Assembly: GCA_950106755.1 (NCBI GenBank) | Contig: OX467082.1 | Span: forward strand, 16,554,001-16,618,000 | DNA: 64,000 bases | From: Climacium dendroides | Taxonomy: Eukaryota > Streptophyta > Bryopsida > Hypnales > Climaciaceae | Direction of reading: 5' to 3' | In this document: positions 1-64,000 of the stretch, piece after piece | Position numbering within the stretch: the stretch's first letter is position 1 | Layout: each line of letters starts with the position of its first letter | Notes under the pieces: generated by a model | What the model saw: the letters and a program-made list of their open reading frames with translations, nothing else | Databases searched by the model: none | Told to the model about the DNA's origin: nothing | Translations under genes and position numbers: made by a program

Positions 1-193
1 AAACCACTGTGTTTCAACTTCAAAATTTTGTAACTAATTCCACAAAGGTCCAAAAAATATGAAACGACTTGGATTAAATGCCTATTCCTTTTTTCTTCCT
101 ACTGAAATTCACTGAAAATTGTTTTGAGTTGTTTAGCTGTCCCCAAAATGCAATCAGCTCTTAAAGGGTCAGTTTAAGAGCCACCTACCTTAA
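1..193 (-). repeat. Truncated copy of TAAGGTAG-end MITE
   Basis: The segment is the reverse complement of the copies at 4,877-5,190 and 12,849-13,167. It shares the core that reads AAAAAATATGAAACNACTTG here, and it ends in CCACCTACCTTAA, the inverted form of the TTAAGGTAGG terminus. The other end lies outside the window. Confidence 0.6.
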
Positions 194-694
194 TAGGCAC
201 AATCTTGCAATTGAGGAAGAAAGAAAGTTGACTGAACGCGCGCCCGACCGACGGACGTGAGCTCAATGATGCCTGCGGCGGGGGTCATTGAAGGAGGCCT
301 TGGTCCGAGATTCACGGCGGGTGGGGGAAGATTTTTATTTTTTTTGTTGAGGGACGGTCTCATGTGTTTTTTTTGGGTACTTCGGCAACTTACCCCTTTT
401 TCCTTTCCATCATCATCATCATGGCTTCATGTGCAAATCGAGTGACGATATGAGTTTCAATCCCGGGACGGATCTGGAATACGAGGATCCCTGTCTGGCG
501 TCGGCCGTAACCTACAAAGCTACGATACTGAGTACACTCCTCATGGCACCGAAAAAAAAATGATAAAAATAAAATGGTACTGATTGATTGATTGATTTAC
601 CAGAAGAGAAAAAAAAAAAGGAAAAAAAAAAGAGGAGCATTATCAGTCAAAGTAATGTTGCTTATCACTTGGAATGTGAAGAAACCCACCTTCT
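194..694. other. No gene seen; possible retroposon 3' tail
   Basis: No convincing ORF. A GC-richer block (about 240-555) ends in an A-rich tail with GATT repeats near 540-600, like the 3' end of a retroposed element. This is suggestive only; I see no target duplication. Confidence 0.2.
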
Positions 695-751
695 TGTAAT
701 TTTAGGTTTGTAATTTTACGTTTGTAATTTTAGGTTTGTAATTATAGGTTT
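695..751. repeat. 14-bp tandem repeat, four copies
   Basis: The unit TGTAATTTTAGGTT repeats with period 14 at 695, 709, 723 and 737, with single-base differences. It lies directly before the dispersed repeat at 765-862. Confidence 0.9.
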
Positions 752-764
752 GTTCGGTTGCATT

Positions 765-862
765 GTGTGCGGCTTTGTGTTCTCTAGGGCCTTGTCTTTG
801 GCTTTCTTCCGTTTGTTCTTGGTCTCTTTTTTGGAATAAACTCTAGGTTTCAAAAAAATATA
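765..862 (+). repeat. Dispersed retroposon-tail-like repeat
   Basis: The sequence (CTAGGGCCTTGTCTTTGGCT, then GGAATAAACTCTAGGTTT and an A-run) recurs at 23,277-23,352 in the same orientation. It recurs inverted and duplicated at 13,835-13,972 (CCGGAGTTTATTCCAAGAAA). An A-rich end after AATAAA suggests copies of one retroposon 3' end; this is an inference. Confidence 0.5.
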
Positions 863-2998
863 TAAAGTAATGTTGCTTTTATTCTTACAAGTATTTACAT
901 AAGATCATTTGATTAACTAGTGCATTTTACAATAATAATATGACCTACATTAGTAGTAGGGATGTCTTTGGGGCACCAAGCTTCCATTCTATTGAAATTT
1001 TTTTTTTTTTTTCCTTTCCTTTTAGAAATGAATTTATACTAGACTACTATGGGAATGTGTAGGAAAAAAAATTCAGAAACTTTGGCTGCACACATTGAAA
1101 GATTATAATATTTGAAGTTAAAAAGAATACAAAATTCTTCTAGCATTACCTAACAAGGTCAACAAACTCTAACTCCTCCCAAAGTGAGATTTTTTTACTA
1201 CACATGGGTGTTTTTTTACGGTTGCATCCTATATCATATTAATTACATACTTGCTAAATTTCAAAAGTAGAAGAAGAGTTTTGCACATGTTGTCCCAAGT
1301 TGCCTATGCTACCCTTAATGTTCAAGGCAACGTAACTATTGATTTAAGCAATTGATTAAAAAGATTATATTCCAACTAAGGAAGCATGTGTTCAAAATTT
1401 CGTGAACATTTGACCTAAAATGACTCCAACTACCCAAGATTTCTTGCATACATTGAATGATCACCTCATCCTTTAGGGATTAAGATGCATATGAATCTTG
1501 TAAAATCTTTCTGAAGCATATCAATTGACGGAATATGAATATTTGTCAGAGGCTTTCCTTTTTCATCTTCCACATGATTTCCTGCGTTAGTCCTAATTCA
1601 TTACACTAAGTCCAACTTGCAAGTCATCATCACAGTCCGGGGAGAAAATTTAGCTCGACCAACTAAGATCCTACATTTTCTTGAACCAACCAATTGTTTG
1701 AAGTACACTCTCGGCTAGGCCTTTAGAAAATAAAGAATATTCTCTTATTTTTCTCTAAAATGATTGGATTTTTTTCCAAAGATTTTGAACTCAATTCAAA
1801 AAATGTAGATTTCAACTGGCTAACTTGTAACTAAAGGTTGGTACTCCCCGTACATTGATCATTATTCTAGGGTTCTCTTAGGGTTCTGTTTGCATCTAAT
1901 TCTTGGGCTAGGTGGCAATGCAAAGTATCCCAGATGCTAAACCCATCCAAAGTGCTAGTTGTGCCAAAGGGCCATCCATTAAATTAGGTTGTTTGTTTTT
2001 ATTTCTTTAGAATACTCACATGGCACCGTTAAAAAAGCTCTCTTAAGTTCGACTACTTTGAGTTGGTCTCAAGATTTTCTTTGTTTTTGCTTTCACTCGG
2101 TCAAGACATCTATGCATGGACTTTGTTTTGTGCTGTTCTGATTCATGACAAAATAAGATATTGAAATTCAAAGTTTTTATGAATTAAAAAATTACTTTTA
2201 CTTTTGTTTGGGCCGTGGCAACTGTATGTACAGGGCACACTGCCTAGTGTAGGTGAGATTTGCTCCATGGCTGGATGGATGCAATTGTTCCTTGTTTTTT
2301 CTGCCCCTGGGCAGCGGTTTTGTACGTAAGGTAACTTATGTGGAATTCATGTAGTTCAAATCATTCTGTCCTCCTGCACTAGCTGATGTTTGGTAATTAT
2401 GTAAGCACATTCCATTGAAGCCAACATGGTGGTTTGCAAGGACGTGGGAAAATTTGCACTATGAGAGGCAACGCATTCCTAATCACATCCAACTCTTTGT
2501 ACACGAAAAAAAATGAACAATGATAAATTATAGCACAATTCTTGGTTCAATTATGATACATTACGATTGGCTACAAGGCTCTCAATATTGCAACCACCCT
2601 TGGGTGGATTTTGCAACTAACCCTTGGTTGGAAATAGGAAGGTCTATATGACCAATATGGATCAAAAAGAATCTGCAACTAAAAAATTCATAATAATCAT
2701 ATTTTGAGAGATAATAATGTAAAAAAATGACGAAAACCTTCCTAACTCTATTTTTGTACACCGAAAAATTTCCCCCACTAAAGAACCCTGCCATGCAGAT
2801 ACATCTATTTGCTTAAGTGGTCAAAAATGGGTTGCCTCCCTTAGAGCAGTCTTCCATGTGAAATAGGAGGGGGGGGGGGGGGATAAGTGGAGCTTGCCAA
2901 TCATTAGTGAATTGAACATCCTTGTTTTTTAGGAATGCCCATTTGACCGATGATCGACAAGCTCCACCGCCCCCCGACTCCACATGGAAGCCCACCCT
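863..2998. other. AT-rich intergenic DNA without a gene
   Basis: Only short chance ORFs with low-complexity translations. It contains homopolymer runs, including a G-run near 2,868-2,882. I see no gene or structured repeat. Confidence 0.6.
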
Positions 2999-3417
2999 TA
3001 AGGTAGTATAACTTTAAAGCAACCATTTACCAGTTGATCCTCCTTTTTTGAAAGGTTTCCATGAATAGAAATATTTTTGGAACATTTTTCAGAGAAAGAA
3101 AAATGGATGCAGAACATCACACAAGTGGTTTCATATTTTTTGAATCATTTTGAATTACTTATAAATTTTCAAAAAAAACTATTGTAGACACCTATTTGTG
3201 ACCCTAGGTCTTCCAAAATCCAACTACATGCAACTTTTCTAAAGTGATTTCAGTAAATGAAGGCCAACAATTTGCTCTTGCAATAAATAATACTTTTCTC
3301 TCGATTCTCTCAATGGCTTGAGAGGTCCATTTAAGGACCACCTACTATCCATTTCAGGACTTAATATAGGGGCGAAGATTTGAAGAAGCCCCTTGCTTTT
3401 AGAGCAGACTCTCTTAG
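2999..3417 (+). repeat. MITE family A, copy 1
   Basis: About 420 bp beginning TTAAGGTAGTATAACTTTAA and ending near GCTTTTAGAGCAGACTCTC. It aligns along its whole length with the inverted copy at 10,378-10,797, with scattered substitutions. It shares the internal core AAGTGGTTTCATATTTTTTG with families C and D, so these are probably subfamilies of one non-autonomous DNA transposon. No coding capacity. Confidence 0.7.
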
Positions 3418-4302
3418 CCCAGCACACTAGCTGTGAGTGCAAGCCAGCCCTGCTTTGCCACTGTCTGCATCATTTCCCTTGCTTGGAAAAGTTCTGATAG
3501 TTATGGGTAGTTTCAATGGAAGGCTGTTGATGGGCATGTTCCAACTTACACATTGCCAATAGGGGCAAACAGGGCCTGTCAGAAACCCTAAAACCCAGAG
3601 TCCAGTGGATCCAAATCATTTACCACAAACTTACCCAGTTGCTAAGGTGAAGGTAAGGTAGTTATGCATTTTAGTTCAATCACCTTCATACGATGTGGAT
3701 AAAGAACTACCTTAATCTTAACCCCTAACCGCCCCAGTGCTTCAAATATGGCTCCTCAAAACTCAAAGATTTTCTTGTTTGACCATTATGATCTTTTCAA
3801 CGGTACGATCAAAAGAGACGTCCCTTGTTTTTTACAGCTCCCGCCCTATCTCTACTATCAACCAGTATGGTCAATTTATGTGAATCTCATTTTACGTGAT
3901 AGTTTGATTGGAATGAATTGAGAAGGGTCTGGATTTTAGCAAATAGGGTGCTCAGGGGTTAATGAGGCAGGGGGGCAGTTTTGATTTTCCTTGTTCCTTT
4001 GCATCCCAGTCAGTGAGTCAGTCCCTTCAGCTGAGTCCCCTCATGGATGCTCAGTGGGGTTTTAATTTATTTTAATTCACTTTTTTCAAAACAACAGAAC
4101 TGAAATCCCATGGCATGGACAGGCACCAGACACAGAAAATGGGAATAATTAAATGCTGTGCAAGATAAGGCAGTTTTGATTGCATTCCATCAGTGTTCCT
4201 TTTGGTCCCACTCAGTGACTGAGCCTCCTGTAGGTTTAATTTATTTTAATCAAGTCACTTTTTGAACACAATGGGAAATTCAGTTGCAAGTAGTAAGTTT
4301 AA

Positions 4303-4575
4303 TCTAAGGTAGGTAGGGTACACCCAAATGTGCCACTGACCTTGAACCAACATCTATACTGTATGTACATCTCCAAAATCAGTTTTGTACCTAGTATGTG
4401 GAAGCAACGTTTTTAGAACCAAAATTGGTTCCTTAATAACTTTTGCATACAATATCCAAATGCCACATTCTCTGTTGCGTTGGAACCTCCTTTCACTTAC
4501 CAATAAGAACATCAATGAAAATTTGACCAAATAGGCTTGGTAGCAAAAAGTGGCTGTTTTGGGTGTACCTACCTT
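4303..4575 (+). repeat. MITE family B, copy 1
   Basis: About 270 bp with inverted ends: CTAAGGTAGGTAGGGTACAC on the left and GGGTGTACCTACCTTAG on the right. The interior (GTGCCACTGACCTT, then TTCCTTAATAACTTTTGCAT) matches the copy at 19,196-19,473 closely. The region between 3,418 and this element has no gene. Confidence 0.8.
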
Positions 4576-4876
4576 AGATGCCGGGGCTTAACTTACTGGA
4601 CACAAAAAAAATTGCAATTTTTTGGGAAACAAAACAAGTGGGCTGTTATGCAAGGAGGTCAATTGGTCTGGACTGTGTATCAACCTTGCAACTGGTCTCC
4701 GAATTAGATTTGGAAAAAAAAAGTCCTCAAATTTGAAAAGATTATGTGGAAAAAAGTACAAGCATCATACTCAATCTAAAGAGCATTGTTGTCTATAGAT
4801 CCATTGTTTGGTATTGGTTTTCAGGGGGTCTATAATAATGATTGTAACTGCTAACTGGATTGGCCCTGTGGTCTTT

Positions 4877-5190
4877 GTTAAGGTAACAGGTCCAGAAATC
4901 GCCCACCTAAAACCTTCTTGAAATAATTTTTGGCAAAAAAATTCCTTGAAAGACAAGCTGAATCTGCATCTAACCCAAGTTGTTTCATATTTTTTGGAGC
5001 TTTGTGGAATTAGTTATGAAAATTTGAAGTTGAAATGGCATAAGGCTCTAAAATCGCCCCCACCTCCTAAAATGTACATTGTTTGTACATTGCTAAAGGC
5101 TATGAAAAGGCAACATGTGCACATAGTGTACATATGAGGAAGTGGGCAGTTTTAGAGCTTGTGTGATTTTAGAGCATGTCACCTTATTTA
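4877..5190 (+). repeat. MITE family C, copy 1, with internal foldback
   Basis: It starts TTAAGGTAACAGG and ends near GATTTTAGAGCATGTCACCTTA. An internal inverted repeat pairs GCTCTAAAATCGCCC at about 5,045 with GGGCAGTTTTAGAGC at about 5,144, flanking TGTACA motifs. It is homologous to 12,849-13,167. A short ORF reading through it is not a gene. Confidence 0.65.
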
Positions 5191-6618
5191 TTATTGAGAA
5201 CAACTATTTGTTTTAAGAGTTTGTAACTAAGGTAGATGACCCCTTTCGAACTACTTGAACAATTCAACATATATGTTGTATGGATATGGTGAAAGGGAAA
5301 ATTTCCCCATTCACACAAATAGATTTTAAAAGGATTTCAAATCTTTTTACATTTTTTTCCTCAAAAACAAAATCACTATGAATTATTTTCGTGAAGATTC
5401 TGTTCAACCTATTGTTGTTATATAGGTCACCATTTTCCAACCATAGGCTAATTACAAAATCAGCCATGCTTCAATGTAGGTGATGATTTTGGCTTCCAAT
5501 GTACATCGTGTGATCATTGTATGCTTTCAATGTACACCTTCCCAACATTTGTACTACGTGAGCTATCACCTAACCACATGAGTTGTCACCTAAACCACAA
5601 TTGATCGAAAACAAAGCAGCCTAACTATCTAAAATGGGTATATGGTTAGAAAGAAGTAGGCTCCCCTACATATGATCTAGTCTAGTGTATTGCCTAAGAA
5701 AATCAAATGTGGCTTATAGGCAATGATTTTTAATTTTTGTTTATAAATTCATTTTTGTTTGAGGGATAGTAACACTTCCTAAGAGAGGATGAATATGTGA
5801 TATTTCCTCCAATGTAAAGGAATATGAATGTTCATCTTCTTCTTTTTATATTGTCCTCCAAAAACCTCCCTCATATTCCTTAGAAAAAATAGAAGCATAA
5901 TGAAATCATCATCCAATCCATTGTCATAGACAAAACTCAAACAATAGTAGATTAAGTTAATCATTGGAGTCCATTTTCACAACTTTCCTCAATCAACTCA
6001 ATGTCTCTCTTTGCCCACCCTTACAACCATGATTTCAATACGCTTATTTATATATAGAGATAGATAGATATTCATAGTTATACAATTTAATATAAAAAAT
6101 CATGCATTATTTGATCATTTTGATTCCTCCATATAATCTATTAACCTCTTACTTAGATCAAATAAAACTACATCTAGAAAGCTACCATGAGTGAAATTCA
6201 AGCATTGAGCCATACTTTGGAGAAGTATGATTTTTAGTTTCCAAATGTTTTCTGTTGTCTTTTTATCTTTACTATTTCATGACATTAAAACATGAGTGCT
6301 TTACACTTCAATCAAATTAAGAATTATGAACATTTTAAATGGTCAAAAAATCCTTCAAACATGATTTTTTTCTTAAAAAAAAATTATTCTAATTTCAAAC
6401 TCCATGATCTTTCAATTTGTACAATCAAGGTTTCTCAAAATTTCCCACACATTTCAATAGTAGTCTAGTACAAATTTCTACAACTGAACTTCAATTTTTT
6501 TGGCAAATTTCCCTCTTCTTCTCATGGCTCAAAAGAGTGATTCCCTAAAAATAATTGATACTCAAAAATGAAACCCAATCCCCTAGCAATTAATCCGAGC
6601 TCAACTTATTAGTGATAA
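5191..6618. other. AT-rich intergenic DNA without a gene
   Basis: Nothing beyond short chance ORFs and AT-rich low-complexity runs, including a TATATA/GATA stretch near 6,045-6,072. Confidence 0.6.
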
Positions 6619-6862
6619 TTAACCCCTTAAACATCGATGAGAACGCTTGGCATCCGATGAATAACAAAAAAATCCTTCTAGTAGGACAAAAGTGCAACTA
6701 TTCAACCTCAGAGAATTCTGGTGTGGAAAGAGGAGGTCTTCTCCAACAGTTTGACTTCCAATGAAATTAATGCCCCTGTTGTAATTTTGTGAGCAAATGA
6801 TCCACATGATAACCAAAGGGATGATTTCCACAGTCACCAATCTGTCCTTTTTTAAGGGTTAA
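6619..6862. repeat. Small TTAA-flanked non-autonomous DNA transposon
   Basis: TTAA at 6,619-6,622 and at 6,859-6,862 flanks a 236-bp segment. It begins CCCCTTAAAC and ends TTTTTTAAGGG, which are short inverted ends. The interior (GACAAAAGTGCAACTATTCA and AACCAAAGGGATGATTTCCA) is related to 9,535-9,815 and, inverted, to 11,605-11,800. Confidence 0.6.
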
Positions 6863-9534
6863 CCTTAGCCATCTTAAGAGCATGCAAGACAAATTTCAAG
6901 GGCGTTTGTGGGATGCAGACAATGGGTGGTACTTTGAATAACAAGAGCTGCTTGTTTGCTCTTCCTACATGATTGCATTTCTGCATAAGTAGAAGACAAA
7001 AGGAGTCCACATTTTTGTGGCATTCAAAAATTGCATTATGAATCGCCCTCTTTCAATAGCACAGCGACACCTTGTCACACTCGCAATATAAAACACTAAT
7101 AAATCCCGGTCACGTAGAAGTTATAAGCCGTTGGTATATAATTTACAGCCGGCCGGGATTTGGTCATTTTTATTTCACCCCTTGTGTATGACCTATCAAT
7201 TACACAATACGGAGTCGACGGAGTCGTTGTGGAGGTACTGCATGTACCCCAATCGTGGGCCTCCGCATCCTCCCGTCCTCGCTGCATTTAGTGGGCTGTT
7301 AACTTCACGAGATTTATTCCGGAAAACATGGGGTGCATGTATTTTTCATCCCACAACTAGTGTGCCATGTGCCATTGCCGCAACCAAAATATAAAAAGTA
7401 AAAAATAAAATTTTATGATTTTTTAGTTCATAAATAAAGGCATCGTAGGTATCAATCTATTCAATCAAAAATTATCATGTTTGTTTTGTTTTGTTTTTAA
7501 TAAAAGCTAAGGTTTTGGGTGCTTTGGGAATATTAATCTAATGACATCAAAAAAAGTTTTATATATAGAATATGGTAATTAAGACTAATTTTAAATTGCC
7601 ATAAAATTATTCGAGTTTTGGGTTTGATCACTTTTGTAATGTCCTATGTTTTTAGATTTGCCCTCCATCTTGAATAAAAATGTTGAAAATTTCTTGTAAA
7701 TATAAATATTATAAATTTTAGCTTTTAGATCAATTTTTATGATTTTCAAGAATTGAAAAGTGCACACTGTATAGGTTTTAGATAGTTTGTTTCAGACATT
7801 CCAATGAATGAGATTAGTATGTTTCAATTCCATTTTATTTAATTATTTATTTGGAATTTAGAAAAATTGAAGTTTTAAATTTCTACATTGAAAATCAACT
7901 TTAACTTATAGTGCTTGAAACCCTAAAATAAGGTCACTTTTTGTTCTTTACATTAGAATCAAATTCCAGTTTCAATTTACTTGGCCCCAATCAAGCTCAA
8001 GTTTGTTCCGATGTAGAAATTTATGTCCCCTCCTATTTTCTTGGTGTCCTAAATTCCCTCTCACTCTTTTTTACATCCTAAACTGAACCCATTGTGCATT
8101 TGTTTTTTCTGACATTTTTTTTGTGATTTTGTTCTACTATTGTTTAAAATGAACAAATATTTCAAAGAACTATTTACGTTCTCAAAAATGTATTATCAGA
8201 GTACTCTCTCTCTCTACCCTATTCCCTTCCCTTTGGTCCAAGCTTGTTCTTTACACTAGAAGAGGTGACCAATGGATGTTAAAACCGTCTTTTGGTTACT
8301 AATGTAAGGACTTCACTATGTCAAGCAAAGTAGTTAGCCATTAAAGGACTACACATTCAAAACACTTCAAAAACTAATGAATGCAAACATGTCCTCATTA
8401 CATAGAATCTTCATTTTTCATCCATCTAATATTTATAGATTCTTCTATTAGTTCATTTACATTTGTGTTATATAGGTTTTCACAACTTCTTTTTGCAAAT
8501 ATTCTATAGTTTGATGGACATAAATATATATGGCCTCAAAAATAACTTCTTAACCTCAAAAACTATCCTTCAATAACAACTTCAATAAATGGGTAAAATG
8601 AAAATCTCTAAAAATCACCATGATTAGAACTCAACATTTTGAACTTAGAAAAAAAAATATTGTGAAAATTACAAATATTTAATCTACAATCAAGTTTGAA
8701 GATTTAAAAAAAAATTTAACTCTCGATTTAACTTCATTGAAAATAATCGGATAGTGTAGCAATTGATTTCAATCATTGTATGGATATGATCTATAAATCA
8801 TATTTTACAATTTTTGTTTGAAAGTCATTACTAAATTATTATTCTAATTTTCATTTCAAACTACATTTCTACGATTTAGAAAATTGGGATGGTACCTTGG
8901 TCCTTAAAGAATTAAGGTAAACCAACCTATTACCAATTTATCACCACCCAAATTCCAATTTCATTCTCATGTACATAGAATGTATATTTTCATCCTCAAA
9001 TGTATCCCCTTCGTTTCTAAGGACAAAAATTGAGATGAGAATGATAAGGCATGACACCAAATTCCACTTCAATCTTTCTATTTTGCATTGCCTAATAAGT
9101 CTCACAATATTTTACACCACATTTGTTTATGGTGACCTTTCTAGAAAGTGCCTATCCACTTGTGCCATCTTTGTGTTTGCTTCCCCCCCCCCCCCAAATG
9201 TTGTTCAAGACCTAAAAGGGACACGTGTTTTGCAATTCTTCCCACATATTTCCATTTATTAAATGGAGATTGGCAAACATACCCGTGTACAAACACACAA
9301 AAATGTTGCACGCATGCAATTGTATTTTCGAGATTGATTTGCTTCAATTCATTCTCTATCAAAATAAGTTAGTGACCCTATTTCCTAATTCACTTCCCAT
9401 TCCTCTCAGAGTTACATACGTCTTCTCATTCCAAGAAACCACACTTTTGGTAGTTCCTTGGTATTGAACCCTATACCGTCACCGTAGAGACCGAGTATCC
9501 GGTGGACAAAAAAAAAATCCTCCTATACAAGATA
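6863..9534. other. AT-rich intergenic DNA without a gene
   Basis: No supported coding region. A slightly GC-richer patch (about 7,090-7,390) gives ORFs on both strands with no recognisable domain. There is a C-run at 9,183-9,196 and a CT microsatellite near 8,203-8,214. Confidence 0.5.
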
Positions 9535-9815
9535 GAAGCGCACATGTTCATCCTTGAAATTTTGTGTGAAAAGGAGAGATCTTGCACAATAGTTTGACTT
9601 CCAATGAATGTTCTTATTGGTTGTTTTTAAAGCAAATGATTCACACACCGGTACGCCAAAAGGATGATTTAATTTCCTCACCGGTACCCCAAAAGGATGA
9701 TTTAATTTCCACACTGGAACCCAAAACGATGATTTAATTTCCACTCCGCTACCCCAAAGGATGATTTAATTTCCACGGTGACCAACAGGGCGTTTTAGCC
9801 GTTAAATGGTTAATG
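9535..9815 (+). repeat. Relative of the 6.6-kb element with a ~32-bp tandem array
   Basis: It shares TTTGACTTCCAATGAA and the ATGATTTAATTTCC core with 6,619-6,862. Inside, about 9,646-9,777, the unit CCGGTACCCCAAAAGGATGA... is repeated four times with period 31-33. The minus-strand ORF here encodes a peptide repeat (VPVRKLNHPFG) only because of the array. Confidence 0.7.
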
Positions 9816-10377
9816 AGTGCCCCCCTGACCTTCTCTATCCAACTTTCTCTGCAAAGGCATGGAATAATTTGTTTGCAAATGCCTCATCTGACATTTTCTT
9901 CCACTTTTGTCGAACTTATGGGAGTTCGGTTTCCGGGGGAGTTAGTGGAGAACATGTGCCACTTGGGGTCATGTCTCTTTTAATGCAATCAACATGGGCT
10001 CTGTCCATTTCATTCAAAATGTTGCAACCTCAATTAAATTACCCAGCATTTACAGGAAAAATAATTTCTACCTCAAAACACACATTCTATTTAATGCATG
10101 AATTGGTTAATTGCCCCTGACTTTTTTTTGAACAATACGGATGTTCATTTGTTTGCCGCCAACAACAACAACAACAAAAAGAAAATAAATGGATGACCGT
10201 AATCAAACTGTAGATAGATGGCCTAGTAGACGAAACTGTGAAAAAAGGACAAGTTCACATAAACATGTATAGTAACTCTAGAAATTGAGTTTATGAATCT
10301 ATGTTTTGTTCAGTTTCACTGCATGCTCCACAATTTGAAAATGAGCGAACAAACCCAAATGAGTGAACAGAAATGTT

Positions 10378-10797
10378 GTAAGGTACTCTACTCTAAAAGC
10401 GAGTGGCCTCTTCAAATCACCCCTATATTAAGGTCTGAATAGTAGGTGGTCCTTAAATGGACATCTCAAGTCATTGAGAGAATTGAGATAAAAGCATTAC
10501 TTATTGCAAGAGCTAATTGTTGACCTTCATTTATTGAAATCACTTTAGAAGTTGCATGTGGTCGGATTTTGGAAGACCTAGGGTCACAAATGGATGTTTA
10601 CAACAATTGTTTTAAAAAAAATTCATAAGTAATTCAAAAATGATTCAATCAAAAAATATGAAACCACTTGTGTGACATTCCGCATCCATGTTTTTTTTCT
10701 CTGAAAAATGATCCAAAAATATTTATATTCATGAAAACCTTTGAAGAAGGGGGATTAGCAGGTAAATGGTCGCTTTAAGGCCTTACTACCTTAGGTT
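10378..10797 (-). repeat. MITE family A, copy 2 (inverted)
   Basis: This is the reverse complement of 2,999-3,417 over nearly the full length. Ends are TAAGGTACTCTACTC on the left and GGCCTTACTACCTTA on the right. It confirms the boundaries and TIR of family A. Confidence 0.75.
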
Positions 10798-11604
10798 CTT
10801 GTGTATACTACACTACAATCCTGAAGAAACTTGAAGCAAAAAAAAATCATGGTTTGGATAGAAATAAATTTCAAAGCTAGATTAGAATTAAATCTTGAAA
10901 CTTTAATCATGGAAATACACTCAAAAGTATTTTGTATAGGTAAAAACAACAACTTAAATTTAGACGTTGGATAAAGAAAATATACCACTTCATAAGCTAG
11001 CTGAAAGACAAAAAATTATAGTGATATTGGTAAATCACAATTAAAGCATATGCAATGTTTTCAGGTTCCAAGGCAATAATAGCAATGTATAATTTGAAAA
11101 GTGTTTTCGAATTATATGAGAGCTCCAATGTGACCATCATGTTCCATGTTAGTTCCACAACCTTGATATGTGAAGGATTAGGACTGGCATTTGGGGAGAT
11201 CTTCCTGCTTATCTTTCAAAGTGTCTCGGCAAATTGAGATTTGTGGGTCATTATAACAAATGTTTAGGCTCCCCAATAGATAGATGAAAGCATGATATTA
11301 AATACCTCATGAATCATGAATCAAACTCTTATACCAGAGAATCTATTGTTTGCAAAAACTTCAACAACCTACGTAGCTAGCTCTCAAAGGATCTTTCACC
11401 AAAATTACAAGTAGGGGTTTTATAAACCAACCACGCATTGAGGCGCCATCGGTGAAAAGAAAACTCTTCACTATGCAGGCCTCATTTCTGTCCCGCCATT
11501 TGCCATTTGTTACAAGTTACAAGGTTTATTTATCAGTTTTGCATTGCCTATGCTTTTACCAAAGCACTTTGCACTCTAAATTTAGCTTCCATTGATTAAT
11601 CCTC
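10798..11604. other. No gene seen
   Basis: AT-rich DNA with only short ORFs. I see nothing recognisable. Confidence 0.5.
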
Positions 11605-11800
11605 AAAGGGTGGACTGGTGCCCTTAGAAATCATCCTTTTGGTTATCGTGGGAATCACTGGCTTCCAAAAAAATGCAAAAGCTCTCATTGGATGTCAAAT
11701 TTTCATAGAAGACCCCCCCCTTTTCACAGACAAAATTTAGAGGATGAATAGTTGCACTTTTGTCCTACACAGAAGGATTATTTGTCATTCATTGGTCACA
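11605..11800 (-). repeat. Inverted relative of the 6.6-kb TTAA element
   Basis: AAATCATCCTTTTGGTTATC, TTCATAGAAGACC and GAATAGTTGCACTTTTGTCC are the reverse complement of motifs in 6,619-6,862. Ends were not resolved. Confidence 0.55.
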
Positions 11801-12301
11801 AAATGTCTACAACAACGTTTATGGGTTTATATATAGATAGACACACACAAATGAAACGGATATGGGTTGAGATTCTATTTTCTACAACTCCAAACTAGTC
11901 CGAAGTTAGAGGTTTCATTTGGAGGCTCTGATCCCGGAGTGCACTGGGGATGCTCTCTTCCTTTCGGCCTGTACACTATACTTCTGCCTGATGATGTATG
12001 TGCTGTGGACCACTCATGGCCCCTCAAAAAAATTATACCCCTGACTCGCCCCCGCCCCTTCCCAAAGGGACCATTCCCAAAGGGGCCATTATCCCCATGA
12101 GGAGATCCCTCCCTCGGTCGGTCGGTCGGTCCCTAGGTTGGTTGGTCCCTCCCTCCCTCTGGAAGTCAAATTTTTGACATTTTGGAATTCTGGAAACCTG
12201 GTAACTCATGGATCTCCTCAGAATTCTCACCCGGCCAGGCCAGGCCAGGCCAATCACCCATTCTTCTTCTCTCTTTTTCTCCACTTATGAGTCATTAAAC
12301 T

Positions 12302-12448
12302 TCAGCCTCGTCCTCCTCCTATGGTGTAGTTGAAGCCAGTTTGCTGCAGCAGCGCGTCGCCCAAGAGGAGATCCATAATATTCTGCACATGGACTCGGAC
12401 AGATCTGAGGAGCCCAGCAAGAGCCAGGCACGCCATGACTGCCAGGAG
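12302..12448 (-). CDS. Candidate 44-aa ORF in a spliced transcript (weak)
   Basis: On the minus strand a strong pyrimidine-rich splice acceptor (TTTTTCCCCCTTTCAG) precedes an exon at 12,448. Twelve bases later an ATG (12,436) opens a 44-codon ORF starting MACLALAGLLRSVRVHVQNI and ending at TGA (12,302-12,304). A plausible upstream non-coding exon ends at the donor AGACTAGG/GTGAGT (exon edge 12,631). The surrounding 11.9-12.8 kb is clearly GC-richer than its neighbours, with GGCCA and CGGT simple repeats, as expected of a promoter or gene body. No family is recognised. It could be a small gene, the remnant of a larger gene, or chance. Confidence 0.25.
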   Translation of the reverse strand, partial: LLAVMACLALAGLLRSVRVHVQNIMDLLLGDALLQQTGFNYTIGGGRG

Positions 12449-12848
12449 CTGAAAGGGGGAAAAACAACAACAACTAACAAACCTGGACTGAATTCATTTG
12501 TTACCCAAAAAAAAAATCCACCCCTACCCCCCACCCCCAAAAAAAGCCTGGAAAAAGGGTCCAGGGGTACTTACAAAAGGGAGGGCACACAGGCAGCTGC
12601 CAGTGGAGAAGAGGGCGAGACTGCACTCACCCTAGTCTGGCGATGAGGAGGTGGAATTGGGAACCGGGAAGTGGGAATCAGCAGCAGCAGCAACTTCAAT
12701 TGGGAGGATCTAACGCTCACTGGAACAAAGTCCTTTGGGGCTGACTAGAGACAACAACAAGCGACGAGACGAGCGGAGCTTGAAAAAGAAGAAGAAGAAG
12801 AAGAAGACAGTTAGGAAGACTCCCCCCCCTCCATACGGTAACTGTCAT

Positions 12849-13167
12849 TAAGGTATAGGAGTTTTACAAACATGAATTTGGGGAGGTGAAACTTCTTGAA
12901 ATGCTTTTTCCAGTAAGTTTTCCGTGGATGACAGGTGGAATTCGCATCTAACCCAAGTCGTTTCATGTTTTTTGGAGCTTTGTGAAATTAGTTATGAAAT
13001 TTTGAAGTGGAAATGGCATAGGGCTCTATAATTGCCCACCTCCTCAAATGCACACTGTTTGTACAATGGTCGGAAGGCTATGAAAAGACAACATGTACAA
13101 ACAACGTACATTTGAGGAGGTGGACGGTTTTAGAACGAAAGTGCTTTTAGAACCTCCTACCTTAAGG
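12849..13167 (+). repeat. MITE family C, copy 2, with internal foldback
   Basis: Ends TTAAGGTATAGGAGTTTTA and TTTAGAACCTCCTACCTTAA form the TIR. Internal arms CCCACCTCCTCAAATGCACA and ACGTACATTTGAGGAGGTGG are inverted. The core TTTCATGTTTTTTGGAGCTT matches copy 1 at 4,877-5,190. Confidence 0.75.
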
Positions 13168-13834
13168 TATATTCACATTTGGTGTGAAAGAACGTTGTTA
13201 TTGAGGGTCTTAGGAACAAATTTAGACCTACTTCTCAATGAGATTCACGTTGCTAACACCCAGTGCGAACATACCTTTAGCACATGAGATTAACCCATAA
13301 AGTGTCACAAAGTTTTGAAAATGATACACCTACAAACCAGCCTGGCGTAAGGAGGGGCTGTGCCGTTGAACTATCCTCCTTTTGTATCATTCAAACAATC
13401 GAGAAGCCCAAACATAACGACATATGAGCTTCCGATACATGAATTTTCACGACAGCAAGGTACCCATTCCAGAGGCTTCAGTGTAGACTACTAAAGATCC
13501 TCTGCTTGGAATCCCTGCATGCATTGGTTTTTTCAAATGAATCCAAACGCAAGAAACTAAAAAGTCGTTTGTAGGCGGATTTAATAATTTTCCCTCTCGT
13601 GCTAGCTTCGCTTGGGTGCATGCGAAGGCTGGGACTGATTGCAGGGATCGTGCTGCATGATCTTCAGCACGCCGGTGCCCTTGTCATGCAACAGGCAACT
13701 TCCCAAAGAGAAGGGCCAAATGGACGACCTGCATCATTCATAACGTAGATAACAAAAAGCTGCCTGCACTCCCCCTGTGGCAGCAAACCCTTTCATCTCT
13801 CTCTCTCTCTCTCTCATCTATGCTAAGTTGGGCT
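13168..13834. other. No gene seen; CT microsatellite
   Basis: Intergenic. A (CT)n run lies at about 13,796-13,815. No supported ORF. Confidence 0.5.
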
Positions 13835-13972
13835 TAACTTACTTACAGGTGATGACTTTTTTTTAAAAACCCGGAGTTTATTCCAAGAAAACCCAGAACA
13901 ATTTAACTTACTTATAGGTGATGACTTTTTTTTTTACCCGGAGTTTATTCCAAGAAAAAACAGAACAAACGG
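13835..13972 (-). repeat. Direct duplication (period 69) of the retroposon-tail repeat
   Basis: Two copies beginning TAACTTACTTACAGGTGATG (13,835) and TAACTTACTTATAGGTGATG (13,904). Each contains CCGGAGTTTATTCCAAGAAA, the inverse of the repeat at 765-862. Confidence 0.8.
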
Positions 13973-14331
13973 AGGAGCAGATGATGACTCTTTCACTTTC
14001 CACAGAAATGAAAGCAGAAGGGTGTGGTGTGGTTACTCAGTTGTTTGGGGGTAAGAATAAATTTCTTCCCAAAGGATGGGAGGGGATCACAGCGTTACAT
14101 GAACTTACACCAACCCAACTCAACCCAATGGAAGGAGATATGTTAACAGAACATGGGTGCACAGCTGCATGTCATATTTGCTAGCTCAACCAAATTGTGA
14201 AAAATGGAGGTTTACTTTAGTTCGCTAGCTTCAATTTCATTTCATACATGTTGTTTTCCCAGTGACTTGCAACACATGAAATGAGTTTGCCAGAAACCAA
14301 TGCTCATTAAAAATTGATCAGTTAACCCTTT

Positions 14332-15209
14332 AGTGACCGGTTGACCACTTTGGGGTTGTTTTTTGCACTTTTGGTTTAATATTGTTCAAAATACATTTGA
14401 TCACTAAAATCTCAAAGAGTAACGCAATTAGAGTGTCTTCATGCGCTTCAAACAAAACCAATTTCAAGAGAATTGGAGCATTAATGCATTAGCTATGAGG
14501 TTGCAAACTCAAATGGCATGAACTCTCAAATGGGAAGTATTCAACAAAAATATGGAAAAGTATCAATCAATTCGTGAGATTTTTTTGTATCTTGATGTTT
14601 TGACAAGGCATAAGTGTTGCTTTGTAATCTCATGAATGCCCAAAGTAAATTTATGCATTGAAATTTATGTAGCACAAATTCTAAAGGGTCATTTAGGTCA
14701 TTGATTTTTGAGGGTTAAGCAAAACAATTCAAATTCCAACAAGGCTCTAAAAGTAAACATGATTTAGAGGTACATTTTGCTTTCTTCAATGTACCAAATC
14801 TGCACATTTTAGAAGGGTATTGCTTTTGATGACCATAGATGACCTTTTTTTTGTGAATTTCAAAAATTTGTAACTAATTTCAAAAGCTTCAAAAAATATG
14901 AAACCACTTGAATTAGATGCATATTCTACTTGCCTCTCAAGAAAAATTTACTGAAAAATATTTAAAGATGTTCTACCTCCCCAAAATTCAATTCTAGCCC
15001 TTGAAAGGTTGATTTATGGGCCTTTTACCTTATTTATAGCAATTTGTACCGTTGGATGAGTTTGATTTTTTGTTAGGTTGAAGAATTTCCCTTACGAAAA
15101 TACTTTATACGGTTTGATCTAAGATTACATCCTTAGAGTGGCCACAAAATTCACTTTCTTGAAGAACTACGCTCGCCCCCCAAATCAACCACGGTCACTA
15201 AAGGGTTAA
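14332..15209. repeat. TTAA-flanked non-autonomous element with nested MITE
   Basis: TTAA at 14,332-14,335 and 15,206-15,209 flanks inverted ends CCCTTTAGTGACC and GGTCACTAAAGGG. The interior is non-coding. A family C/D MITE (about 14,735-15,038; core AAAAAATATGAAACCACTTG) is nested inside. TTAA targets with CCCT ends are known from piggyBac-like and some Sola elements; assignment is not possible without a transposase. Confidence 0.7.
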
Positions 15210-15309
15210 TGTCCAAATGATGATCTATGAACGGCAAGGTGCTGTGTGTATGCTCTATGCACACTAGTCTTTGCAATTGGTGTGACTAACTTAACTCGGG
15301 GCTTAACTT

Positions 15310-15587
15310 CACTATAACAAAACATGGTAAAAAAAATCGCAGTCAAAATCAACTATGGCTTTTTTTTACCACGGTTTTATGTAGGCACGCGTAGTGGACA
15401 GTCCACTTCTTTTGTAATTTCTCACTGCAGGTTTTGAAATTATTGAGCGTGTAATATATCGTTGGAAAGGTATTGAGAAACTGCAAAAGAAGTTGACTGT
15501 CCACTATGCACGCCTGCACAAAACTGTGGCAAAAAAAAACCATAGTTGATTTTGACTGCGATTTTTTTTGCATGTTTTGTTATAGTG
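15310..15587. repeat. Hairpin MITE with CACTATAAC ends
   Basis: 278 bp that folds almost completely on itself. The left arm starts CACTATAACAAAACATGG and the right arm ends CATGTTTTGTTATAGTG, with about 110 bp of near-perfect pairing (GTGGACAGTCCACTTCTTTT in both arms). The CACTA...TAGTG termini resemble CACTA elements, but long-TIR MITEs of other superfamilies share them. Confidence 0.85.
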
Positions 15588-15705
15588 CTCAGGGCTTCAT
15601 TTAGGGTTCTGCTCAGGGCTTCATTTAGGGTTCAGCTCAGGGTTTAACTTAGGGCTGAACTTAGGGTTTAATTTAAGGTTTAGCTTAGGGTTTAACTCAG
15701 ATGAA
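15588..15705. repeat. Degenerate AGGGTTT/AGGGCTT array
   Basis: Imperfect repeats of CTCAGGGCTTCATTTAGGGTT and GCTTAGGGTTTAACT, loosely like plant telomere repeat, run from the edge of the hairpin MITE. Confidence 0.6.
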
Positions 15706-15816
15706 AAACGCTCAAAAAAATTTCTTGGTAATCATGCAATCTGCTTTGTAAATTTAATGATACCTTTTAAGATTAATTTTAATAATTTTTTAAAAATCTA
15801 TCTGTATAGTATAGAG

Positions 15817-16108
15817 TATATTGTGTATATTAGGCATGTCCAGTAGAAGTTTTACTGCCTATATAAATTCCTAGGGTATGTTCTGCCAATATCTGCCATT
15901 TCTAGCTGCGTAGATCTAAATTTGGGTTTTTTTAGGGTTTAGGTATTAGGGTATTTATATAATATATTGTGTATATTAGGCATGTCCAGTAGAAGTTTTA
16001 CTGCCTTTTAAATTCCTAGGGTATGTTCTGCCAATATCTGCCATTTCTAGCTGCGTAGATCTAAATTTGGGTTTTTTAGGGTTTAGGTATTAGGGTATTT
16101 ATATAATC
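15817..16108. repeat. 146-bp tandem duplication
   Basis: TATATTGTGTATATTAGGCA begins at 15,817 and again at 15,963. The two units are nearly identical through GGTTTAGGTATTAGGGTATT, implying a recent local duplication. Confidence 0.9.
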
Positions 16109-19076
16109 TGGAAGTATGGTAGCCCATCAATGTGTGGACAAAGTTTCATGATGTTTGTTTGACCTCACAGATTGTATGGTTAAGTTATAAGGTTTGAAAA
16201 TGGAGTGATGAAAGTTTTTGTTTTTTTTTATTCTGCAGGCCTGGCTGCATCATCAACTGAACTTTGACCACCTTTTTAGTGAAGTTTTGTACTGTAGAAA
16301 GTGAGAAATTCATGGAAATGCATACTGTATCGTGTCACATACATGTGCATCAAATTTTAGACATGCAAAATTATGCTTAAGTATATAGTAGCTAACCCAT
16401 TTCCAACCATCACTCTATAGGCTGTTTTCTTTTCATGAAGTTGTGGTGGAGTTCGAGGAGCAATTGTGGCACATTATGATTGGCTGTAAGGCTATCAATA
16501 TTGTAACCAACCCTTAGTCGATTTTGCAATCAATTTATGATCAAAAATTGAAAGGTCTATATATCATTAGAAGTCAAAGAGCAACTTTCATTTATATGAA
16601 ATTATAAAATTTATATAATTTGTATTTTGTACATACAAAATACAATATAATTATATTTTATATAATAAATTTTTGAAAAAATATACAATCCTTCTAAACT
16701 CTATTTCAATACATGGGAAAAATTCCGCACTCAAAAAACTTGCATTCCAAATATGCCTAATTGCTTAAGTGGTTAAAAATGGATTAGCTACTTTAGACTC
16801 GTCAATTTTTGAATGAAGAATTTGGACTCAAATTAAACAATTTAGCATGGTTGCCGTTATTATATTGAATTTTTTTTGGTGCAATCTTCTTAGAAGCCAA
16901 AAGGGGACTTTAGATTCTCTAAAAATGCATTTTTTGGTCACCATATGAATAAACTACAAATTTTCAAAGTGTTGAAAATAGGATTTAGGGTAATCAACCA
17001 TAGATTCTTATGAATAGTGGAAGAACATTTAGGCAAGAGTCTAGCATTTGCAATTTTAGAAAGCACGAGATTTTAGAATACCTTATGTCTTAGTTGCATA
17101 CATGAAAAAAGATTTGACACCCAAGTTCTAGCAAGACACTAAAGTCATCTTACAAAGTGGGACCAATGGATAAAAACACAAGTTTTGGGGGGTAAAAGTA
17201 AAATCTTGCCCCCTATTTTGTGCTACATTTAGGGCATGTTTTAAAACCCTCCTAGCTAATTTGAGATCCTTGATTGCAAATATGAATTCAAAATTTGCAA
17301 ATTTTTTCATGTGTGAAAAGTAAAAATTCTTTTATTTTCCCTTAAGGTAAAGTTCTTGCATTTTTATCCTACTCGTCATACTTTGTGCAAGAAGTTTAAT
17401 GTCCTACCAAATTCTAGGGCAAGCTCTTTAGGGCTTAGTCAACACAAAAATAGATTGTTTGGGCTTCCCGACAACAATAGCAAATGAACCTACAAGTCTT
17501 GAGCCAATACAAGTAGATACTTTACAACACTCAAAGGTACTTATAACATAGACACCTTCAACATAGGTACCTTTAACATAAACACCCTATGACTATAGAA
17601 GGTGCTTATAATATAGGTGCTTGGATTCTTAAGCTCACATACTAGCAGCCCTAAAAAAATTATGGCACCATAATTTTTTTGGAGTAGGGGTAATTATGGA
17701 GTTTTGAAAAAAAAATTATGTGGGTGTTACAAATGTACAATTGTGAAATAAATTCAAAAAATAATGTTCAAAATGCACTTCAAGAGACACTATCCAAGGC
17801 TTTCAAAAGCTCTATGGGAGCTTATTGTCCTTTCGGAGGTAAATGGTCTTCAATTCTTTGTTGTGTAAATACTTGTTTTTGAATATAAATAAAGATAATT
17901 TCCAATAGATGCCAATTGGAATTACCAATATATTAGCACCCTTAAACCCAAAATTTGCAATTGCATTTCAGTTGTCTAAATTTTTATTTCTTTGATAGAA
18001 TGAAACGGATTTGCATGTGTGTTCTATTGCCTTCTTTTTTGTTTACCAAGTTTTGCACTTTTAATAATTATGAGTTAGTTTCAAAAATGCTCATTCCTTC
18101 TTTCTAATCAATATTTGAAGTGTATACACAAATTTTAACCAATCTCAAGAGTGCAATTATTTTCCAAATTCTAGCTATCATTTCTACAAGAGAGCATAAT
18201 GTACCATGATTTCTTCCAACCACAAAATAATGCTTGTGCTTTTCTTTGGAAGCCCATCTTGGCTTACAAAGACAATGTCATTTGTTGAAATAAACGAAAG
18301 TAACTTATGTGAATGTAAAGGGCCAAGAAGGCCAATGGAGAAGATACATTTAAGTATGATGAAAAGGTCGATGCTAAATATTTAGAGAAGAGAAAAAAAA
18401 TGTTGAGTTGTAGATGGTGCTCTTGCTACTAAACGTATTCATATACTTCAATTATCTTCAAAATTATCCAATATAACAAACATCAACAATCCAACAGTAG
18501 TAGAAAATACAATTTACTATCATAAATATTTCCAAAACATTTCAAATTTGACAAAATCTTCATGTACACATGTAAATTTAGCACCACAATACTCATACTT
18601 TTACTCCCATGCTTTAATTGAAATAAAAATTATATTTTTAGAAAGCTAATGTGTTTTTCTATCTTCACAAAAAAAAAATTCACAAAATCACAACAATTAT
18701 TGAGACCATAGGAACATGCCCGAAATCCATTTTGTCCTCGGAGGGGACAATGGGACTTTAAGGGTTAACTTGCCAATATAATCCTAATGCCGTCTAATCC
18801 ATCGTCATTTTTTCCACCGATTTCTAAAATGATTGTATCCAAATGATGCCATACGCAATGTAGCTTAACTATTCGGGCATCATTTTGGATGTTCCAAGCC
18901 CTGCGTCGTCACGTTTTATTTACTGATTGATGGACAGACTCCGGACGGACGGAAAGTGGCAGATGTCTGGAATTATCATTCACTGCAGTCTTGGCCATCA
19001 TGAAATGGCCACCCGCCTGTCGGTCTTCATCAGCACCCCACTTGATTTCAATTGAAGCAATGTTTTAGGTAAGGTA
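16109..19076. other. AT-rich intergenic DNA without a gene
   Basis: No supported ORF. The end of a dispersed repeat (GGGGACAATGGGACTTTAAGGGTTAA, about 18,744-18,768) resembles one at about 21,018-21,046. Confidence 0.5.
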
Positions 19077-19752
19077 AGGTAGAACTGCCCAATACCACCA
19101 TTTACCCAATTCTGCAACACCACGATTTACCCAATTCCACCACCTACAGGTTTCTTCCATTTCCGTCACTGGCCCCATCTATTATCACAATCTTAGTAAG
19201 GTAGGTACACCTAAATGTGCCACTGACCTTCAACTGCCATCTATACCATACCTACATCTCCAAAACCAGTTCTGTACCTATGTGGAAGAAACGCTTTCAG
19301 AACCAAACTTTGTTCCTTAATAACTTTTGCATACAGTATCCAAATGCCACGTTCTCTGGTGCATTGAAACCTCCTTTCACTTGCCAACAAGAACATATGA
19401 AATTTTTACCAATCCAACATTAGGAAATAGGCTCAGTAGCAATTAGTGGCGGTTTTAGGTGTACCCACCTTAATCCACTATCATCATGGCAATGCACTGG
19501 GGAGCGGACACATCAGCCCAAGGCTTCAACAACGCTCCGATCATGCTTCAACAAGGGTCTACTCACCGTTTTACATTTCAGCTTTGAAAAATCACAAAAA
19601 ATTCAATTCTTTTCTGAATGCCTTCATTCTTCTTGCAATTGACTTCTCTCAAACAATTCAATCTCTGAAAAATACGAGATAAATAGCTCATAAATAGCTT
19701 CTCCAAAGTACCTAGATTGCAAATCTGTATGGTAATGGGTAGTTCTACCTTA
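19077..19752. repeat. TAAGGTAG element with nested family B MITE
   Basis: Inverted ends TAAGGTAGAACTGCCCAATA (left) and TGGGTAGTTCTACCTTA (right). A complete family B MITE (19,196-19,473; AAGGTAGGTACACC ... GGTGTACCCACCTTA), matching 4,303-4,575, is inserted inside. So two elements with the same terminal motif are nested. Confidence 0.7.
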
Positions 19753-20280
19753 AGTGCAAGCAAGGATCTAGAAGTCAATGTTATAAAGGCTTTGATGGGG
19801 GTGTAAACTTCAACTTAAAGGGGCCGGGTAGAAACCAAACTCTTTCAGTTATAACTCACCAGTGAATACAGTGTGCTGAAACTGGAGATGTGACACTACT
19901 AATTAGTGTGTGTAAAAACCTGAAATTTAGGGGACCCCTAAGCTTTGATAAAAATGGGTCCGGATGCAACAAGACGGAGAGCAAACTGAATGAGACGGGT
20001 CTGGAATCATCAGGTACATTTTTGTCTGAAACATCACAAAATAGCATAAGGTGCAGCATGTACACTTTAACCCCTAAATGTAATGTCCAAGGTCTTTTCA
20101 AGCTTCTAAAAATTTGCTCCAAATTGAACAGAAAGCCAACATTTCGATAAGTTGTATCAATTTTTTTGAAATTGTATCCATACAAATTCAAACTAGACGT
20201 GTTAGAGATCACATGGGAAAAGAAAACACGATAATATTACTGATGGATTGAAAGATTGTAATGTTTGGTCATAGGGGTGT
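19753..20280. other. No gene seen
   Basis: Overlapping ORFs of 86-118 codons on both strands have no recognisable domain and no splice context. I treat them as chance. Confidence 0.4.
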
Positions 20281-21046
20281 CAACCCCTAAAGGCCCAAGG
20301 TCATTTTTTTATTATCAAAAGCCACTTAAAGTTGTCATTTCTGTTGTGTTTTCTCAAGGAAGTAATTTTAAAACAAAAAAAAATGTATTATGGACTTTAA
20401 ATTTTAAAAAAATTGTGTTGAAGAATTGAGTTGAAATTTTAGGAATTAAAATAAATAAATAAATAAACACTTGATTTTCATCCTTTAAAAATTTGTTAAG
20501 TAGAAGTAAGTCTAAGATTGAATGAAAAACTAAATTGTTAATATCTCTAAGATGAAATTGAAACACAATAATTATGCCAATGAGATTGTTCTAGCAAGCA
20601 AACTTAAACTATTTAAACAATTTTTTTCTTAAATTGTGAAAATTGCATTCAAAAATGAACTCTATAAGTTATTTTTTTAAGAAGATGCTTAGATTGTTCC
20701 AAAAAACAAGATTGTTCATCATTTTCACATCACTAATTCAAAGGGGATGAATCAAAGCTTCATATGTAGGAAAAATGATCTATAAAGAAATTATTTTATT
20801 TATTTTTCAATTTTTTGTGGATTTTGTTTTCTACCCGCCAAGTTAAAATTTGAGCTTTTTGTAGTAAAACTTTTGCTCATGGACATCAATTGGAATAAAA
20901 ACTACATTCCCATGAAGTTAATAATTTTTTCTATGATATGAAAAAGTTTCAAAAAGCTTCACTAAAAATTGAGTTCATAGGAACCTACTTGAAATCCATT
21001 TTGTTCCTTGAGGGGACAATGTTACAATGGGCCTTCAAGGGTTAAA
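20281..21046. repeat. Possible TTAA-class non-autonomous element
   Basis: Approximate inverted ends TCAACCCCTAAAGGCCCAAGG (left) and GGGCCTTCAAGGGTTAA (right). The interior is AT-rich and non-coding. Ends are imperfect. Confidence 0.4.
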
Positions 21047-22534
21047 ACTGCAAAAGTCATTTCAAGTCTTTCAATCCTCTTTTCACATGTCAAATCTAAG
21101 AAGTTGGTCACCAAAAAAACATTAGGATAAAGGGCCTAACATGTATAACTCCAATCAATTTATAGCTTCTCGAAATATACTCTACAACTTTCTAAAATTA
21201 ATTTCTAATGTGATTTTTTTCTAAGATCTAGTGTATTTGAAGCTCATTTCCAAGAGCCTTCAACACTACGGAAAGTTAAGATTGCAATGGACATCCTTGC
21301 ACAAAATCTTGAATAGAAAAATGATAACCAATCATTTTCAAAATTGGATCTTCAATGCTAAAACTAAACTTCAAAAAGAATTTTTCAAAAATATAAACTA
21401 CTAAAAATAGCAATTTGATTAGATTTTATTTGACTTTAAAGTATTGTTGACACCAAAATTTGGTGCCTCAAGCATTCAAGGGTTAAGTATCCCCTAAGGA
21501 CCAAGAGTATTTTTTCAAGAGAAATTGTCAAAAGAAATTATCATTTTTTACAATTACGTTGCAAAACACAAAATTCACCTTGTTGATGCCTGAACCCTGT
21601 TCCCAATTGCAACTTTCAATACTAAAAAAGTAGAAAAGGCTATTGCTGGTGAATTATCAACTATAGTAGTTTTAGATCTAGCTTACAACTAGACCACAAA
21701 AAGAGGCAAGTTATTTATAGTCAATAATTCATCAATCAATGGCATTCAATAACTAGAGAGCCAAATTGTTCTCGGGCATTGATGTCATTTGCATGTGTTG
21801 TGAGCAAAGGTTGGAAGAAACCATCTTGCACATGTTTGTCGAGTGCACCCCAACCCAATTAGCTTGTCATTTTGCTCTTACCATCTTATAATGTACACAA
21901 AAAATCTTTGAGGGTAGGGGGATTCATACTAGTTGACATGGCAACAATGCTTACTTGGGTCCAAATTGCTCAAGAAATTGCAAAATAAAACATTGATCTA
22001 GTCACTTCTTTGGTTTGGTTATGTTAGTAAGCTAGGAACTTGTGGGTCTTTTGTTAGGAATTATGGCCCCTAACCAAGGTGGAGCAACTAATTTGGGAGA
22101 CAACACTAGAACACAGAAGAATAACATGGTTTAGGACCTCCTTACTTTGTAATAGGTTACTAGCATGTTTATACAAGTTTCTTTGAAGTTTGATACCAAC
22201 TAGCTTTGTATTCTATTTGTTGGCTCTTTAGGGTAGGATAGTCTCTTGGAATTTGAAGAAACCCACTTGTAAGCCCTTTATATAAATTAGGGTATCTTTA
22301 ATATTTTTTCTTTAGGCTGTTAGTTAGTCCCTAAAGGATCATTGTTCCTTTGGAGGACCAATTGGATTTCGGGTAGGTACCTACGATTTCAATTTTTGTC
22401 ATGCTTTTTAAATTTTCTTTTGAAGATAGAAAAATTGATTATCTTTGTGGGAATATAATTTTTTTCAATTGATGTTTAAGAACAAAAGTTATGCCCAAAT
22501 AAACTCAAAATAGGGGAGACTAGGTAAAAAAAAT

Positions 22535-22584
<50 letters not shown>

Positions 22585-23276
22585 TCTTATAGACTATATT
22601 TTTGTCTATATGGAAAGATTTTATTCATTTCATTTGGATAAGTGATGTGAAAGTTATGGACAATCTTGTTTTGAGGGAAATCTAAATATCTTCTTTAAAA
22701 AATAATTTATAGAATTCATTTCTCAATGCAATTTTAAAAATTTTCAATAAAAAAAGAAGTCCACGTGGTTTACTTTGCTTTCTAGATCAATCTCTACATT
22801 GGGATTAGTGCACTTTAATTCCATCTTAAGAGATATTAATAGTTTAGATTTTCCTTCCATCTAAACCTACTTTTCTTCAACAATTTTTTCAAGAATGAAA
22901 ATTAAGTTTCTTTGCTATTCTTTTTTTTCCTAGACTCTCAACTCAATCCCCCACCATAAAGATTTAAACCTCAAAACTTTGTAGTGTAAAAAAATTTTAA
23001 GTTAAGAAGGTTCAAAGTCCAAAAATATAGTCTTGTTACAATGTACAAAAAAACTTCTTTTTTCTTCACTTCAAACACAGATATCTTGCAATCTGTGTAG
23101 TCAAAAATTTTGAAATTTATTCCACACATTCTCATACTAATTAGGTGTAAGATCCTTTGATTAGATGGGCAAAAAAAAAAGCAATTTCCAATTTTTTTTT
23201 AAAAAAAAAACTCTTTTCAATAAAAATGACAGTTTTGAGTGTTTGTAGGTGAAAAAAAGGTTTGGGTCATTTGGGG
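21047..23276. other. AT-rich intergenic DNA; (TA)n at 22,541-22,580
   Basis: No supported gene. An uninterrupted TA dinucleotide run of about 40 bp is the only structure that stands out. Confidence 0.5.
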
Positions 23277-23352
23277 GATAATCTCCAGGGCTCTGCCTAC
23301 GGCTTTCTGCCATTTGTTATTGGATCTAAACTCTGGGTTATTTTTTATTTAT
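23277..23352 (+). repeat. Copy of the retroposon-tail-like repeat
   Basis: CTCCAGGGCTCTGCCTACGG ... TAAACTCTGGGTT matches 765-862. Confidence 0.5.
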
Positions 23353-23859
23353 TTTTTAAATTGACCTTGCATGGCAACACTTCAAGGGCCGTGTTTGTTT
23401 AGTTAGTTAGTGTCCTGCCAATAGAACAACTTAGTTAAGTTAGTTCTAATTAAGGTAGTGCGGAAGTCTTATCACTTGCTCAGTGCTATACTGCTATGCA
23501 GTAGAAAATCTCAGTTATTGCACCCTCAATAAAGGGCATTTGTAGTGTGTTTTAATGGGACCCCCCCCCCCTTCTCTCTCTCCAGTCCAGTACATCATCT
23601 TTTTACTCCGTTCCAGGCCTGGAGTACTTATGATATTCTTACTTAACCACTCTGGAAGAGTGTAAGCCCTCAGAAAAAGGCTGCTGCTCGAGATGATTGA
23701 GCCCAAGCAATTCAATTAAAATATTTATGGGAATGTAAGACTTATATGGTAGTCTGCTCTTCAAGCAACCTTGGATGCAAAGAGCTCATTGCATTTAGCG
23801 CCAGGGGCGGGGGGGGGGGGGGGAAGTCAGCTAAACTCAGTCCCTGGAACAATTTCCAG

Positions 23860-24065
23860 TAAAATTTTCATATTGGAAGAAAAAATGGAATGGAGTGTTC
23901 CACATCAAACCCAAGTCATTTCCTATTTTCCAAACATTGCAGACGTTGGTGGGGGAATTAGTTACAAAACGTTTGAAGATGAAACACCCCCCAAAAAGAA
24001 GACAAAGCTACCACCTCCTGAAATGTACATTGTTGGTACATTGAAGAAAGCCGGAAAAAACAAAT
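23860..24065 (+). repeat. Diverged family C MITE fragment
   Basis: ACCCAAGTCATTTCCTATTT and CCACCTCCTGAAATGTACAT correspond to family C copies at 4,877-5,190 and 12,849-13,167. Ends were not found. Confidence 0.45.
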
Positions 24066-24780
24066 GGTACCTCTCTGTTTTTCTGGGTTTTTTTTCTCTT
24101 TCTCTCTCCGTGGTCATTTTTTTCTTCCCCCCAACCCAATTCTAGTTCCTTGTGAGAGCGACTAGGCCCGCCGCTTTCCAACCCCTTCCTGCCATCTCCC
24201 CCATCTCCCCCATAAAGAGTGCGAAAATCATACTCCCCTTTCTTCCACAGCACGCAGGCAAAGACCTGAGCAGGGACGACTGCTCAGGAACTCATCATCA
24301 TCATCATTCATCATCTCCTGCACCTTGAAACTGAAACCCAAACTGAAACTGGAACTGGGGCAGCGGAAGAAGAAGGAGGTAAAACTCAGGTTCAGTTGGG
24401 GGTGCGCCTCGCCTGGCCGCACCAGGAGGTGGGGTGGGGGTAACGTAAGGTGTGGTAAAACTGGACGAGATTCACGCTGACCGCTCCCATGGAGGCCGCA
24501 GGGGGTTATTGAAAGCCCCCATAAATGACATCTTCGAAGTGTGACTTACTTTTTACTTGTTCAACTACCATCGTGGCTCGCTCCCATAGTCGAGCTCGCC
24601 CTCATGATGGGAGCCAGCTTGCGAGCCAGCCCCGCTCCTTGTCACCCGTCACTGCTGGTGTCGGACGATCATGCCCCTCTTAAAACTGGTAGCATGCGTC
24701 TGCACAAGGACACCAACTGAACGCAAGCAAAGGAAAAGCGGGGGCGGGGAAAAAGAAGAAGGGAAAAAAAAAGGGTCCAT
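24066..24780. other. GC-richer intergenic block, no gene recognised
   Basis: Base composition rises here and a minus-strand ORF (24,228-24,422) includes an Asp run from ATC/ATG repeats. No domain or clear exon structure is visible. Confidence 0.35.
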
Positions 24781-25140
24781 GGACCAGAAAGAAATCGGCT
24801 GTGTACCCGAAAGAAATGATCCTGACCCGAAAGAAATGATCCTGACCCGAAAGAAATGATCCTGACCCGAAAGAAATGATCCTGACCCGAAAGAAATGAT
24901 CCTGACCCGAAAGAAATGATCCTGACCCGAAAGAAATGATCCTGACCCGAAAGAAATGATCCTGACCCGAAAGAAATGATCCTGACCCGAAAGAAATGAT
25001 CCTGACCCGAAAGAAATGATCCTGACCCGAAAGAAATGATCCTGACCAGAAAGAAATCTGTTGTATGCTAGAAAGAAATGATCCCAACCAGAAAGAAATC
25101 TGTTGTATACCAGGAAAGAGATGGTCCCAACTAGAAAGAA
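24781..25140. repeat. 20-bp minisatellite
   Basis: The unit CCTGACCCGAAAGAAATGAT is repeated ten times without change at 24,821-25,020, flanked on both sides by degenerate units. The array has no stop codon on the minus strand, creating a spurious 160-residue ORF. Confidence 0.97.
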
Positions 25141-25818
25141 ATGGCCTATAAAGTATGTGCACCCATAGTTAACCCTAGAAGGATGTTGTCCCTGTGATCT
25201 TTTTTTTTTTTTTTTTTCGTTTTCGAGAAAGAGCCAATTGGTTCTTCAATAGGTAATACTTGGGTGATACTTGGTGATATCTATATGAAAACTAGGTGAT
25301 ATCTATATGAAAACTAGGTGATACCTAGGTAAATTTGGGCTATTGGTCTTTAAATGCAACAATAATCTAGATACTCCCCCCAAAAAACTTAAAATTTCCA
25401 TTACAAAAAATAGCCCAAATCTTTTGGTTGTAGCCAAGTGGCGAAAAATCGTGCATAAAAAAAAACACTGCCTGTGATTAAGGTTGCCATCCAAATACTT
25501 TGTTTATTAAACTACTAGGTGCATTCTTTGTTTTTATAGTTGACAATGAAGTCATGCATTGGACCATTTAGGTTTTGTGGGTTAAGGTTGTCCCAAATGC
25601 AATTCCTACATTTTAACCAAGAATTGTCACAAAAATCAGACATTTGATCACATAAGATGTGTACAATCAAAACATGAAAGTGTATGATAGCTTACTGTTT
25701 GGGTTTGGGTACACTTAGAGAAACATTGAAACTTTGAAATCTTTTAATTTATTCAAATGGTGTCCCAAAAAACTTATGTTGAAGTGTGTTGGAATCCTTT
25801 TTCACTTTTCACTTTAGA
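25141..25818. other. Intergenic; short direct repeat near 25,262-25,320
   Basis: The unit ACTAGGTGATATCTATATGA is repeated twice with a third partial copy. A T-run lies at 25,200-25,217. No gene. Confidence 0.5.
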
Positions 25819-26759
25819 TTAACCCCTAAAGGTTTTTGACCATGTTTTCACCAAAAATGCTCTAAAACTGCCATTTCTACCAAATTTTAGAAATTTTTTT
25901 ATTTCTAGACACATGTAACCATAGGATCTTGTAGTACAATGGTTTGTGAAGAAGTGGTAAAAATTTCAGAAATTTTTGCCACATAGAATGCAAAATATTA
26001 GCGTTTGAAGTGACAAAAAAATTTATTTTGTCCCTGCATAAAAACTGGCAATTGCACTTCACAAGGTCACAATTTTATGAAAAAATGTTCAAAACGGTGG
26101 TTACTCTTTGGATTCATTCTTCAAGGCAAGTTGGCTACATGCTTGAAAAATTTCAGATTATTTGGAGTTGTACAATATATAGGAAAAAAATAGTAAGTAG
26201 AAAGAAGTAGAGAATGATTCAAAACACTAAATTGTTTACAATTAATTCATGGAATTGAAAAATGTCAATCCCAATGGTTGTAATGTTGTAATAAACAATA
26301 TACACCTAATGTTTTTTTTGTTTTTTTTCAAAAATATTTAAAATTGAGTAAGATAAAGGACTTCAAAGTTTATTTGAGAGTAAAAAATCTATAACTACCT
26401 ACAAACTACCCCAAACTAAAACTCCTCATACTTTCATCTCATTAATCATAATGGAATGATTTAAAGCTTTCCAAGCATATATAAATCTAGAGAACCAATT
26501 TCAAATTTAAAAAAAAAAAATGATTTTTAAAGAAGTTTATTTTTTTGCCCGGGTTGCCCACTGAATGTAGAAAATGACATATCATACAATAACTTTTAGA
26601 CTATGTAGTCAAAAGTTATGAAAATTATTGGGCCTTGAAGCTACTCCTTGGGCACATATTGTGTGAAAATTTGAAAGAAACAAAAAAACTCCATTCATAG
26701 TGAATTGCCCCAAATCACTATGTTGCCAAAAAAATGCCGTTTGGTCCTATAGGGGTTAA
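25819..26759. repeat. TTAA-flanked non-autonomous element
   Basis: TTAA at 25,819-25,822 and 26,756-26,759 flanks inverted ends CCCCTAAAGGTTTTTGACC and GGTCCTATAGGGG. About 930 bp, AT-rich, no coding capacity. Confidence 0.6.
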
Positions 26760-28580
26760 GTAAAAAAGAAACTATGTTTCATAATAGTAACTATGCATAG
26801 TTGCATTTAGGTGGCGAGGATTTTATATAAGCACATACTTTACAAGGTAAGAGATCCTATTTGTGCCACAATTTAGAAAGTTAGCCCCCCTATTTGTGCT
26901 TCTCTATGTATCAATAGTGCACATTTCAAACAACTTTTAAATGTACCCATTTGGTACATAGTGGATTCAAAAGTTTGTAGATAGTCACATGACACAAATA
27001 GGATCTCTTACTAGGATTTAAGGAGGAATTTAAGCCCACCCATCTAATATTTGTAGTTTTCTACTTAAAAACGCTTTTTCATTGATAATCTTCAGCTATT
27101 CCTTGTAGAATTCCTCAGAATAGATTTTTTTTTCTAAATAGTGACCAATTATTTGCTTGAAGTTTTGATTTTCAACCGACAATTTGGGAAAATGAACCAA
27201 CTCATAATACACTACCTGTGGGTTTCTCTCCCCCCCTTTTTTTCCATTGTCTCTTACCTTCGTCGTTCGTACCTTCCCAGCCAGAAAGAAATGGCGCCCT
27301 TTTTTCCCCCAGACAGTCTCGTTCGTCTTCCTCCCTTCCTCCCCTGCCTCCAGGGCTTTGGCCTCAGCAGCAGCCTGCTGTTGTCTGGATGACGAGCAGG
27401 TCTACCCCGGTCTGTACGAGAGTTACTGCACAACGACAGAGAGACAGAGAGACAGACAGACCCCATTGCGCAGAGTCTCCAAGCTAATAAGTGATGCCTG
27501 TGAATCTGAGATCGGAGCGAACTTAGGCAGACCCTCCTTCATCTTCTCCATCTCCACTTCCATGTCGGTTCCATTTGGTGGGAATCGTAAGACATGGGGG
27601 GGAGCAGCAGCATTGCCGGTGCCATAGATTATTGGCCTGTTTTACAGCTGCACTTCTCCATGTCTTCTGCGCAAGAGTTGCCAGTCGAGTTTGTGAACTG
27701 GAGCTCCAGCTGCAACAGCAGCAGCGGCAGCAGCAGCAGCAGGGTGTAAGCAGATTCCGAAGAGACATGTATGCTGACAGACGGTGGAGCTTGCTTGTTG
27801 AGAGCTTGGGTGGGTTTCTCATTTGGCCCAGGATATGGTGAATGTTGCTTGAATGTGTGTTGAAGTTGTTGGAGTACTTGCCTACATGTCGAGGTTACAG
27901 TTGGTGACTTGCTGGTGTCACAAGAACGAGGTTTTGGGATTGTTTGGCTGGTTTTCTGGATACTAAATTTAGCGTGCAAGTGCAATCAGTGCAATGCACT
28001 TGGTTGTCAGGGGCGGGAGAAGCGTAATTACGTTGGTGGACAGCAACATGGTGAACGTACAGGACCATGCAATGCATAGGATATAGATCAGCTGCCAGCA
28101 GTGAGTGAGGACCTCGTTTGGAGAGGATTGTAATGGTACTCTGTTTCTGATCAGGAGGAAGGAATTGCTCAGCTGCTGCTTCTTGAATATAATGTCCCTG
28201 CTTCGTGAACAAAATTGCAGTACGAGCTCGCTTACTAATGTTACATGCCCTCACATGACCTTACATAGCAACGCTCGAAATGTGAAAGAATTGTAATACA
28301 ATTCTGGCATTGGAATATAATACGCTTGTGTCTGCTTGCCTCTGGAAGCTAGTACTACGACGTTTTGAGGAAAAACTTCACAAAAGGCGAGGGGTGTAAC
28401 GAGCGATTTTGGTTTTCTTTCATGCAGAGTTCCAAGATGGTGAAGGATGGTAGAGCACCTTTCGAGAGCTGCGATTATTGGTTTTCTGTCTGTGAGGTGA
28501 CGAAACCTTGAAGCAGGAGCTAGCGCACGTGCCAAAGCGAAGCTGGAATCGTGAAGAAACGGAGGAGAGCTGCTGCAGCA
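26760..28580. other. Upstream region of the TRM-type gene
   Basis: From about 27,230 the composition becomes GC-richer, with CT-rich tracts, a GACAGAGA repeat (27,436-27,460) and a CAG-rich run (27,713-27,745). This fits a promoter and 5' UTR of the gene that starts at 28,581. ORFs overlap on both strands here without any recognisable domain. Confidence 0.4.
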
Positions 28581-31500
28581 ATGCCCGTGTCAGCAGACCT
28601 GCTGAAAGCCTTGGCCGAAGACCCCAAGTCATTGGAACACCAACTGGGCTGCATGGCAGGACTCTTTCAGATCTTCGACAGGCAAGCGCTGGGTCGCCGC
28701 TATGGCTCCAAGCGCGTCAGCAACGCCGGCAGTGGTAACCAACTTAGCGCTACTTCACTCACTCCTCTTGTGTCCCTTCTCACAGCGCACAATGCAGCTA
28801 GTCACGATCTGAATTTTTTGGGATTGATTTTTTAAATTTTATTACAGGTCAATCGCAGCCCACATCAGCCTGCGAGACGCCGCGCCATGACCATCACCAC
28901 CACCACCGTCACAACAATCCGTATTGGATGGTAAGCAAACAAGCAAACAAGCGCGCAACCTACATTGCCTCTCTCGAACCTCTCGTGCCGGTGCGATCGA
29001 ATGCATCCTGAATCTTAGATTGGTGGTGACCAATGTGTTTGTGTTGCAGTTTGAGGACGACTCGTCGCAGCGGATTTCGGGCGACAGTTTCGCAGTCCCC
29101 AAGAATGTGGAGCCGCACCACCGCCCTGCGTACTCCGACAGCAGCGAGATTTTCACGAAGTCGTTTGAGACGCCAACGGAGAGTCGCACTTCTCCCGACG
29201 AGAAATCGAACTTGGACCTGTCGCCCATGTACTCGGAAGAGTCGAGCGTGTGGGATCCATCTCGCGATTGCACGACTTCTCGTTACGCGAGCTTCGAGCA
29301 CCACCACGACGAGCGCAGTGAGCTTCTTCATTGCAACAACAAGACACTGAATGTCATCGTTCCCTCGCGCGTCGCGCCCACGTCTGACATCCGCGACATC
29401 GTGCGCGCGTCCTTCGAGCGCGACCACCACCAGCGTCCGTCGTTCCCCAGCCACAAGGCAGAGAAGCCGCGCCTCTCGGTGGACGCGGCCAGCCATGGCC
29501 AGTACTTGATGAAGAATTTGCCGCGCTCGGCGTCTGTTGATGGCAAAGACCGGTCATCGGTCGCGGTCGCGGATGTGCCACCAGCAGCTCGTCAAGTGCC
29601 GGCTGATTTGCCGCGGTCGTCCTCTGTCGGCGGTCGCGGCCCATCGCGAATGCTGGCCGACTGGAAGGACGGGCTGCGAAGCTCAACTGGCTCCCCGCGC
29701 CTCACAAGCAAAGAGCGCGAGGCGCTTCTGCACAAGCAGAAACTCGACGGACGCGACGGACGCGACGCGACGCGCTTGACGGTGGAATTGAAAGAAGGCC
29801 CGCGGCTATCAGTTTCAGTCGACGACCGCCGCGCGTCTGTTGACGCCTCGCCGCGACCGATTTCCCGCTTCCGCGACGAGCTGCAACCGAATTTCAACCG
29901 AGCGGCGGACATCAAAGAGTTTCTTCTGCGCGGGGAGAAGAAAGCGGCCCGCGACGAGCATCGATTCTCAGTGGATGGCACGCGCGACGCGCCGCGCGCT
30001 TGCATTGCCCCACGCCTCTCTGTCGATGGGCGCGACAACGAAACGGGCACTCTCGCAGCGCGGAAGTTGAAACTACTCGACCCGAAAGATCCCAACCATG
30101 ACGTGAATTTTTGCAGACAATCTTCCGGACGGAAAGCTTCTAATGTGGTGGCGCGATTGATGGGATTAGACGAGCTCGTACCAAAGGAAACGACGACCAC
30201 CACGCCTAACAAAGCGGCAACCAGATTTTCAAACATGGAAACGGAGCTCTACGACCAAGCGTTTCTGCAAAATCTCGAGTTCTCACCCCCGCCACCGCCA
30301 TCTCCTCCTGATGACTACGACTACGCGCATCATGCCTCGGATCAAGAGGCTTTTCATCACGGGCGTCAGACGCAACGCTTCAATGAGTCATCGTCCATTC
30401 ACGACCATTTCGCTGCCAAGCATCAACAGGAGCTTGATTCCCAAGCCAATACTAACACTAGCTCTGAAGGCCTCGTCACGCAGGTGAGATCTCGTATAGA
30501 ACTCTGGAATTGACTTCACTTGTTCCAGAGTAGTCATCTTAGGCAATCAACATTGGTTTGCAATCTCGGGTACAGTTTTTTCTTTCCAAAAATGTACCCT
30601 TGTTACCTTTCGACTGTGGGTTAGTCCGACTCACTTGTGGTGTGTCCCTGGCATGAGCAGCAGCCATATAATTTCAAGGCTCTTGCAATAATACCGTCCG
30701 AGGATCAGGTTGTGAAGCAGCAAGACGAGGAGAGTGTGTTTCTTGGCAAGAACAACGACGAGCCCAAAGATGCACCTCGGTTGGCGAGGAAGGCCCCCCA
30801 AGGGCGGAGGTCTTTGTGGCATATCTTTGAGGCCATGCAACTCAAGGGGCTGCTGCACGGGTCCTCGCGCCGCAAGCAAGCGGAGGCGCTGCGGCTGCAT
30901 AACCTGAAAGAGAAGGAGTGCCTGCAAGTGAAGGAGTGCCAGGAAGTGAAGGAGTGCCAGCGGCGGTCTCAATCGCTTCCTCCCAGACTGAGCACTAGCG
31001 CAGTCGCCAAGGAGCATCACAGCGAAGTTGAGTTTCACGACCGTGCTCCTGATGTGTTTCCTCGAGCGCTTCTGGAGGTTCACAAGGACTCTTTGCTTGA
31101 GCATGCTCAATTAGATGGAAGTGAGGAGGCGTTTGTCGTGGTGAAACCGGTCATTACACGGTCCATGTCATGTAAAGCGCCCGCTGCTTCGTTTGCTCCG
31201 AGTACGAAACCATGTACTCAACCATCTGGGGTGGTGTTGGCGGACACGGACAGTGCCAGGAAATATCATCCTGCTGATGAGATCACACCCAAAAACCTCA
31301 ACAGGTAAAATCATAGTTTGCCCCATTGCTCTTCACTGCTTCCAGTGACGTAAAATTTGGCGTATAGAGCAATCCAATTTGTCATTACAAAACCATGAAA
31401 TCTCGGTGATAGACGCTCGTGAGCGACCTCTTGAAACAAGGCCTCTTGAAACTACTTACGTATTGGGGAAAGACCCATGTTTGAAGTTTTTCCAAAGGAT

Positions 31501-33969
31501 TGGATCCATCGTTCTGACGTGACTGGATCCATTATTGTGTGCAGGGCAATGAACAAAAGTGTGGGAGCGTATCACAGGGCGGTGATAAACGAGCAGGAGC
31601 CCCTTTTGCAACAAGCTCCAGAGTCTTCTTCACAGAGTACGAATGGACGGCAGTCCAGGAAGGAACGTGAACGAGGAGTAGCTGCAGCAGCAGCGCGCCC
31701 GACGAAGTCAATGTCTGAGTTGCCGCAACGAGAGCTACAGCAGCGAGACTCTAGCCCTCGCAGTTCCCGTGGGGTGACAGCCACAAACAATTCGCAGGAG
31801 AGTCGACCCACTCGTTCATGTTCGCCCAGTTCCGTATCGCCGAGGTGCCCAGGAAGCGCCGAAAGTGGAACTACGCGAGTGACGGAGGCTGGCAAAGTGC
31901 GAAGGAAAGCAGTGGCTGTGAAGGACCGTGAAGAAAGCAAAGCGTCGCTGGCGCATTTGAGAGCGAATGCCACAAAGCAAGAGTTTCTCAAGGAGAGAGC
32001 CAGTGGGGATCCGGATACGCCCAGGCTGCTGCGACGCAGCAGCTCCGAGGGCAAGCTGCTCTCCAAGATTGCGGACAAAACCGCCACTGCAGACAGTGCG
32101 AGCTCTGCGAAAGTCAGGAGTGGAAGTTCACCCAGTATGAGTCTGTTGCGGTCGAAGCGGCCTGTTGCTAAAGACACCAGCAAGTCGCCCATGAAAACGC
32201 GGCCCACGAGTGCTCTGGGTGGTCTGAAAAGCGTGGCCAAAACGAAAGAGCGCACTGTTGGTGGTGAAAGTATGCAGGCATCGAATGTAAATAGGCCTGC
32301 AAAACCGGATTCTGATTGTGTCCCTTCAGCTGCGCAAGCACAGCAGCCGACTGAGAGCAAGGCTGGAGGTCTTCAAGCTCCGTCAAGGTGCGAGGTGCGG
32401 GCCACACAAGGTGGGGCTTTGGACCAAAGTGGAGATACAACGCACGCAAATGCAAGAGATCATAGTGTTAGAACGAACCCCAAGGTAAGATTGAGCTCCA
32501 TCGCGCTGTTAATGTGTTTTCGGTTATTATCTGACAACGTAGCTTTTATTTGTGTTCGCATGCTTTTAGTAAACTAAGAATATTAATGGATACTTTGTTC
32601 TGTGAATGCAGGCTCGGGAAAAGAGTATAGAAATAGACGAGGGGGTGAAAACACCTCGTGGTGTTTCTATCAAGAAGATCGACTTTTCCGAGGATGCACA
32701 AGCGGACGTGGCTGAGCAACCCAGTCCTGTCTCTGTGCTGGACAACTCCCATTTTGATGAGGAACTAACGCCCAGTCCAAAGGCGGGCAAGACCAGCGTC
32801 GTCAGCCTTCAAGGTATTAATAAGCAACCAGTGATCCCAACTCATAATGCCAATTCTTTACCCAGCTTGCTTGACATGTCCTTTTCCTTAAAATAATGAA
32901 TACAATGGTGAATTTTCCTCCACTTCAATTGCCTCGATTTTGCAACTTCACCGCAACTTCATCTTATAAATTACAGTCCATTGATAGCTTTCTTTAATCC
33001 CTAAAACTTAAGGATCAACAACAAGCCCAAATGGATCCTCACGATTTTTAGCATACCTGTCACTCGGTACGTTAATTACATGCAGGTCGGAGTATCATTT
33101 CATTTCTTTTCTCACCAACACGCACCGTTCTTCACTGATATAAAACTGATCAAACCCCGTTTAAACTTTACTGTTTTCACACAAACCTCAATCAAGTTGG
33201 CCATGACTTCCTGCGACCTCATCTGACAGTTTCCCCTCGTACTTACTTATGTGCAGAACAGAGCCAACGATCGGAGAAAGACAGGCGTTGGAGCTCAGCA
33301 AGGTTTCTTGACCTAGATTTGGAAGAAGCCTCACCCTCATTAAAGCCACCAGAGTCATCTCAAGACACCCTCGACACTCCATCTCTCCCCATCCCCCAAC
33401 CACCTCCCCACCGCCACATTAAACACCAGAGAGTGTGCCTCAAAGACGCGGACGAAGAGAGCTTATACGTGGAGGATCTTCTCCACGCCTGCAGCTTCCC
33501 AACTGAGCTTCAATCCAGCAACTACGTCATCGACCCCATGACCTTCGACCACCTGGAGTGCCAACGAGGAGACTCAAATGAACTGGACGTCTTAGACAGA
33601 CGCATCCTGTTCGACTGTGTGAACGAAGTGCTGGAGCGCTTGCTGGGGACGCAGTTGAGACCCGAGTTGCGGCCTGGGTTGCGTTGGAACCTGCTGAGGA
33701 ACCGACGTGTGGGCGTGAAGGAGGTCTTAGCTGAGCTTGTGGACATTCCATGTGCGGCTGCTGAAGATGTGTGTGACACGGTTTATGTGATTCTGCAGAA
33801 GGATTTGGTGAAGGGGCGAGGGCAGCAATGGTCGGACTACCACACGGAGCTGCAGGAAGTGGGGATTACAGTGGAGAGAATGATTGTGAAGGATCTGGTG
33901 GAAGAGACGGTGAGGGAGCTCAGTGCTTGGAGCAGTGCTTCGTCTAGTCGCCGCCAACTATTTGTCTAG
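28581..33969 (+). CDS. TRM/LONGIFOLIA-type protein (DUF3741 motif, DUF4378), 1389 aa
   Basis: Seven exons fit in phase: 28,581-28,734, 28,848-28,930, 29,050-30,483, 30,661-31,304, 31,545-32,484, 32,612-32,813 and 33,257-33,969. Near the N-terminus HQLGCMAGLFQIFDR (residues about 20-34) is the conserved leader of TON1-recruiting-motif proteins. SNVVARLMGLDELVP (about 440-455) is the DUF3741/VARLMGL motif. The last ~160 residues form a DUF4378 domain, ending in VERMIVKDLVEETVREL. Between them are several RLSVDGRD/FSVDG-type repeats in a basic, disordered region. Family members bind TON1 and microtubules and control cortical microtubule arrays and cell elongation; that role here is inferred. The ATG at 28,581 is the first good start after an in-frame non-ATG stretch. 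Exon 3 is strikingly GC-rich. It converges with the reductase gene downstream. Confidence 0.9.
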
Positions 33970-35402
33970 AACTTGTTCCAATTTGCTTGATTTTTTTTTG
34001 TATAGTTCATGTTTGGCTTAGCTTGTACATGTATTTGCCCCTCCATTTATCATATTCAAATCGCTTTCGTATTTTGAACATCGGTGTTTCTCTGTAATTA
34101 TAAAATTATTCTTAACATTTATTGTTCGTTCTTAGTTTATTTGTGAACTTGTCGATGCCGGTTCCTTTTAAAGGGCTTGACCTTCTGCTTGAATTCTCAT
34201 CAAACTACTGCCTTTTTTTTCTTCTTGTAGTTCATGTGTTCAAGCAAGGACGTTTTTCTGTAGTCATAACATTTTTCCTAACATTTATTTCTTCTTCGTT
34301 AATATGTCAACTTGTTTGTCTCTATTACAGGCTTGACCTTTTGCTTGAATTTTCAGCAGAATTTTCAGAAACTGATCATGGATATTTTTTGTACAGTACA
34401 GTACAGTTCATGTTTGCCCGGCACATCTATTTTCCCCTCCTTTATTCAGAACGGTTTTTGACGATTTGGATTTTCATCAACTGGCAAAAGCCATAATATC
34501 CAGCCTTACTGGAGTTTACCTGAGGGGAACTTGAGTAAACAACGCTGCTGAATAATATTTTGGAGTTTAGTTTGCTGCTTCAACATTCTTGCCAATATTC
34601 ACTCTCTTTTCACTCAATTCAGTCTATGCCTATTGATCATGTTTTTGGTATCATAAAAACATAAAACAATTTGGTGCTTACCCTTTCAATGATGCCCAAA
34701 TCCATTATTTACTTTCTGCACATTGTTGCTTCTATCCTTGAATGTACAAATATATGATGCAACTCAATGTCATCAAATTGATCATAAGGAACGGTTCGTT
34801 TTGAAGATTCAAGCATACTTGGAATGAACGCAAAAGTTATTTGGACAAAATATCACTCCAAAGCACTTTCTATATCATCCAGAGCGTGGACTTCACAGCG
34901 ATTAGGGGATAAATAATGAAATTGGACACGGCGCTCAAAGAATGAAATTGTAGAAGGTGATGACTCAACTTATATACGAAGGAAAGTATGAATGAGGACA
35001 AAACACTTGAGAAGCAATTACACAACTCAAAATACATCACGTCCAAGCAGAAAATATTGAAAATTTGCACAGAAAACGAGGAACAGTCGCATGATTTAAC
35101 CAAGAAGAAATTTTAAATGATATCTGAAGGTCTAACTTGAGTCATTGAAAGCTTGGAACCCCACCTCAGGAATTGCAGAATAGAATCCACTCGGAAATTG
35201 CCCACTTGTGAGAGTTGAAAATTAGTAGTTTTACTGTACAGACATGCCTTCCCATTCCAAAGAAGGTCGTGGAGCAATACTGCCTATTCGATCTGGCTCT
35301 ATTTTGTATCACACTAGTTTACAAAACTTGTAGACATCAATGTATCAGCGCTTAAAATGAAATGATGGCGTAGAACGAAGTGATGGCATATTTCCAATTA
35401 CA
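33970..35402. other. Intergenic region between convergent genes; 3' UTR repeats
   Basis: It holds the 3' ends of both genes. About 34,107-34,380 shows an imperfect duplication with period about 169 (CTAACATTTATT..., TCAACTTGTTTGTC, GCTTGACCTTTTGCTTGAAT). No further gene is supported. Confidence 0.5.
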
Positions 35403-38400
35403 CTAAAACTTGTGGACCTGCTCATTCTTGTAGCCGAGCTCTCTCAGAAGTCCAAGTACCTACATGAAAAATTCAGCAATTAGGTGCAAACCGTAAACCG
35501 GGATACATATTGAGATTTCAAGTTATAATCATAACCTTGTGACCTAATAGGGCTGGTCAGTATCATCATCATCATACCTGCCCACTGTACCGTTCCTTAT
35601 CTTTCTTGCCGCAAACACGGTCCATTAGCTTTGGGGGTCCACTAACCTGCAACGACAATGAGAAGTAAAAGATTCAGGTTGGGGCACTTTCAGGTTAGAT
35701 ATTAAAATAAGAACTGTTGTACTAGTGCAGTTGACAAGAATGGTCCAACCCGGACAACGTGGTCTGCGTTCCTCAATGTAAAACCACTATGCACAGTCAA
35801 GTCCCCAAAGCTTTAATATCCCACAAAGACATTTCAAAATCTTTCAGTAACACAATTTCATTACAATTTAAACAGTAAGATGAGTTTAAATATGAAATAT
35901 ACAATTTCTACTATTATGTAGGTTTAATTTTTCTAAATATGCAAAAGTGGGGTTCTAATTGAGTAATAAATTTTTACTGACCAATAGGATGGAACAATTG
36001 TTTCATTGCATAATAAACTTAGTACAGTATCTAACATGTCACAATCCTTATTTTATTTTTTAATTTTGAAATTCAATAAATTAGCTGAAATAAAAAATAT
36101 TTATGGTTTTCTTTGCAAAGTTAATCTTGGATTGGCAATATCTTAAGCCAAAAGCACTTTTCACAACAACGATAAAATTTAACTTTGAATCAATGGAAAT
36201 GAGTTATTTTCTATGAATTGTCACCAGGATATATTACGAAATGTGGGATGTGACTACATATAAACTCCACCATCACTAGGAGAAAACCCATCCCCTAGGT
36301 TTATTTTAAAAACCTAGTCCTGTTTAGAAATGATAGGATTTCTATGAGAGACTGCTTAAAATGCTGTAACAATTGCCAAGGTTTGAAGCGACTAGGTTTT
36401 CGGAAGGCGGGGGGATGCAATTTTGTAGTCCACAGATTCAGACGTTCAAAATGAAGTGGTTATCGGACTAGAATCGTGTACCAAAATAAGAGTGCGCGAA
36501 GAAGGATGAGGCAGCGCTTTGTAAATCATATCCGCCGTGACATGCCCCAAACCACCCTGCCATTCTTCACCTCCAATGCTCACAGTATAAAACACCTACC
36601 CCACGGTCCGCACAGAACCACATGAGTTTGGAGAAGTCGATCATCAATCAAATCCCAATCCAATCTGCAAAAGCTCATTCAAACAAGCCAACAAGGAAAA
36701 ATATCCCCAGAACCACGACTTGTGACCTGATTCACCTTAAAATTTGGATGCGTTCGAGATAATTTGTCTAGCTTCTCCTTCAACAGAATATCCTCTGGGG
36801 ACTCGGTTTCATAAATAAGCGAGACCTGTCGTACAATCCATTAAGTTCCATATACAAAAGCAAGACGTTAAACATCATGTACCATGTGAGAAGCCTTGTT
36901 GCTGCTTCAGGTATACTTGTTGCAACTATACTTTAAATAGGCCACACTTGTAAGAGAACCCCGCAGAAGTATGTAGAAAACCTAAGGAGGTTAATCCAAT
37001 CAAATGTATCAGCATTAAAAGCAATTCGCAACATAAAAGAACAAAAAACTTGCTAATTGTAACGCAGGTAGGTAAGTATAACACACCTCGGAAACAGTTA
37101 GCACAACAAAACAATCTTCTCGTGCTTGGTATTGATAAAGTAGGGTGGTTGGGTCTCACCTGAGTGTTATCTTTAGGATTTGACATAATAGCATTGATCA
37201 GCTGCAGCATGTGTGTGATTCCAATATCACCAGCAATCTGAATCCAAACGCCATTCACTCACGTCAAGAAGCTATTCAGTTCTTAAAAACACACTATCTG
37301 TCGTGTAGTATTGGCTGTGTTCCTCGTTCCTGGTACGCTCTTGGATGAAGTCATGTACCATATCATCGTCACTTCAACTGAATACACGCTAACAGAGTTT
37401 CCAATTCTAGCTGATCTGAACGAAGCTGAAGTTGTGACTGCTATTCTGTCACAACCACAAGGTTAAATGTGAGCTTACCATACCCAAATGCTTTTTCATA
37501 TTGGCTTTGTACAGCAGCTCTCCGACTGGGCTACAAACATCAACAGAAGAACTTAATTAGTAATCTCTAGTTGCAACTACAAAAGCCGATTCTTACAGTG
37601 CATTGAATTGAAAAAGCACTCCAGAAGAGGATCTTACCCCCTCATTTCAAGTCCATCTCCAGGAGTCAGACGAGCAATACATTGGCTCATTAAACCATCC
37701 GGAAGGATCTTCACAAGCGAATCACAACAGAGAGCCTCAATAACCACAATTGAATCTCTCGAAGGAAATTAGAGAGACGCAAAATCTCTTCCTAGCCCAT
37801 ATGCACTGATCTACTTGGAATGAACGTGACCTCAGATGATGCAGGTAGCTCTTCAAAACGTTCTAAGAGGTGCTAAGGAGGTCCCTCACTCTGCCAATCT
37901 ACAGTAGATAAGACTATAGATCGACTGACCTTGATCATCAAGTCGAAGTATCCTATTGCACGATAATCTGAAATTGGAACATATCTGGACGCAAACACAT
38001 TGCTTTAGAACATTCCTAAATAGAGAATCAGCAATTTCTTTCTTAAAAGTTCACATACAACTTCGCCCTTTGAATCTCCGTTTTAAGCACAGCACAATTT
38101 AATAGCAACACATACAAAGTGAACGATTTTGAGTTCGAATTCAAAAATCAGAGCTTGCTTCTTCAAGGTGTAAATTATGCTCTTAACATAACTATTATAA
38201 CCGGTTCCTCTAAATCATTCCTTTTCTATACTGCCCTTAAATTATGAATAGGATACATACGAGCGAGTTATCATCTCTTGTCTTCCGCGGCTGTTGACAA
38301 TCTGAGCTCTGAAAAACAAACAAGTCATCGAAGTGATCACTGATTGTTAGATCCCTGAGCAAGCCCTACAAACCTCAGACTACAAACTGAAGAGTTAAAA

Positions 38401-40758
38401 CGGCTATCAGAAGATAAAAGCCACCGGATTCGTAATCTTTGAATCAGAGTTGTTCCGACCTTAGCAGCAAATGGGATATAGGTTGAAGGCCCAGGCTCTC
38501 TTTTGGATCCAGCCCAAATCTGCGAGATTCAAACATACATGGTGATGACATAACATCCAACTCTACAATTTACACATTCTACATCTCCTCTTTCTTGATA
38601 GAGATCAGTTAGACATCGCAAGTTGTACTAAAGAGGATCTGAAGGAGGAAACCCAGCATGCTATAAGGTTTCTTTTTCCAGGCCCAATGTTTAGCAAACT
38701 CCCTGCAGATGAAGGCCCCCAATCCTGGTTCATCGTGCTCTACAGCAAAGCGAGTAGGTGTGTGACAAAGCCAGAACAGTTGCTAGACCCTAAAAGCCAT
38801 CTCGCTTAAGTATAGTTGAAAAAATTACCAAAAAGAGATCCGCTAGGGGTTGATCTCATTTGGTTCTAATGAATACAATGGAAATCTCCGGTTTAAGTAA
38901 ATGCTCTAGAAATCTATACGTTGGATAAAAAGTCGTCGCCTTTGATACCCTGTGGAACGTCGGGTCGGCAGAGGCGGGTCCTAAACACCACTGTCCCAGA
39001 CATGATAGAAACATCAATGGAAAAGATTTGATACATAAAAAAAACCAAAGCTTTCTCATACAAGACATGTGACCATGATCAAAACCTGAGAATTCTTGTG
39101 TTATGTGCAACTCTGTGACTCTCAATTAACGAAAAATTCACCCAATTCTTCATATTTAAAGCTGCATAGACGACAACAAAAATTTAGCTCCCCTTCTCAT
39201 TCCAACAAAAGATCCTGTACTAAGAATTCCATTGCAAGGCGTGAAAACAAGAAGAATTAAGAGGACCTACCATGGCTCTTGGCTGCTTTGATTTCTGGTG
39301 GCTGGGATCTAACCTAAACAACATATAACATCACAGAATTAGATATTCCTGTCCAGAACCGAAGCCTGGGTGGATGATCATCAAACATGCTGTCAAACGG
39401 ATATACACCATGAGATACTGTGTTGCAAAATGAGAAAAAAATGTTCCATTTACATGGTTCAATAGAAAAAATGAATGGACTAGGCGCGTTATTTTCTAAG
39501 TTTATAAAAGAAAAATTTAGAGAAGAAAATACTAGACTTACCAGAAAGAAAAACCAGTTAAGAAAATACGAATATTCATATTAAACATAATAGAACTGAG
39601 GAGACAAGTAAGCTAATGTTAACACCTTTTCAATTCGTATCCTAGATGATTTGAACTTTCTTTTAAATTAAAAAAAATTAATGACAATTAGGCATGATTG
39701 CATGCACTCTAAATGTTGTCTTCAACTGGGGTTTGGTCCCATCCATGCAACTTTGAGCCACCATGATTACATGCAATCTAATTACATTGCCATATTTCTA
39801 CATTGAGGTTTTGGTTCCACTCTTACAACTCTAAGCTGCAAAATGGGGTCAAAAAAGTTTTGCACCATTTGAGAAGCAAAATTCTTTGGAGCTCAGAGTT
39901 GTAAGGGTGAAACCAAACCTCAATGTGATTAGATTGCATACAAAAATACCGTGTGAAATAAGGGGATTCCAACGCAAAAAACTAGTGTTTCCTTCGTGTA
40001 TTCTCTTCCAATTCACATTCCAGGGTGATTGATTTGTATCCAATTGAATGAGTTGAAGGATTGACTAGTGTACTAACAGGAACTATGCTCAGCAGCAAAA
40101 GTAACAATTCTTAATGTTACAGACCTTACAGACCTAATCCGAAACAAGACTTGAGAACCAACATTCGGGGACTCCAATCTTGGATCACCCCATAAAAAAA
40201 CGTATCCTTCGAGTCTTCTCTTCCCATTCGCATTCTAGGGCGACTGAATAGTATCCAATTGAACACGTTGAAAGATCGACTACGGTAGTGTAATGATAGG
40301 AACCCTGTTCAGCAGCAGAAGTAACAATTCTGAATGTCACAGACCTAATCCGAATCCAGAATTTAGAATCCACACACTCTGAGACTCCAATCTTGGATCA
40401 CCCCATAAAATTTACCTATCCTTCGTGCATTCTCTTCCACTTGGCATTCTAGAGCGCGCGATTAAGTCGCATCCAATTGAACACGTTCCAAGATTAATTG
40501 ATAGAATGAGTAGGACTTTGAATGTCGGGGCTTCCTTCTTACCCCAAAGTAGAGCGCAGGGTAGATCGCGGCGATGCCCACAAGAGCCAACACAGCAGCA
40601 AACGCGAGCTCCCGCTTGTTATCTGCGATCCCCGAAGTGTCCCCTGCAGCGCGCTCCGCCCGCGTGCCCGGACGCAGCTGTCGAGCAGAAGCCGCAGCAC
40701 TCTTCTCAGAAGAAGAAGTGGTGCGATGGCCTGCTCGCAGCTTACTCATAAGCCCCAT
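35403..40758 (-). CDS. NADH-cytochrome b5 reductase-like protein, mitochondrial type, 342 aa
   Basis: Thirteen exons join in phase to 343 codons: 40,543-40,758; 39,271-39,313; 39,086-39,161; 38,460-38,519; 38,261-38,308; 37,930-37,984; 37,638-37,708; 37,479-37,530; 37,160-37,237; 36,736-36,825; 36,482-36,595; 35,578-35,646; 35,403-35,459. The basic, Ser/Ala-rich N-terminus followed by a hydrophobic helix (residues about 51-70) fits a mitochondrial anchor. The body has the FAD and NAD domains (VAHNTRILRFGLDP, ITRSYVPISDYRAIGYFDL, NMKKHLGMIAGDIGITHMLQ, GLGHVTADMIYKALP). It is closest in pattern to the Arabidopsis At5g20080 class. The enzyme normally passes electrons from NADH through FAD to cytochrome b5. 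Several motif residues differ from the family norm: RSYV for RxYT/S, GDIGITH for GGSGITP, and SGPP for CGPP. An in-frame upstream ATG at 40,842 is an alternative start. Confidence 0.9.
39771..39941. repeat. Hairpin repeat in intron 1 of the reductase gene
   Basis: ATGCAATCTAATTACATTG ... CTTACAACTCTAAGCTGCAA pairs with TTGGAGCTCAGAGTTGTAAG ... CAATGTGATTAGATTGCAT, giving arms of about 55 bp. Probably a small MITE. Confidence 0.75.
39989..40510. repeat. Tandem repeat (~214 bp, 2.4 copies) in intron 1
   Basis: Units start with TTCCTTCGTGTATTCTCTTCC at about 39,990, ATCCTTCGAGTCTTCTCTTCC at 40,203 and ATCCTTCGTGCATTCTCTTCC at 40,418. Each includes ATCCAATTGAA and CAGCAGAAGTAACAATTCT. The last copy stops just before the end of exon 1. 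Confidence 0.85.
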
Positions 40759-40944
40759 CGTCACTAGCAGTGGGATAGAAATCTTTGGTAGAAACCCAGG
40801 TGCTCCCGTCGGAAAGTGCCTGCAATGGGAATCTTGTGACAAATCGAAAGAGAGGGACGAGCATGAGTGCGCCGGTCTTGAATCTTGATGGGGGGCCTGA
40901 TGAGACGGGGTTCAGTTCGTTACTGTTGTGTTCCACCTTGGTTT

Positions 40945-41076
40945 CCACGTGGCAGTTGACACGTGTGATGCCAGGTGGAGTCATTGGGTACAACCCTGGA
41001 TTCTTTCCATTTACACTTATTTTAAGAGAAGGAACTTGGTCACCATACCGAAGTCTTAAGCCCAAACCTACGTGGC
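40945..41076 (-). promoter_or_regulatory. G-box/ABRE-like motif cluster upstream of the reductase gene
   Basis: CCACGTGG (40,945-40,952), ACACGTGT (40,959-40,966) and TACGTGGC (41,069-41,076) lie 190-320 bp upstream of the reductase start. ACGT-core motifs are bound by plant bZIP and bHLH factors in abscisic-acid and light responses. Three in 130 bp is suggestive; function is inferred. Confidence 0.45.
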
Positions 41077-41743
41077 ATCCCTGTTGGCACATTGGAAAGA
41101 GCGGTGTTAATTGTAAAGTACCCCATTGTCTGGCTAAAATTTTGGCACGCTCAATAGTTTTTTCGTAACAGTAATTCCTCACTGAATTCTAGATTTCAAG
41201 AAAAGGCGGGGCTATAAGTATGGTGTTTACTAATCTCTGCTCTTGACCTCCATTACGTAATAACGCTCTATTAAGTGCGGCCAAAATTATCAGTCTAGTT
41301 TGTGGCTATGACGGTTCAACCAAAATTATCGGTTTGGCTCGCTGCTGCTGTGACAGCTGCTACAACAACGGCCAAGAGTCCAGTAGCTTCAACTTTGTAG
41401 AGAATAAATTGTGGCATCGACAGTGAGTACAATTCATTGCAAATGGCAAGCACAATCTTCAGGTATGTGTGCTTCCTTTACCTCTGCATTGTTTAAGTAC
41501 TTCCTTTCTTTATATTCCACGCATAATTGGTGACACAGTGAAAGTCTTTGCCTTCAAGGTTTGCATTCAGTGTTTGTGTTCTAGTTGTTTTCAAAATCAA
41601 AGTCAATTTTATTGTTCATGAATGTCCTACAACTAATATCCTATTTGGATTTGGTATTTTGGTCGGGGTTTTGCACAGGCTAGCAAAGAATCCACAAAAT
41701 GGAGAATTGACTAGATGCCAATTTCTACAACTCCTCTGTACAT

Positions 41744-41747
41744 CCTA
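41744..41747. repeat. Target-site duplication, left copy (CCTA)
   Basis: CCTA directly precedes the left terminal inverted repeat and is repeated at 55,479-55,482 directly after the right one. Confidence 0.85.
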
Positions 41748-41777
41748 GGGTGATTGCAAGAAACACTTGTACTATTT
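41748..41777 (+). repeat. Left terminal inverted repeat
   Basis: 30 bp, exact reverse complement of 55,449-55,478. Weaker similarity continues inward. Confidence 0.95.
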
Positions 41778-41929
41778 GTTGCGTTTTCGGTTTTTGAGGG
41801 TCCTGTACTTCCAGTACTACATGTATTGTGAGTACTACGAAAGGTGCGCAGGATGAATCGTGGGCCGTTGATTTGAATTCCGATCTACGGCTGCAAGTAC
41901 ACGTGGCACCAAACTTTCGAAAGACTGAC

Positions 41930-42287
41930 ATGGCGGGTGGAGGTTGTCAGATGCCTGTCATAATGCCGCTGTCGTGGACTTTACTCTCGCTTCGCCTGAT
42001 TGTGGTGCCAACGTGGAGGTCGGTTGAGTTAGGACTCCACTTCCGCGTGCCGTTGAAGCGAATTCATGGAGCGCTACAAAGGTTGAGTTCTGCCACAACT
42101 TTGTCGGCGATGGCGTGCGCACTCTCTTGCATCGTCAAACTGAGCTCCCATTTGCGACTACTGCTCTTGTTGTCGATTTTTGGATTCTAGACAAATTGAT
42201 TCGAGTGAATTCGGGCGTCACTGGAGTTGCCAACTTCAGTGAAGTGCGCGCTTTGTACTGCACGACAGGGGTGTGGGTTCAGAAGAG
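41930..42287 (+). pseudogene. Coding-like segment at the left end of the transposon
   Basis: One frame reads like protein (CHNAAVVDFTLASPDCGANV ... VEFCHNFVGDGVRTLLHRQ ... FSEVRALYCTTGVWVQKR) and ends at a good donor, AAGAG/GTATGC. It contains one in-frame TGA (42,025-42,027). No family is recognised. It may be a first exon of the SET-protein gene or a separate small gene. The splice phase does not match the ATG exon at 42,999, so the link is unproven. A short AGGGTTT run lies at about 42,578-42,593. Confidence 0.4.
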
Positions 42288-42998
42288 GTATGCCCTGCCA
42301 GCCCCTATCCTCTTCAATTTCGTTGACATTGGTTTAGATGCGTCTTTGTGTGCATAGGCATGACGGACGTACTAGTGCGCCCTTCGTGGTTTGTCACAGG
42401 GAAGCCCGAGCGAAGCTCATGCTACCGTCTTAGGTTTAGGGCTGAATTCTAGTACGACAGGGCTTGCCTCCTCTCAATAGGATGACGGTGTTCCTTCTTG
42501 TTTGCGATTCAGTTCACATGTAGTGATGTAGTGCTGTTTTGGTAATCGCTCTCAGTGAACGGTGGCTTCTGGTGCTAGGGTTTAGGGTTTAGGGTCTGTA
42601 TGCTACCTGTGAGTTTCTTATCGTTGTCCTCAAGTCCTCCACCCACCGTTTCTAGATGTCTGGAATTTGTTCCTGTGTAGATTTTTTGAAGCAGCACATC
42701 GTAAAAGGAGAACGACGACTGCGAATACAACTACTGAACGGGGTGCGTTGTTCTATAAGAATTCCCTTCTTGTCATGGTACTTTATAATGCTTTGTATAT
42801 TTTCTTATATCATGTTCGTTGTCCTTTTCTTTCTTTTTGGTGGATTCCTCATGTTACTGGACTTGTACTCCTCTATTTCTTACACATATGTCACTGGCTT
42901 CACCCTATCTTTAGAATTTGCACAGACAATGTAGACTTTGGTTTCTAATGTTCTGTTCTTGATGTTCATGGCTTGCTTACCTTGCGTAGGACTCTGCA

Positions 42999-45900
42999 AT
43001 GGCGAAGATGAAGACTACTGTCGCTGACGACGACGTAACTGTTACCTATGAGAAGAAAGGCAAGAGAAAAGCTCCGTCGCAAGCACCTACGCTCAGTCCA
43101 GCAAAGGGTAAAGCCACTACGGCAAGTGCATCTCCCGATGGCGCCAGTAAAGTGAAGGGCAAGGGGAAAGCACTCCCTCGAAAGCAGAAGGCCCCACAGG
43201 TTTCTTCTGACTACGACTCCGACGGCAACGGAGATGAAGACTCCGAACAGGAGAGTCCGGACGAAGAGCACCGGAGCCCACGCCCGAAGCAGAAGAAGGT
43301 TGCTTCCTCTACAACGGCTTACGATGAAGTTGAATGCCGGAGACAGCTCAATATGTTGAGCCAGCCCTCCCGGCGTCCTCCCACAGCCATGTCCGAGGAT
43401 ATATTCTACACTTTCTATATTTGACAAGGGATGGGCTGAACCCTCACAGACTGCGCTTGGAGAAGGACGTCCCTAAGAATGACGTGGAGGATATGTTCGG
43501 TGAAGAAAAAGGGCGAAATGGATTCCTCCTTGCGGAGAAACTAACGCCAACTCTTTGGACAGAAGTGGAGTCTTTATACTGCCAAATCTACCAGAGGACG
43601 CAATGCCCTACCCACATCGGCAAGGAAATGGCTATGGGCTGGACTTTGTAGACGAAAGGAAAGAGCATTAATTGGACAGGCTTCGCAGCTGAAACGAATT
43701 TGGGGCAGCGGCAGTCGTATGTTAGACGTGTGAAGACTTGGTTAACACGATTGGTTGAAGCGCAAAATAAGACATTCGAAGAGGTTGCCAAAGCGGAGGT
43801 CATCTCCAAATATTTGGATGTTGCTGACGAAAAGAAGCCGCACATTCAATTGTTCCAGTCCTTTGAGGAGAAGACTGCAACTGTGACCACAGCCGAGCAA
43901 TGCACTCCGGTACTACGTAGCACCTTTCTTACAGATGCACATCGGGCGGAAAGGTGCGTTTCCTTAGTCTTCCACGACTGTCCTACAAGTACTCTATGCA
44001 TGCATTAGGAAGTTTCTGTGTGTGGCTCTTTCATTTCTTCTTCCGCGTGTTGCATAGTGCACTATGTTTCAGTACAACAATGCTGTGATCATTGTACATA
44101 CCTTTCATTTCCAAGTACGTTCAAGCTAGCACATGTAGAACCTTTATGCTGCTTTCTGGCACTTGCACCACTGCAACGTTGTCAAAAGTGAGCATTTGTG
44201 CCTTCATTCAGTACTACCAACTATGGCAAAAAAGTTGACGCAAACGTTGTATAGTCGGCGGACCTCGAGGACTCTGTTTGCATACGTAGAGTACTACTTA
44301 CTTATCCACCTTACCCGGCCAGCTATGCAATCTGCTTAGTGGTTTAGCGTAATACTTGCATGAGAGCTAACACGTACTGCCAACCACGACTCTAACTCTA
44401 ATAAGTACTCCCACTGTCAAGAAGTTCTCGATGACGATATTTCACAGTAGGTAGACCACTACCATATACTACTTTGTTGTCGGAAAAGCTTAGTGGTACT
44501 AGTACTATGGAAGGCAATTCCGTTGTCTGCCACCTTCAGAATTCCCTGTAGGTGCTTAGCTCAATGGCTTAAGAACGTGACGTTGGACTAGTACCAACAC
44601 TGAGTACTACTCCCCCGGAGGCTTCCTCTGGCGTGGGCAACGTACTCCATGCATTCACCTACACTCATACACTGTACTAGAAGGACTAACAAAGCAGTGT
44701 CATAGCCTTCGAAAATACTACTGTACAAGTTCAGTCCCTTCTGTGAGTACTAGGACTTTGTTGTGCATTGTTTTCTCTCTACTTAGTAGTACGACATAGT
44801 CCTCCGCTTCAGGACTACAATTACGGTGAGTGACATAGTACTACTAAGGTGTTCTTCTATATACTTCTTGGACCTTTATTACTAACATGAACCTCCATTT
44901 TTGCAGACTTGTTGTGGTGCAAGAGTTGGTGAATTTGTTGAACGAATCACTCAATAAGTTCGAGGCTGACGCAAAAGACCTCCGAACTAAGGCCGACCTT
45001 GCAGCTGATCAACTTCGTGCGAGTGTCCTCGGAATTCAGCAAGTGCAGGAGACAATGAAAGAGATGGGAGAAGACAGTGGATCGGCCATTTTCAAGAGGT
45101 TATTGGAAGGGCATTCAAAGAAGTACGTGGAGTTGACCACAATAGAGGCTAGCTGCAAGACGGCTCTCGACAACGTCATTGGAAAGATTTTGGGTACCCA
45201 AACACGGCTGACAGCTTTAGAAGAACATTTGCAGGACTTGACGCGTGGAGGGGATGGAGTGCTACTTCGCCCACATCCATTGCTGAATACCACAGAGGCT
45301 CTACCCGGTGCTGTAATGGAAGACATCATGTTACAGTAGCCGCTTTGTGCCGCATGCCAAGAGCCTTTTCCTCATGGAGATGTCGTGCTTTGTAGTTGCA
45401 GGCATACGTATCATCCATGGTGTGCGGCGCAATGGTTTAAAACATCTTCTATGTGCGCTCATTCTCTTTGCAGAGTCGTGAATCCCAAGTGGCTAAGGAG
45501 TTGGGGTTTTCCTGTCAACTTCAGCAATACTGAAGTGCGTGGACATGACGTGGACGGCAACTCCATGAAGAAATTGCCCGCAATTGGAATACGTGGTCAA
45601 CAAACTAGAGGGCCTTCAGCACTCGGTACGTGACATATGTTTTCTTCTCAGTGGATACTTTAGTAACGACTTCTAGTGCTTCAAGGTTTACTGTAGGCCG
45701 CGACGATGTTCCTCACTTCAAGGCCTTGGACTCGAAATTCAGTACTTAGATAGTGAAAGATGTACCTAATCTGAAGTTCTTGACATTACTGCTTCTCCAA
45801 ATTGTGATTCATGCATGTTGTGATCACAAACATAATATACTGTTCTTTGTAAAGGAATGCCGGGGCAACGTCTTGTCTATGAGTTTTTAGTATGCTTTGT

Positions 45901-48900
45901 CATGAAGACGTCCTACTTTCAAGAAGACACTCAGAACAAGTACTGCGGTGTTAATGGACAGGACTATGCTCCCTTGCAGTTGTTGCACCTAGCATGTCAG
46001 CCTCAGATAGCACATTCTCTAAAATCGTCCTGAAGGAAACGAACTACGCTGGCCACGGAGCGGCAAAAGAGTAGGAGGACACATTGCCTACTACTCCGAT
46101 TGCAATCATTCGTAAAGGCGGCGGTAGTTCCAATCCTTTTGATTCCAAGGGCTCCGCCGTCGAAGCTAACGTGAAGGTCGCCTACACAGACACTCCGCAA
46201 TCTGTGCCACCACTACCTGAATCAACGACCAAAAAAGTGGATGCCGACTCAACTGACAAGAAGAGAGGAGCAGAGCCACATCCTCGAAGCACCAAAGAAC
46301 TCGTTTTGGAAAAGAGAGGGACACCACCTGTACCTCTTGCAAATAATGCATCCGTTATGAAGAAGAAAGTCACACTTGTGGAACCTCGCACCAATGAGGT
46401 AGACGTTGTGGACGACTTCTTACAAAACTACAAGAAGACTACAGCACCACTTTCAGACCTTGACAAGCAGCTCATGGAGTTTGATGCGAAAGGAGAGGAC
46501 TTTGATGACATCCTTCCGCAAGCGAGTCCAAGTTCTGCTACGTGCTCTGTACCAGACAAGCCGCCAGAGGTACGTCACTGTGCTGGAGTCAACGGACTTC
46601 GTATTTGCTTTATTCCTTCGTACGCTGCATTAGTATGTCTCCATTTTTCTGTTCAGGTGCTTTGAAGTGTGAGATTTCAAATGCGCTGTGATGTCGTAAA
46701 TGCTCGACATTGTTGTAGACTGAGCGTGTAGAGTCTCAACCAACTGCTACAGTTGAGGATCCTTGGGATATCACGATTCTAAATGCATCAGAGTCGAAGG
46801 AGAATTCTAGCGGGAAGGAAGTCCCTACTGCGCCTGTACGTAGCAACGCAGGGGTGCTCAGAGAAGAAGGGACTGAGTTAGCAGACTCCGCAGCCAGCCT
46901 AGTGAAACGTGGAACAAAACGACCCGCGTGTGGTGTGTAATAGTACCCAGTGTCCGTTGCAGTGGAAGTGTTCCTCTTTCTAGTATTACAATATGTCCTT
47001 GTTTGTCTTACAAGTACTATTTGTGATTCCGCTTAGTACATAGCGTACGCATGAATAGTACTTTAGTCCTCAACAATACACGACGATGATATTGGCAGTT
47101 CTAATCTTTATACGCTTCAGTCCTCCACAGTACGCGACGATGATGACATTAGTCCTAATCTTTGTATGCTTCACGAACGAAAAATAAAGTCCACATAAGG
47201 GTGCACGACGGTCTCTTACTTCATATGTAACTAATGAATGCATACTGTTCTTCAATGTTTTGTATGATTGTATCAGGTAGAGGAGGTAGGTCTGCGTCAG
47301 CAAAGACACGGAATCCTTCGGAACCTAGCAGAAGACAGTTACATTCGAAGACGCCTGCGTCATCAGGAAGTCCTCCATCGACAAGTGCTGTTGGAGCGTG
47401 TAGTCCGGATAAGGTGGGTCACTAGTGAACTTGCAGCGCATGCATCTCCAACTGAGGTTGTACCACATGGAGAAGATGTGCAGGGGGAAACCCTTCGCCA
47501 CTTCTGACAAATCTACTTCTACAGAAGTGCTCCTTTTTTGGATAGTACTGACCTGTGCTACCTGTAGTAAACGCCCGCAAGGGCCTAGTGCCAGCAATAC
47601 ACGGGCTGAGCACAAATGTTGAAGAGGGGTGTTGCAATGCCCTATGCTATGAAGTTCTGAAATTTTCTGTATTTCAACTCATCACAGTATGCAATATACT
47701 ATTTATTGGGCCTACATATCTCTTGTATAATATGTTGCTATCCACAGGGTGCACGTTCAACATTTGTACGTGACTTGTCCGGAGGATTGGAAGCACCTCC
47801 TATTCTATTTCACGATGCTGATGCACACAGTTGCAAGTTACCCATTCATAGTGGCTGCATTTACACACGCAAACATGTTTTGCATGAGTCAGTGAATGTG
47901 GGTGCTCTAGCATCAGCATGCTCTGCTCACATTTGTCCTTTTGTAGCTTCTGAGAGAAAATGCAGTGACATTGAAGGCGCCGTCTACTCCGAAGCCATTC
48001 TAGGGTCAGCTTATATTGGAAACGATACTTTGAGCGACCGAATTCTGGCAGAGGTAAGTAGAGTACCACACTATGTATTCTTACTGTACTTACGCATTTA
48101 CCTTATCCACAGTACTAACGTTTGGTGACCAAGGAAGTGCATGTTTGTTTGCAAAACGACATTTGGTTTAGAGCGTGGCCAAATGACTTGCATGGAGTGC
48201 ATTTGCCACGGCAGTTGAGACGGTCGAGATCACTACGGAACGGAGGCCTCGTCCACTGTGCAGAGCTTCCCTCTTGTCCGGAAAGTGAGGACGGAAAATG
48301 TCGTGGCCATGTTCAAAGACTGTACATCCGGGAGTGCTACGGTGTGTGTGGTTGTAAGCCTCCTTGTCGTAATCGAGTTGTGCAAGGAGGCGTGTAGAAA
48401 CAACTGGAGGTCGGTGGTGTTCCAGTAGCCGCGGCGTTTCCTCATGTTCTAGCTTTGGGTTCATTGCATGAAGCGATTTCTCTCTTGCCGTATTCTTCTC
48501 TGAATCACTTGACGTGGATGTTGCAGTTTCCAGTTCTTGACAGGTTGGCAAACATTGCAGGTATTCCATGCAAGCAATACGAAAGGTTGGGGCATTCGGA
48601 TGTTGGAGAGACTTCACCGGGGATGCTTCGTATTTGAATACGGTGGGGAAATTGTAACCAATGCTGAGTTGTTGAGGCGGGGAACAGGGCAACATTTTGC
48701 TCTAGCTTTGGATGCACATTGGCAGTCAGAGGTCTTTGAAGGAGATGACTCACTACTTTCCATTGACGCATCCAAATATATGAATGTCTCACACTGGTTG
48801 AACCACAGGTGATGTCCTCACTCTCTTCACAGTTCTGTAAAAGTGAGCTTCCCATGCTTTGAAAATGCCAAGTACATGCCCTGACGCGACGGTTGTAGAA

Positions 48901-49795
48901 TTGATGTCTACGCGAGGGCAGATGCGGGGATGCAAATCTGGTGGACATCCCAGTTTTGATTGAACACGATGTTCCGACTTTATACCATGTAAGTAAGCCA
49001 AAAGCGTCCTTGGGAGGAAGAAGTAGACATGGGGAGTGAATGACGGCCTGCACTGCATATTGTATGAAAAAGAAGTATTTCTCATTACTACTAAGGTCTC
49101 GTAGGTGGCTTTCTTTACAAATCGGGAAGTGCGGGTGGGAGAGGAACTCACATGGGATTATGGGTGCACGTTTTATACTGAAAACGGTTTGAGGATGCCA
49201 TTTCCATGCTCCTGTGGCAGCAAGCACTGTAGAGGGGAAAGTGAACAACTTCGATTGCACACATAGAGACCGACTGTACATAGCATTCTAGTACATTGTG
49301 AAGTGTCAGACATGTACTATAGGTTGCTAATTTAGTTATAGTACTCAGTAGATGTACTATCCATAGTACTTTTAGAACTCTTGTGTAGTGCACACTATAC
49401 TATGATAGTATACATTAATACTACGTTAGTACCAATTTATCGCTTATGTATTAAATGTAGTACATCTAGGACATTACCGCAGTGCACATTGCTATACTTT
49501 ACTTTTAATATTTCCTTACAAATACAAGTCAGTATTTTAGAGTACCCCTGTGTCAGTCTCTGTGAGAGGAACATAGGTTTACTTCCTGTGAATATGTAGA
49601 GGTTATGAAAGAAGAAGGGCTACGAGTAGGTAGTCTACCTGTGAGTGTGCCAGATATTTCTGTGAACCTACCGCTAAGATTTGAGGAAGACATTGCATTC
49701 CGTATGTAGAGACGACAGTACCTAAAGGAGATAGTGTGTTTGCCAACGCAGTTGGCAAGGAAGAAGACAAGAGAAAGAGAACATTGCTCTCATGT
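42999..49795 (+). pseudogene. Transposon-borne SUVR1/2/4-like histone H3K9 methyltransferase with Cys/His finger (in-frame TAGs)
   Basis: Exons fit in phase from the second onward: 44,907-45,625, 45,980-46,569, 46,719-46,932, 47,277-47,413, 47,748-48,053, 48,134-48,409, 48,561-48,808, 48,922-48,988 and 49,105-49,240, then a probable tail exon from 49,600. Exon 1 (42,999-43,953) has one frameshift near 43,400. The N-terminus is Lys-rich and disordered. Then comes a coiled-coil-like stretch, a finger (CAAC ... CSCRHTYHPWC ... C ... C, 45,344-45,470), more disorder, and the catalytic part. The pre-SET has IRECYGVCGCKPPCRNRVVQ. The SET has KGWGIRMLERLHRG, VFEYGGEIVTNAELLRR, NHRCGDANLVDIPV and VGEELTWDYG; the post-SET is CSCGSKHCRG. 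NHRC..DANL is typical of plant SUVR1/2/4. In-frame TAGs lie at 43,649, 45,337, 46,072, 48,395 and probably 49,707. Marked as a pseudogene because of these, but they may be read through. Confidence 0.8.
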
Positions 49796-49832
49796 AAGGT
49801 ACTGTGTTGTACATCATGCCATTTTTTGTAAC

Positions 49833-52800
49833 TCAGAGATTCATCTCTTCCAATGCAGTGTTGATAACGTCTACTGTTTCCTCTGCCATGCTATATACAA
49901 CTTCTCCGCCTTTCACTTTGTATTGTCTAGGGATCATTTGAAATTTGCAAGCAAGTACAAAATTAGCATCAAAGAAAGCCTCCCTTGAATTACGGAGGAA
50001 TACATAGTTGCTGCTATCTTGGCATCCCCATTTTTGATAGTACTTTCCAGAAATGACAGAGTCGCCTGCTTCAAATTGCCCTCCCCAGATGCATTGAAAG
50101 TCCCCTTCAACAATGTGCTTTGGCTGTTGACATTGTAAAACGTAGAAGGAGACACCTTCGTCATTGTCTTCCTCGGCTGGCACAGCAAAGTTATCTCCAG
50201 GTTGCACTAGGTCCCCCATGCATTCACCATCTAGCTCGTAATCCCAGGTGTCCTCTTCATCCTCCTCAGCAAGCTGGGCAACAGCGAAGGAGACATTTCG
50301 TGGCTGAATCTTCGTGACAGTCCACGGATCAACATATTTTTTCTTCTCACAGTGAACGAAGTTTCCCTCCACGCACGGGCCACAGAAGCACGAAAGATGT
50401 CTGAGGAACAATTTGGTTGGGTCATGCTTATCGGGGGCATAAATGGAGTGCAGTTTTGAAGAACCTAGAATACGATCGCAACTTTGAGTATTCACGCGGT
50501 CAACATCTTGCGCTCCGATGTGATGGAAATACCTGTATGACCTGCATCCACTTCCTCAGATGTTGTTAGCGCGTACACCAGCGGTATACACGACGAATTC
50601 TATCCCTTTGTGGTTTCTGCAAATGAGAGAGGATGTAGTACTATGACAGACGTCGGACACTATATAGTACCTCAAGAGTGATGTAGTACCAAGAAAAGAT
50701 ACTAATTGCTGCTTTGACGAACCTGAGCATTGTCCCTAGTACTCATTTCATTACAATACCCAAGTATAGTGGTACATTCAAGAGAACCATACGTGGAATT
50801 TGGCAGGACAACAAATGACGCATACAGTGTGGAAGGAACCTTGTGTCACCACGTAGATTAGGAACCTATCCGGCCATAGTAGCATCTAGGAAGAGAACAC
50901 AATCTGCTGCATTCTAGAGTTGTCGGTGAGGATTCAGGAGCTGCTCATTCCGAAGAGCCCTTTTCACAACTGCTCCGGCCCCATCCCATTCACCCTTTCC
51001 ATGGCCTGTGCCATAGTAGTTCCAATGCATTGTGCATCCGCCAGTGAAGGCCGGGTATCTGTGGCATTCTATGACGACTTTGTCATGTTCATGAAAAAGT
51101 CATCCACTTAAACAGAAAGCCATGCATTTCAAATGATTGGCCGTTGCCATACCTAACGACTGTCTACAGTGAAGCAGTCGAAGCACAGTACTACCTAATA
51201 CAATGTGTAATACAACAGGGTACACAGTAGTACAGCTGCAAGTATAATGGATGACTTCGACCAAAGTTTAGAAGACAGTGACCTGGCAACGAAGTACATG
51301 GCCTTTGCACTTTTGAATTGCGCAGCACAACCGTCACTGAATACATAATGAGTGTTTGGAGAAGATCCCTTTGACTGCATCCACCTCCAGTGCAGGAGTA
51401 GGCAATGTTGGGCGAAAGCACTGTCATGCATCTTATCATCGGAGATGTAGTAGTGCGTCTCCCTGACCAACTGCATTTCTTCCTCCAAAGCACCCTCCGA
51501 AACCAGAATGGAGTACGTCACCTGAACCAAGATTGACACTTGGTCAGAATGGTAATACATAGACTGGATCTCATTTTGGATTTCGAATGTGTAGTTTTCC
51601 GCAAAATCAATGTGCGTCAGAATTGCCCCGGTCTGCAAGGAAGCCTTCAGTATTTTTGCCTCGGCAGTTTGCCACTTCGCAATGAAATTGTGCCGTATAA
51701 AGTGTTGTACAGTCGGCACAAAGAATTCAAGGAACTCACGGAATGAAGATGACATGTGAACCTCCTTAATGTGGTTCTTTGGTTGTCCATCCGCAGATCG
51801 GCCGACCACTTCGTACTGGAATTGCTTCCAGTGAATTGTCCGTGTAGCATCTACCACCCTTTCTCGAGGACAGATGTTGAAGAATTTAGCGCCACAATGA
51901 CTACAACATCCAAGCAAGCACTTCTTGTTATGGAATTCCTCATCCTCTGGCTTCGGACATAGTAGACTTTCCCAAAGGACCGTCACACCAACATATCGAC
52001 TTCTGCCAACATTGTAGAGGCCTTCATCATCTCTGTCGCACACAATGCAAGTGCAATTGCAGAGGAAAATTACATGTGCCCCTTTCCGGGGGTCTCGGAA
52101 GGCATTCAGAGCCTCCAACAAGTACAACACTTGGATGTGGTACCGGCAACAACAGACATTCCGGTCTTTGCACTTGATAACAAAGAAAGGGCGCAAGTAG
52201 ATGAAGGAGCGCTGTTGGATGGAGCACTGTGGATGTGCTTCTATAAAGCGTGTATACAACTCCATCTGCAAGTACTCCAACACAGTAGTCAGGAAAAGTT
52301 TAGAGAACATGCATATATATCAGAAGGAAAGCACACAGCAATGTGCGTCTGATGTATGCTGACATACTGTAGAAAATGAGGTGTATGTGAAGAGGTACTT
52401 GATGTACAAGTATGTACAAGAATAAGTACAAATTAGTACTATACAGTATTAGAGGTCAGGGTGCTGTGAAGTGTGTGTGTCAGTAAATTCTTGAAGTATT
52501 CCTAAGTACTACAAAGAACACTCTGTAATACTGAAAGGACTGACCTCAGTACTAAGACTTTCTCTGACTGTAACCATAGCATGCCAGAGACTTCTTCAAA
52601 GAGTCGTTGAATATGGGCTTAGTACTATATTAGACGTCGCACTGGTACCATGCGGATTGCAAGGGTGAAGCTGACGACAAAGGAGAACTACAACATAGCA
52701 TGCTAGTATAGACTTAGTACTACAGACAATGTAACTGTACTCTACTGAATTCGCGTCATACAAGGCATTGCTCTCTCGGTACTCACTAGTACGAAGTGAG

Positions 52801-54535
52801 GACTGTGAAGTTCTATATGGGTCCAGATAGAACATAGTGGACTACAAGGAAGTTGTAGGGGACTTAAGCCCATGAGCGCTAGTGACACGCTAGTAATTTC
52901 AAAATGAACCCAAGGTATGATCTTAGTGTAGCAGAGGACTGTACAGGAGGATCCGACAGAAGTAGGAGCTCGAAGTACTGCATAAGTATCCATGTAGTGC
53001 TCATTGATACTACATAGGTCTCATGTTTGCATGGGGAAGCACTAGCAACGAATGCATAGTACAATGTCTGAAGCAATAGTGTTCTACCTGTCGAAGAAGA
53101 AGATTCTGAATATGTCATGTCGAAAGCAAAGACATACCACAAGTGCAGGGAGGGCGTAGTGGACATCCTATTGAGTACTATAGAGGCATATCCGTAAGCG
53201 TGGACGACGGGGCAGCGGAGGCCTTAGCCATGTCCACGTATTGCGATACATAGATCACTGCAATGTAGGCAGTTCACTACAATGTAAAATGCACTTCAAA
53301 TGTGTGGAGAATGTGGACGTACTATAGCAGTACCCGAAGTCCTACAATGTGTCCAAGAAGGACTAATGGAATGCAATGCATTCCATCTGAAAATCCTTGT
53401 ATATAATATGAATCGTAGTAGGACTCCTCCAGACATGCGAGAAGTCACTTCTAGTATTATCATGACAGAAGCAGCAGTCATGTGACGCAACAAATATTTT
53501 TTTCAGGGAAGAGAATACCAAACCGCTCTATTTTGCAAAGAAAAAACATCACGCACTTGCTAACAATGAGCACGAATGGTCTCTATTGGCTAGCAATGTC
53601 AGCTGTACATGCTCCTACTCTGTTTACTATGTCGTATGAAGTGAAGACCTTTACTGCAGAGGAATCCTGAAAGCGTGCATGACTTTTCCAAAGAACCCTT
53701 GTCCTCAAGCAATGAAGGTTTGAACAAACAAAGATTGTACAAAAAAAATCGAAGCCATGATTGGAAATTAGGGAGGCCGTACCTGACTCTCCATTAGAAG
53801 ATGCGTTGCATGAGTGTCATATGCATTCCGTCCCAAGCGTTTGCGTCGCACATCCCGTCTCCTGGGACTCACTTGCGTCTCCTGTGTCCACCACTGCAAG
53901 ACCATTTGCTTGACCTCATTGCGGATTCCACCTTCCCTTGTCTTTCGAGCTGGAACTGCAAAACGTGAGGAAGTTTCTGTTGTAGCTGATCGTAGTCTCT
54001 CTACAGCAGCTACCAAATTCTCCTTTCTTGTACCGAGTATGCTATGGAACTTTGAGATGTCAGAATCTAATTCACTCACCACTGCCTCCAAGATTGCCCT
54101 CTTGCGAGCTAGCATACCCAAAGAATGAGGAATTTTCATGGCCACCAAGTCCGACTTAATATTTAGCAGAATCTGTCGTTGGACCTTTGCTTCTTCAGGA
54201 GTAGGGTAATAACTAGGGAGGAACGGTCGAATGGTACGACTATTGAAAACCTTTTCCAAAACAGCAACTCTGAAATTGGAATCCCCAATACGCTGTAGCA
54301 ATCGTGAAAGGGAATTCGTGAGGCGACTCGCACTCCTCCAAATACTAGTCCGGTGCCTTCTGCATCCCCATCGTAGATCTAGTGCAGAATTGGCTTCCAC
54401 ACCTGCCGCGACTGCGTCCTCGGCAATGCTCCGTTGGCTGCGACTACGGCGTTGACGATCCCTCCATTGTTGTCGCTGATTCAGTACCGCAGCATCCTCC
54501 GCCCGCCGCCGCGTTCGTGGCCCCGGCCGCGTCAT
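49833..54535 (-). CDS. DDE-like transposase of the 13.7-kb element, 884 codons, two in-frame TAGs
   Basis: Four exons join to exactly 885 codons: 53,783-54,535, 51,283-52,265, 50,840-51,058 and 49,833-50,532. Exon 1 is Arg-rich and ends with WWTQETQVSPRRRDVRRKRL ... THLLMESQ. Exon 2 has a Cys-rich block (RNVCCCRYH; CPKPEDEEFHNKKCLLGCC, then SHCGAKFFNIC) and the core HIDFAENYTFEIQNEIQS (about residue 471) and THYVFSDGCAAQFKSAK (about 563). Exon 3 supplies YYGTGHGKGEWDGAGAVVKR, and the last exon a Cys motif (LSCFCGPCVEGNFVHCEKK) and a C-terminal domain. This DFAEN / SDGxxxQ / GHGKG-DG-G-KR signature is one I recall from uncharacterised transposase-like proteins of animals and plants; the superfamily is not named here. 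In-frame TAG at 50,914-50,916 and 50,866-50,868. The 5' end may extend upstream of 54,535. Confidence 0.8.
53300..53745 (+). other. Plus-strand ORFs inside the transposase intron
   Basis: Opposite to the 1.5-kb first intron of the transposase gene, a plus-strand ORF starts MCGECGRTIAVPEVLQCVQE and runs to 53,485. A pyrimidine-rich acceptor (ATTTTTTTCAG) follows at about 53,506. Beyond it one frame reads like protein (EHEWSLLASNVSCTCSYSVY ... ILKACMTFPKNPCPQ), broken by one TGA. It could be a third small gene of the transposon or chance; no family recognised. Confidence 0.3.
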
Positions 54536-55448
54536 CCACTCATCTGTCGGAATACTTCAAAGGCAACATTGCAGTAGCCCCCGATCCTAAAACGGGTTCT
54601 CATCACTCCTGCCCCTATCTTCTTCCATGCAGCATTGGATTTTTGTGTACTGCCTTCCAAATCCAACATCGTAGTTCTACTGCTCATTCCGTGCACTAAC
54701 TTTCCCTGCAGAAACGTCACTGTTCTTCTTCGGAACTCCGGAACAAGAGAAGGTGGCGGCGTTCATTGTTCCCGATGCATAGACGCCAGAGAAGGCAATT
54801 TTGAAGTCTCCATAAAAGCAAACCGCAGGGGCGGATGAAGAGGTAGTTGGACAAGCAGTCCACTGTGGCAATGGCGTGGGCCCCCCCTAAGACTATGCAG
54901 TACTATTTGTCTATGTTGGAATACTACAGGGAGCCAGAACTTCAGAAAATTGCTAGAAAATGGAAGTTTTTTATTTCTATTTTTTATAATTATAGGAGGT
55001 CCTTAAAAAATTAATATAAAAAGTGGCCATTTTTCCCAACCCTCTGAAGTCACTGGAAGTGCAAAAACCAATTCATAATATTAATTTCTATGAGTGGAAA
55101 TTACCTACAAATGTAGCTCTGTTCTAGCCAATGTATAAGCCCATGAAATGAGCCAATCACAAATCCCTCTCCTGGAAAGTTGTATTTCCATAACAAGAAG
55201 GAGCCCACAAAGTCTGACACCCTAACTCTTCAGAAAAGGTACTCAAAAGTACTAAAAACCCCTAAAACTATTTATGTGACATTTGCTTAAAATTCAAAAA
55301 GCCATCCGTAATCATTTTTGAAAATTTTCAAAAAATTCCAGTACATGAGTTGATGATGGAAGATCACTCACCCCAAATTTCAAGTTGATCCCATCTTTTC
55401 TCCAATACTTATGGCATCAAACAACTTCCGCACGCAACGGGTGACGAA
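54536..55448. other. Right subterminal region of the transposon
   Basis: It holds possible 5' exons or the promoter of the transposase gene (minus-strand ORF-like sequence 54,640-54,870, with Cys and Ser-rich segments). AT-rich non-coding sequence then runs up to the right terminal repeat. Confidence 0.4.
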
Positions 55449-55482
55449 AAATAGTACAAGTGTTTCTTGCAATCACCCCCTA
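55449..55482 (-). repeat. Right terminal inverted repeat and CCTA target duplication
   Basis: 55,449-55,478 is the exact inverse of 41,748-41,777, followed by CCTA (55,479-55,482), the partner of 41,744-41,747. Confidence 0.95.
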
Positions 55483-55936
55483 CTACAATGCCACTCCGTC
55501 CTGTTGGCATACCACTTAATGGTAAGTTCTCTCATTTGACAAAAATGCCATTTCCACCATCTAAGATTGTTTCAGCTTGTCTTGTCTTTGTCAATACTTA
55601 ACCTATATACAAAACAAACACACTCCAATGCTTGAATGAGAAAAAATTCATAAGAGATCTAATTAGAGAGTTCTAGTTCAAGACCTCACTGTTTTGCATG
55701 TGGACATGTTCTTCTGAATGTCTTAGACCACATACTGCTTGCTATTGTCTATGTGCTAGTTCCCAAACATCCACATGCCGTCCTTAGCTGCCGATTTCAA
55801 TTTCTGCTTCACAGGATTCAAACTTCCGACACATTGTATTTGCACAAGTACCATGTCACTTTCAAGTTTTCAACAAAGTCGACCCTTGGCAAATGGACGC
55901 AGCATTCCCATCAGCCTCCGAGTCTCCGACCTACAT

Positions 55937-57097
55937 CCATGGCCTCAACCACAAGAGCCAACAATAACAAAAGAGCAAGGAAGGATCGTGGTCCTAATTG
56001 GCTGCAAAATGAAATTTTGCACTGATAGCTGCTAAACGAGAGATGTTTTTGGAAGAGATGGATGCAGTGGATGGACGCAACTTGATGACTCCTGACAATA
56101 CAAAGTGGTCGCGGATTTCACATGAGGTCATGCGCACTGGGTTCTCACCTTGCTTACGTAATGGGCTGGCTTGCAAGACTAAGTGGAACCAAATCCTCCC
56201 TAACTACAAAGGATTTCTGACTACCTTGGTCGCACTGGAAGGAATGTCCCCGACTATTGGGAGTTATCTGCAGCTGAACGTAAAGAGGAAGGCTTGCCAA
56301 AACATTTCCCCCAAGACATTTATGCTACTATAGATGATTGGTATGGCAATCGGCCACAAATCCAACCACCTCATGTGAGGGACTTGCTTGCACCAAACGA
56401 TAACAACTATAGACCACAAGAGGTACAACAACAAATGCAAGATGATGACACCAATGACCACGACATGGACGACCTGATGGACCTGGCAGCAACAAAGGTA
56501 GTCCACAGAACAACAGGTGAGAGCACGCAGCAAACCACTCCTCCTCGCTCCCCGACAACCTCGTCATCCACGCCCGGCCCTGCACTTCGACCATTGCCGT
56601 CAATAGGGACTCCACTGTCTAAAGTATGACCTGCATGCCCACCAGGTATTACTCCACAAATTAATAGTTCATTAGATACATCTTCTTATTCTCTGAGAAG
56701 GCGTCTAGGGAACACAACAGCAAAAAGAAAAACAGTTTCAGGGCATACTGTAATTGCGGAGGCCACGAAGTCGAGTGGAGCACTTATGGCAAAGCACATG
56801 CAAGACATTGCAGAGTCCAATCAAGCCTTGGAGCGTTCCAAGATTGATGTGCAACTCCAATTTTTTATTGAGTAGATGGCTTACCAGCGTGAAAAAGATA
56901 GACGACTATATGAAAATGCAGTGCAAGCCAACGAGAATGCACGGTTGTCAATTATGAAACAAGGTGACATTGTCAACTATCTTTTCCATCTATCTATTGT
57001 CATAGGCAACTATCTTTCCCATCTATCTACTGTCATAGGCAAAAGCTTGATGAGAAGCAACAACCCCGACATACAAACCCCACTAGCACAAACATGA
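55937..57097 (+). pseudogene. PIF/Harbinger MYB/SANT (trihelix)-like protein, copy 1, frameshifted
   Basis: From ATG 55,937 the protein begins MASTTRANNNKRARKDRGPNW, then the helix-turn-helix region (FLEEMDAVDGRN; KWSRISHEVMRTGF; CKTKWNQILPNYK). Two single-base losses, near 56,020 and 56,208, shift the frame. The third segment (RNVPDYWELSAAERKEEGLP ... IDDWYGNRPQ) continues through a disordered linker to a C-terminal coiled coil. That segment has TGA at about 56,627 and TAG at 56,873-56,875, with coding on both sides. Harbinger elements encode such a DNA-binding partner, which takes the transposase to the nucleus and the ends. It converges with the transposase at 57,706-58,887. Non-functional as it stands. 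Confidence 0.75.
56972..57041 (+). repeat. 33-bp in-frame duplication
   Basis: CAACTATCTTTTCCATCTAT and CAACTATCTTTCCCATCTAT start two adjacent 33-bp units at the end of the MYB-like ORF, doubling an 11-residue segment (NYLFHLSIVIG). Confidence 0.8.
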
Positions 57098-57705
57098 GCC
57101 CGACTGATTACGAAGGAGTCAATACAACCCAAGTCGGCATCTACCTACGAACATAGCAATAACACTAGACGACATGAATTGGACACACATGTAGGTACAA
57201 CTACGAAAGAGAACCTACACCAAGAAGAGCAAGCATACATCTTGCATTCAACAACTAACAAAAACAAGGACCACAATAACACAACTACAACTCAGTAATA
57301 CATCACCACAGGTGTCCGCCTTCCTTAAGCAACTTTAGCAACCTCTCTGTTAGATATACACGTGTAAATGTTAGAAGAAAGTTCTGGTAGAAGTCTTTTA
57401 CTTTATGGATTGTTGTTTTGTTTTATATCATGAGACTAGAATTGTAAGAAATAGTCACAACCAAATTCAATAAAAGACTTCATTATTTATTTAGCAATGC
57501 ACTCTTCATGTTGTTTGCCTATGCACTACTGCAAAACTATATGAATACAACCTCTCCTTCATTGACGACTCTGAAAGCCTTCAAAGTACCTAGAAATTTG
57601 AGGATGCACTTACCTGGTAATCTATGGTAATTGTTGCCTCTACTGGGTGAGGTAAAGACCGAGTTGTTGCCTCTTCTTGGTGGCCACGGCAATAGCAAAG
57701 TTGTC

Positions 57706-58887
57706 CTACATCTCATCTCCAACATCTACACCGTCTGAAACATCGAATACAATTGGAACATCATCCACCACTTCTCTATGCAGTCCCTCATCTCGAAGTA
57801 TTTGGAAGAAGTTCTCAACCTCGTCTTAAGACTGCCCCAATAGCATGTTGTGTAAGATAGCACAACAGAAGATCACATCCAGTAGAAACGCAACATCCAA
57901 ATCAAATTTAGTCAAGAGCTCTCTGAAGGTCTACTTTAAGATCCCGAATGTATTTTTCACAACACATCGACCCTTTTGTAGCTTCTTATTAAAGAGAGCT
58001 TCTGCCACTAAAAGTCGAACGTGACTGCAATGAAGAACCATTAGCCAAGGAAGTAGTGGATACCCTAGGTCACCAATTAGGTAAGGATTGAAACCTTGGA
58101 CACCTTGTTGATCATCAAACAAATGGTTGTGCATTGCCAAGTCATACAGTGAAGAACGCCTGAGCACCCTTGAGTCATTAGTTGACCTTGGCATTCCAAG
58201 ATACAAATCTAAGAATCTTTTTTCACTATCCACAACTTCTTGGCAGTTCAAGGTATAGCCTCCAGACTTAAAATAAAAGTAGTCAGCTGGAACATGGCGA
58301 GGTTTTGAAATCGACACATGTGTACCATCAATGGCTCCAACTATAGCAGGGAGACCACAGAGATTGGCAAATTTTTTCTGTATGAGTTTCAAGCAATCAC
58401 CCGTAGGCCAAATTATATTGTGCCTCAATGTGTCATTCACTGCATGCACAACATCTCTAAGAATTGAGCACACAACGCTTTTTTCAATTGCGAACATTTT
58501 TGAGCAAATGAAAAGAGAAGCTCCATGGGTCAATTTAAAGAGGGTGCAAGCTACATGGATAACCACTGGAATTGCTACATGATACTTTGTGTTTTTCTTG
58601 CGCACTTGTGGAGCTAGCAAATCAGCTAAGGCAAAAACCGAGCCTTTTGTCATTCGAAACATTTCTAGCCACCACTTGTTATCATACTCAACCATGAGGA
58701 ATCGAAAAAACCATGTGGTAGATCGGGGTTTAACCCAAAATCCAAGGTTGTCGGGGAGCACATACAGGGAAGTGGGGAAGTAGAGATTTAACAAAGAAGA
58801 GCTGACAACCGTCAATGGATCCTCCACAGGTTGCCCTAGAGCTTGGACAATTTCAGTGAAGGCGTCCATCGAATTTTCTTCTTCCAT
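57706..58887 (-). pseudogene. PIF/Harbinger DDE_4 transposase, copy 1, catalytic Glu replaced
   Basis: The ATG at 58,887 (MEEENSMDAF) opens an ORF with the helix-turn-helix region and DDE_4 core: VGAIDGTHVSISKPRHVP (first Asp), DLYLGMPRSTNDSRVLRR (second Asp) and FNPYLIGDLGYPLLPW. The final motif is GRCVVKNTFGILK, where the family has Glu (VxE). The codon is AAA at 57,955-57,957, so the catalytic triad is broken. TAG at 57,931-57,933 follows, then recognisable C-terminal coding (TFRELLTKFDLDVAF, CCAILHNMLLGQS) with TAA at 57,826-57,828 and TAG at 57,706-57,708. An upstream in-frame ATG exists. The element ends were not found. Confidence 0.85.
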
Positions 58888-60860
58888 AGCAGAAGCAGGT
58901 AAGTAATCAACATGCAGTGTAGTAAGGATTTGAAGAAGTATCCAAGCACTAAACATCAAAGAAGAGTGCGCATCAAAAGCATTGTCTATGGCAACGTAAT
59001 TGGTATAATGACCGAGTCTTCCCAACTGCCACTGAAGGGAAAACAAACAAGAACAAGTTATTTCCAGGAAAACATTTTAAGCAAGCGGGCGCTTCCATCA
59101 AATACCACAACATACCCTAATTTGATTGCACAAAGACAACATCGTTGACATTCTTCCAAAAAAAATTGAGTGCAATTCAAGAACCACAAAAAATGGGAAA
59201 CAATTCGAACTCCAACAGCCAGCAATGAGATACAACCCTAACCTTACTGAACGAGGCGGGAAAACCGTCAAAGCAGAGATCTTCTTCTCTTGAAGTGGAC
59301 ATCAGAACAATGTGCCAAAACTACAACTCCAACATGTACAAGTCAGATTCCAAAGAGTTCCTAAAGCAGAAGTTTCCGCTCTTGAATTCCTTGAGTCTTC
59401 ACATTGCGCTCCACGATGAAGACATAGCCAGTATCCAATAAATTGAAGAAGGTGGAGAAGAAGGAACCCAAAATGAAGGTGAGACTAACAACACTAAAAA
59501 CCTTCAAACTACAATCTCTTTCAGAGGAAGTGAAGTCCAACAAAAGGCGACGCTGAAGCAAAGTGGAGCAGACGACAAGGCATGAAGGTAAGTTTCCCAA
59601 AAGACTATTTGATGTGAACCCCTCTCCTGTTAACGATCAGAAGTGCCTAGCTGGCACTTTTACTAGTGCGCCCAAAATTTAAAACAGAAGTAAGTGAGAA
59701 CTCCCCGACTTTAAGGTACATAACAAAACTCCGATAATTATGTGAACGCAAAAAAAGGCTTTAAGCCCAATTTTCCTTGCTACAGTGTTCACTCCTAAAT
59801 TTAAAAACCGGTCCTCCATAAGGCCAGGTGAGAACCGAGCTTTAATGCCCTAAGATTTACTAACCCCTTAGCGCTTGAATTTTTTCTTGATCATTACCAT
59901 ATTTTTACTAATTAGAAACAAAACATTTATGGTTTCTCATTTGTTTATAAATTTTCTTGGGAATTACATTGCGCTTTCTTTGTTCATCCATCTTAAGGTT
60001 GAATTTCATTCCCCAAAGCTTCCTATTTTGTTTGGACATTATATATTGAGAGATGAATATTGAACTTCTCAATATCAATTTTTAGTTCAGTTCTACATTA
60101 ACCATTCTAGACCTTTTTATACAGACAATCTGAAGAGTACGGTGACTTTAAAGACTCTTTACATTGCAATCAAAAGGTGAGCCATGCTATAGAGGCAGAG
60201 TCTTTAGAGTATTACATCTTGTTCACTACTAAGAACATCTCCACTAGGCTGCACTATCCACTCAAAAGATGCATGTAGCATTGCCTTGCCACCTCCCTTC
60301 AACTCAAAAAATCCCTCGGTGTCAATCTTTATTAGAAAAAATTGGACCACCCTCTAATACCATTGATCTTGATTTCATATAAAAAAACAATCGTTGTTGA
60401 TCACATCGCACTCAGAGACAATCTCAATTGTTGAAAAGATTATAGTTTAGGGTTTGTTGGCACCTAACTTTTTTTTGTTGTCACATTGAGTTTGTTGTAA
60501 GTTGATTTGTTGCATGTCAACTGCTTGTGATTGTGCTAACGTCTCAGTATTTAGGAGGATGATGGCAAAGAGCAAGGTACACTTGAAGCAATTACTATTT
60601 CTCCCTATTAAATGTTTGCTTAATTTCTTGCATTGATTTTTTCATCTATTATAAAGTGTCGAGTTTGTTGTTACAAAGGATTTGAAGACTTTTCCTTACT
60701 ATTTTGTTCTAGTTATGTCTTCACAAACACACTATGTTGTAGGTCAAGAAAAATGGCAAGCTCATGTCCTTGAAATGAAATTTGATACTAAAAAATATTT
60801 TATTTTCTTATTAAAGAATTGAGGTTGTATATACTTAGGTTAAGAAATGGCTTTATCTTC
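58888..60860. other. Downstream flank of Harbinger copy 1; no gene seen
   Basis: It probably includes the right end of the Harbinger element, but I could not find matching inverted ends. From about 59,870 it is AT-rich intergenic DNA with short chance ORFs. Confidence 0.4.
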
Positions 60861-60861
60861 A

Positions 60862-61160
60862 TCACAAAGTTTAGACCTTACGGTTTGTCAATAGTTATCA
60901 TGTGGTTATCATTGTTTCATGAGTTCGCACGTTAATTACAATTTATTGCATCATTATGATGTATTACTTTGCATTGTTATAATGCAATTGCAAGTAATGC
61001 ATTGTAACGATGCGATAATGATGCATTACTTGCAATTGCATTGTAACGATGCGAAGTAATGCATTGTAATGATGCGATAAATTGTAATTAATGTGTGAAT
61101 CCATGAAACAATGATAACCACATAATAATTGTTGACAAACTATAGGGTCTAAACTTTGTA
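60862..61160. repeat. Large hairpin (foldback) element with internal repeats
   Basis: About 300 bp that pairs with itself. ACAAAGTTTAGACC ... TGTGGTTATCATTGTTTCAT on the left is matched by ATGAAACAATGATAACCACA ... GGGTCTAAACTTTGT on the right. The centre holds repeated, alternately inverted ATGCATTAC/GCATTGTAACGATGCG units. Probably a foldback or MITE element. Confidence 0.85.
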
Positions 61161-62231
61161 ATGTTTTCTTTGAAATGAAATTGCTATAAAAGAATATTAT
61201 GCCTTTTTACTATAGAATTTAGTTTGATCCTTCCACATACAAGAAAAAGATTGTCTCTGGTTCTATATAGGGTTTCCCTAAGAGTTTATCTAACATATGT
61301 TTTTTTAATTGGAATTGCAATGAACGATCAAATGAAATTAGACCTAGACTTTCAATTTTTGAATTGTTGTCACAAGGTCAAGGATTTTAACGTAGTGGAG
61401 AGGAAAGAATTAGGTTTAGTACCACAAGCACAAGAGCTTACATAAAAGAGGATTAGGCAAAGTTCTTTCACTTGGAGGCTTTGAATAAAGAAGAGCTAAA
61501 AGAGTACTGAATAAGGATCTTGTTTGGCTATGGGTTTTTAAATCATGGCATAGGCTTGTGCATTCCTATTCCATAATTTCCTTAGGGTTTTGTTTGACAT
61601 GCGATATGTTTTGTTTGACTTCTTTCATTCAGTGAAAATACTTGTGATCAATCCCTGTATGATCCCCTAACTTTCAACTACCATTCTATATAGTCAAATC
61701 TTGTAGATGACAAAGTTTTGTGCTATCAAATGGACAAATGTCTTCCACGTTTGTTTCGTCATAAGGTTTTCTACGACATTCACTAGTGGTACGGTGGAAG
61801 ATCCAGCATGAGACTGCCACACATACGAGACCTTCTTTCCAACGAAGATGGTAACTTCTAAACACAAGCCATTGATGTTGAAGACATAGAGTATGATGTC
61901 ATAAACAACCACGATAGTGAAGATGCCATGCACGTCGCTTCCAACACTAAAGATAGTATGCAGAATACCTCCAACATACCAATAGCTCTAGCGACCATCG
62001 AACCTCCAACGCCATTTTTCCCGTCTCTATGCTCAGCCAACCTTGTGAAGAACAATCTACAAATGTCACTAATAACTTGTTGACTCGGACATGCAACCCC
62101 AGTCCTCGCCAATTAACTTCTCTACTTGCAAGTGTAACGGTATAAGTTCTTAGTTCGAGTGATACAGCTCACGATGGGCTGGTCCGTCAACTTGGAAGTA
62201 CATGTGTTTGACGCAAAATTTAAGTGGACAC
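61161..62231. other. No intact gene seen
   Basis: AT-rich to 61,700, then more balanced composition, possibly eroded 5' part of the second Harbinger element. No recognisable motif. Confidence 0.4.
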
Positions 62232-62594
62232 AACATCATTGCAGAGGCAACCAAAGCAACTGGACATGTCACAGTTACTCAAATGAAAGACATGGCTAAT
62301 GTGAGTCGTGAATTAGAGAGATCCAAAATACAAGTGCAATTGAAACTATTTACAGAGTAGATGAAATATCATAGGGAGCGTGATAGATGCCTCCATGATA
62401 ACGCTAGACTTGCTAATGACAACGCTAAACTTGCTAATATAAAGTAAAGCGAAGTCATCCAATGTCTCTCTAATTCATCTTGTATACTAAAAGCAGGCCT
62501 TTGTCTGCCCTCTTTAGAAATGTTTGATTCAAGAAAGATGTTGCCACCGTTAGATTCTACACAGAAGACTTTTGGAAAAGAGGAGACATCTTAG
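62232..62594 (+). pseudogene. Harbinger MYB/SANT-like protein, copy 2, C-terminal fragment
   Basis: It reads NIIAEATKATGHVTVTQMKD ... LERSKIQVQLKLFTE, then TAG (62,358-62,360), then MKYHRERDRCLHDNARLAND, then TAA (62,445-62,447), then further coding-like residues. It aligns with copy 1 (VIAEATKSSGAL ... LERSKIDVQLQFFIE, TAG, MAYQREKDRRLYENA). The DNA-binding domain is missing. It converges with the transposase fragment at 63,115-63,600, as in copy 1. Confidence 0.75.
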
Positions 62595-63114
62595 AAAATC
62601 CCCAACCATGCAGTTCATCATCACGGTGTCACAGATAGAAAAACACCACCTTCAATTTAGCCGTCCCGATACTAATGTTACAACTGTACATTAGACACAA
62701 AGACGTTTTTCAATATTTTTGCACTGTAGATATTTGTTTCTTTTGCTTGTGGCATTTACCCCAAAAAAATTAGTCTACACTGACAAGCTGTTGCTATCAA
62801 TGTGTGTGTCAATTTGTAGCACTCAATGCTAATTTCCATTTCGTTAAAAAAATTGCTCTAACAAAATGGCATCTTGTATTACACCCCAACATAATATAAC
62901 CTAACACAAAAACATAATAGTAATGACTAAAAACAAGCCATGCATTCATAATTTCACCATGAAGTCTTGGAACTCAATGATGGTGGTCACGGCATACCTC
63001 AAACAAGAAGACCTCACTGCATGGCTAAGTGGAGACCAAAATCACGGCGCTTCTAGACTCCCAACGAACTAGTTGTATCACCACCAATATTTTTCAGCAC
63101 TTCTCAAACACCAA
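62595..63114. other. Short region between the two decayed Harbinger genes
   Basis: No gene seen. AT-rich. Confidence 0.4.
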
Positions 63115-63600
63115 CTTCTTCCAACACGATACTATAGTTTTCCCTCTATAGAACCTGATAAAGGCGCTCAACATCACCGTTAGATTGATAGAGAAGCAAA
63201 TTGTACAAAATACCACAACACATAATGACATCAGGAAGGAAAGTGACATGTAAGTTAGATTTAACAAGCAATTTGCGGAAAGTCTGTTTAAACAATGCAA
63301 ATACACTCTCCATAATGCCTCTCCCTTGTCATTGTTTTTTATTGAATAATGACTCAACAATGGACATATGATCATGATCAGGATGGGTGAGTAGGGTGTG
63401 AAGCCAGAGAAAGTTTGCATTGGATTCCATAGAATTCTTGCACAAGTTTTATTGTACAAATTTGACCTACACAAAACACGTGCATCATTTGTGGAGCCCA
63501 TCATTCTAAGAAACAAGTCAAGAAACCTCTTCCGACTGTCTACTACAGCTTGACAATTGAGTGCACTTGTCGTTCCAATGATAGAAGCCCTAATCTCACG
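63115..63600 (-). pseudogene. Harbinger DDE_4 transposase, copy 2, C-terminal fragment
   Basis: ALNCQAVVDSRKRFLDLFLR and MGSTNDARVLCRSNLYN correspond to the second-Asp block. After at least one frameshift, GRGIMESVFALFKQTFRKLL matches the third catalytic block and keeps its Glu (codon 63,308-63,310). The next part (CCGILYNLLLYQSNGDVE) matches the C-terminus of copy 1. The N-terminal half is lost or unrecognisable beyond 63,600. Confidence 0.75.
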
Positions 63601-64000
63601 CCTACTTCAAAGGAACCCTGCCACAAAATACTTGAGCGTGAAGTATTTCATAAAACAAAGTCTGTCAAGAGGACATGCTAGGATTGTGCAGGAAAGTAGC
63701 AAACGCGAATGACTTCATAGATTTCTTATGCAACTAGACTACTATTGAAAAAGACAACGTTCACTACAACCCACTTGCAATGTGTCTGCACCTATGAAAT
63801 ATAAATACGTTGTTTTTAGATACATCTATTACCTCGTACTACCTAGAATTAGCAAGATATACATATTACGTGTGAATGCTTCACTGACCTATGGCCACGC
63901 TATCAGAATTTAAATGCAGATAGTTGGTCCACATTCAAAAACTTGATTTTTGAAGAGGCCCGTCCTCTATCCATTGCTCTTATCCTCCTACGCCAAAACT
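63601..64000. other. No gene seen at the window end
   Basis: Possibly the eroded 5' part of the second Harbinger transposase. No motif can be recognised. Confidence 0.3.

Follow-up and report, generated by a model that had tools for sequence, protein, structure and literature searches.

The window analysed here is a stretch of 64,000 nucleotides of Climacium dendroides DNA, in which two 30-bp arms (41,748-41,777 and 55,449-55,478), exact reverse complements of each other, enclose two convergent genes. Gene A, on the plus strand, encodes an H3K9-type SET domain joined to a RING finger, and gene B, on the minus strand, a transposase; the putative structures of both were derived from the sequence and from genomic copies. 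The features are as follows.

41,744-41,747, unstranded: left target-site duplication CCTA, read directly in the sequence
41,748-41,777, plus: left terminal inverted repeat (TIR), 30 bp, with GTACTA within; the same end is found in other copies
42,999-43,953, plus: gene A exon 1; in the window copy a 1-nt frameshift near 43,421 and TAG at 43,649
43,954-44,906, plus: gene A intron 1, with 16 AGTAC/GTACT sites by motif count
44,907-45,625, plus: gene A exon 2, which codes for a coiled-coil-like part and for the RING-H2 finger (zf-RING_2); TAG at 45,337
45,980-46,569, plus: gene A exon 3; TAG at 46,072
46,719-46,932, plus: gene A exon 4 (gene model)
47,277-47,413, plus: gene A exon 5 (gene model)
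47,748-48,053, plus: gene A exon 6, aligning with the part of proteins P0107 and P0108 that precedes their SET domain
48,134-48,409, plus: gene A exon 7, pre-SET-like end RECYGVCGCKPPCRNRVVQGG by alignment; TAG at 48,395
48,561-48,808, plus: gene A exon 8, first part of the SET domain by domain match
48,922-48,988, plus: gene A exon 9, SET core NHRC/DANLVDIPV (gene model, copies)
49,105-49,266, plus: gene A exon 10, SET ELTWDYG, post-SET cysteines and stop (gene model, domain match)
49,270-49,829, unstranded: stretch separating the convergent genes, with 10 motif sites in 560 bp by motif count
49,833-50,554, minus: gene B exon 4, C-terminal part (gene model)
50,853-51,058, minus: gene B exon 3, third catalytic Asp, GHGKGEWDG, from relatives; TAG at 50,914 and 50,866
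51,283-52,265, minus: gene B exon 2, which encodes a part rich in Cys and His and, from relatives, the first two catalytic Asp (DFAENY, SDG)
52,266-53,782, minus: gene B intron 1, with 16 motif sites by motif count
53,783-54,535, minus: gene B exon 1, basic N-terminal part (gene model)
55,449-55,478, minus: right TIR, 30 bp, from the sequence and inverted-repeat comparison
55,479-55,482, unstranded: right target-site duplication CCTA, read directly in the sequence

The original prediction had described a complete DNA transposon, with perfect TIRs flanked by CCTA and all exons of the two genes inside its ends, and this description has held. The arms and their duplications were confirmed in the sequence; of the 8 inverted pairs of at least 18 nt listed in 40,000-57,500, the TIRs alone are complementary throughout, and both spliced genes are wholly internal. 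A genome search revealed many copies in the host, with the left end matched over at least 299 bases at 18 places. The copy set comprises 15 distinct copies (the window copy, 10 others and 4 single additions); in 7 of them the right end was not detected within the fetched stretch, and the duplication count covers the 8 with both ends inside it. These 8 are 12.3-14.8 kb long and share the same ends, no interior having been found among them between different ones; exact 4-bp duplications, which the prediction had proposed to look for, border 7 of the 8 (CCTA, CACG, ATAT, AAGT, AGAA, TATT, ATGT), and the flanks of the eighth are non-identical (CATA/ATAG). That two host genes simply lie within a chance inverted repeat agrees with the spliced state of both genes and with nothing further; the 18 places and the common ends with differing duplications speak against it and make it so improbable as to be negligible, and the copy family with its shared ends rules out that the TIRs surround host genes by chance. 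The DNA from arm to arm is a complete but no longer active copy of a cut-and-paste transposon of the autonomous type, ~13.7 kb long, in a land plant, and its identity as a two-gene transposon with a RING-SET gene under past selection is highly probable. The exceptional size first attributed to the element stands in part: it is large, but according to passages of PMC10741241 complete plant CACTA elements usually exceed 10 kb and some Sola elements exceed 15 kb. The gene flanking the element carries VARLMGL and DUF4378 domains, which occur together in land plants.

Small elements bounded by the same TIRs were also found. Twenty further stretches were taken, 19 around 40-bp matches and one around a 73% match, and in 17 of them both TIRs lie 733-737 bp apart, with exact 4-bp duplications in 14, a one-base mismatch in two and a two-base mismatch in one. 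Neither gene A nor gene B is present in these ~735-bp elements, so the TIR pair does occur apart from the genes, an occurrence that had been anticipated as evidence against the transposon; however, the two that were aligned have right-end parts in common with the big element, and for that reason we read the ~735-bp elements as its non-autonomous relatives, most likely mobilised in trans. Beyond the host, 46 stretches of IMG/VR fitted a pattern for relatives and none was confirmed.

Gene B is, as judged from its sequence and a structural model of a relative, a DDD transposase. The three aspartates are invariant across 49 relatives. The E in KGEWDG is not a conserved residue, and an integrase-like, RNase H-like core is predicted in the structure of one relative (P0001). 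A Foldseek search with the whole model against PDB and viral models returned poor matches and no usable whole-chain match, and neither Pfam nor NCBIfam names a transposase family for the proteins of the element. Two superfamilies were rejected: PIF-Harbinger, including HarbingerS, in that gene B has no DDE_Tnp_4 Pfam match and the duplications are of 4 bp, not 3 bp; and Mutator, including VANDAL, in that there is no MULE Pfam match and the duplications are not of the 7-12 bp given for Mutator elements in the text available from PMC10741241.

The element probably belongs to the Sola superfamily, to which it is matched by description and not by sequence kinship. In the same source Sola elements are described with 4-bp duplications, a DDD triad, TIRs of 11-1124 bp and a size mostly of 2-9 kb with some above 15 kb, and the duplication, the triad, the 30-bp TIR and the length range of the copies all fall within these bounds. 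Occurrence in mosses agrees as well: a table of PMC9033089 lists Sola1 for Physcomitrella, and a relative of gene B is present in the moss Ceratodon. Sola had been mentioned at the outset as a hint without a claim, and the hint agrees with all the features open to testing. Membership in another superfamily, or in an unnamed one, would fit the missing family names and the comparison by description; set against the agreement just listed, it seems somewhat unlikely. The element differs from the Sola elements of PMC10741241, PMC3627910 and PMC9033089 in its RING and SET gene, as no such gene is mentioned in the passages on Sola available from them; a second gene is described in Sola2 of amoebae, where it is Fanzor1.

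For gene A, RING and SET are the only domains above the Pfam cut-off. The zf-RING_2 model scores 28.1 bits on the ORF at 45,340-45,633, exceeding the cut-off of 27.3, and 23.7 bits, under it, on a longer gene A piece; for the RING half, none of the 7,992 candidates with the most words in common reached E 1e-3. The SET motifs NHxC and ELxxDY are present, the best solved-structure match of the SET part is EHMT2, and its closest solved relatives deposit H3K9 methylation. Pre-SET (PF05033) gave no Pfam match in the gene A protein of the window; it is present in P0107 and P0108, which are the nearest proteins to gene A, and the pre-SET end of gene A aligns to both. The tyrosine of EHMT2 YLFDLD, which we take to be an active-site residue, is replaced by F in gene A, in all 10 copies covering the site. 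The SET part is presumably SUVR-like, and we count the plant SUVR proteins with SUV39/EHMT as the same SET kind. The H3K9 methyltransferases SUV39/EHMT likewise have NHRC, ELTWDYG and post-SET cysteines, whereas in gene A the SET domain is fused behind a RING half and lacks the Pfam Pre-SET match. The gene A protein may possess methyltransferase and ligase activities.

The window copy is dead. It carries six CAG-to-TAG stops, four in gene A and two in gene B, together with the gene A frameshift, relative to which 10 other copies have one extra base at 43,419-43,421. Recoding of UAG as a sense codon is ruled out, CAG being the commonest codon at each site over 13 copies. Every fetched copy spanning both genes is broken; of the private changes 79% are C-to-T, with CHG as frequent as CG, the spectrum that copies under methylation and silencing should show. 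Divergence between the 8 full copies is the same in exons as in introns, and the plain exon/intron contrast is for that reason uninformative on selection. Changes common to several copies reveal past purifying selection on both genes: in gene A, shared changes other than C-to-T stand at 0.32 against 1.32 for private ones (p 1.5e-6), and in its SET part at 6:8 shared against 48:14 private (p 0.019), an earlier 13-copy count being in agreement with the final one. Among C-to-T changes the contrast is lost (p 0.77 and 0.49), and it falls short of significance for the RING exon (p 0.19) and, taken singly, for two of the three segments of gene B. A count with C36:41,756 was set aside, since this contig end is a repeat of the locus at C35:25.97 Mb; in that count, gene A differences fixed between subfamilies were 16 n : 6 s, unconstrained, one side of the figure resting on the duplicated locus. 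Gene A might instead be host cargo of the Pack type, captured passively and without function for the element, as would suit its introns, a SET domain of the kind plants use, the decay of all copies seen, and the frequency of host gene pieces in plant Mutator and CACTA elements reported in passages of PMC10741241; the constraint on its shared changes, in the SET part too, and the presence of gene A sequence in both subfamilies observed argue against this, and we regard it as quite improbable.

The non-coding DNA of the element is rich in a short motif, AGTAC/TAGTACTA, at about 11 times the density of the flanks. Some 80 TAGTACTA-type sites, which appear largely to have arisen separately, are spread through the introns and the intergene stretch across the whole 13.7 kb, and the sequence flanking them is random. 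Conservation of the motif is significant with 5-mers (one-sided p 0.016, 0.027) and not with 6-mers (p 0.079, 0.135). These sites might be transposase-binding or enhancer sites unrelated to gene A, a real possibility at rather less than even probability: the TIR itself contains GTACTA, and of the five internal sites in the ~735-bp relatives, three fall outside what they have in common with the big element, but sites over the full length reach beyond the usual subterminal range. The binding sites known from other DNA transposons are subterminal, with a shorter reach.

A possible functional parallel is offered by VANC, the anti-silencing protein of the VANDAL elements, which is probably unrelated to the protein of gene A. 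The VANC21 motif is reportedly YAGTATTAY, which is close to the TAGTACTA of the element. This string occurs 8 times in PMC5735166, where VANDAL elements have, as here, a second element protein and a short motif in intronic, intergenic and terminal non-coding DNA. VANDAL motifs are said there to have spread by tandem repeats, whereas the sites of the present element have random flanks; its RING and SET domains and its 4-bp instead of 7-12 bp duplication are further differences.

The SET gene and the motif array suggest that the element may influence its own silencing. In the proposed mechanism, the gene B transposase would act on the 30-bp TIRs, inserting with a 4-bp stagger and moving the ~735-bp relatives in trans. 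The gene A protein, a predicted RING finger, long linker and H3K9-type SET domain retained by the element through selection, would most likely act on the chromatin of the element itself: a DNA-binding part encoded by the element, whether within gene A or within the transposase, would bind the dispersed AGTAC/TAGTACTA sites, where the SET and RING activities could alter or block host silencing, much as VANC does on VANDAL. An anti-silencing effect of gene A falls a little short of an even chance. The fuller reading, a Sola-like plant transposon with its own chromatin-control module, in which a RING-SET protein is directed via TAGTACTA sites to the element and its small relatives, as a counter-silencing system that evolved separately from VANC and employs a histone-modifying enzyme, is put forward tentatively. 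The protein could also be self-limiting, helping to place marks of the H3K9 type on copies of the element as copy-number control. Some transposons are known to regulate themselves, the solved relatives closest to the SET part deposit this mark, and the decayed copies bear a strong CHG methylation footprint; yet host silencing alone accounts for that footprint, and selection rarely favours changes by which an element mutes itself, so that self-limitation appears unlikely.

Whichever its effect, the element has counterparts elsewhere. Phytophthora HarbingerS and MuDR elements are, in the available text of PMC12730594, DNA transposons with a SET histone methyltransferase gene, as here, but they belong to other superfamilies and oomycete hosts, and neither a RING fusion nor a motif array is mentioned for them there. 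The same text describes TET/JBP dioxygenases on fungal DNA transposons, with a proposed aid in escaping silencing; these too are chromatin- or DNA-modifying enzymes aboard DNA transposons, but enzyme, hosts and transposase families differ, and Sola does not appear in that text. The present combination was not found described for a plant transposon in searches of the open-access PMC literature, and the element is apparently a plant case of SET capture in a superfamily other than those known. Only a few systems by which transposons counter silencing are known, and according to the parts available of PMC5735166 the way in which VANC removes silent marks is still an open question. An element that combines a histone-methyltransferase-like protein with a motif array over its non-coding DNA would permit a direct test of how transposons mark the chromatin they occupy. 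The decay of the present copies records CG and CHG methylation.

The 30-bp terminal inverted repeats (TIRs) of the original prediction stand, 41,748-41,777 and 55,449-55,478 being exact reverse complements, and CCTA adjoins both of them, in keeping with the predicted target duplication. When the host genome (412.6 Mb in 123 contigs) was searched, a check that the prediction proposed, the first 453 bp of the element recovered further copies with the same ends and 4-bp duplications of differing sequence. At least 57 matches were found, a lower bound because only 40 of 256 candidates were scored. Among the matches listed, 18 places including the window carry at least 299 bases of the left end at 85-100% identity, and 19 carry the first 40 bp only; at a distance of about 0.7 kb many of these have an inverted match of 30-34 bp. 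The window and 14 further copies fetched make up the set of 15 copies; an additional one on contig C36 was excluded as it repeats the locus at 25.97 Mb of contig C35. In eight of the 15 both ends lie within the fetched stretch, at a length of 12.3-14.8 kb, and seven of these eight have exact 4-bp duplications whose sequence differs between copies. The end of C36 (L055, 46,575 bp) repeats the C35 locus (L056) with its flank included, and the assembly has probably taken up this contig in duplicate.

Twenty stretches were fetched around the 19 short (40-bp) matches and one 73% match, and 17 contained both TIRs at 733-737 bp, with a mutual similarity of 95-98%; target duplications were exact over 4 bp in 14 of the 17, with a one-base mismatch in two and a two-base mismatch in one. 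Alignment of two small elements, L031 and L032, to the big element shows three common parts: its first 40 bp, its last 77 bp at 86% and, in the right subterminal region, 33-34 bp at 94%. From these common parts, the elements of about 735 bp are read as non-autonomous relatives of the big element. The small elements correspond to loci L031-L048 on contigs C1-C3. All 19 short matches listed are on these contigs, perhaps only as an effect of the limited number of candidates scored.

The big element carries two convergent genes, gene B coding for a DDD transposase and gene A for a RING-SET protein:

42,999-49,266, plus strand: gene A, ten predicted exons with matching phases, about 1,220 residues

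Splice dinucleotides were tabulated over the copies at junctions with correct bounds (the sides at 48,409, 50,853 and 50,554 being left out), and are kept in most copies, the changes being AG to AA, GT to AT and one gap. Exon 2 of gene A encodes a RING-H2 finger, which reaches 28.1 bits on the single ORF (cut-off 27.3) and, on a longer piece of the gene, 23.7 bits, below that cut-off; a homologue search with the RING half detected none. The SET region occupies exons 6-10, the domain proper exons 8-10 (Pfam, 4.8e-12), and among solved structures it matches EHMT2 and SUV39H2 best. Identity to the gene A protein is 45-48% over 38-39% of the query for the metagenome proteins P0107 and P0108, both of which carry its NHRC.DANLVDIPV signature, which we take to be SUVR-like. 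In QHFALALDA, at approximately 48714-48722, F replaces the Y of EHMT2 YLFDLD in all 10 copies covering the site, a change that may alter or abolish SET activity. Transposase relatives also occur in animals (P0057, P0082, P0084, P0089 and P0095, from starfish, butterfly, beetle, hydrozoan and thrips), where database labels are uncharacterised or unnamed, 'Cc8L18.2-like' or 'ARL14 effector'; these proteins may be unrecognised members of the gene B transposase family.

The window copy is decayed. The reading frame of gene A is broken by four in-frame stops and by one frameshift, where the 10 other copies fetched first have one extra base; gene B contains two such stops. Each of the six is a TAG at a place where CAG is the commonest codon in the 13 copies compared. 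Among private changes of the 11 main-subfamily copies, 1,491 of 1,896 are C-to-T, affecting 3.8% of CHG, 3.7% of CG and 1.7% of CHH positions. Such a pattern is what plant-type methylation at CG and CHG would be expected to leave, which suggests that the copies were first silenced and later decayed. At present divergence the exon rate is similar to the intron rate.

Past selection was assessed from shared changes, carried by at least two of the 15 copies, which should mostly predate the end of the element's multiplication; C-to-T was left out of the contrast because deamination makes it recur. Non-synonymous to synonymous counts in gene A were 39:37 for shared changes (ratio 0.32) versus 157:36 for private ones (1.32; Fisher p 1.5e-6), and in gene B 14:20 (0.20) versus 71:27 (0.74; p 0.0017). 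The SET part by itself gave 6:8 versus 48:14 (p 0.019); the contrast was not significant for the RING exon by itself (p 0.19) or for two of three gene B segments taken singly, and the C-to-T class gave none (p 0.77 and 0.49). To judge from these counts, gene A taken as a whole was under past constraint, and its carriage as dead cargo is unlikely.

The non-coding part of the element is rich in AGTAC, which we presume to be close to the VANC21 motif. In either orientation it reaches 14.4 per kb there, compared with 1.6 per kb in exons and 1.1 per kb over 50 kb of flanking DNA, and 107 occurrences were observed in non-coding DNA versus a mean of 22.9 (maximum 36) in 200 dinucleotide-preserving shuffles; the top enriched 6-mers are AGTACT, GTACTA and TAGTAC. 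Counted once each, 85 sites lie in the element (76 non-coding) versus 48 in 50.3 kb of flanks. Per kb, the introns of gene A hold 10.7 sites and those of gene B 10.6; the stretch between the genes has 17.9, the element ends 8.0 and 6.4, and the exons of genes A and B 0.55 and 2.65. All the motif counts were made with exon bounds a little shorter than the final ones. Outside the TAGTACTA palindrome the flanking bases are near random, and therefore most sites were not spread by duplication. In the majority sequence of the 11 copies there are 94 sites (84 non-coding), more than in the window copy, which indicates that decay removes sites. In one-sided and mutually non-independent comparisons with two second-subfamily copies, motif 5-mers were kept more often than words of the same composition (75/102 versus 476/764, p 0.016; 35/44 versus 240/375, p 0.027); for 6-mers, better retention in these copies was not significant (p 0.079 and 0.135). 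Leaving its TIRs aside, the small element L032 holds five internal sites, three of them outside the parts common with the big element, a modest excess.

The element is an autonomous-type DDD transposon with 4-bp duplications, now dead. It agrees in every feature tested with the published description of Sola (PMC10741241), and Sola is the most likely superfamily as judged from those features. VANDAL elements encode a second, motif-binding protein that clears the element of methylation, and the short motif bound by it has accumulated in introns and in intergenic and terminal parts (PMC5735166). The motif layout of the window element is similar; however, its second protein is a RING-SET protein and its sites are not in tandem repeats. 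By analogy with the VANDAL protein, we infer that gene A may have a chromatin role. SET genes have been reported in HarbingerS and MuDR elements of Phytophthora (PMC12730594). Given these SET-carrying transposons and the VANDAL likeness, we rate the find as known parts in a combination and host not found described in the literature searched.

Other features of the window are:

57934-59076, minus strand: Harbinger-type nuclease (DDE_Tnp_4), right of the element
56013-56333, plus strand: Myb/SANT-like ORF below the Pfam cut-off, right of the element
63097-63606, minus strand: second, partial nuclease ORF below the cut-off, right of the element
28891-33969, plus strand: host gene with a VARLMGL motif and DUF4378
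24745-25104: tandem array of 20-bp period, open in three minus-strand frames
60860-61163: inverted repeat, its two arms of 143 bp being 87% complementary and separated by 18 bp

The VARLMGL motif and DUF4378 are presumably the LONGIFOLIA/TRM combination, and the inverted repeat is possibly another small foldback element.
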